A DNA stretch of 33,313 nt. Source: a virus. Below the pieces are notes generated by a model. That model saw only the letters and a list, made by a program, of their open reading frames with translations, made no database searches and was not told the DNA's origin. The DNA lies in the IMG/VR virus record IMGVR_UViG_3300032242_001765, positions 1 to 33,313 of that record. One strand, 5' to 3'. The position numbers and the translations under genes are program-made. Shown here piece after piece: positions 1 to 33,313 of this stretch (the stretch's first letter is position 1; each line of letters opens with the position of its first letter).

Positions 1-1
1 C

Positions 2-151
2 CTCGACCCCGAATACTGTCGGTGGGCCTTGGAGCATATTAAAAAGTCTGGACCGCAACTCAAGGCCGCCTTGCGGCTACGGATAAACCAAAAGGACAAC
101 GAGGCCCATGGCATGATGAAAAAACCAGTAATACGAACTGGGGGCGATTGA
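2..151 (+). CDS. C-terminal end of an unknown protein (5' partial)
   Basis: An open frame enters from the left edge and ends at TGA 149-151, giving 49 residues that begin LDPEYCRWALEHIKKSGPQL. The D-P-E-Y-C-R-W-A-L piece resembles the short P-x-x-Y-x-R-W-x-L module found at the C-terminus of some phage exonucleases and in DUF3820-type proteins, but the match is too short to assign a function. The stop overlaps the next start (TGATG at 149-153), so it is translationally coupled to the gene after it. The basic tail (MMKKPVIRTGGD) has no recognisable domain. Confidence 0.6.
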   Translation, partial: LDPEYCRWALEHIKKSGPQLKAALRLRINQKDNEAHGMMKKPVIRTGGD

Positions 152-492
152 TGAAAGAATCAGAGACATACTCAGAGCTTGGATATAGAAACGACCCAAC
201 ATCGATAAAGAACGCCTCTCCATGTTGCGGTATCGAGATGATCCTAGACGATATTTACCTGGTCACGAAAAGAGATGACGGAACGAGCGGGAGGAAAGTA
301 ATAGGCAACGTGCTTTGTTGTTTCAATAAAAAGCACAAAGGTCTGTTGATGGCCGTCGGGAGAGTCAAGCCAGTTTACGAGTATCGTGGTAATTTGAACC
401 CAGAGGCGTGGCGCAAGATGAAACTCGCTCATCATCACGCGCCGTTTTACTTCATTGAAAAAGACAGGGTATTGATTCCAGAATCAAAATAA
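151..492 (+). CDS. Hypothetical protein with two Cys-Cys pairs
   Basis: 113 aa, starting at the ATG that overlaps the preceding stop by one base; a TTG codon sits directly before it but the ATG is the better start. Not recognised. Visible features are two CC pairs (ASPCCGIEM near residue 26 and VLCCFNKK near residue 58) and a late HHH run (KLAHHHAPF), which together could bind a metal; this is inference. It ends in TAA overlapping the ATG of the NinG-like gene (TAATG), so it belongs to the same early operon. Confidence 0.65.
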   Translation: MKESETYSELGYRNDPTSIKNASPCCGIEMILDDIYLVTKRDDGTSGRKVIGNVLCCFNKKHKGLLMAVGRVKPVYEYRGNLNPEAWRKMKLAHHHAPFYFIEKDRVLIPESK

Positions 493-962
493 TGATCCCC
501 AAAGGCATGACGGTCAAAGAGTTTTATGCTCGCTACAACGAACGCCGCAAGAAGCGGCGAGCAAAGGCTCAAAAGTTGTGGGCGCACCCGCCGCGTCAGT
601 TTTTGCGTAAACAAAACGATACGGCTTGGAGCTTTGCTATATTGCGCCGAGATCGGAACAAGCGGGCCGGGCTTTGCGTACTTTGCTCTAAGTGGCCAAT
701 GACCGTAGCTTGCCATATTATTCCGAAGCAACGCGGGGATTCAATTCGTTGGGATCTTGATAATGGCTATGGCGGTTGTAACAACTGCAACTACGGCGAA
801 TTTATGAATCGTTCGCTTTACCGAGAAATTCATATTGAGCGCTTCGGTCGTGAGTTATACTCGCGGCTCGAAGAACAGGCTAGAACGAAGATCAAGTTTT
901 CAGTCGCAGACCTTCGGGATATTGGCCGAGGACTACGGGACTACGCGGAGGCATTGAGATAA
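492..962 (+). CDS. NinG/Rap-like recombination protein with zinc/HNH-type fold
   Basis: 156 aa. The N-terminal third is highly basic (RRKKRRAKAQK near residues 18-28). The core carries CVLC (near residue 73), then VACHIIPK, then CNNCNYGEFMN, a C-x2-C...H...C-x2-C arrangement typical of the lambda NinG (Rap) family, which contains a zinc-binding HNH-like fold and acts on branched recombination intermediates such as Holliday junctions. The W-D-L-D-N-x-x-G-G-C spacing between the two cysteine pairs matches that family. Length is a little below lambda NinG (about 200 aa). Start and stop overlap both neighbours (TAATG), so it is in the early operon. The family call is from motif memory, not a search. 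Confidence 0.72.
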   Translation: MIPKGMTVKEFYARYNERRKKRRAKAQKLWAHPPRQFLRKQNDTAWSFAILRRDRNKRAGLCVLCSKWPMTVACHIIPKQRGDSIRWDLDNGYGGCNNCNYGEFMNRSLYREIHIERFGRELYSRLEEQARTKIKFSVADLRDIGRGLRDYAEALR

Positions 963-1129
963 TGTCGATACTTAAGCAGTTGAAAGCAGTTGAGCCTTTT
1001 GAGATTGACGACGGATCTTTGTTTGACGCCGCCTATGTTATCCAAAAGGCCAACGAACTAGCAAAGCGGCAAACCAACGCCGATGCAGCTTTTTTGGTTA
1101 TGTTCCTTGCCGGGAAGTGGGCGAAATGA
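962..1129 (+). CDS. Small hypothetical protein
   Basis: 55 aa, ATG at 962 overlapping the TAA of the NinG-like gene and TGA at 1127-1129 overlapping the next ATG (ATGA at 1126-1129). The tight overlap on both sides is the main support. The sequence (MSILKQLKAVEPFEIDDGSL...) has a mixed charged composition and a hydrophobic C-terminal part (DAAFLVMFLAGKW). It is not recognised. Confidence 0.6.
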   Translation: MSILKQLKAVEPFEIDDGSLFDAAYVIQKANELAKRQTNADAAFLVMFLAGKWAK

Positions 1130-1302
1130 CAACCGTATTTCGAGTTATGGTTTTAATAGCGAGCTTCACATTTTTCATACTAGCTATCGATTTGGTTATG
1201 AAAAAAGTAGACGCGGATTGTAGCGCCGCGGGATCTCAAAGAGCAATCGCGCAAGCCCTTGAGAGAATAGCGAACTCCATGGAATATCGAAACCAAAAAT
1301 GA
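1126..1302 (+). CDS. Small single-span membrane protein
   Basis: 58 aa from the ATG of the ATGA overlap at 1126; an in-frame GTG at 1117 is a less likely start. Residues 4-25 (VFRVMVLIASFTFFILAIDL) form one clear transmembrane helix with a short cytoplasmic N-terminus, followed by a charged, probably helical tail (IAQALERIANSM). The shape, an N-terminal anchor plus a helical tail, resembles small phage inner-membrane proteins such as i-spanin-like or superinfection-exclusion proteins, but there is no family-specific motif. It ends in TGA overlapping ATG 1299. Confidence 0.6.
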   Translation: MTTVFRVMVLIASFTFFILAIDLVMKKVDADCSAAGSQRAIAQALERIANSMEYRNQK

Positions 1303-1694
1303 TAAATGATAAACTCACAAAGCATTCTATTCGAGCGAGCCGTAGCCGCCGCCGAGCAGTACATGTTGTGGAGGGTAGACCAGGGCGACAAGCTCTATTT
1401 GCCGAGGAAGAAAAAGAAAGAGAAGGACTTGATTACTCCTCTTGGTCAGCGCAGGTCAAGGTTGTCGTCGGACCAAAAGCGCGAGGAAGTCTGGTGGTGG
1501 GTCCACAAAGAAAAGGAGTGGTCGCGCTCTGGGAGAATTTCATCAGCGGGCTACCTAGGACTGCCCCAAATCTCGATGACTTTACCCTGGACAGCCGTCC
1601 GGGTTCAGTTCGCTTTCAACCATCTAAGACCGTCGGAGTGTCGCTACATTGCGGGACTTCTAAACAAAAAAATATCCTTGACAAAAGAAGATGA
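1299..1694 (+). CDS. Unresolved coding region, preferred frame (131 aa)
   Basis: Two long frames overlap here. This one starts at ATG 1299 inside ATGA with the preceding stop and ends at TGA 1692-1694 inside ATGA with the next start, so both junctions match the operon's style. Purine-first codons are moderately enriched throughout. The other frame starts at ATG 1306 and stays open to 1944; its first 130 codons read plausibly (FERAVAAAEQYMLW, then a lysine-rich patch), but its end lies over the lipoprotein gene. The start region is a tandem duplication of ATGATAA (1299-1312), which supplies a start in each frame. A frameshifted single gene, dual coding, or one true and one chance frame all remain possible. 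Function unknown. Confidence 0.4.
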   Translation: MINDKLTKHSIRASRSRRRAVHVVEGRPGRQALFAEEEKEREGLDYSSWSAQVKVVVGPKARGSLVVGPQRKGVVALWENFISGLPRTAPNLDDFTLDSRPGSVRFQPSKTVGVSLHCGTSKQKNILDKRR

Positions 1695-1960
1695 TCGGAC
1701 TAAACTTAGTAATAGTTTATCCGGCCGAAAAAATAGTGAGAAAAACCGTATGCCTAGCAACTATAAGCCTGCTTGGGATATTCTCAGGATGCGCGGGTCC
1801 GTCAAAAACTCATCTTGTCCGGCTTTTAGGCGAGTGCCGAGCGAGCAACCGGGAACACCTGAGACTGTTGCGGGAATATCAAACGGTAGCGGAGCAGTGC
1901 AATGCGAAGCATCCGGAGCAAATTCAGAACCAAGCAGAGTTTGACCTAGGGGGATTTTAA
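1691..1960 (+). CDS. Small lipoprotein
   Basis: 89 aa from ATG 1691 (ATGA overlap). A GTG at 1736 would give a 74-aa form beginning VRKTVCLATISLLGIFSGC, a textbook lipoprotein signal: positive start, hydrophobic core and a lipobox ending S-G-C followed by A-G. The shorter form may be the true start. The mature part is short, charged and probably helical (LVRLLGECRASNREHLRLL). It could be an outer-membrane spanin-like protein or a phage lipoprotein that alters the cell surface; the lysis genes lie about 25 kb away, so a spanin role is only a guess. It overlaps the next ATG (TAATG at 1958-1962). Confidence 0.6.
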   Translation: MIGLNLVIVYPAEKIVRKTVCLATISLLGIFSGCAGPSKTHLVRLLGECRASNREHLRLLREYQTVAEQCNAKHPEQIQNQAEFDLGGF

Positions 1961-2301
1961 TGGACTCTCAAGAAACCGAAACGAAAAAAGAGGCAGAGAC
2001 AGCGGCACTACCTACTCCGTCCGAGAACGAAAAAGAGTACGTCTTCCCAGAACTAGCCGCCAACGAGTGCGGCGCTCATCACGTAGACCTGAAAACGAAT
2101 ATCATGTGGATCGCGATTAAATTGCCGGCCCTTGACTACGAAGGCGCCAAGGCTTTGCTCGACAAGATGAAGTTCGATCTCTACACGATCTATCGCGAGA
2201 TCAGCCGCCAGATGCGTATGTCTCAGAACTTGAAGATGCCTCCGCCTCCGGGCGCCAAGGTCGGCATAGACGAGATGATGCGGGGCCTGCGAGGGAAGTA
2301 G
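1960..2301 (+). CDS. Hypothetical protein upstream of the methyltransferase
   Basis: 113 aa. The first 30 residues are acidic and low in complexity (MDSQETETKKEAETAALPTP), followed by a compact region (HHVDLKTNIMWIAIKLPALD) and a C-terminus with PPPPG (near residue 96). It starts at ATG 1960 overlapping the lipoprotein stop. Its last codons contain GAGGGAAG, which serves as the ribosome-binding site of the next gene. Not recognised. Its position just before ParB-methyltransferase and terminase suggests DNA metabolism or packaging, which is inference only. Confidence 0.6.
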   Translation: MDSQETETKKEAETAALPTPSENEKEYVFPELAANECGAHHVDLKTNIMWIAIKLPALDYEGAKALLDKMKFDLYTIYREISRQMRMSQNLKMPPPPGAKVGIDEMMRGLRGK

Positions 2302-3518
2302 GTGGACACAGTCGCAGATTTGAAACCCGCTCCGTATAACCCCAGGACGATCAGCCCGCATCGCCTGGATGCCCTACGCAAGAGCATGATGCGATTTGGG
2401 GATTTGAGCGGAATCGTATACAACCGACGCACGAAACGTTTAGTCGGTGGCCATCAGCGCGCGAAGCATTTTGATCCGAGTTGGCAGATCCACAAGACGG
2501 AGGCGACCGACAAGACCGGAACAGTGGCTTCCGGATACGTTGAATCTCCAGATGGGCGTTGGACTTACCGCGAGGTGGACTGGGACGAGGCCACGGAGAA
2601 GGCGGCCAACGTAGCCGCGAACGCCGCCGGGGGAGATTTCAACAACACACTGCTCAAGGACTTGGTCATAGATTTGTCGGCCCAGGGATTCGACCTTGAC
2701 CTCCTTCAGCTTAAAGACTTGGACAGTCTTCTTGAATCAATAGATCAGGTTTCAGAGGACGATGTTCCGGACATTAAAAAAGACTGCATTGCAAAGACTG
2801 GTGATTTGTGGGTCCTTGGAAATCACAGGATATTGTGTGGCGATAGCACCGATCAAAAACAAGTTGATCGCCTTTTTGAAGGATCAAAAGCCGACATGGT
2901 TCTTACCGATCCTCCATACGGCGTATCCTACGTCGGAAGGACGAAGGACAAGTTGAAGGTCGAGAACGATAATCTCGACGAAGAAGAACTTGCCACGCTT
3001 GTTAAGGGCGCTTTTGATTGCGCGGAAAAAATTTCTCGGGGGGGGCATTCTGGTATGCAACGGTCCCGGCAGGACCGTTGCACTTGATCTTTGCCCAGGA
3101 CTGGAAACGACGTGGGATTCTCAGGCAGATCATGGTCTGGGTTAAAGACTCCTTTGTCCTGGGGCATTCGGAATATCACTATCAGCACGAGCCAATTCTT
3201 TTCGGATGGACGGAAGGAACAAAAAAGAAAAACGATAATCGAAAGAGAACGTCGGTGTGGAGCTACGACCGACCGAAACGATCAGAAGATCATCCAACTA
3301 TGAAGCCTGTAAAAATGTGGGCGCAGATGATTTTGGATGCTACTGAACCCGGACAGATCGTTTACGATCCATTTTGCGGTTCAGGAACAACGGTTGTCGC
3401 CTGCGAACAGATGTCGCGCAAATCTTTCGCAATAGAAATTTCACCGCAATATGTTGATGTAATTGTAAAACGATGGGAAAACATGACCGGGAAGAAGGCG
3501 GGAAAGTTGGATGGCTGA
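2302..3518 (+). pseudogene. ParB-like / DNA methyltransferase fusion, frame interrupted at a G8 tract
   Basis: GTG start at 2302, seven bases after GAGGGAAG. The first frame gives 261 aa: an N-terminal ParB-like segment (LKPAPYNPR, then LVGGHQRAKHF) and an N6/N4 methyltransferase half with motif IV DPPY at residues 203-206. The frame then fails in a run of eight G (3038-3045) and stops at 3087. The other half continues in the -1 frame to 3518, with A-F-W-Y-A-T, H-P-T-M-K-P and the motif I block DPFCGSGTT near the end. Motif IV before motif I is the beta-class order. One extra G, or a -1 slip, restores a 405-aa protein of normal length for this family. The end overlaps TerS by 8 bases. Explanations are a homopolymer sequencing error, phase variation or programmed slippage; an inactive gene is also possible. 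Confidence 0.8.
3038..3045 (+). repeat. Poly-G tract (G8) at the methyltransferase frame break
   Basis: Eight consecutive G follow CTC at 3035-3037 and precede CATTC. In the upstream frame it reads CGG GGG GGG CAT; in the downstream frame GGG GGG GCA TTC TGG. Nine G would join the two halves. Long G tracts change length readily by slipped-strand mispairing. Confidence 0.9.
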
Positions 3519-3864
3519 AGAAAAAAACGCTTACAAGCACCTTAAGCCAGCGCAGATAGCCGCGGCCTTGCGGAAGTCCCACGGGTTGGTTAGCGTGGCG
3601 GCCAGAATGCTTGGTTGCGCCGTTCAAACCGTATATACCCACATCAGCAAGCATGAGATCGTTGCTCAAGCGATGCGTGAGGCCAGCGACGAAATACTAG
3701 ACCTCGCCGAAGGCAAGCTATTTCAAGCGATAAATGACGGCAACCTTCAGGCGATCACTTTCATTTTGAAAACCAAAGGCCGGACGCGCGGTTACGTTGA
3801 GGAAACTGAAATCGGAACCAAAGACGGAAAACCGCTAGTCGTTCACTTCAAGATAGTAGCCTAA
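3511..3864 (+). CDS. Terminase small subunit-like HTH protein
   Basis: 117 aa starting at ATG 3511, overlapping the methyltransferase end. Residues about 13-46 (QIAAALRKSHGLVSVAARML...VQTVYTHI) form a homeodomain-like helix-turn-helix typical of phage small terminase subunits, which recognise the packaging site and load DNA onto TerL. A second helical part (EILDLAEGKLFQAINDGNLQ) is the usual oligomerisation segment of this group. The large subunit follows 3 bp later, which fits the assignment. It is shorter than many TerS proteins but within range. Confidence 0.75.
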   Translation: MAEEKNAYKHLKPAQIAAALRKSHGLVSVAARMLGCAVQTVYTHISKHEIVAQAMREASDEILDLAEGKLFQAINDGNLQAITFILKTKGRTRGYVEETEIGTKDGKPLVVHFKIVA

Positions 3865-3867
3865 CCG

Positions 3868-5118
3868 ATGCGGGGCAAGAAAGCCCAAACCATGCCTGGG
3901 GTCGAGTATCATCGACCCGCACTCAAAGACTATCAGCTCGCCGCGCTATTCCACGACAAACGATATGCCTTCATCGAAGGCACAACAAAGGCCGGCAAGA
4001 CAATATCTGGCCTTTCCTGGCTTGTCGAAGAGGCCATAAACGGAACATGGACGAATTACTGGTGGGTCGCGCCGGTCTACTCTCAAGCCAAGATCGCCTA
4101 CGAGCGGGCCAAGCGAGCGATCCCAGAGCTAATCGTCAAGGCCAACGAAAGCGATCTCACAATTACTATTATCGGCGGACACGTTCTTTGGTTTAAGAGC
4201 GCCGAGAAGCCGGACAATCTGTTCGGTGAGGACGTCGGAGCGGCGCTACTCGATGAGTGCAGCCGTATGCGCGAGGAAGCCTGGTATGCGATACGAACGA
4301 CGCTCACGGCAACACGCGGAAAGATTCGCTGCATCGGAAACGTCAAGGGTCGTCAGAACTGGTTTTTCCGTCTTTGCCGGCGCGCGGAGTCAGGCGATCC
4401 GGATATGGTTTACGCGAAGATCACCGCGGCCGACGCGGTCAAGGCGGGAATCCTAACACAGGAAGAAATCGACGACGCGAAACGAATACTTCCCGAAGCT
4501 GTCTTCAACGAGCTTTACTATGCGATTCCGAACGAGGACGGCAGCAATCCATTCGGGATAAGTCATATCAAGGCTTGCGTCGCTCCGATATCAACATCTT
4601 CTCCCGTATGCTTTGGAATCGATCTTGCCAAGTCTATCGATTGGACCGTGATAGTCGGGCTCGACCACGCCGCTAACGTCTGTCTATTTGACCGCTGGCA
4701 AAGCCCCTGGCAAGAAACTATAAATCGCCTCGGTTCTTTGGCGAATGGGTATTCAGGACTTGTTGACAGCACCGGCGTCGGAGATCCAGTACTCGAGCAA
4801 CTCCAAAGAGCCGGCAAAGGATTTTATGAAGGCTATAAGTTTACTAGCGAGTCGAAACAGAAACTGATGGAAGGTTTAGCTATCGCAATTCAATCGAGAA
4901 AAATAAAGTTTCCCGACGGTCCAATTCGAATAGAGCTAGAAAATTTTGAATACGAATATACGCGGACAGGAGTTCGCTATACAGCGCCAGAGGGAATGCA
5001 CGACGACTGCGTCATGGCTATCGCTCTTGCCTGGCAATACCATTCCGTCAACTTCGGCGTTAACGCTTCTGCGCAATGGGAATCTTCCGACAAGCCTCCG
5101 ACTCCGGAATGGGAATAA
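3868..5118 (+). CDS. Terminase large subunit
   Basis: 416 aa. It couples ATP hydrolysis to DNA translocation into the prohead and cuts the concatemer. Walker A is EGTTKAGKT (residues 37-45) and Walker B is ALLDEC (near 124-129), with a coupling-type segment GNVKGRQNW further on. The C-terminal RNase H-like nuclease has the expected acidic residues: GIDLAKSIDW (near 250), DSTGVGDP (near 300) and HDDCVMA (near 379). The order and length match a standard TerL. No strong Shine-Dalgarno precedes ATG 3868; an in-frame ATG at 3892 would still leave the motor intact. Confidence 0.93.
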   Translation: MRGKKAQTMPGVEYHRPALKDYQLAALFHDKRYAFIEGTTKAGKTISGLSWLVEEAINGTWTNYWWVAPVYSQAKIAYERAKRAIPELIVKANESDLTITIIGGHVLWFKSAEKPDNLFGEDVGAALLDECSRMREEAWYAIRTTLTATRGKIRCIGNVKGRQNWFFRLCRRAESGDPDMVYAKITAADAVKAGILTQEEIDDAKRILPEAVFNELYYAIPNEDGSNPFGISHIKACVAPISTSSPVCFGIDLAKSIDWTVIVGLDHAANVCLFDRWQSPWQETINRLGSLANGYSGLVDSTGVGDPVLEQLQRAGKGFYEGYKFTSESKQKLMEGLAIAIQSRKIKFPDGPIRIELENFEYEYTRTGVRYTAPEGMHDDCVMAIALAWQYHSVNFGVNASAQWESSDKPPTPEWE

Positions 5119-5120
5119 AA

Positions 5121-5159
5121 AGAAAAAGCATTGACTCTCTCACTTTCATCGGTTACAAT
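5121..5159 (+). promoter_or_regulatory. Sigma70-type promoter upstream of the exported gene pair
   Basis: TTGACT (5131-5136), a 17-bp spacer and TACAAT (5154-5159) give a near-consensus promoter directly after the terminase stop. It is preceded by an A-rich stretch (AGAAAAAGCA) that could act as an UP-type element. Transcription would begin near 5166, about 36 bases before ATG 5202. The 15 bases 5121-5135 recur exactly at 9743-9757. Confidence 0.7.
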
Positions 5160-5201
5160 TAAATCGCAATGGAAAAATGCGGATCACTCCCGGAGGATTC
5201 A

Positions 5202-5717
5202 ATGACCAAGCGCCTCATCGTAAAATTACTCGCCCTCACCGTTTTCGTTCTGTTCTCAGTTAAGGCTCAAGCGGCTACTCAGCCGGGAACCGTTCTTGCC
5301 GACCCGCTCGGTGTCGGTCCTTCAATCTTCGCTCAGAACCTGACGTATCAAGGCGTTCAGAAGTGCTTGATTGAAAGCTCGACCCCGACTTTAGTTGGAG
5401 TTCCTTGCGCTGTCGGAGCCGGAGTTGTTTACGGAATCAGCAACTCAAGCGGAGTCGCTGGAGATTTCGCAATTGCTTGGGACACGACCACGGCCGGTAT
5501 TCCCGCCGCGACTGGTGTTGGAATCGATAAAAACGGAATACGACTTAGCCCCAAGGTTTTCGCTGGAACGACCGTCACCGACTGTACCGATCCTGCTCTT
5601 TGCGGACAATGGCATCCCGTATTTGGTCCCGTTCGCTTCAATCTCGGATTGTCAGCGGTTCGATCCGGAACGAGCAACGCGATTATTTACTACCGCCTCG
5701 ATACGACTACTCCATAA
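5202..5717 (+). CDS. Exported protein with Sec signal peptide and four cysteines
   Basis: 171 aa from ATG 5202, chosen because CGGAGG lies 5-10 bases upstream; an in-frame ATG at 5169 would put 11 charged residues ahead of the signal. Residues 1-23 (MTKRLIVKLLALTVFVLFSV then KAQA) form a classic signal peptide with cleavage after A-Q-A. The mature part is small-residue rich and probably beta-structured, with four cysteines (QKC, VPC, TDC, ALC) suited to two disulfides. It lies between terminase and portal, where phages often place head or moron genes. It has its own promoter at 5131-5159. Function unknown; a virion or host-surface role is inference. Confidence 0.8.
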   Translation: MTKRLIVKLLALTVFVLFSVKAQAATQPGTVLADPLGVGPSIFAQNLTYQGVQKCLIESSTPTLVGVPCAVGAGVVYGISNSSGVAGDFAIAWDTTTAGIPAATGVGIDKNGIRLSPKVFAGTTVTDCTDPALCGQWHPVFGPVRFNLGLSAVRSGTSNAIIYYRLDTTTP

Positions 5718-5740
5718 CGGGAAGAAAGAGGGATAAAAAT

Positions 5741-6139
5741 ATGAGACGAAAGGCTTTCGACCTCGCGATGTTCTTTCTCGCCGCATTCTCTCTTGTCCTC
5801 GTTCTTTCTCCGGCAACGAGGGTTAGAGCGCAAGTAGCGTTTGGTCAGTTGTTGACAACCGGGCAAATGATAATTGGCAACACGGCCAACGGTCCTACGG
5901 CGACTCAGGTATTCGATGCGAACGGGAACAAAACTCTATTGCTCGGAGCTTTTACGTCCGGGCAGTTGACTACCCTTTCATCGCCGACTTCGGGCTACCT
6001 TGTGGTCAATATAACGACCGCCCAGCTCTGTATGTCAACTGGCACCGCCGCCAATACCTTAGGCGCCTGGGTCGTTCTTTCAACCGCCCCTGTATCAAGC
6101 CCGCTTGCCGCAAGCCAAGTGGCAAGCTGCCACTCGTAA
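5741..6139 (+). CDS. Exported protein with Sec signal peptide, two cysteines
   Basis: 132 aa from ATG 5741 with AAGAGGG upstream. The N-terminus MRRKAFDLAMFFLAAFSLVL followed by a short stretch to R-V-R-A is a signal peptide with cleavage before QVAFGQ. The mature part resembles phage surface or fibre building blocks (GYLVVNITTAQLCMSTG, then GAWVVL) and contains two cysteines. It is in the same transcription unit as the exported gene before it, 23 bp away. Not assigned to a named family. The two genes together look like a small secreted cassette inserted between terminase and portal. Confidence 0.75.
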   Translation: MRRKAFDLAMFFLAAFSLVLVLSPATRVRAQVAFGQLLTTGQMIIGNTANGPTATQVFDANGNKTLLLGAFTSGQLTTLSSPTSGYLVVNITTAQLCMSTGTAANTLGAWVVLSTAPVSSPLAASQVASCHS

Positions 6140-6149
6140 GGAGAAATCA

Positions 6150-6287
6150 ATGGACATCCTATCCGCTTTGCTTCAAGTTCAATCAGACGCGAACTATCCC
6201 GACAACTTCACGGTGAGGTATTACGACCTCAAAAAGGCATTGGAGTTGGTAGCCGCGGGACAACAACAGCCGCCAGCGCAGCCGTAA
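6150..6287 (+). CDS. Small hypothetical protein
   Basis: 45 aa. ATG 6150 is preceded by AAGGAGA at 6138-6144, a strong ribosome-binding site, which is the main support. The sequence is mostly helical (MDILSALLQV, then YYDLKKALELVAAG) and ends in a proline/glutamine-rich tail (QQQPPAQP). The portal gene starts 6 bp after its stop. No signal peptide and no recognised family. Confidence 0.65.
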   Translation: MDILSALLQVQSDANYPDNFTVRYYDLKKALELVAAGQQQPPAQP

Positions 6288-6293
6288 CAGCAA

Positions 6294-8075
6294 ATGCCGA
6301 GACGCAAGGGCAAAGCGGCTAGGCCCGGAGATTGGGATTCTGCCAAGATAATTCCTGGCAACAATCCAGCTTCGGCCCTGTTGTCTTTTACCCAAAGAGA
6401 CTACGAGCAGGAAATCTACAGCGATCTTGAAAACCCAAAGACCTCCGCTCTATCGGATGTCCTAACCTCAGTAAAAGACGGAAAATCAAAAATCGTAGAG
6501 GCCGCTGTATTCTGCGCCAGATTCCGCGGCGACGGGACGATGCTTCGAGAGTCTAAGGACGGATCGAAGCCATACAAGATCGTTGTAATGCGCGGGACGA
6601 GCATATCGAAAGAAGATCAGGAAAAACTTAAAGAGTCTCACGTTGAAATCGACGAGAGCTGGCCTTTTCAAAGCAGTAGCGACCTAGGATCAACCTTTAA
6701 CCTCGATCCGAATCAATATACAGAGTTCACGCCTTATTTCAACGGACCTTTCTCGAAGCAACAATATTTCGATTACTTCAAGGGACACGCTCGGGCCTTC
6801 CAAGAATACAACCACAACCCAGCGGCGAAACGAATCGTCGATATTTTCATTCAGTACGCCTTCGGGCGCGGTTTTAAGGTCCTTTGCCGAAATGATTCAT
6901 ACTCTGACAAATGGGACGACTTCAACCGAAACAACCGTATTACCCACAAAATGCGTAAGTATTGGATGCGCGAATATTTGGTTTACGGCGAGAACTTCAT
7001 CGATAAGATACGTTGGATAAGCGTAGACCCTTCGACGATTTACGATATTATTTGCGAGGGATACGACGAATATATCGACAACGTTCTATATTATTATCAG
7101 ATGTTTCAAACCGCCACGCAGATGTACTCTGGAATCGATGTTAAGGGAGTAGCCGGCTCCAAGGACTCTAAGATAGGTCATTATATCGTTCGACAAATCC
7201 CATACGATCAGATCATTCATATTAAGGCGAACGTCATGTCGATCGAGAAGCGCGGAAGATCTATCCTTTACCCTATCCTTGGATGGCTTAAACGATTGGT
7301 CGATACGCTTAACTCTCAGGTCTTAGGAGAGCAGTTAAGGGCTTCTTTTGTTTGGGACGACACGGTCAACGGATCTGCGGCGGATGTTGCGGCCCATGCT
7401 CAAAAGTTCAACTACATACCTGTCGCACCTTCAATTTTCGTTCACAACAAGGCGGTAGAGCGCAAACCTCTTGCCCCAATGTCCGGGGTATCTGTAGGGC
7501 AATCAAACGTCACACAAGAGATACTGGCGCTGATTGCGACCGCTGTAGGGCTTCCCAAGGAACATTTAAACGTAATGATGCAGGGAGGATCTAACCGGGC
7601 GACCGCTGTTGTAGGCTCGGAGCCGTTTACAAAGGTCATCGAGGACCTACAAGAGGACGGAAACGATCTTATACATCAGATTATTCAGGCATTCTGCGAA
7701 CAGAATCAAATCGATTACATCGAACAGGACTGGCAGATTATATTCCCTTCCGTTCAAAAGGACGCGATCAACGACCGATTGAAGGCGATCATGACTTGCG
7801 AAATGAGCGGATGGTTTAGCCATGAGCGCGCCGCGACCATGGCCGCTGCGGAAATGGAGGCCGACTCCTACGATTACGAACAGGAGATGAAAAAGTCTGA
7901 AGAATTTAAGCAGGATCAGATGATAAAGGGATTGCCGGGAAACCCGGCGCCAAATACCGGGAATCCCGGTAAAAACCAACAGCCAGACAATAAGGCCGAG
8001 AAGAAACCGTCTGATACTAACCCTATCCATGGGAAAGGCAAAGCCGACATCATCGCACAGCACAAAAAACTATAG
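6294..8075 (+). CDS. Portal protein
   Basis: 593 aa. Portal rings form the DNA entry vertex and the docking point for terminase and the tail connectors. Family-like features include the stem and clip region with YLVYGENFIDKIRW (near residue 226), I-H-I-K-A-N-V followed by GRSILYPILGWLKRLVDTLN (near residues 320-340), and the later V-G-L-P-K-E-H-L segment with QGGSNRATAV. The C-terminus is charged and disordered (GNPAPNTGNPGKNQQPDNKA), as in many portals. Position after terminase and before a gp7-like head protein supports the call. The start at ATG 6294 has no clear Shine-Dalgarno, so translation may be coupled to the 45-aa gene. Confidence 0.88.
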   Translation: MPRRKGKAARPGDWDSAKIIPGNNPASALLSFTQRDYEQEIYSDLENPKTSALSDVLTSVKDGKSKIVEAAVFCARFRGDGTMLRESKDGSKPYKIVVMRGTSISKEDQEKLKESHVEIDESWPFQSSSDLGSTFNLDPNQYTEFTPYFNGPFSKQQYFDYFKGHARAFQEYNHNPAAKRIVDIFIQYAFGRGFKVLCRNDSYSDKWDDFNRNNRITHKMRKYWMREYLVYGENFIDKIRWISVDPSTIYDIICEGYDEYIDNVLYYYQMFQTATQMYSGIDVKGVAGSKDSKIGHYIVRQIPYDQIIHIKANVMSIEKRGRSILYPILGWLKRLVDTLNSQVLGEQLRASFVWDDTVNGSAADVAAHAQKFNYIPVAPSIFVHNKAVERKPLAPMSGVSVGQSNVTQEILALIATAVGLPKEHLNVMMQGGSNRATAVVGSEPFTKVIEDLQEDGNDLIHQIIQAFCEQNQIDYIEQDWQIIFPSVQKDAINDRLKAIMTCEMSGWFSHERAATMAAAEMEADSYDYEQEMKKSEEFKQDQMIKGLPGNPAPNTGNPGKNQQPDNKAEKKPSDTNPIHGKGKADIIAQHKKL

Positions 8076-8274
8076 AGCCTTGGCTCGTTTCTGTTCTTGC
8101 AAGGATGAACCGTTAAGAACAAAGTTTAGTGCTAAAGTCTGGATCAAGAGCAGGGGATTGCTTACGCTAAATCCATTAGAGGCTTGCCGTGACTTTCCTT
8201 TTGAGATTGGAGAGATAACTGGGTCTGGTCAACTTATGCTAAACGAGAGATCCTTATTCGCTTTGGATATATGA
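8029..8274 (+). CDS. Small hypothetical protein between portal and minor head protein
   Basis: An open frame ending at TGA 8272-8274 in an ATGA overlap with the next gene. ATG 8029 would give 81 aa but overlaps the portal by 47 bases; TTG 8080 would give 64 aa (LARFCSCKDEPLR...). Codon choice after 8080 looks coding, and the stop/start overlap matches the rest of the operon. Two or three cysteines (FCSC, EAC) are present but no complete zinc site. Not recognised. It fills an interval of 195 bases that would otherwise be empty in a very compact genome. Confidence 0.5.
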   Translation: MGKAKPTSSHSTKNYRALARFCSCKDEPLRTKFSAKVWIKSRGLLTLNPLEACRDFPFEIGEITGSGQLMLNERSLFALDI

Positions 8275-9281
8275 AGACTCAGACGGAAGTTTTAAGACGG
8301 CTTGAGAACGAAACTCGCCGAGAAATGCGTAAGCTGGAAAATCAACTCAAAAACCAGTTCCTTGATCTTTGGTTTAAGACTAGGATTGCAATGGAGTCGG
8401 TGATAGCGAGGGAGTACCATCAGGACTTTAGCGGTAGGAATTGGGACGTAGCACAGGCTAATAATAGAGGGACATTGCTTCGCATGGAGAAGGGCATTGG
8501 AGAGGTTCTTCGCAACTTCACTCTGCAAGCGATACCTATGCTGACCTCGTCTTTTACTTTGATTTATCATACGGAGGTTCTTAGATCTCTTTGGATGCTC
8601 GATCAAACTACTCCGGCCAGCCGTAAACCTAAATGGCCTTCCCAAAGATCAAGAGAGGCGAGTTCTCCAAGGGACTATCGCGCGGGTTGGGACGAAGCTC
8701 TTAGGGCTTGGGTTGACGCCTACGACAAGAACCTATCCTCCGACCTTCGTATGGAAGCCGTTCAAGAGGCGGATATGTCCGCCGCGATAGATCGGGTAGC
8801 CGCGGCACAGATCGACAATACGGACCCGGCAAACAAGTTTGACGCCCTGTTTACGAATCAATCGATTATCGCCGAGGCGGACGCGCGCGATGACGTCTTT
8901 GGATCAAACGGAGATATAGCCTCCGTTGAGATTTGGCAGACCATGGAGGACGGCCGAGTCTGCGATATTTGCGACGTTTACGACGGTCTTGAACGAGAAG
9001 AAGTAGACGATGATATACCGGCGCATTTTAACTGCCGATGCTTTTTTAGGATCGTTCCTGCGGATTGGGCGAACCTATTAAGTTCGGATGACCCAGACGA
9101 GAAAGAGGCCGCCTTGCGGATGATGGACGAAGGCTTAGTCCCTGACGCAATGGCTATTACCGGTGAGTCTGGAAACCTTATCGGAACCGCGACCGTGAGC
9201 TTTGACGATTGGGTTAACACGCGGGCAGCAGATTTTTACGGACAAAATATCGTCGGGCGCGCCGGACCAATAGCGAGGTAA
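8271..9281 (+). CDS. Minor head protein, Mu gpF / SPP1 gp7-like
   Basis: 336 aa. The diagnostic C-terminal block is EIWQTMEDGRVCDICDVYDG followed by PAHFNCRCFFRIVP, the W-x-T-x-x-D-x-x-V-C-x-x-C ... P-x-H-x-x-C-R-C pattern of the phage head morphogenesis (SPP1 gp7 / Mu gpF) family. Members sit inside or on the head near the portal and help assembly or early ejection. The N-terminal half is helical and charged. The location directly after the portal is typical. The ATGA overlap fixes the start at 8271. Confidence 0.85.
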   Translation: MKTQTEVLRRLENETRREMRKLENQLKNQFLDLWFKTRIAMESVIAREYHQDFSGRNWDVAQANNRGTLLRMEKGIGEVLRNFTLQAIPMLTSSFTLIYHTEVLRSLWMLDQTTPASRKPKWPSQRSREASSPRDYRAGWDEALRAWVDAYDKNLSSDLRMEAVQEADMSAAIDRVAAAQIDNTDPANKFDALFTNQSIIAEADARDDVFGSNGDIASVEIWQTMEDGRVCDICDVYDGLEREEVDDDIPAHFNCRCFFRIVPADWANLLSSDDPDEKEAALRMMDEGLVPDAMAITGESGNLIGTATVSFDDWVNTRAADFYGQNIVGRAGPIAR

Positions 9282-9282
9282 T

Positions 9283-9756
9283 ATGGCCGAACTTGATATC
9301 CACTCAGCGATAGGGGCATCGTCAGAACGACTATTGCGTAAGGCAGAGGAGAATATTCAACTCTGTCAAAATTTCAGATCTCTTTGCGGATTACTTGCCG
9401 ACGAGGGAGTAACCCGCGGAAGTCCTTATATTCAGATCGGTCGAGTTTCTATGACGGGAACTAGGATGAGAGCGTTCGTTATGTTCAGCAAATTAAAGAT
9501 TCCCGAAACATACGTGACTTATCCCGAGACGAACAACCTCATGGCGACGATATACCGTGAGAACCAGGCTTTCTACCGGTTTATTCAAGAGAATAGGTCT
9601 TTAATAAGATATTTAAAAGACGTCGTAGAACATCTCGATACATATTGCCGAGACAAAGGAAAAAAGTTTGAGGAAATCGAGTTCTCCGAGGCGTTCATGG
9701 AAAGGGACGAAGATTTCGTCGTATTGCAAATAGACGACGGTGAGAAAAAGCATTGA
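9283..9756 (+). CDS. Hypothetical head-region protein
   Basis: 157 aa with GAGGT just upstream of ATG 9283. It is largely helical at the N-terminus (SERLLRKAEENIQLCQNFRS) with a mixed central part (RMRAFVMFSKLKIPETYVTY) and an acidic C-terminus. No family recognised. It lies between the minor head protein and the short cistron before the capsid module, so a structural or assembly role is plausible. Its TGA (9754-9756) overlaps a TTG start (TTGA). Confidence 0.65.
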   Translation: MAELDIHSAIGASSERLLRKAEENIQLCQNFRSLCGLLADEGVTRGSPYIQIGRVSMTGTRMRAFVMFSKLKIPETYVTYPETNNLMATIYRENQAFYRFIQENRSLIRYLKDVVEHLDTYCRDKGKKFEEIEFSEAFMERDEDFVVLQIDDGEKKH

Positions 9757-9781
9757 CAAACGAACGAGTGTCTATTAAACT
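9743..9781 (+). promoter_or_regulatory. Possible sigma70 promoter inside the 59-codon cistron
   Basis: TTGACA (9753-9758), a 17-bp spacer and TAAACT (9776-9781). The leading 15 bases (9743-9757, AGAAAAAGCATTGAC) are identical to those before the promoter at 5131. Part of the match is also coding (E-K-K-H and stop of the preceding gene), so it may be partly coincidental. If active, it would give a transcript of about 200 nt ending at the terminator at 9957-9989. Confidence 0.4.
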
Positions 9782-9932
9782 AAGTCCAGAGGACATACTG
9801 CGGGAAGTCGTAGAGAAAATAACCCCGGCTGTCTTTCAGGCGGCGCAGAATAAGTGGAGCGGACAGATCGTGATTGATATCCACGAAGGACGCTTCCAGC
9901 GCGCCAAGCAGCACCTAATAGCAACGCTTTAG
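9753..9932 (+). CDS. Small 59-aa protein, TTG start
   Basis: 59 aa from TTG 9753, which overlaps the preceding stop (TTGA), to TAG 9930-9932. GGTGAG lies 8 bases before the start. The protein is a clean helical then beta sequence (LSPEDILREVVEKITPAVFQ, then QIVIDIHEGRFQRAKQHL) with good codon structure, so it is likely real despite its size. It is followed by an intrinsic terminator. The overlap with a promoter-like sequence raises the alternative that the region encodes a small RNA; the protein reading is better supported. No family recognised. Confidence 0.6.
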   Translation: MTNERVSIKLSPEDILREVVEKITPAVFQAAQNKWSGQIVIDIHEGRFQRAKQHLIATL

Positions 9933-9956
9933 ACGTACCGAGTCTCTGATCAAAAG

Positions 9957-9989
9957 GAACTTGGGCCAAACGGCCTAGGTTCTTTTTTT
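9957..9989 (+). terminator. Intrinsic terminator before the capsid module
   Basis: GAACTTGGGCC (9957-9967), loop AAAC, GGCCTAGGTTC (9972-9982) form an 11-bp stem with two G-T pairs, followed by seven T (9983-9989). The last T abuts the ATG at 9990. It is a strong rho-independent signal and should separate the portal region from capsid transcription unless antiterminated. Confidence 0.85.
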
Positions 9990-11462
9990 ATGCTTAAAAC
10001 GAAAAGCGAATCAACGACGCAGTCGAGCGCGCAACAGCTTCTTCGCAAGGGGAAGCGTCTTGATTTTAAGCGGCAAAGCGAAGCAAAGAAGAAATTGAAG
10101 AATCAGGAATCAAACCGAATCCGAGAGGATGGATCTCTAAGAATCAACGAGGCAGCGCGCATCCTTGAAGCCGTCGCTGACTCCGGTAGCGGAGAAAAAG
10201 TTTTTAAAGTCGTCCTTATCTCCGAGGGCCTCGGAAACCATCGCAATATGAATTTCTACGGACCCGAGGCGATCACCTCGGCAGTTCAAATGTTTGAGGG
10301 AAAGTGGTGCTTTTTAAACCATCAATCATTAGACGGAGAGAAAAACCTGCCCGAGCGCGATGTGCGTGAAAAGGCCGGCTACTATAAGAATTTAAAAGAA
10401 ACTGTTCTCGACGGAAAGAAGTGCGTCGTCGGTGAACTTCATTGCGACTTGTCGGATTCTGGGAAGATCCTCGCCGACAAACTTACATCGTCTTTGCATT
10501 ACAAAAAAGAATTTCCTGACACCGACCGAGAGTATTGCGGACTGTCAGTAAACGGCGACGGCAACGCAGAGCGCCGGTCAATGAAGCTCGATGGCGATGA
10601 TGCGGAAATAGATGTCAACTACGTCACCGAGTTTACGGAAGGCGATTCTTGCGATTTAGTAACGACTCCGGCGCGCGGCGGCCGCGGGTTGGCTTTGATT
10701 GCCGAAGATGTAAATGGGGCTCCGGCCCTGATAAATCAGGAGGTCTGCATGAAAGTTCTTCAAAATCTCAAGGCGGCATTGTCCGGAGTCCGCGAGTCGG
10801 TTTCAAAGTCTGAGGGCGACGATAAAAAGCGCCTTCTCACCGTTCAGAAACAGATGGAAAATACGATTTCAGCCATTGAGGCGGAAGCCGAGGATGGCGA
10901 GGGAGAATCAGAGTCCGAGAGCGGTGAAGCCGAAGCGGGCAAGATGTGCGCTCGTCGCGAGGGTGAGTCTGCGGAAGCCTTCAAGGGCCGTATGAAAAAC
11001 CTCAAGGCCGCCGCCGCTAAAGCCATGGCCTCAGAAGATGGAGAAGATGGCGAGGACGGAGAGGACGGCGAAGGCGAATCGGAGTCAGAGGCAGAGGACG
11101 GTGAGGATGGTGAGGACGGTGAGGACGGAGAGGATTCTGCGGATTCAGATTCTTCATCTTCCAAGAAGGATAAAAACTCAGAGTCCGACCGCCGCGATGC
11201 CAATACCATGGCTATCCGCCACTACATGACGGAAATGGGAATCCCCAAAGGCGCCTATTCCGAAGCCAAGATCGAGCGCCTCGCGCGCAAGAGGTTCTCC
11301 GAGGCCAAGGCTATCATCGAAGATGATGCTCGTTTGGCCCAGGCGATCAAGAAGGACACGGCGACGGTATTGCCGATCGGATCACTTCGGGCGGGCTCAA
11401 GAGAGTCTGGTTCGAAAAACAACAACAAGATGTTCTCAGAATCTTTTCAGGAGGCTCGCTAA
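9990..11462 (+). CDS. Prohead protease-scaffold fusion
   Basis: 490 aa. The N-terminal region (about residues 60-240) has the layout of phage capsid maturation proteases: F-K-V-V-L-I-S-E-G, N-M-N-F-Y-G-P-E, a WCFLNHQSL segment with a possible catalytic histidine, and a later S-L-H-Y ... Y-C-G-L-S-V-N-G stretch. The C-terminal half is helical, acidic and repetitive, as in scaffolds. It sits directly before the decoration and capsid genes. The ATG at 9990 follows a terminator T-run with no Shine-Dalgarno, so the true start may be further in or readthrough may be needed. An internal start at 10749 likely gives a separate scaffold. Confidence 0.75.
   Translation: MLKTKSESTTQSSAQQLLRKGKRLDFKRQSEAKKKLKNQESNRIREDGSLRINEAARILEAVADSGSGEKVFKVVLISEGLGNHRNMNFYGPEAITSAVQMFEGKWCFLNHQSLDGEKNLPERDVREKAGYYKNLKETVLDGKKCVVGELHCDLSDSGKILADKLTSSLHYKKEFPDTDREYCGLSVNGDGNAERRSMKLDGDDAEIDVNYVTEFTEGDSCDLVTTPARGGRGLALIAEDVNGAPALINQEVCMKVLQNLKAALSGVRESVSKSEGDDKKRLLTVQKQMENTISAIEAEAEDGEGESESESGEAEAGKMCARREGESAEAFKGRMKNLKAAAAKAMASEDGEDGEDGEDGEGESESEAEDGEDGEDGEDGEDSADSDSSSSKKDKNSESDRRDANTMAIRHYMTEMGIPKGAYSEAKIERLARKRFSEAKAIIEDDARLAQAIKKDTATVLPIGSLRAGSRESGSKNNNKMFSESFQEAR
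10749..11462 (+). CDS. Nested scaffold protein from an internal in-frame start
   Basis: ATG 10749 lies in frame within the protease gene and is preceded by CAGGAGGTCTGC, a perfect AGGAGGT Shine-Dalgarno with normal spacing; the long gene itself has none. It yields 237 aa: a helical start (MKVLQNLKAALSGVRESVSK), acidic middle with G-E-D repeats, and a basic/helical C-terminus that could bind the capsid. This is the arrangement of lambda gpC/Nu3, where a scaffold is made from the 3' part of the protease gene. The start is seen in the sequence; its use is inference. Confidence 0.65.
   Translation: MKVLQNLKAALSGVRESVSKSEGDDKKRLLTVQKQMENTISAIEAEAEDGEGESESESGEAEAGKMCARREGESAEAFKGRMKNLKAAAAKAMASEDGEDGEDGEDGEGESESEAEDGEDGEDGEDGEDSADSDSSSSKKDKNSESDRRDANTMAIRHYMTEMGIPKGAYSEAKIERLARKRFSEAKAIIEDDARLAQAIKKDTATVLPIGSLRAGSRESGSKNNNKMFSESFQEAR
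11030..11135 (+). repeat. GAR-GAY-GGN codon repeat (Gly-Glu-Asp run)
   Basis: About 100 bases of repeated 9-base units reading E-D-G, interrupted by a G-E-S-E-S-E-A-E piece, inside the scaffold region. It makes a strongly acidic disordered linker. Units differ in synonymous positions, so slippage is not recent. Confidence 0.85.
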
Positions 11463-11984
11463 ATGGCAAACTCAGTCAGCAATCCCCGTGACAATTTCAT
11501 CAGAGCAGGGGGCTTTGCCGTTAAGCAGTTTAACAAGCCTCTTAGCAATGGCGGCAGCTTCGATTTCTTCCAAGGCGATCTGCTTTGGTGGGACTCTGCG
11601 GCTCTTCAAGTAAAGCCCCTCGATAGCGACGCTCATGCGGCGTTTCTCGTCGGTGTTGCTCTTCGCAACGCCTACCTAGCCCCGTATGCCTCTATGCAGC
11701 TTTCCGGAGGCCCGGCTATGGTCAAGAATTACTATGACACAGCCCTTTTTGGTTACGGCGGGGTCTTCACGTTCTTCTCGACTTCCGGAGAAACCTATAA
11801 CGAAGGCGACTCCGTTTTTTGGGGCAACGTCAGCAACAACCCTCAGATTATCACAAAGTCATCTGGATCTCCGACGCACTTGGTTGGCACTGTCCAACTT
11901 AACGGCGCCTCGGCTATCTCAGGCGGTTCGACTGTTTTGGTCCCGGTTCTGGTCATCGCTCAGATCCCGGTACAGACGCTCTAG
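11463..11984 (+). CDS. Probable head decoration / capsid-stabilising protein
   Basis: 173 aa with AGGAGG upstream of ATG 11463, at the end of the scaffold gene. The sequence is beta-rich and lacks charged helices (GGSFDFFQGDLLWWD, then DSVFWGNVSNNPQIITKSSG). Phage decoration proteins of lambda gpD type and similar trimeric caps sit between the protease and the major capsid gene, which is exactly this position; the D-L-L-W-W-D and E-G-D-S-V-F-W turns resemble that group. The assignment rests mainly on position and composition. Confidence 0.6.
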   Translation: MANSVSNPRDNFIRAGGFAVKQFNKPLSNGGSFDFFQGDLLWWDSAALQVKPLDSDAHAAFLVGVALRNAYLAPYASMQLSGGPAMVKNYYDTALFGYGGVFTFFSTSGETYNEGDSVFWGNVSNNPQIITKSSGSPTHLVGTVQLNGASAISGGSTVLVPVLVIAQIPVQTL

Positions 11985-12010
11985 TCCCAGGAGGATAACA
12001 AGGAAAAGCC

Positions 12011-13243
12011 ATGAAAGAAAAACTAAAAGAGACGGCGGGCGGAAGGAACGCTCAACGCCTGAGAGAATCAAATTCCTCCAAATGGGATAAGATGCAAAAT
12101 CAGCTCGTGGAGGCGATGCGTCGACAGGTCAAGAATTACACCGGCCTCGACATCGCCGAGAGCGAGACGGCCGAGAGGATCGACTTCTCGGACCCGAGCT
12201 TCTCGATCAAGGCTTTCCGAGAGGCGACCTATGAGTATTGCCGAAGGAGCGCGCGCGAGGCTTCTGCCGAGGGCGTTCTTCAGCAACTTCTGAGGGCCGG
12301 CGTTCAATTGTCGGTCAACAAGGAGTATCAGGCGGTCGATACGAATTTCGAAGAGATCGTCAACGTAATTCCTTCGACGAAGGCAATCGAGCTTTATGCT
12401 CCTCTCTATCGCGCCGGCTTCATGGGGCCTGTCGAAGAGGGAGACGAGCCGGGTCGTGTCAACGCCGCGGGCGCTGATATCCAAATCCGAAACAAGAAGA
12501 AAGCAGTTATCTTCGAAGTTACGGAAGAAATGTGGGAAGATGACCAGACCTCACAGATTCAGGAACAGGCGAGCCAGATCGGAGAAAACGGAAAGATCCT
12601 TAAGGATTCCTATTGCTTCGTTCGTTGGCTAGGCGCGGCTGGAACGGATGCCGGTGGTAATGCGATTCCTAAGTCTCAAACCGGTACGCAAGCCGGGGAA
12701 TCGACTTGGCCGTTTAACACTTCGTTTACGAACGGAGGCGGTCAAAACCGCCTTACTTCGTTTGCGGCATTCTCTCAGCAGGCGCTTATTCAGCTTCGGC
12801 TCTTGGGCCGTAAGATGAAGGACCCGCGCGGAAACAAGATGCTCGTCGCGTTCGACACGCTTGTTTGCGGAGCGGCAATTCAAGATGCGGCTGAAGAGCT
12901 GTTGACTTCTCAAAATTACGCATCGACTAGCTCGATCAAGGGAGTTCCCGCTGGCGCTGTCGGAACTGATACCGGGGTCGGTACTACGTTCGCGAGAAAT
13001 ATTCTTCAGGGAAAATATAATCTGGTTCCGTCGATCTGGCTTCCTGATACGTGCTACGGCTTAATGCAAGCCGGTAAGGGTCTGCGCCTTCAACAGCGTC
13101 GGCCGCTTCGCGTCATCATGGAAAACCCGTTGAGCGGACCGGCGTTTACCGCCTCGGTATTCCGCTACAAGATTGACGAGCGTTACGAGGTTGACTGGAC
13201 CGAGCCTAGGTTCGCTGGCTTGGGTTCTGACGGAACGGTCTAA
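12011..13243 (+). CDS. Major capsid protein (HK97 fold, inferred)
   Basis: 410 aa. It has a helical N-terminal arm (about residues 1-75, LVEAMRRQVKNYTGLDIAES), an E-V-T-E-E-M-W-E-D-D segment typical of the spine-helix region of HK97-type capsid proteins, and a beta-rich C-terminal domain (VPSIWLPDTCYGLMQAGKG, then YEVDWTEPRFAG). Position after protease-scaffold and decoration genes supports it. AGGAGG and AAGGAAAA precede the ATG. It should form the icosahedral shell as hexamers and pentamers. A perfect hairpin follows 12 bases after its stop. Confidence 0.85.
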   Translation: MKEKLKETAGGRNAQRLRESNSSKWDKMQNQLVEAMRRQVKNYTGLDIAESETAERIDFSDPSFSIKAFREATYEYCRRSAREASAEGVLQQLLRAGVQLSVNKEYQAVDTNFEEIVNVIPSTKAIELYAPLYRAGFMGPVEEGDEPGRVNAAGADIQIRNKKKAVIFEVTEEMWEDDQTSQIQEQASQIGENGKILKDSYCFVRWLGAAGTDAGGNAIPKSQTGTQAGESTWPFNTSFTNGGGQNRLTSFAAFSQQALIQLRLLGRKMKDPRGNKMLVAFDTLVCGAAIQDAAEELLTSQNYASTSSIKGVPAGAVGTDTGVGTTFARNILQGKYNLVPSIWLPDTCYGLMQAGKGLRLQQRRPLRVIMENPLSGPAFTASVFRYKIDERYEVDWTEPRFAGLGSDGTV

Positions 13244-13255
13244 CGATTGACTTAC

Positions 13256-13289
13256 GGGGAGGCCACAGCGGCGAGGTTGTGGCCTCCCC
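13256..13289 (+). terminator. Hairpin after the capsid gene, weak terminator or mRNA stabiliser
   Basis: GGGGAGGCCAC (13256-13266) and GTGGCCTCCCC (13279-13289) are a perfect 11-bp inverted repeat with a 12-base loop. Only AGATACGTTTT follows, so there is no strong U tract. It may partially stop transcription or protect the capsid mRNA 3' end, setting the capsid message above downstream connector genes. Confidence 0.6.
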
Positions 13290-13310
13290 AGATACGTTTT
13301 ATGGGGGCTC

Positions 13311-13712
13311 ATGGTTCCGATAGTCGGGCCGACGTCATTTTCTTTCACGGCTTCGGGATTCTGGCAGCCTTTCTCTGCGCGGGACATAAACGAAAAGGCA
13401 ATTATAACACCGCTGACATCGATCCCGTCGCGGTGGGCACTTCAAGTAACCGGGTTGGACAACTCGGGAAATATTCAAGCGCCGACGGTCTGGGACGTTA
13501 TTTTGCAGGCAAGTCTCGACGGGTTTGCTTTTACGGACAACAACGCACTAGCAGAACATTCAAGCGAGGGCGGACAGTCGAGCGGAGATATGGTTTGGAG
13601 CGGAGCGGCGGACTCTATGTTTAAAACCGCTTTATTTATTCAGGTTCATGTACGAACGCTTAATCTTGGCCCTACGGCTACGAAGTTAAAAGTCAGTATC
13701 ATGGGAGTCTAA
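13311..13712 (+). CDS. Virion-associated protein, tandem paralogue copy 1
   Basis: 133 aa, beta-rich. It shares a spine with the next gene: W-A-L-Q-V-T-G, then S-G-N-I-Q-A-P-T-V-W-D-V-I-L, S-L-D-G, and later G-D-M-V-W. The domain resembles small jelly-roll or Ig-like phage surface proteins. A start at ATG 13311 is preceded by a GGGGG run. Position between capsid and connector genes suggests a capsid decoration or neck protein. Function is inferred. Confidence 0.65.
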   Translation: MVPIVGPTSFSFTASGFWQPFSARDINEKAIITPLTSIPSRWALQVTGLDNSGNIQAPTVWDVILQASLDGFAFTDNNALAEHSSEGGQSSGDMVWSGAADSMFKTALFIQVHVRTLNLGPTATKLKVSIMGV

Positions 13713-13713
13713 A

Positions 13714-14109
13714 ATGCATGGAGTTCCGGTAGCCACTCAACCAGTTACTTTTACGACGACGGGAACAAACAGCGATTGGCATAAAGGATTTGATACCAAT
13801 GGTAATGCCGTGATTATCCCATTTGCGATCATTCCTCAAAAATGGGCGATACAAGTCAGCGGATTTAACTCTTCCGGAGTCCTCACCGCCCCTAGCGTTT
13901 GGGACGTTTTACTGCTTGGAAGCCTTGACGGAGTGACATTTAACGACGGATCAAAACTTCTTGAGCATGTCAACGGTACGAATATAAATGGAGATACTGT
14001 TTGGCAGGGAGCAAACTTCCTTCCGACGAGGTATTGTGCAGTAAAGTGCAAATCTTTAACGTTGGGTTCCGCTTCAAAAATTGTCGTTTGGTTCTTGGGG
14101 GTTGAATGA
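13714..14109 (+). CDS. Virion-associated protein, tandem paralogue copy 2
   Basis: 131 aa, starting two bases after the stop of copy 1. It aligns with copy 1 through W-A-I-Q-V-S-G, S-G-V-L-T-A-P-S-V-W-D-V-L-L, S-L-D-G and G-D-T-V-W, with the same spacing. DNA identity between the copies is clearly lower than protein similarity, so the duplication is not recent. Probably a decoration or neck protein like copy 1, perhaps occupying a different site. It ends in TGA overlapping ATG 14106. Confidence 0.65.
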   Translation: MHGVPVATQPVTFTTTGTNSDWHKGFDTNGNAVIIPFAIIPQKWAIQVSGFNSSGVLTAPSVWDVLLLGSLDGVTFNDGSKLLEHVNGTNINGDTVWQGANFLPTRYCAVKCKSLTLGSASKIVVWFLGVE

Positions 14110-14582
14110 ATAGGATTGGGGCTTTGCAAAGAGTCTTGCGTTCAAAAGAAGAAGCGACGACCGACGAGGCCGAGCAAGAAAAAGAAAATCAGGAAGTCGC
14201 CGCGGTCGCCGAAAAGACCGAGGCCGAAAGACAAGCTGACCGTATCGGCCAAATAGAGGCGATTGATCACGCTCAGTTTCAGATTGATATGAGCCCGACT
14301 CAGTGTTGGGGGATGCCATTGATCCACTACTTCAACGACGAAGTCGAGACGATTCCGAAGTATAGGTTTACTAGGTCTTATTTCGGTCTTAAAATAATCG
14401 TCGATACGTTCAAGTCCGAGGTCGAGTATCATAGCGCAGACGTTGAGGGACGCCGAAAACTAGCCGAGCATTTCGGTTGGAAGTACGCTGCCCTTGGTCC
14501 GAATCATACTCGATTTCCGTACAACGACGAGAATCTGAAAAAGAGATATCCCTCCCTCGTCGAGCAGTTGGGAGTGAGGTAA
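14106..14582 (+). CDS. Hypothetical protein with charged helical N-terminus
   Basis: 158 aa. Residues about 10-55 are very rich in E, K and A (EEATTDEAEQEKENQEVAAV) and likely coiled-coil or disordered. The C-terminal part is more compact (HFGWKYAALGPNHTRFPYND). It starts in an ATGA overlap with the paralogue gene. The position suggests a connector or head-completion partner, but no family is recognised. Confidence 0.6.
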   Translation: MNRIGALQRVLRSKEEATTDEAEQEKENQEVAAVAEKTEAERQADRIGQIEAIDHAQFQIDMSPTQCWGMPLIHYFNDEVETIPKYRFTRSYFGLKIIVDTFKSEVEYHSADVEGRRKLAEHFGWKYAALGPNHTRFPYNDENLKKRYPSLVEQLGVR

Positions 14583-14586
14583 ATGC

Positions 14587-15276
14587 GTGGCGGCTACCGA
14601 TTACGCTACCCTCACGACAAGAGTTAGAACTCTTGGCGACGACACGGCGACGAGCAACTACAAGCCTGGAGATGTTCCTCAGGGCCTAAGAAACTCGGCA
14701 AATACAATATTTCGTCTTTCATTTCGTAACGTCGTCGTTTCTTCGGTTCTTTACACATACGGAGCTGGAACAATACGATCCGCAACTGGCTTTACTATAC
14801 TTGACCAGTTGGCGCAAAGCATTAGTGGTTCCCCTGGCGCTATCGGAACGACTGGATATGTGTCGATTACATCGGCCCCGGACCAATCGACGACTCAACC
14901 TCTCTACTTCGACTATTTCTATCTTTGGTTTTCCGACGCAGACTATCAGGTCATGATCGACGAGGCTACCGAGATCCTAGGCGGAACGGCCGGACAAAGC
15001 GTAGTAGAGGGGCTTTATCCGGCGCTTATCCAATTTGCTCTTATGCGCTACTGGACTCGAAGGTCGTCTACTTGGGCGACGTTCTACCAAAGCTCCGGAG
15101 GCGGGGCCTCTGCAGATCCAAAGACTCCGACTCAAAACTTTCTTGCTCTCGCAAAAATGGCAGCGGATTTAGGAAAGACTTTGATGATGAACTACTACAC
15201 TCGCCAGGGACAGCGCGAGGCGCCGGCGTCTGGATCAATTACATACGGAGTGGACCCGTACACGCCTAAACGATAA
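14587..15276 (+). CDS. Probable head-tail connector protein
   Basis: 229 aa, GTG start at 14587; the nearby ATG 14583 runs in another frame and stops quickly. The first residues (ATDYATLTTRVRTLGDDTAT) and the helical middle (YQVMIDEATEILGG, then VVEGLYPALIQFALMRYWTR) resemble gp6/gp15-like adaptor proteins, which bind the portal and have a small helical bundle. Position between decoration proteins and a tail-completion gene fits. It ends in TAATG with the next gene. Confidence 0.5.
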   Translation: MAATDYATLTTRVRTLGDDTATSNYKPGDVPQGLRNSANTIFRLSFRNVVVSSVLYTYGAGTIRSATGFTILDQLAQSISGSPGAIGTTGYVSITSAPDQSTTQPLYFDYFYLWFSDADYQVMIDEATEILGGTAGQSVVEGLYPALIQFALMRYWTRRSSTWATFYQSSGGGASADPKTPTQNFLALAKMAADLGKTLMMNYYTRQGQREAPASGSITYGVDPYTPKR

Positions 15277-15845
15277 TGGGATCATTTCGCCTGAAGTTGA
15301 ATCTCCGTCAACAATGCTGGGAGAACCTAGACGAGCTAGACGCTCGACTTCAGGACTTTTCTCCGGTCTTTGCCAATATCATAGGCGAGTGGGCTCGCGG
15401 AAACGTTGATAAGTTCGCCAAGGGCCGCGGCGCGGAAATGACCGGCGCCGATCAACCTCCTACGACATGGGAGGCCGTGACGGAGAAATACCACAGCCAG
15501 AAGATGAAAAAATTCACCGATTGGCTTATGGTTAGAACTGGCGAACTGATGTCGTCTTTAACTACTCGCGGAGCCTTCGGAGAGTTTACCGACGAGCATA
15601 GAGCTATTTTTGGAACTCCGTTAGACTCATCGGACGCTGACAAGGCTATGTATAACAGCGACAAAAGGCCGACTATTTTCCTTGGACGAACCGACCGTCT
15701 TATGATCGAACGGGAGCTTCAAAACTACCTGAATCTGGGAAAGAATTACAAAGATATTTTGTTCGCTACGGGTAAACGACGTATGGCTTTAAAGACCGAG
15801 ATGCGGGAGCTTGATATACAGTTTGCAGAGGCCGTCAATGGGTAA
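15276..15845 (+). CDS. Phage virion morphogenesis / tail completion protein (Mu gpG-like)
   Basis: 189 aa. Key parts are the helical start (LDARLQDFSPVFANIIGEWA), a P-P-T-T-W motif (near residue 61), then L-M-V-R-T-G-E-L-M-S-S-L, the core pattern of the Mu gpG / P2 gpS tail-completion family that links the tail to the head. Position just before a tail-terminator-like gene and the tail tube supports it. The start overlaps the previous stop. Confidence 0.65.
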   Translation: MGSFRLKLNLRQQCWENLDELDARLQDFSPVFANIIGEWARGNVDKFAKGRGAEMTGADQPPTTWEAVTEKYHSQKMKKFTDWLMVRTGELMSSLTTRGAFGEFTDEHRAIFGTPLDSSDADKAMYNSDKRPTIFLGRTDRLMIERELQNYLNLGKNYKDILFATGKRRMALKTEMRELDIQFAEAVNG

Positions 15846-16368
15846 TACCGAGATCCTGACGAATCTTGTTAGCCCTAGCCAAGGCTCCGGGCTTCAAAAC
15901 CTAACGGACAATATTTACGGTCTATTTTACACATTGATTCAGACATATATTCCAGGTATTCCGACGATACACAAGGGCATTCGTCCTATAGCATCTGAAA
16001 ACGTAAATATTCCCTGCGTTATGATTCAGCCGAAAAACGTCGAAGCGAAAATGGTTACGACGGTTAAGTTTCAGAAGTGGTATGTTTATGAGTTTTGGTT
16101 TCTCGCTGGCGGCGATACCGTAGACGATACGACCCAGAAAACAACCGACATAGGCGAGATTTTCCAAAAACTGTTCAGCAATAACGCTTTGAACGATCGC
16201 ACGACAACGGCAACAAATCAATTCAAGACGTATACGACCAACTGGGTCGATAGCGAAATGTCTCAAATCGAATACGGAATTGCCTTTCTTCTCGGACGTC
16301 CTAACGGACCAAAGTATGCAGCTCTCGGACGATTTGAGATTAAAATTCAGACGGTATTATTAGTTTAA
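15838..16368 (+). CDS. Probable tail terminator protein
   Basis: 176 aa from ATG 15838, overlapping the previous gene by 8 bases; an in-frame ATG at 15811 would overlap more and is less likely. It is a mixed alpha/beta sequence (NIYGLFYTLIQTYIPGIPTI, then KWYVYEFWFLAGGDTVDD) whose size and position, directly upstream of the tail tube, match tail-terminator proteins (lambda gpU type). No diagnostic motif is visible, so the call is by position. Confidence 0.5.
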   Translation: MGNTEILTNLVSPSQGSGLQNLTDNIYGLFYTLIQTYIPGIPTIHKGIRPIASENVNIPCVMIQPKNVEAKMVTTVKFQKWYVYEFWFLAGGDTVDDTTQKTTDIGEIFQKLFSNNALNDRTTTATNQFKTYTTNWVDSEMSQIEYGIAFLLGRPNGPKYAALGRFEIKIQTVLLV

Positions 16369-16380
16369 AGGAGAATCACA

Positions 16381-17688
16381 ATGCCATTTACAGGTATACT
16401 CGGCGAAGCGGGAATCGCAAAAGAGTCAGTTTTGGGAACATTCGTCGCGCCCACAAAATTCTTGCGCTTCGTCCCTCCGTTCAATTTTAGCACCGACATC
16501 AACTTGCTGGAAGGCAAGGGCGTCGAGGGAATCCCTGACGTTGTTCGCAAGGTTGCACAGGGCGCGGCCCTTCTCAAGAGCGGAAAGTTTAAGACCGAAA
16601 TGGAGCCTGAGAATATCGGCGAACATTTAATGGCCGCCTTCGGAACCGATACCGTAACCGAGGTGGCAACCTTCGTCGTTTCAAACGCGAACAATAAGAT
16701 CGACTTTACGGAAAACGGCGGCGGTCAGGTTACGGCGACGCTTGCAAACGCGACCTACGCCATGGGAACAAGCAGCGCGCAGGCGGGTACTCTTTGCGCT
16801 CAGATCAAGACGCAGATGCAGACGGCCGGAGTCGGAACATTCACGGTGACGTATAGCTACTCGACCAAAAAGCTCACGATAACAAGAAGCGCAGGAGTTT
16901 TCGTTATCAAATGGGCGACTGGAACCAACACGGCAACGGCGGCGAAAACTCTGCTCGGATTTTCAAACGCAGACACGGCAAGCGCGATCGCGGCTACCTC
17001 GGACTTGACGACTCAGCAGTTCGCTCTGACTCATACCTTTAGCCGTGTGCAAACTTCGCAACTTCCTTCATATTCATGGTGGCAAAAGAACGGGGCCAAC
17101 TATCCCGAGTTTGCTGGCTGTATGCTTAACAAGCTTGAGTTCGATATCAAGGCCAAGGAATTTATCATGGCCGACGCCGACTGGATCGGTCTTAAATACC
17201 AGTCGGGAGGAACGTCTCAGTCGGTTGCATACTCAACGCATCAACCGTTTAAGTTTGATCAAGCGGTAATTAACGTCGGAGGAAGCCCGGTTAACAACTA
17301 CGACAACGTTAAACTAACGATCGACAACATGGTCGCCGCCGAGCATGTCGTAGGAAATACGATCTATGCGACAAAGATCTACTCGAAAGGATTAAAGGTT
17401 AGTTTTAGTATGTCGATAATCGTCGAGGACTTAACGGAATGGACGAACTTTATCAACGGAACGTCTACGACTTTGACGATAACGATTACTTCGAGCGAGG
17501 CGATTGTCGGAACGACGTTCTTCTCGTTGACGTTTACAATCCCGGTTATTCAATACAAGGCGGCCCCGTTTCCTATTCCTGGCGACCTTGTAAAGATTGT
17601 CTTTACCGGAGACGCGGTTTATAGCGTTGGATCTGGATACACGATTCAGCCGGCGCTAGTTAATACGGAAAGCTCGGCCGGATATTAA
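16381..17688 (+). CDS. Major tail tube protein with an inserted beta domain
   Basis: 435 aa, preceded by AAAGGAGA. The N-terminus (MPFTGILGEAGIAKESVLGT) and the C-terminal beta-barrel part (LKVSFSMSIIVEDLTEWTNF) are typical of siphovirus tail tube proteins. Residues about 100-215 form an extra domain starting N-N-K-I-D-F-T-E-N-G-G-G, with FTVTYSYSTKKLTITRS and ending L-L-G-F-S-N-A-D-T-A-S, a beta module I recognise from other phage tube and tail proteins. It accounts for the large size and probably decorates the tube surface. The tube polymerises around the tape measure. Confidence 0.8.
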   Translation: MPFTGILGEAGIAKESVLGTFVAPTKFLRFVPPFNFSTDINLLEGKGVEGIPDVVRKVAQGAALLKSGKFKTEMEPENIGEHLMAAFGTDTVTEVATFVVSNANNKIDFTENGGGQVTATLANATYAMGTSSAQAGTLCAQIKTQMQTAGVGTFTVTYSYSTKKLTITRSAGVFVIKWATGTNTATAAKTLLGFSNADTASAIAATSDLTTQQFALTHTFSRVQTSQLPSYSWWQKNGANYPEFAGCMLNKLEFDIKAKEFIMADADWIGLKYQSGGTSQSVAYSTHQPFKFDQAVINVGGSPVNNYDNVKLTIDNMVAAEHVVGNTIYATKIYSKGLKVSFSMSIIVEDLTEWTNFINGTSTTLTITITSSEAIVGTTFFSLTFTIPVIQYKAAPFPIPGDLVKIVFTGDAVYSVGSGYTIQPALVNTESSAGY

Positions 17689-17702
17689 AATGGGGGTGGG
17701 GG

Positions 17703-18056
17703 ATGGAACTACGCAAACCGTCGGAGATTGTAGAGTTTAAGTATGAGGACGTTATTTTCCTGGTCAAGGCCGAGGCCAGCGAGGAAGATCGAATGGAAGT
17801 CGCTCTCCTGGGCCGACGTGACGAGAGCGGCAAGCTCCATTATTCGAACGCTGATCTCTGCCGATCTGTCATCGCCAGAATGGTCACGGGATGGAAAAAC
17901 GTTAAAAGCAACGGAATCGACGTTGCCTATTCCATTGAAGCCTTGTCGATGTTCCCCGCCGTTGCCGGACATAATGTCTATCTCGAACTCGGCGGGTTCA
18001 TTCTCGAAAAGACGAACATCCTCAAAGGCGCCTCGGAAGAGAAAAAAAACGCCTAG
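17703..18056 (+). CDS. Tail assembly chaperone (gpG-like), zero-frame product
   Basis: 117 aa, ATG 17703 after GGGGGTGGGGG. Tail assembly chaperones hold the tape measure before tube polymerisation. Size, position between the tube and tape-measure genes, and a slip site just before the stop identify it. The product ends EEKKNA and TAG 18054-18056. Confidence 0.8.
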   Translation: MELRKPSEIVEFKYEDVIFLVKAEASEEDRMEVALLGRRDESGKLHYSNADLCRSVIARMVTGWKNVKSNGIDVAYSIEALSMFPAVAGHNVYLELGGFILEKTNILKGASEEKKNA

Positions 18057-18358
18057 CGGAGGCCGTTGATTGGCTATTGCGTAGCGGTAGCTTTCAATGC
18101 CTCCGGCAAGACTGTAGAAGGCATAGGGGTCATGGAAAGATCGATTGTGGGATGCCAGAGTTCGACAGGGAAACTCTATATATCATCAAGCTCTACTCTC
18201 GATGTCTCCGCTACTCCGTTCTGCCGTATTACGGCGGCATCATGGACCAACCCGCCTGGATCATGGAATTATTCGACGTCATAACAGGAAAGAAAGAATC
18301 GTATGAGAAAGAACAGTCGGAAAGGATCGAGCAAGAGGCCCGCGTAAAGAAGAAATAA
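17703..18358 (+). CDS. Tail assembly chaperone fusion (gpGT-like) by -1 frameshift
   Basis: The -1 frame opens before the zero-frame stop and continues to TAA 18356-18358. Slipping at A-AAA-AAC (18044-18050) would join EEKKK to RLAEAVDWLLRSGSFQCLRQ, giving 218 aa in total. The extension contains FDRETLYIIKLYSRCLRYSV and a charged helical end. This matches the G/GT system of lambda-like phages, where a few percent of ribosomes make the fusion. The extension has no convincing start of its own near the slip site. Confidence 0.82.
18044..18050 (+). promoter_or_regulatory. Programmed -1 ribosomal frameshift site A AAA AAC
   Basis: A-AAA-AAC in the correct zero-frame phase (codons AAA AAA AAC at 18042-18050), four bases before the TAG at 18054. 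It is one of the standard X-XXY-YYZ heptamers. The preceding run totals eight A. I did not identify a definite downstream stimulatory stem. Confidence 0.85.
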
Positions 18359-19818
18359 TGGCTCAAAGCGAACTCGACATTGCAGTAACCGCAGACGCCT
18401 CCGGCGCTGTCGCCGCGATGGACAGCCTTTCCGCTTCTGTTGGCGGTTTCAATTCACAATTGGGAAGCATGGCACAGACGTTCGAGCGTCCGCTTGAACA
18501 CGTCGGCGTGCATCTGTTTGGGAGGGAGCTTCTTAACAATATCGGCCTCATGGGGGAATCTCGCGCTATTCTTCCTCTTCTAAATGTCGGAGTAAATCAG
18601 CTCGCCGAGGGATTTGGTATCGCTGCAAATTCTCTTGGATTGTGGACCTTTGGATTAGTCGCCGCTGCTGGAGTTGTCTACAAGGTCGTCGAATCATACG
18701 AAAGGCACCATGATTCCCTAACGAAACTTCTTGATAAGCAACAAAAAGAGTTAGAGACAGACGATCAGCTTATAGTAAAAATAGATAAATATGATGACGC
18801 GATTGGGAAACTTCCTCCCGATTTGGCAAATCTCCAGAGAGCGACAGAGGCGCTCACGGCGGCCAAGCGAGAGGACGCAATAGTTACGTCAGATCAGTTA
18901 ATTCAGGCGATTCAGAAACAGATTGCGGCAAACCAGGAAGAATTGAACGGTGCGGAAAAGGCCCTGGCTTTTACAACTAGGGTTAATGAGCGATACAAGG
19001 ACACGGCTGCACAACGAGAGCAGAATGCCCAATTCATTGATAATGAGACTCAACAGGTCCATAGGCTAACCGAGACATACGACAGCCTAGCTCAAAAGCT
19101 CGCAAGGGCACAGTCAGAGAAAATAGCTTTGCAAAAAGGCTTTGCAAATGTTGGCGAAGAGTTGTCTGGCGGTGTAGATGCAGGAAACGCGAATAAAAAA
19201 GATGTGGATAATTTCTGGAAGTCTCAGGATGAGATGATAAAAATTCACGCTGCAATGGGACACAAGCTCATCGAGCAGTCAGATCAAGCGGCGAATAAAA
19301 TGTCACACAGCTTTGATCGTTTCAATAGCGCGGTTTCTCATTCTTTTGCTCACGCAATTATTGCGGGAAAGGGATTTACCGAGGCTCTCGTTGATTCAAT
19401 GAAGACTATGGCCGAGCAGATTATCCAAGATATTCTGAAAATGATTCTTAAAATGCTTGAGTTTTTGGCGCTCAAAGAAGCTGCAGGATTTGGTGGCCTT
19501 CCTATTCCGACTAGCTTTACCAGTTTCATGGGCCACGCAACAGGATTTAGCGGAATAGTTGATCGTCCCACTCCGATGATGATTGGTGAAGGCGGAGAGC
19601 CGGAATACGTCAGCATTACTCCCGCAAGCAAAATGGGTGGATCTCCTGGTCAAGGATCTGGCGGCGGTGGTTCTGCGGGAAATCTTACTCTTAATTTCAA
19701 CGTAAACGGGGCAGGAGATCCGCGCGCGGTAGCAAACGAAATATATCAGTTAATCCTACAACAGACAAAGGGCCGCGGCCAAGTAGGACCGTTGGGCGCC
19801 TCGATCTTCGGGAACTAG
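18358..19818 (+). CDS. Tape measure protein
   Basis: 486 aa, TAATG with the preceding gene. It is mostly helical, with a hydrophobic segment near residues 85-105 (IAANSLGLWTFGLVAAAGVV), long coiled-coil stretches (KREDAIVTSDQLIQAIQKQI), a second hydrophobic helical part (MAEQIIQDILKMILKMLEFL) and a glycine-rich tail (GGSPGQGSGGGG). This composition and the position after the chaperones are standard. Tape measures set tail length at roughly 1.5 angstrom per residue, so about 70 nm is expected; that number is an estimate from length only. Confidence 0.85.
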   Translation: MAQSELDIAVTADASGAVAAMDSLSASVGGFNSQLGSMAQTFERPLEHVGVHLFGRELLNNIGLMGESRAILPLLNVGVNQLAEGFGIAANSLGLWTFGLVAAAGVVYKVVESYERHHDSLTKLLDKQQKELETDDQLIVKIDKYDDAIGKLPPDLANLQRATEALTAAKREDAIVTSDQLIQAIQKQIAANQEELNGAEKALAFTTRVNERYKDTAAQREQNAQFIDNETQQVHRLTETYDSLAQKLARAQSEKIALQKGFANVGEELSGGVDAGNANKKDVDNFWKSQDEMIKIHAAMGHKLIEQSDQAANKMSHSFDRFNSAVSHSFAHAIIAGKGFTEALVDSMKTMAEQIIQDILKMILKMLEFLALKEAAGFGGLPIPTSFTSFMGHATGFSGIVDRPTPMMIGEGGEPEYVSITPASKMGGSPGQGSGGGGSAGNLTLNFNVNGAGDPRAVANEIYQLILQQTKGRGQVGPLGASIFGN

Positions 19819-19822
19819 GAAA

Positions 19823-20455
19823 ATGGCATGGTTATCGTCTTTTCTCTTGGGTCGTCCTGGCTACGAAAATTCATTCGACGTAAACCCAAACAAGGTAATG
19901 ATAGACGAATCTCAGATTGTTGCTACAAACCGAGTCTTGAGCGGCCACGCCCGCAAGTGGGTTTTTCGGACCAATTTTCCGACGATATCACTCGATTCGA
20001 GCTTCTTTACAGAGGCGCAGAAGGATATCATGGCGTCCCTGTTGACCGTGACCGATACTTTCCTTTCATTCCAAGTCAGGGACGACCTAAAGATTTGGGG
20101 AGAAGCAAATATCCCTACCTCGACGTCAACGGTTTTGCTTCAAGAAAACAGCGCAACGCTTCTATCGACAGCACTTGTCGCGGCCGGATTCTCAAGCATA
20201 ATTACAGTTACGGGAGTTTATACTACCCCGCCAGTCAACGGAGTAAATTCTGGATCAAACTACTATTCGGGTGGATCGTATTCGGACGCAACTCGAACGG
20301 TCACTTTAGGCAGCGTTCTACCGGGAACATCGCAAGTCTATTGCAACTACACCTATAAGGGATGGCTCGTAAACATGGAAAAAATAAATCATACCGCGAC
20401 AGGCGGCAACGTCGATACGCTTTCATTTAGTGGTTGGACATTGGAGGGCGTATAA
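19823..20455 (+). CDS. Probable distal tail protein
   Basis: 210 aa, beta-rich. It follows the tape measure directly, where distal tail or tail-tip adaptor genes lie. It contains short conserved-looking pieces (HARKWVFRTNFPTISLDSSF, then MASLLTVTDTFLSFQVRDD) and a C-terminal MEKINHTATGGNVDTLSF segment. No signal peptide, in contrast to the next five genes. It likely forms the ring that ends the tube and carries the fibre complex. The family call is by position and general form. Confidence 0.5.
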   Translation: MAWLSSFLLGRPGYENSFDVNPNKVMIDESQIVATNRVLSGHARKWVFRTNFPTISLDSSFFTEAQKDIMASLLTVTDTFLSFQVRDDLKIWGEANIPTSTSTVLLQENSATLLSTALVAAGFSSIITVTGVYTTPPVNGVNSGSNYYSGGSYSDATRTVTLGSVLPGTSQVYCNYTYKGWLVNMEKINHTATGGNVDTLSFSGWTLEGV

Positions 20456-22362
20456 TGCGCCGACTTATCCCGTTCTTGATTGCTTTTATAGCCGGCGTAG
20501 CTAATGCAGATACGACAACAAATCGGCTAAGTCTTACGGTGCCGAGTATTGGTTCTACTGGTTGGGGGCCTAAGATCAATAACGACCTATTTGCGATCGA
20601 TACATTCACGGCAACGCAACAGGGACCAAACACTTTTTCATCATCAAATACGTTCAATGCTCCGGTTAAAATTTCAACCGATATGACTATGGCATACTCA
20701 GGACCTATGCACTTTTCCGCCCCTGTATCATCCGTCAATGCTTACGTCGGACTGCTTCAAGTCGATACGACGGGGGATTTAAGCATAGTCAATAACGCTT
20801 CTTATACCGCCTCGACCAATAAATGGAACCGAATTGACGTTAATCAGCCGGTCTGGATGCAGACATACAATACCTATGGAGCTATCCCAGGGGAGGGAGG
20901 ACTTCAAGGCTGGACTCTTTGGCGCGTTCAAAAGGGAGCAAACCCTATAGGTTCAAACTACGGCTCTGTCGGAAGCCCAGAGCTTGCGATAACATCGACC
21001 TATAACCGAGATATGGTCGTCGGTGGTCAGAATATAGAACTAGACGGCTCAGGACTCAACCCGCCTGGCTTTGGAAGGTTTATCAACTCGAATGCGGCCG
21101 GTCCTATTTATACCGGTATGACTAGGAACTACTTCGGAAACTTAAATTCTAGCGATTCTAATACTAACGACGATTGGGCGGTTGTTTTTACGAGCGCAAC
21201 GAACTACAGTGCTTTAAATATTTTCCACTCTAGCCCTACCGCTGGAGCGGTCAGACAGACGTTTGCGTCTTGGGATTCAACTGGAACGTATGAAGCAGAT
21301 CTTCGAGCGGCGCCAACTCTTCCTGGGGCGATGATTCTTAAATCAAGCGGAACTGTAAACCCAGTTCTTTCTATAACCCCATACGGAAATACTGGCGTCA
21401 GTGACACAAATGCGTCTGGTATTTACATGGACGCAACCAATAACCTTGGCGATATAGCAATGAACATTTATTCTAACGCCTTCTTCAACCAGGGTTTAGG
21501 TTCATTGTTAAGGGTCCATCAAGCAAACGGAAATTATAACCAACCGATGGTTATTTTCAGGGTCGATAGCAGCAGTTTTCCAGGCGCAAATCTACGCCTA
21601 GAAGGTGGCATTCCTAGTTTGTATTTCAGGAACACTGGTCCTTATTCTCAATACGTCCCTCCTGCTGGAGAGTTCCAGATATCAGACCTAAAAGATAGCC
21701 TGAGATTTGAAATGAGAAACCCTGGAAACACTTCCTTCGACTCGTTTATGGTTTCTAGTCGCAACTTTGTCAGCGACGGTGTTGTCGCCTTTGGAAGGAA
21801 CTACCCTACACCGAGAGCCCATGTCGAGGTTAACTGGCTGCCGCAAACGACTCCGACTAGCTTTGTAGTCGGTATTTCTTCCGTCCAGGTTGGTGACGTA
21901 TTATCAGTGCTAGGCAATGGAAGCGTCGGGGTTGGTAGACAGATACCTTTTACGACGAGTAATTTCGAGGTAGGTACGTCTAGCTTTATCGTTCAATTCG
22001 GTGGCAATGTCGGTGTTGGTGCTGTTCCTAGCAATCTATTCCAGGTCGGCGGTGGGACTATCGCCGTAACAAAGAGTGGTCATTTCACTACAGCGGGGAC
22101 AGCTCCAACCACGACGAGTTGCAACTCACAGTCGGCCAATGCAAATAGTAACGATATGCGTGGTTCAGTAACATTCGCGGGTGGAGCGCAAACAGCCTGT
22201 ACGTTTAACTTTATAAATAGCGGTGGTGTATCTACTCCGTTTTGCACCTGTTCAGATGTATCCAACCCAACGGCGGTTAAATGTTTGGCTGGATCAGGAA
22301 CTTTGACGGTTTCAATAACCGCCGCGGCAAACGACACGATCAGTTATCACTGTGACTGGTAA
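20455..22362 (+). CDS. Tail fibre-like protein with Sec signal peptide
   Basis: 635 aa from ATG 20455 (TAATG overlap). Residues 1-18 (RRLIPFLIAFIAGVANA) form a signal peptide, cleaved before DTTTN. The mature start has LSLTVPSIGSTGWGPKINND, a common phage fibre N-terminal motif. The body is a long beta-rich stalk; near residues 500-540 there are V-G-V-G and F-x-V-G-x-S-S-F repeats. All six cysteines are in the last 90 residues (TSC, TAC, FCTC, KC, HC), forming a disulfide-rich tip domain that also occurs in the protein at 24950-26101. A fibre carrying a signal peptide is unusual. The role is probably receptor binding or surface display. Confidence 0.75.
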   Translation: MRRLIPFLIAFIAGVANADTTTNRLSLTVPSIGSTGWGPKINNDLFAIDTFTATQQGPNTFSSSNTFNAPVKISTDMTMAYSGPMHFSAPVSSVNAYVGLLQVDTTGDLSIVNNASYTASTNKWNRIDVNQPVWMQTYNTYGAIPGEGGLQGWTLWRVQKGANPIGSNYGSVGSPELAITSTYNRDMVVGGQNIELDGSGLNPPGFGRFINSNAAGPIYTGMTRNYFGNLNSSDSNTNDDWAVVFTSATNYSALNIFHSSPTAGAVRQTFASWDSTGTYEADLRAAPTLPGAMILKSSGTVNPVLSITPYGNTGVSDTNASGIYMDATNNLGDIAMNIYSNAFFNQGLGSLLRVHQANGNYNQPMVIFRVDSSSFPGANLRLEGGIPSLYFRNTGPYSQYVPPAGEFQISDLKDSLRFEMRNPGNTSFDSFMVSSRNFVSDGVVAFGRNYPTPRAHVEVNWLPQTTPTSFVVGISSVQVGDVLSVLGNGSVGVGRQIPFTTSNFEVGTSSFIVQFGGNVGVGAVPSNLFQVGGGTIAVTKSGHFTTAGTAPTTTSCNSQSANANSNDMRGSVTFAGGAQTACTFNFINSGGVSTPFCTCSDVSNPTAVKCLAGSGTLTVSITAAANDTISYHCDW

Positions 22363-22377
22363 ATGGAGTCAATCGCT

Positions 22378-22788
22378 ATGCGTTTAAATTTATTCTTATT
22401 TATTCTAACGCTTTCGATTCCAGCAAACGCATTAAAAAGAAACGGTTTTTCTACTACTCCGACATCGCGCGAGGAGGGAGATACGACCATTCAGTTCTCA
22501 AGCGCTTGCCCTACCGGGTCTTGGATTCTTGTCGTATCTTCTGGCACTAGCCGAAGATCGGCCTATTTAGAGGCTTCTAATTTTAACGCCGGCACCGTTT
22601 GCCTATCGACCGCTCCGATCGGAACGACTTGCTCTTCAAGCACTCCGGGATCGGATCTTGCGGCCGGCCAGTCGATTACAGACTACGGTCACTCCGCTTG
22701 GTATTGCATGGGCGCTACGGCCGGGAACTTAGTAAAAGGCGCCGTATCCTGCGACGGCCTTGATCCTGGGGGCCTAACGTGCCAATAG
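22378..22788 (+). CDS. Exported cysteine-rich small protein
   Basis: 136 aa from ATG 22378, chosen over ATG 22363 because GGAG lies 9 bases upstream and the signal peptide then starts properly (MRLNLFLFILTLSIPANA, cleavage before LKRNG). The mature part has six cysteines, an even number suited to three disulfides, and is rich in Ser, Thr and Gly. Not recognised. It overlaps the next start by 10 bases, so it is translated with the fibre genes. It may be a fibre chaperone or an accessory surface protein, but nothing shows this directly. Confidence 0.7.
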   Translation: MRLNLFLFILTLSIPANALKRNGFSTTPTSREEGDTTIQFSSACPTGSWILVVSSGTSRRSAYLEASNFNAGTVCLSTAPIGTTCSSSTPGSDLAAGQSITDYGHSAWYCMGATAGNLVKGAVSCDGLDPGGLTCQ

Positions 22789-24950
22789 CGGCCCTGATCG
22801 CTCTCCTGGCCCTGCCGGCGCGCGCAATTGAGGGTCGCGGCGGGTCTGGCGCCGGTGGAAGCGGAACGTCTACAACCACTCTCGCCGGATATTTCTGGCC
22901 CCTCTCTGGAACGCAGATAGCGACAGGATCGTACAAGGTGAGCAATGCGTCGTTTACTTTGATTGGCGGCCCTATGTCTGACTTTGGAAATTATTTAGTT
23001 TGGATAGGTTCGGACTCGACAAAGACTAGCACTACGTCTGCGGGAGCGTATTTTGCCGTCGGTAAGGATGGATCGGTTGCTATTGGCGGGCGTGGGCGAG
23101 GGGATCAATACTACGGAAATATTTATAGAAGTGGAACCCAAAGTTTTACTTCTACATTTATGGCCCCAGTTAATCCGGCGGGGATAGCTGGTGGTGGCAA
23201 CGTATGTCTAGGAGTAAAAAGCTATTGTGGATCATTTGGCGTAACAATCGCGGGTGGTTCGTTAAATGCAATTGGAGATGATTTTAATGGTGGAACCTAT
23301 CAAACAATAGGAGGTGGATTAAATAACACAGCAGAAAATTCAAATGACGTTATTGCCGGAGGATATTTAAATAAAACTACAACGGATTCCGGCCCTGGCA
23401 ATCAGACAATCGGCGGCGGTATTCAGAACACCTTAGCCGCAAGTTATTCAGTTATAGGTGGTGGACAAGGAAACACAAACAACTCTGGCCTTGCGGGTGG
23501 ACCGTTTCCGTGGAGCGTTATTGGTGGTGGTTTTCAAAACACGATAGATGCGGCTGGATTGTTTCTTGGGCCTACTTCTGGCGTGATTGGGGGGGGCTAT
23601 CAAAATCATAACGATTCTAACTACGGATTTATCGGCGGTGGTTATCAAAATAGTTCAAGAGCAGACTACTCAACAATAGCGGGTGGTCAGAACAATGGCG
23701 TCGTCGGTGCAGATGGAACCATCGGTGGAGGCAACCTAAACTCTGCCGTAGACCCATACGACACCATCGCCGGAGGCCGTAGCAATTCATCCGTCCATAA
23801 CGGTGACTTTGGATCAGGCGGCTATTCTTTCATCGGTGGCGGGACCAAGAACGTCGTAAACGATCAGTATAACTTTGTCGGCGGCGGCAACAGCAACACG
23901 GCGGGAGAGGATTCACTATCTGGTAGAGGCCACGCGACTATCGCCGGAGGAAGCGCAAATAGCACAGCATACGGCTATGTGTTTATCGGTGGCGGGCAAT
24001 CTAATACGGTAAATAGTGGCTATGGAAACATCGGAGGTGGTAAGTCAAACTTAATCACTCCCGCTGGAAACATAGCGGGTGACTTGTACGGATCTATAAT
24101 CGGAGGTCAGCAGAACAGCGTCGGAAACTTTTACGGAGCAATCGGAGGTGGTCAATTAAACGTTGATTATGGTGACCGCAGCTTTATCGGTGGTGGACAG
24201 TCAAATTTCATTACGTTAGCGGCAAGCTCCGCGACGATTAGTGGTGGCTTCAAGAACATCAACGAATCCAACGGCTCGACGATTGGCGGCGGTGCGCTCA
24301 ACACGATTTCCACTGGAGCATGGTACGGCGTTATCGAAGGAGGATATAACAACAAGATTCTATCTACTGGCTCTGTCGTCGTCGGTGGAGTTAATAACCT
24401 AGCGGCTGGTCAATACTCACTTGCGGCGGGCAACTCGTCTAGCGCAACGGCTCCTGGTTCTTTTCTTTGGAATGACTCTCGCGGTATACCACTGATCGGC
24501 ACTGTCACGGATCAATTCTTAATCCAAGCGCAAGGCGGCTTCCAAGCAAACGTATCAAGCCTAACGATATACGGCACTACTGCGAGACTGTTCACTGTAG
24601 ACAATACTAGCGTATCTGTTGTCGGTAACTATTTCACAGTCGGAGGATCGACGTTTAACGTCCTTAACGGAGGAGTGGCCGTTGATACGGCGGCGGTATC
24701 AATAACGACTAACACAATGTTTGTCGTCGGTGCGTCTAGCTTCGGGGTGACAGTCGATGGCTTCATCCGGCTAGGCGTTACTACAGCGGCCAAACTAAAG
24801 ACGATTACCCCAAATACAGAGCATTACAATCCTAACGGCAATCCAGGTTGGGTTGACTGTATCATGGAATCTGCGTCATGGGATTTATACTGCGCTACAG
24901 CGACGGCAAAGGGGTCATTCCGTAACGCTAGGACAGGAACGGGACCGTGA
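22779..24950 (+). CDS. Exported IGGGxxN-repeat adhesin-like fibre
   Basis: 723 aa, GTG start. Residues 1-16 (MPIAALIALLALPARA) form a short signal peptide without basic residues before its hydrophobic core. From about residue 155 to 545 it carries some 23 imperfect repeats around I-G-G-G-x-x-N, 11-20 residues apart, the pattern of YadA-type or beta-roll adhesin heads, followed by GSFLWNDS, a piece I associate with such proteins. The C-terminal part has F-T-V-G-G-S-T-F-N-V like the preceding fibre and ends with a four-cysteine budget across the protein (NVC, SYC, VDC, LYC). It probably forms a trimeric glycine-rich roll for surface binding. Confidence 0.75.
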   Translation: MPIAALIALLALPARAIEGRGGSGAGGSGTSTTTLAGYFWPLSGTQIATGSYKVSNASFTLIGGPMSDFGNYLVWIGSDSTKTSTTSAGAYFAVGKDGSVAIGGRGRGDQYYGNIYRSGTQSFTSTFMAPVNPAGIAGGGNVCLGVKSYCGSFGVTIAGGSLNAIGDDFNGGTYQTIGGGLNNTAENSNDVIAGGYLNKTTTDSGPGNQTIGGGIQNTLAASYSVIGGGQGNTNNSGLAGGPFPWSVIGGGFQNTIDAAGLFLGPTSGVIGGGYQNHNDSNYGFIGGGYQNSSRADYSTIAGGQNNGVVGADGTIGGGNLNSAVDPYDTIAGGRSNSSVHNGDFGSGGYSFIGGGTKNVVNDQYNFVGGGNSNTAGEDSLSGRGHATIAGGSANSTAYGYVFIGGGQSNTVNSGYGNIGGGKSNLITPAGNIAGDLYGSIIGGQQNSVGNFYGAIGGGQLNVDYGDRSFIGGGQSNFITLAASSATISGGFKNINESNGSTIGGGALNTISTGAWYGVIEGGYNNKILSTGSVVVGGVNNLAAGQYSLAAGNSSSATAPGSFLWNDSRGIPLIGTVTDQFLIQAQGGFQANVSSLTIYGTTARLFTVDNTSVSVVGNYFTVGGSTFNVLNGGVAVDTAAVSITTNTMFVVGASSFGVTVDGFIRLGVTTAAKLKTITPNTEHYNPNGNPGWVDCIMESASWDLYCATATAKGSFRNARTGTGP
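23240..24420 (+). repeat. IGGGxxN coding repeats
   Basis: About 23 degenerate units with core ATC-GGN-GGN-GGN, then two variable codons and AAY, spaced 33-60 bases. Codon usage differs between units, so this is an old protein repeat and not recent DNA slippage. It is not a CRISPR array: units are coding, degenerate and irregularly spaced. Confidence 0.85.
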
Positions 24951-26101
24951 TGGCTCAATTATTGTTGATGTTGGCTTCAAACGTAAACGCCATAGGAATA
25001 CCTAATGGCAAGTTTCTTTTCAGGGATGCGGCGCAAAACTATTACTGCAAGATTGATAGCGGTGGTGTATTTGGTTGTACGAATCAGAATACAGCTTCTT
25101 TGGTTGGTTGCGGGACTTCGCCAGGCATAACGGGCAATAACATGGATTTCCAGATTTCCGATGGCACCAGTTACGGCGGTTCATGCCAGGTCACTCCGAC
25201 GAATAATTATGAATCTGCAAATGTGGTCTGCGTCGGTATAGAGACAAGCACAGGTTCATTAATTCTTGGCGTAATGAGTCAATCGGGTACAAGTAAACTT
25301 GTCGGTGGTTTCTCTAATAGTCTTATGAATATGAAGTGCGCCAACATCTTTACGTCTGATCCGCAAAAGATTGGCGGGTTTCAAATGCGAGATGTCGGCA
25401 ATGTCACTCGCGCCTGGGTTAGCACGACGACGATGTTAAATGTTGACGAAAATTTAGATGCTAGTGGGCCAAGCGTAAGTGGTTGCGGATCGGGTGCAAG
25501 CATTATCGGCTCCAACCGAGTAATGAGGTTATCAATGGGTTCTAGTGGATCAGCACAACCATGCTCTATTGTGTTCGCTTCCCCGAAATGGACTACCGCT
25601 CCGCTATGTATGATACGTGATGAAAGTAACGCAATAGTCAGCACTGGCCCCGCGACAACAACTGGGCTTGCAATATCAAATATACCGATCAAGGATACCG
25701 TCGATATCATTTGCGAAGATAATGGTTCTGCACCTGATGCGAATATATTCTCTGTTAAAGGTCCAGACAATGTGGACTATGCCTACCTAGACGCAGATTA
25801 CGTCTGGCACAATAGACCAACAGCATCGCCTACATTGACTGGCTGTGTCGCTGGCGGCGGTAGCCCTAGCGTATCTGGCACTGACGCTAGATTCTCGCTA
25901 AACGTAGCCAAAGGACCCCCCACCAGTTGCACGATTAGTTTTGGACATACATGGGATTTTAAACCTAACTGTTTGTGGCGTAATGAATTAACCCAAACAA
26001 CATCGTCTGGAACGTGGAATACAACGTCAATCACTTTGAGTAAATTCGGTGGAGCGGGTGATATCGTGGACGTATTCTGTGACCCGTACAATGAGCCATA
26101 G
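24950..26101 (+). CDS. Exported protein with repeated disulfide-rich domains
   Basis: 383 aa from ATG 24950 (TGATG); GTG 24947 adds one residue. The start MAQLLLMLASNVNA is a short signal peptide, cleaved before IGIPNG. The mature part has 14 cysteines in three blocks. Two are clear copies of one module (SGCGSGASIIG...PCSIVF...PLCMI...IICED near residues 175-260, and TGCVAGGG...SCTISF...NCLW...VFCD at the end), and the same module forms the C-terminus of the fibre at 20455-22362. This is a known kind of phage fibre tip domain in my memory, here duplicated. A receptor-binding role is likely but not shown. Confidence 0.7.
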   Translation: MAQLLLMLASNVNAIGIPNGKFLFRDAAQNYYCKIDSGGVFGCTNQNTASLVGCGTSPGITGNNMDFQISDGTSYGGSCQVTPTNNYESANVVCVGIETSTGSLILGVMSQSGTSKLVGGFSNSLMNMKCANIFTSDPQKIGGFQMRDVGNVTRAWVSTTTMLNVDENLDASGPSVSGCGSGASIIGSNRVMRLSMGSSGSAQPCSIVFASPKWTTAPLCMIRDESNAIVSTGPATTTGLAISNIPIKDTVDIICEDNGSAPDANIFSVKGPDNVDYAYLDADYVWHNRPTASPTLTGCVAGGGSPSVSGTDARFSLNVAKGPPTSCTISFGHTWDFKPNCLWRNELTQTTSSGTWNTTSITLSKFGGAGDIVDVFCDPYNEP

Positions 26102-26110
26102 GAGATGAAA

Positions 26111-26662
26111 ATGAAAAAACTAGCATTCGCAATAATCGCGGCTATTGCTATCCCAACGACCGCGATCGCATCGCCTTACTTTCGGATCATAGGACCTGGA
26201 AATTATCATATTCTCGACGGTGCATTGTTTAGCACTAAGAGCCTGGCGCGAACTCAAAACACTACGGTCGGGGCTCTTTTTACGCACTCAACCGCAGACG
26301 GGTCTATCCTACCGCAAAGCTGGGTTGACGCGGGATATGCCGAGGCTTGGGTGCCGTTGGCGATCGGAGGGAGCTTTGGGGGAACTCGTTCTACCGTAAA
26401 TCTAGGGCCTATTCTAGACGTTGGCCCTCAGTTACAGCATGGACTTCTCGGTCTTTTAAATTGGGTGGCCCCTAACAATTTGACTAGCCTTAAAAGCCAT
26501 CTACTACCGCCGACGCCTTCATCAAACTTCGACATTACTTTTTCGATGGGTGTTATGCTCAATGCTGATGTCGTTATCGATGGGCGGTCGGTTAAGACAT
26601 TCAAAGAAGCCTTCTCTGATCCGGCGCGCTATTTTGTAGGTCCTGGACTGCACTTTAAATAA
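26111..26662 (+). CDS. Exported protein, no cysteines
   Basis: 183 aa from ATG 26111, preferred over ATG 26105 because GGAG at 26101-26104 then has a 6-base spacing. MKKLAFAIIAAIAIPTTAIA is a strong signal peptide ending A-I-A before SPYFRI. The mature part lacks cysteine and reads as a compact protein (LDGALFSTKSLARTQNTTVG, then LGPILDVGPQLQHGLLGLLN). Not recognised. It closes the run of five exported genes and precedes the lysis cassette. Confidence 0.7.
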   Translation: MKKLAFAIIAAIAIPTTAIASPYFRIIGPGNYHILDGALFSTKSLARTQNTTVGALFTHSTADGSILPQSWVDAGYAEAWVPLAIGGSFGGTRSTVNLGPILDVGPQLQHGLLGLLNWVAPNNLTSLKSHLLPPTPSSNFDITFSMGVMLNADVVIDGRSVKTFKEAFSDPARYFVGPGLHFK

Positions 26663-26663
26663 A

Positions 26664-27038
26664 ATGATGACCCCAGAAGATTTAGCGGCTTACGGAGCCA
26701 TTGCCATAACGGTATTGGGTGCGATTAGCGGAGGCTTGACGTTTTACGTTAGATCGATTGTCGCAGAGAAGGAGTCGATGATCGATACTCTTAGCACACG
26801 AGTCGCTCAAATTGCTCAAGAATACGATAGGCGTTTATCTGATCTTGATAAAGATCATAAAATCACGGTCGAAAGGATGCGACAAATTGAGAAAGAAGCC
26901 CTTACTCGTTCCGACCGACAGGAAATGCTTGGAGCGATTAAAGACGTTGGCGACAGACTAAGCAAACAAATTCAAGATTTAAGCGGCGACGTTACTCATT
27001 TAGTCGATCGCGTTTCAAGAGTCGAGGCGAACAATTGA
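26664..27038 (+). CDS. Membrane-anchored coiled-coil protein (lysis-associated?)
   Basis: 124 aa. One transmembrane helix at residues 9-30 (YGAIAITVLGAISGGLTFYV) is followed by a long charged helix to the end (VAQIAQEYDRRLSDLDKDHK). An N-terminal anchor plus a periplasmic coiled coil is the form of inner-membrane spanins and of some holin partners. It is followed by a terminator and then the putative endolysin. ATG 26664 or 26667 may be used; no clear Shine-Dalgarno. Confidence 0.5.
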   Translation: MMTPEDLAAYGAIAITVLGAISGGLTFYVRSIVAEKESMIDTLSTRVAQIAQEYDRRLSDLDKDHKITVERMRQIEKEALTRSDRQEMLGAIKDVGDRLSKQIQDLSGDVTHLVDRVSRVEANN

Positions 27039-27043
27039 ACTAC

Positions 27044-27069
27044 GAGCGCGCCGGCGCTCTCTGTTTTTT
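27044..27069 (+). terminator. Intrinsic terminator
   Basis: GAGCGC (27044-27049), loop GCCG, GCGCTC (27054-27059), then TCTG and six T (27064-27069). Stem is short but GC-rich. It lies between the membrane protein and the endolysin, so lysis genes may be expressed by readthrough or from a downstream start that I could not identify. Confidence 0.7.
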
Positions 27070-27105
27070 CCTTATGATATTTTTTATTTGGAGGGCGTTT
27101 AATCG

Positions 27106-27642
27106 ATGATTGACCCAGGAGATGCGTTAAAAAATCTTTGCGACCGTCTTGTATCTACTTCTAACCTTTGGCCGGAGTACGATTCAAGCGGGAAACTTCT
27201 CACGACCTACTGCAATATGGCGGCTCGGATAGCCGCGCAAGCATTGGGTTGTTCTGAATTTGACGATCCGAACCTAATCGCCGACGATATGGTCGCCATC
27301 ATGAAAGCCAACAAATCCGGGCGTTGGGAAAGCGTTACTGGTCAACAGGCTACGCTTCACGCACTAGACGGTGGCCTAGCCTTCGCCGCGGCTGATTCTA
27401 AGGCCCTTTTAGAGGCCCACGGCCATATTACCCTTATTCGGCCAGAATCGATGCAACCTAGCCCATCCTGGGGCAAAGATTGCCCAATGGTGGTAAACGT
27501 AGGCAAGGGAGATCCCGGCCAAGACTTGAGGCCGATAGATCATCATCCCTTGCAGTATCAGACGAAGCCAAATTGGAACTGCAAGGTTAGTCAGGCTTTC
27601 CCTGTTTCTAAAGGTGAGCCTGGTTATTTCTGTTTCAAATAG
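27106..27642 (+). CDS. Putative endolysin, NlpC/P60- or CHAP-like
   Basis: 178 aa with GGAGGG upstream. The layout fits papain-like peptidoglycan hydrolases: a possible catalytic cysteine in T-Y-C-N-M-A-A (near residue 36), a helical stretch, then A-L-L-E-A-H-G-H-I-T-L-I (near residue 107) with the candidate histidine. It is between the coiled-coil membrane protein and a holin-like gene. No signal peptide is present, so export would need a holin. The family assignment is from motif shape; other folds are possible. Confidence 0.6.
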   Translation: MIDPGDALKNLCDRLVSTSNLWPEYDSSGKLLTTYCNMAARIAAQALGCSEFDDPNLIADDMVAIMKANKSGRWESVTGQQATLHALDGGLAFAAADSKALLEAHGHITLIRPESMQPSPSWGKDCPMVVNVGKGDPGQDLRPIDHHPLQYQTKPNWNCKVSQAFPVSKGEPGYFCFK

Positions 27643-27651
27643 GAGGGTAAA

Positions 27652-27948
27652 ATGGACTTCATAACAAACACGATCGCAAGCGTAACCGGGATCTGGAAAA
27701 AGATCGCTTCCGTTCTTCCGCTCATCGCCGGAGCGGGTGGCGTTCTAGTCGGATCGGGAAGCATTCTTATTCAGATAAGCCATTCTGGATCTGCCTCCGC
27801 GGCCCTGCATATAATCCAAAGTCTTAATCAAAATGACCCTAACGTTATGATGATTGCCGGAGGACTTCTTGCTCTCGGAATACATACAAATCATCAAGAA
27901 AACAAGGCATCGATCGCAGACCAAAAGGACGCCCCAAAGGATTCTTAA
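27652..27948 (+). CDS. Putative holin
   Basis: 98 aa with AGGAGGG upstream of ATG 27652. Two hydrophobic segments are visible: about residues 20-42 (VLPLIAGAGGVLVGSGSILI) and 66-78 (MMIAGGLLALGI), with a charged C-terminal tail (NKASIADQKDAPKDS). Two-span small proteins beside an endolysin gene are usually holins, which permeabilise the inner membrane at lysis. Nothing else identifies it. Confidence 0.6.
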   Translation: MDFITNTIASVTGIWKKIASVLPLIAGAGGVLVGSGSILIQISHSGSASAALHIIQSLNQNDPNVMMIAGGLLALGIHTNHQENKASIADQKDAPKDS

Positions 27949-27960
27949 AGACGCCGGCCG

Positions 27961-30900
27961 ATGATAACCGTCACCTCAGAATACAACGCGGCGCAATATG
28001 CCGACGTGGCGCAGTATATTTCGCAAGTTTTTCTCGTCTTGGGGAACTACGCCGCTTCAAAGAACGGTTCTACTGTTGCTAGTTCAGGCGATGACGCCAG
28101 CGGAAACTTCCCTGCGCTTGGGGCTATCGACTCTGACCGAACCGAAATCAATATAGGCGCCGCAAGTGGGGCTGATAACGGAGTCGGAAAGTCATCTTGG
28201 AAATCTTCTCTCGTCCCTGACGGAAGCGGTAACGTTTACCTAGAGATCGACTTTAACGCGACCAGGATATTCAATCGCGTAAAGCTCTACAACCTTGCTT
28301 CCGATCCTCTGACGTCATACCTAATTCAGTATTGGGACGGATCGGTATGGCAGAACTTCGCGGGAAGCCCAGATAGGTATACTCCAGCCGGCTCTAGCGG
28401 TTACGGTAGCGGCGGCTATGGCTCCGGTCCTTACGGGGGCAGCGGATCTTGGCCTGGGTTGGGATATACCGGAAATCTTGACGTATACGACTTCTCGGAT
28501 ATAACTTCAACGAAGATTAAAATTATTGTCTACTCGACGACAAACGCCGACGCCGCGCAAATTGTAGAGGTCGAGGTCTACCGAAAGATCGATATTACTA
28601 GCCGACTCCTTGGATTTAAAATCGATAGAAAGCCCGATCTCAAGCTCTACAATCCAATGGCAACTCAGGCGGATATTGAGTGCGACAATACGGATCAATT
28701 TTTCTCTATATCGTATACGCCTACGGCGGCCCAGGTTACGGCCGGATTTGTAAATTCCGAACTCGCTCAACTTGCATTTGACGTTGAAATAAACGAGGGA
28801 TTTGTCACAAGTCTAGGAACCGAGACGATAAGAACATTCACCGGTAGCGCCGACTCGATTACTATAAACGCTCGTCCTGGGACCGTAGATATTTCCGCGC
28901 GCGATTATATGAAGCACCTCATTAACCAGGTCGATTCTTCCGGACTAAAGACGGCAATAGATATAAAGGATGCCGTAAAATATGTCCTTAATAGAAACAA
29001 CGTATCAACCTATGAAATGCTATTGCGTATTACCGGGATTAATGAGGATTATTTCTTTACGTTCGAGTCGTCGATATTAACATCGATTCAACAGCTCGTT
29101 CAGGCGGCCGGAGACGCGGCGTTTTTCTACGACGAAAATGGTTACGCGAATTTTCAATTCTACCTTAACAATCAAGTCGGAACATACATGGTTCAGACTC
29201 AGGGTGATTGGCAAACCGGATCCCTAACCAATATCGACACGATCTCAACGACCGCCACGATTCGAAGGGAGTGGTTCTTAATCGACGATTTCTTCGACGG
29301 AGACTATACTTCAAATCCAGTCTGGACAGCCACTGGGGCAGGAGCCTTTACCGTCTCAGTGGCGTCTGGATTCCTTCCGACGGGAAATAGCTTAAACCTA
29401 ACATGCAACGGAAACAGCTCCGCCACTTTCGCACAGGTCCAATTGTCATCATCGGTATTCTCTCAATTTTACGGAACCTTTGCCTGCAAGGGGATACCGT
29501 TTCAAAGTATCGGTGGGGGGATGGGTGCTAATAATCACGTTTTTACTTACTGGTGGTTTAACTACAACTACGGCCTCCGCATCGGAAACTATACGGATGG
29601 GGTTTCAAATTATTACTCTTTGTATTTGGTCAAAAATCCGGCGAGCATCACCGTAGTTAACGGCAGCGACGCTGGGATTTTAACCTCGACCGCAGGCGCT
29701 CAAATGGACATTCGAGTGACCGTAATCGCCGGATCTGGGACCACAAATTTTAAGCTCTATATTAACAATGTTTTGACGATCGATTTCGGTTCAGACTCTG
29801 ATTTTATGGCTGGCGCAGGGATGATGATCCAGGTTACGGGAATTTCAGGATCGGGTTCTTGGGAGTCCGACTTCTACGTTAAGGATATTTATTGGTCGCA
29901 GGAGATCGACACAACCTCCGCCACTACGAACGCTCAAGCGACCTGGATTTCACCATCGATAGATCAAAGCATAACGGTACAGTCGGAAGGAGCGATAACA
30001 TCAAACGTAACCGCTCCGCCTGGCACGACGGTCACATTTTATACGCGAACCAGCCCCGACAATGTTGCCTGGACAGCTTGGGCCGCCATCGACGGAATGG
30101 GAAATATTCTTTCAACTCCGCAAAGGTATTTGCAAGTAAGAATAATTATCGCAGACCCTATTGATAGCGCCGGAAATAACGCTAATACGATCGGCGCCTA
30201 CGCGACCAGTTTCTCTCTGCAATGGCTTTTTGGAAGCGGCCAGAATAAATGGACGACAGGAATCAACTTCTATCTTGCATACAACTCAGAAATCGTCGAT
30301 CTTCAACAACAGCTATCAGACAACCTTGGCGGAGATACGGCGATCATAAACGACATTACGGTGACATCGAGCCCTACTATATTAGGAGGGACTAGTTCAG
30401 ATACGACTTGGCAGGGAACGGCGGGAACGCCGGCCGCGGCGATATCGGGATCAAACGTCTTGTCAGTCATTAACGGAACTCAGACTTTCAATATTGTAGT
30501 CGATGGAGGTATGGACACGACCAATATGGGGGCGGTCAATAGCGGCGCAGGCGGCGGGTCTATTGCCTTAACGTTCTCCGGAGGGGCGGTAGGTTCCGCT
30601 CAAATTACATACGTTCATCCTACACGACCGATTTTAACTCTCACTATTACAAACCCAGGAAATATAACAGATCTTCGTTTGATCGGGAAAACATTCCAAA
30701 ACGCGCAGACCCCATATACTTCAAACCCAACGGACGGGCTATCTATCGCTAGGCATCGCCGGCGCGCAAGCACGATCAACAATAATTATATTGTCAGCAA
30801 CGCGATCGCCGTCATCATCGCAAATAAGATCATTAGCAACTTCAAAAACCCGACCCTTTGGATTCCCAAGCTCGATATTATCCCGAAGATCAATATGCAG

Positions 30901-31047
30901 ATAGGCGATCAAGTAAACGTCACCGAGCTTATCAGCGGCGTCGCGGCGAACTACTACGTCGTTGGACATAACCGATCTATTCGCGTCTCGAAAGGTAAGG
31001 CCCAAGCGTCAATGCAAGTCGCCTTAATCTCGATCCCGACCTCCTAA
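27961..31047 (+). CDS. Large tail-tip / central tail protein with carbohydrate-binding-like modules
   Basis: 1028 aa. Residues about 25-145 resemble an F5/8 type C (discoidin) domain (SSWKSSLV, then VYLEIDFNATRIFNRVKLYN). A glycine/tyrosine loop follows (YGSGGYGSGPYGGSG). Residues 210-400 look like a tail-hub core (DITSRLLGFKIDRKPDLKLY, then VDISARDYMKHLINQV). Residues about 442-643 resemble a LamG-like module (DFFDGDYTSNPVW to VKDIYWSQ). The end returns to a hub-like fold (NFKNPTLWIPKLDIIPK). It follows the lysis genes rather than the tape measure, which is unusual, and likely binds cell-surface sugars. Domain names are by resemblance. Confidence 0.65.
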   Translation: MITVTSEYNAAQYADVAQYISQVFLVLGNYAASKNGSTVASSGDDASGNFPALGAIDSDRTEINIGAASGADNGVGKSSWKSSLVPDGSGNVYLEIDFNATRIFNRVKLYNLASDPLTSYLIQYWDGSVWQNFAGSPDRYTPAGSSGYGSGGYGSGPYGGSGSWPGLGYTGNLDVYDFSDITSTKIKIIVYSTTNADAAQIVEVEVYRKIDITSRLLGFKIDRKPDLKLYNPMATQADIECDNTDQFFSISYTPTAAQVTAGFVNSELAQLAFDVEINEGFVTSLGTETIRTFTGSADSITINARPGTVDISARDYMKHLINQVDSSGLKTAIDIKDAVKYVLNRNNVSTYEMLLRITGINEDYFFTFESSILTSIQQLVQAAGDAAFFYDENGYANFQFYLNNQVGTYMVQTQGDWQTGSLTNIDTISTTATIRREWFLIDDFFDGDYTSNPVWTATGAGAFTVSVASGFLPTGNSLNLTCNGNSSATFAQVQLSSSVFSQFYGTFACKGIPFQSIGGGMGANNHVFTYWWFNYNYGLRIGNYTDGVSNYYSLYLVKNPASITVVNGSDAGILTSTAGAQMDIRVTVIAGSGTTNFKLYINNVLTIDFGSDSDFMAGAGMMIQVTGISGSGSWESDFYVKDIYWSQEIDTTSATTNAQATWISPSIDQSITVQSEGAITSNVTAPPGTTVTFYTRTSPDNVAWTAWAAIDGMGNILSTPQRYLQVRIIIADPIDSAGNNANTIGAYATSFSLQWLFGSGQNKWTTGINFYLAYNSEIVDLQQQLSDNLGGDTAIINDITVTSSPTILGGTSSDTTWQGTAGTPAAAISGSNVLSVINGTQTFNIVVDGGMDTTNMGAVNSGAGGGSIALTFSGGAVGSAQITYVHPTRPILTLTITNPGNITDLRLIGKTFQNAQTPYTSNPTDGLSIARHRRRASTINNNYIVSNAIAVIIANKIISNFKNPTLWIPKLDIIPKINMQIGDQVNVTELISGVAANYYVVGHNRSIRVSKGKAQASMQVALISIPTS

Positions 31048-31048
31048 A

Positions 31049-31067
31049 GGAGACTCCCCCAGTCTCC
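31049..31067 (+). terminator. Small hairpin after the tail-tip gene
   Basis: GGAGACT (31049-31055), loop CCCCC, AGTCTCC (31061-31067): a perfect 7-bp stem starting just after the stop. No T tract of its own; it probably acts with the next hairpin. Confidence 0.5.
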
Positions 31068-31068
31068 G

Positions 31069-31105
31069 CCCCGTCGGGAATCGGCCCCCGGCGGGGTTTC
31101 CTTTT
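31069..31105 (+). terminator. Main late-operon terminator
   Basis: CCCCGTCGGG (31069-31078) pairs with CCCGGCGGGG (31087-31096), 10 bp with one G-T pair and loop AATCGGCC, followed by TTTCCTTTT (31097-31105). It ends the structural operon. A further TTTTGGG/CCCAAAA inverted repeat at 31102-31121 may extend it or act for the opposite strand. Confidence 0.8.
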
Positions 31106-31131
31106 GGGCCAAAGGACCCAAAAAGGACCTA

Positions 31132-31145
31132 TTGATCTAGATCAA
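31132..31145. promoter_or_regulatory. 14-bp perfect palindrome, possible operator
   Basis: TTGATCTAGATCAA is a perfect palindrome with two GATC sites, lying 18 bases upstream of the -35 element of the next promoter. It could be the operator for the adjacent ribbon-helix-helix protein. The sequence is seen; its role is inferred. Confidence 0.45.
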
Positions 31146-31163
31146 CTTTTTGAAAGATTTAAC

Positions 31164-31192
31164 TTGCAGTGGTTCCAAAATGGGGTTATAAT
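31164..31192 (+). promoter_or_regulatory. Strong sigma70-type promoter, probably leaderless transcript
   Basis: TTGCAG (31164-31169), 17-bp spacer and a perfect TATAAT (31187-31192). The expected transcription start, seven bases downstream, coincides with the A of ATG 31199, so the mRNA would have no 5' leader. The -10 is flanked by GTTCC (31172-31176) and GGAAC (31193-31197), an inverted repeat that could be a second operator. Confidence 0.75.
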
Positions 31193-31198
31193 GGAACT

Positions 31199-31354
31199 AT
31201 GAGAAAGATACACAAAGACCAGTCAATCAAGATCGATCGAGATATTTTTCGTCGTATAGCGGTTGTTGCAAAGACGCACAAGAGAAGCGCTAAAAAGCAG
31301 GTCGAGGTTTTTCTTGAGATAGGGTTAGGATCTTGGCTCAAGGGGGCAAAATGA
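31199..31354 (+). CDS. Ribbon-helix-helix (Arc/CopG-like) regulator
   Basis: 51 aa from ATG 31199. QSIKIDRDIF has the short beta-strand plus polar start of helix 1, then RRIAVVAKTHKRS and helix 2 AKKQVEVFLEIGLGSWL, the standard RHH fold: strand residues read DNA, helices dimerise. RHH proteins often repress their own promoter. A GTG at 31169 would give 10 more residues but lies upstream of the expected transcription start. It is the first gene of a compact unit of small genes. Confidence 0.75.
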   Translation: MRKIHKDQSIKIDRDIFRRIAVVAKTHKRSAKKQVEVFLEIGLGSWLKGAK

Positions 31355-31548
31355 CCATAGAAACTCCGTACTGGGAAGCCCGCAAGAAGGAGATCGAAAG
31401 AGAATACTGGCGCGGCGTCTTTAAACAGTGCCGCTATCCTTTGATCCTACTTGGTCTGGCGCTTATTCTCAATGCCTATTACAAATACCAAGAGAGCAAG
31501 AGCGTCGGCGCCGCGGTAAAGCTCTCTATTCTTAGTGAAGTAAAATGA
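31351..31548 (+). CDS. Small single-span membrane protein
   Basis: 65 aa from ATG 31351 in ATGA with the previous stop; AAGGGGGC is upstream. The N-terminal part is charged and basic/acidic (WEARKKEIEREYWRG), then one transmembrane helix (RYPLILLGLALILNAYY near residues 29-45) and a short tail. Not recognised. The coupling to the RHH gene suggests co-regulation. Confidence 0.65.
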   Translation: MTIETPYWEARKKEIEREYWRGVFKQCRYPLILLGLALILNAYYKYQESKSVGAAVKLSILSEVK

Positions 31549-31928
31549 CCGTTTTGATAGACACGGCCCTCGGCAGGGAAGAGAAGTGTCTGGTTTCAAG
31601 GCGATGGAGCCTCGGCCACCCGGTGCAAGCCGGCTATCTTTCAAATTTGAGCATGGCAACTATGGCGCGATATTGGATGGGGCTATACGACGCCGAATCG
31701 ACGGAGAGTATGTCAGTGACGGCCATTGGATGCGAGGTCCCGGCCCATGCTCACAATGTTGCCTTTGGGGTCGCTCCCCATTGGCATCTGTATGATGTCT
31801 GCAATGCGAGCCTGCTGTATGGCTGGCCGATCGTGAGGAACGCCAGCATCAGAAAGCCCCGAATGGTTAGCGTTAGCCTTCTGGCTGACGTGCTTGAGCC
31901 GCTAGGGGCCGATTTTTGCGTAGCGTAG
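31545..31928 (+). CDS. Hypothetical protein
   Basis: 127 aa from ATG 31545 in ATGA with the previous stop, ending at TAG 31926-31928. It reads as normal protein (GHPVQAGYLSNLSMATMARY, then ASIRKPRMVSVSLLADVL) with several histidines in the middle (P-A-H-A-H, P-H-W-H). A shorter overlapping frame at 31586-31795 is rejected as a shadow because this one has the coupled start and runs the full interval. No family recognised. Confidence 0.6.
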   Translation: MTVLIDTALGREEKCLVSRRWSLGHPVQAGYLSNLSMATMARYWMGLYDAESTESMSVTAIGCEVPAHAHNVAFGVAPHWHLYDVCNASLLYGWPIVRNASIRKPRMVSVSLLADVLEPLGADFCVA

Positions 31929-31942
31929 TCTAGGAGGATGAA

Positions 31943-32104
31943 ATGACCGATTGCCAAAAATGCGCCGAACTGAAAGACAAACTACAGATTGCGGCAAATT
32001 GGATATATGCACAGTTACACGCAAACTCGGACTGTCGTAGCAAGTCAACGGCTTGTCCTGAGTGCAAATTGAATCATGTTGTTTTGGAGACAATAGGACG
32101 ATGA
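31943..32104 (+). CDS. Small zinc-ribbon-like protein
   Basis: 53 aa, ATG 31943 preceded by TAGGAGGATGAA, a strong ribosome-binding site. It contains CQKC at residues 4-7 and later DCRSKSTACPEC with C-x6-C and C-x2-C, consistent with a small zinc-binding unit. It ends in ATGA with the next gene. The whole protein is not assigned. Too short for most gene finders but supported by the start signal and couplings. Confidence 0.65.
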   Translation: MTDCQKCAELKDKLQIAANWIYAQLHANSDCRSKSTACPECKLNHVVLETIGR

Positions 32105-32460
32105 CCGACGCTGAGAAAGAATTAGAGGAAATGGCGGCAGAAGTTCACGGGGTTTACTGTAAACAATACATGATAAACAATGGAAAACCATATCGAACCA
32201 ACGGGGATTATTCTTTGCTTGATGAACCAGTAAAAGAATATGACCGCGCACTGGTGCGATGGCATAAAGAAAAGTTAGCCGCCCTAGTGCGCCGCCAGCA
32301 GAAGCAATTGGAGATTGCGAAGAAATCGTTAACTGCACTTATGCGATGGCTTGAAAGCGTAAAAAAACTGGAGACAGCAGAAGGATTGGATGCTTCAACT
32401 TTGCTATGTGCCCACGCCCTATCCGCAATGGAGGAGTTTGATAATGTGCCAAATATGTAA
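32101..32460 (+). CDS. Hypothetical helical protein
   Basis: 119 aa from ATG 32101 (ATGA). Mostly helical and charged (EKELEEMAAEVHGVYCKQ, then HKEKLAALVRRQQKQLEIAK), with a central N-N-G-K-P-Y-R-T-N-G-D-Y piece. No known motif; coiled-coil is likely in the middle. Its 3' end holds GGAGGAG, the ribosome-binding site of the next gene, and overlaps it by 17 bases. Confidence 0.6.
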   Translation: MTDAEKELEEMAAEVHGVYCKQYMINNGKPYRTNGDYSLLDEPVKEYDRALVRWHKEKLAALVRRQQKQLEIAKKSLTALMRWLESVKKLETAEGLDASTLLCAHALSAMEEFDNVPNM

Positions 32461-32563
32461 TGACGCAATGAAAGCAATGCAAGACAAAATCAGAGACGAA
32501 AAAATAGCAAAAATAATAAAAGAGCTTGCCGACCTTAAAGAAAGTTTAGGAATAAAATTATGA
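32444..32563 (+). CDS. Small 39-aa protein with CxxC
   Basis: 39 aa from ATG 32444, with GGAGGAG 7 bases before. It starts M-C-Q-I-C and continues as a lysine-rich amphipathic helix (IRDEKIAKIIKELADLKESL). The single C-x2-C could pair with that of another subunit. TGA 32561-32563 overlaps the next ATG. Confidence 0.5.
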   Translation: MCQICNDAMKAMQDKIRDEKIAKIIKELADLKESLGIKL

Positions 32564-32586
32564 AGCCCAAGGAGGTTGAGAAATGA
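32560..32586 (+). CDS. Eight-codon cistron, copy 1 (MKPKEVEK)
   Basis: ATG 32560 lies in ATGA with the preceding stop, and its own TGA (32584-32586) lies in ATGA with ATG 32583. It contains AAGGAGG, which serves as the ribosome-binding site for the downstream gene. It may only be a translation-initiation module, not a functional peptide. Confidence 0.3.
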   Translation: MKPKEVEK

Positions 32587-32587
32587 A
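32560..32587 (+). repeat. 28-bp direct repeat, copy 1
   Basis: The 28 bases from ATG of the eight-codon cistron through the start codon of the next gene are identical to 32738-32765. Flanking bases differ. The unit is 178 bases, so recombination would remove the gene between the copies. Confidence 0.95.
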
Positions 32588-32741
32588 GGATAGCATTAAG
32601 TTTATTCTTAGAATTTTTGCGACAGCACTGATAACCAATTCTATGGGTTTTGATTTCTGGCATAGCCTTATGCTTGTGCTTGGGTTATGGTTTTGGCTGG
32701 CGGCGTTGGATATTTCGCTATCGGATAAAGTAAAGCCATGA
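32583..32741 (+). CDS. Small two-span membrane protein
   Basis: 52 aa from ATG 32583 with AAGGAGG 8-14 bases upstream. A first hydrophobic helix (FILRIFATALI, near residues 7-17) and a second stronger one (LMLVLGLWFWLAALDI, near 29-44). Holin-like in size and form but far from the lysis genes. It is flanked by the two 28-bp repeats and so may be a mobile or dispensable cassette. Confidence 0.55.
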   Translation: MKDSIKFILRIFATALITNSMGFDFWHSLMLVLGLWFWLAALDISLSDKVKP

Positions 32742-32764
32742 AGCCCAAGGAGGTTGAGAAATGA
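32738..32764 (+). CDS. Eight-codon cistron, copy 2 (MKPKEVEK)
   Basis: Same as copy 1: ATG 32738 in ATGA with the preceding stop and TGA 32762-32764 in ATGA with the zinc-finger gene. It again carries AAGGAGG ahead of the downstream ATG. Confidence 0.3.
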   Translation: MKPKEVEK

Positions 32765-32765
32765 A
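32738..32765 (+). repeat. 28-bp direct repeat, copy 2
   Basis: Identical to 32560-32587. The copy includes the mini-cistron, the AAGGAGG site and the next start codon, so the repeat is a portable translation-initiation unit. Confidence 0.95.
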
Positions 32766-32919
32766 ACTTCAAAAAAAGTGTTATTGCCCACGCTGCGGAG
32801 ATAACGCAATTTTAGTGCAAGCGTTTAATCGTTCAAAAAAATACCGTTGTTGTAACGATGTGGAGCAATGCGGAACTTTCACAATCGTTCAAAGGACAGA
32901 GGACTTCCATGACCAATAA
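32761..32919 (+). CDS. Ogr/Delta-like zinc-finger protein, possible late-gene activator
   Basis: 52 aa. C-Y-C-P-R-C near the start, then about 17 residues, then Y-R-C-C-N-D-V-E-Q-C-G-T-F. This matches the Ogr/Delta pattern (C-P-x-C, about 20 residues, C-x4-5-C with T-F close after) of the P2 and P4 late transcription activators, which contact RNA polymerase alpha. It is shorter than P2 Ogr (72 aa), ending soon after the zinc core. If it acts this way it would turn on the structural genes. It starts in ATGA with mini-cistron copy 2 and overlaps the next gene. Confidence 0.65.
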   Translation: MKLQKKCYCPRCGDNAILVQAFNRSKKYRCCNDVEQCGTFTIVQRTEDFHDQ

Positions 32920-33313
32920 AACTATGACCAAAGAGAAAATAATCGTCACGAAGCAGTCGTTGGCAAAGCTAGGCCCATGCAAAGAAGGCATGGACTGGGC
33001 TCGTCCGCTGCTTGGAGAGGGCGGTTTGAGCCTTGAAAAACTACTTCCCAAGTTCGAGCGAGCAGATTGGATGATGTGGCTATTACGCAGAGTCCTGCCA
33101 CTGGAAAAAGTCCAGTGGGTCAGGCTGGCGATTCTCTGCGCCGAGCAGGTCATCCATATCTACGAGAAGAAATACCCAAATGATGATCGGCCCCGCAAGG
33201 CTATAGAAGCGGCAATAAAATACTGCGATGATCCAACGGAAGCTAATAGAAAAGCCGCCGCCTACGCCGCCGCCGACGCCTACGCCGCCGCCGCCGACGC
33301 CGCCTACGCCGCC
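32909..33313 (+). CDS. Imm5-like / alanine-repeat protein (3' partial)
   Basis: 135 codons to the window edge, from ATG 32909 with GAGG upstream. After a basic start it has WARPLLGEGGLSLEKLLPKF, then LEKVQWVRLAILCAEQVI and YPNDDRPRKAIEAAIKY, a helical pattern I associate with the putative-immunity (Imm5) family found in many phages. It then enters a run of A-A-Y and A-A-D units. The gene continues beyond the window. The immunity name is by resemblance only; a phage role is unknown. Confidence 0.6.
   Translation, partial: MTNKTMTKEKIIVTKQSLAKLGPCKEGMDWARPLLGEGGLSLEKLLPKFERADWMMWLLRRVLPLEKVQWVRLAILCAEQVIHIYEKKYPNDDRPRKAIEAAIKYCDDPTEANRKAAAYAAADAYAAAADAAYAA
33254..33313 (+). repeat. GCC-GAC-TAC codon repeat running off the window edge
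   Basis: GCC codons in runs of two to four separated by TAC or GAC, coding poly-alanine with Y and D. Codon choice is uniform (all GCC), unlike the rest of the gene, which suggests expansion by slippage. Confidence 0.85.

Follow-up and report, generated by a model that had tools for sequence, protein, structure and literature searches.

The window is the whole 33,313-base IMG/VR record (linear class), which is a contig from an unclassified siphophage. Its main features are given below. Genes are referred to by their start positions, and cysteine counts for proteins with signal peptides are for the mature proteins. The signal score is a heuristic for Sec/SPase I signals, based on the charge of the n-region, the hydrophobic core, and the −3/−1 rule.

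3868..5118, plus strand: terminase large subunit (family context)
5202..5717, plus strand: signal-peptide protein between the terminase and the portal, 171 aa, 4 cysteines, score 8.4
5741..6139, plus strand: second signal-peptide protein between the terminase and the portal, 132 aa, 2 cysteines, score 7.2
6294..8075, plus strand: portal protein, the source of one of the two profiles that brought in the family
12011..13243, plus strand: major capsid protein, the source of the other profile
19823..20455, plus strand: signal-less conserved tail protein, immediately before the fibre cluster, 1 cysteine
20455..22362, plus strand: signal-peptide tail fibre, 635 aa, 6 cysteines, score 8.5, with a forced start
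20455..20508, plus strand: segment encoding the fibre's signal peptide, with cleavage predicted between ANA and D
22378..22788, plus strand: signal-peptide protein in the fibre cluster, 136 aa, 6 cysteines, score 8.0, with the signal MRLNLFLFILTLSIPANA ending before L
22779..24950, plus strand: fibre- or adhesin-like protein, 723 aa, 4 cysteines, with a marginal signal (GTG start, no basic n-region)
24950..26101, plus strand: three tandem 4-Cys beta domains plus two cysteines (14 cysteines), with a weak signal (no basic n-region)
26111..26662, plus strand: predicted exported protein, 0 cysteines, score 8.8, adjoining the putative lysis genes
26664..27948, plus strand: putative lysis genes, identified by sequence character, with no clear family match
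27961..31047, plus strand: tail-tip protein without a signal, 3 cysteines

We consider the window to be a siphophage-type genome because its structural genes match PHROGs families (terminase, portal, head morphogenesis, major capsid, minor tail protein, and tape measure). As in other Caudoviricetes of the siphophage type, the terminase large subunit, portal, major capsid, and tape measure occur in order, and there is synteny in the relatives. Among the 50,697 phage records in INPHARED, we found no relatives of the capsid or the portal. Only distant terminases matched: the window's terminase is about 30% identical to those from phages of Acidobacteria and Thermus. Profiles for the portal and the capsid brought in about 30 related contigs from IMG/VR, and the portals of G001, G003, G004, and G006 are about 45–57% identical to the window's portal. 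We also searched genome contigs for a host, using the portal profile and the CSDC C-terminal motif, and found no confirmed relative.

Some features of these genomes lie outside of our main topic. In the window, a DNA methyltransferase (2302-3518) is split over two frames near 2950-3090, and G001 has a single 403-aa gene; the split could reflect either a real frameshift in the phage genome or a mistake in the assembly. Also in the window, the presumed protein of the protease/scaffold region (9990-11462) has a long acidic EDGEDGE repeat. G006 has a probable intein with an HNH endonuclease inside its portal gene (L018:5037-7727) and a second probable intein in the head-morphogenesis gene beside it (L018:8741-10864); the Pfam matches are to Intein_splicing/HNH_3 and Hint.

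Seven proteins in the window had been proposed, from the sequence alone, to carry N-terminal signal peptides with A-x-A cleavage sites. All seven reading frames are present. The signals of 5202, 5741, 20455, 22378, and 26111 are strong, with high scores, a basic n-region, a hydrophobic core, and small residues at −3 and −1. The signals of 22779 (score 5.1) and 24950 (score 3.8) are marginal, because neither protein has a lysine or arginine ahead of its hydrophobic core, and in both genes an in-frame stop lies so close that there is no better start upstream. The A-x-A site is strict in five of the seven, but 5741 and 24950 have V-x-A instead. As a control, we scored phages that carry the ordinary fibre anchor (n = 4), using one fixed start rule: just 2 of their 208 ORFs were above the threshold, and neither of these was the fibre gene. 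In the family, the ORFs above the threshold are almost all within the head-tail gene block. Given the control phages and the conservation of the signals across the family, we reject chance hydrophobic N-termini.

More broadly, genes for proteins with signal peptides recur at three sites in divergent members of the family: between the terminase and the portal, directly after the capsid gene, and around the tail tip. The terminase-portal site is occupied in the window (two genes), G001, L002, G003, G004 (two genes), G006, L014, and L015; we saw no signal genes at this site in G005, G007, or L016. The homologues of 5202, with signals and at the same site, are in L014 and L015 (an AlphaFold model of 5202, run with two homologues, had a pLDDT of just 40, and we claim no fold for it), and 5741 is syntenic with genes of G001, L002, G003, G004, and G006. 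By eye only, 5741 has a fibre-like GQ(M/I)(I/L)IG motif and resembles G001 14301 and the L002 protein. Several of the terminase-portal signal proteins (G001 14301, L002 746, G003 17028, G004 8273 and 8893, and G006 3770) share a conserved C-S-(D/N)-C ... TGT-type end. The terminase-portal protein of G006 also has a block of 37 amino acids in common with the tail fibre of the same genome (73% identical).

Most of the signal proteins encoded directly after the capsid gene belong to one family of 450–570 amino acids. Its members are in G005 (at 583), G007 (26170), L132 (7584), L133 (8770), L134 (where the gene ends early, at the end of the contig), L135 (11239), L136, L138 (11231), and L139 (11174). 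L137 and L149 have other signal proteins at this site. The post-capsid family is possibly an exported head decoration. The L132 protein has a weak match to an F5/8-type C domain at its C-terminus. As a separate matter, homology of the G005 and G007 proteins to the signal-less proteins 13311 and 13714 was not supported (hhalign probability below 1%).

At the tail-tip site, signal genes are found in G001, G003, G004, G006, L132, L133, L137, L139, L149, and the window. The arrangement varies. In the relatives, the homologue of 19823 is directly followed by the tail-tip gene, and the signal-peptide fibre gene comes next; the window instead has its fibre cluster and the putative lysis genes ahead of the tail-tip gene. 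The window's tail-tip protein has a weak match to a galactose-binding domain. In G005, the tail-tip match (~G005:C1:26109-27299, minus strand) includes one in-frame TAG, which is possibly a frame change or stop readthrough.

The fibre 20455 is the most informative of these proteins. It consists of the signal MRRLIPFLIAFIAGVANA (residues 1-18), a canonical fibre anchor (DTTTNRLSLTVPSIGSTGWGPKINNDLFAID), a variable shaft, and, at the C-terminus, a 4-Cys domain plus two additional cysteines. Its first ~95 amino acids, including the signal, are homologous to the fibres of G003 (45%), G006 (47%), G004 (40%), and G001 (33%). The predicted mature N-terminus, which follows ANA and reads DTTTNRL...WGPKIN, aligns residue for residue with the anchor of ordinary cytoplasmic tail fibres, and ordinary phage fibres align from their residue two exactly at the predicted cleavage point. 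For example, gp19 of the Sinorhizobium phage phiM5 (MW202879) has the ordinary anchor and, according to its annotation, was detected in the proteome of the particle. So 20455 has the DTTT...WGxKIN anchor of the ordinary class, but its translation does not start directly before the anchor.

To compare the two kinds of fibres, we considered ordinary anchors from IMG/VR, namely the best 80 of at least 565 relatives, picked for similarity to the ordinary sequence: in 80/80, an ATG lies directly before the anchor, and 0/80 have a signal peptide. When we ran an anchor profile over all of the family's contigs, we found 10 anchors, all of which are preceded by a signal peptide (10/10), so no signal-less anchor was found in these contigs. 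(The anchors of L137 and L149 were found by the profile even though they were not used in building it.) The family's anchor genes have a Shine-Dalgarno sequence at the start of the signal, most have in-frame stops a few codons upstream, and none has a start codon at the ordinary anchor site; on these grounds, we reject an error in the start codon. By the criteria of the sequence-only reading, homologues that lack the signals or start further downstream would have counted against the claim; they do not lose the signals, and their starts are not further downstream.

Because the predicted cleavage site coincides with the ordinary N-terminus, and given the absence of signals from the 80 ordinary anchors and their presence in all 10 of the family's anchors, a signal peptide seems to have been added to a normal fibre. 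The simplest history would be that an ordinary fibre gained a signal peptide and that selection then kept it across divergent members. As judged from sequence, the signal peptides, their conservation, the coincidence of the predicted cleavage site with the ordinary N-terminus, and the lack of signal-less anchors in the family are well established. The proposal that there are Sec-exported proteins of the fibre type, which is unusual, is strongly supported by signals that are kept in divergent homologues, by forced starts, and by predicted cleavage at the ordinary start. Across the family, the fibres have a conserved anchor and variable C-termini, which is typical of receptor-binding fibres.

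The cysteines give a less regular picture than had been claimed. The mature counts for the seven proteins (4, 2, 6, 6, 4, 14, and 0, in gene order) are exact, as are the odd counts for the signal-less neighbors 19823 and 27961. Within the window, all six of the nonzero counts are even (p = 0.016), but in the relatives, just 24 of the 33 signal proteins with nonzero counts have an even number, as compared to 42 of 105 non-signal proteins (the proteins are not independent). Odd counts of 1, 3, 5, and 7 occur in the relatives' signal proteins, so an even number of cysteines is a tendency and not a strict rule. A repeated domain with four cysteines seems more telling than parity, and it supports disulfides in 24950 and 20455. 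The spacing of this domain is C-x25-C-x14-C-x35-C (approximately 25/14/35), with three copies in 24950 and one at the end of 20455, alongside which there is another pair of cysteines. AlphaFold modeled the domain as an all-beta structure, a beta sandwich (mean pLDDT 78), and Foldseek did not find any significant match to its fold.

The sequence-only reading had described the genes from 20455 to 26662 as five consecutive fibre genes. Four of these are fibre-like. We found no homologues of 22378. Most of 22779 is made up of IGGG..N repeats, and it matches the head of UspA1 (3pr7, E = 3e-7, phmmer). A Pfam scan of the protein gave no match, including to a YadA-type C-terminal membrane anchor, and its C-terminus is a short tail that contains cysteine. 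We set the fifth gene, 26111, apart from the fibre genes because the protein has no cysteines and because it is beside the putative lysis genes, which are 26664 (membrane/coiled-coil), 27106 (endolysin-like), and 27652 (membrane/holin-like). It is related to G004 29676, a homologue with a signal. We assign this gene, with its predicted exported product, to the putative lysis region. It probably does not encode a fibre, and the best reading is an envelope or lysis protein, a class in which signal peptides are nothing unusual.

How might an exported fibre be used? We give about an even chance to the explanation that the fibres are exported by Sec, mature in the envelope, and join the virions at lysis. 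The tail fibres, which are probably receptor-binding proteins, would be made as Sec preproteins, with a signal peptide ahead of an ordinary anchor. After export, signal peptidase I would cut the preprotein and thereby recreate the ordinary N-terminus. The fibre would form trimers and disulfides outside the cytoplasm, and tail assembly would go ahead inside it with no fibre present. Once the endolysin and holin break the cell, the anchor would attach the fibre to the virion. As many as six other exported proteins, mostly beta-rich, would come from the terminase-portal, post-capsid, and tail-tip sites, and in the intact cell these may have an additional role in coating the envelope or blocking receptors. 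The actual export, the cleavage, the pairing of the disulfides, and the attachment to the virion at lysis are steps that we infer, and the periplasm as the location is an assumption. To our knowledge, there is no case of an exported fibre finding the tail of a tailed phage after lysis, which counts against this route. A broader claim is that, in a whole family of tailed phages, maturation outside the cytoplasm applies to the receptor-binding fibres along with several more surface proteins, and that virions are completed only at or after lysis. We put the chance of this slightly below even.

The strongest alternative is that the exported proteins remain on the infected cell as adhesins, decoys, or superinfection blockers, along the lines of lambda Lom or T5 Llp, and are not parts of the virion, with the anchor as a remnant or an aid to trimerisation. 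Phage-encoded envelope proteins are well known to carry signal peptides, and lambda Lom, which has a signal, is encoded among the tail genes (PMC12309495). The repeats of 22779 resemble the heads of trimeric autotransporters, and 26111 resembles an envelope or lysis protein. On the other hand, ten divergent members keep a tail anchor directly at the predicted mature N-terminus, which would make little sense if there were no tail to bind and favors a role in the virion over a purely envelope role. Also, the variable C-termini are as expected for receptor-binding fibres, and we recognised neither a membrane anchor nor a translocator domain in any mature protein. We consider this alternative to be somewhat unlikely. 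Still, the tail-tip protein 27961 could be the main receptor binder, and the exported fibres could have another role. If the tail-tip protein also binds the host, then a decoy or superinfection-blocking role may apply, either alone or in addition.

In a dual use, envelope receptors would be blocked or coated by the fibre while infection is under way, and at lysis the virions would be armed from that same pool. This would explain why both the anchor and the signal were retained, but the envelope role is hypothetical, and we think that a dual use is distinctly unlikely. It is quite improbable that the N-terminal segments are uncleaved hydrophobic tails, rather than true signals, that tether the proteins to the membrane or the virion. 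Cleavage is predicted, and 22779 and 24950 lack basic n-regions, but the predicted cleavage sites are exactly at the ordinary fibre N-terminus, and the strong cases have typical n-, h-, and c-regions. Finally, although the starts were initially picked by eye, the evidence from start codons, Shine-Dalgarno sequences, and upstream stops, along with the conservation across the family, leaves almost no room for wrong starts or chance, with the proteins being ordinary cytoplasmic fibres whose true starts are downstream.

On the current understanding, the assembly of tailed phages takes place entirely in the cytoplasm. If the fibres do go through Sec, then tailed virions could use disulfide-bonded adhesive proteins, the particles would be unarmed until lysis, and the cell envelope may be a target of phage fibres while infection is under way. 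In the open-access PMC literature that we searched, we found no precedent for a signal peptide on a tail-fibre anchor, and split-compartment assembly of tailed phages is undescribed there.

The closest known systems are the ordinary cytoplasmic fibres (phiM5 gp19 in MW202879 and many IMG/VR contigs), which share the anchor DTTT..L..P..GS..WG.KIN.D...I, followed by a variable shaft and tip. They differ in what precedes the anchor: ATG in 80/80 (the best 80 of at least 565) versus a Sec signal in 10/10 of the family. The same anchor domain with or without a signal peptide is a clean natural comparison and is directly testable. Lambda Lom, T5 Llp, and Cor are signal-bearing envelope proteins and, like the family's, are encoded among tail genes, but they are outer-membrane proteins or lipoproteins without a tail anchor; of the window's proteins, only 26111 could be of this kind. 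Trimeric autotransporter adhesins (of the UspA1 and YadA type) are exported by Sec and have head repeats like those of 22779, but the C-terminus of 22779 shows no recognisable autotransporter membrane anchor. Filamentous phages have virion proteins with cleaved signal peptides (pIII and pVIII), but their virions assemble at the membrane, while the window's phage, with its terminase, portal, capsid, and tape measure, is expected to assemble in the cytoplasm. Overall, the known part of this system appears to be the tail fibre, and the unusual part would be the route by which it matures.
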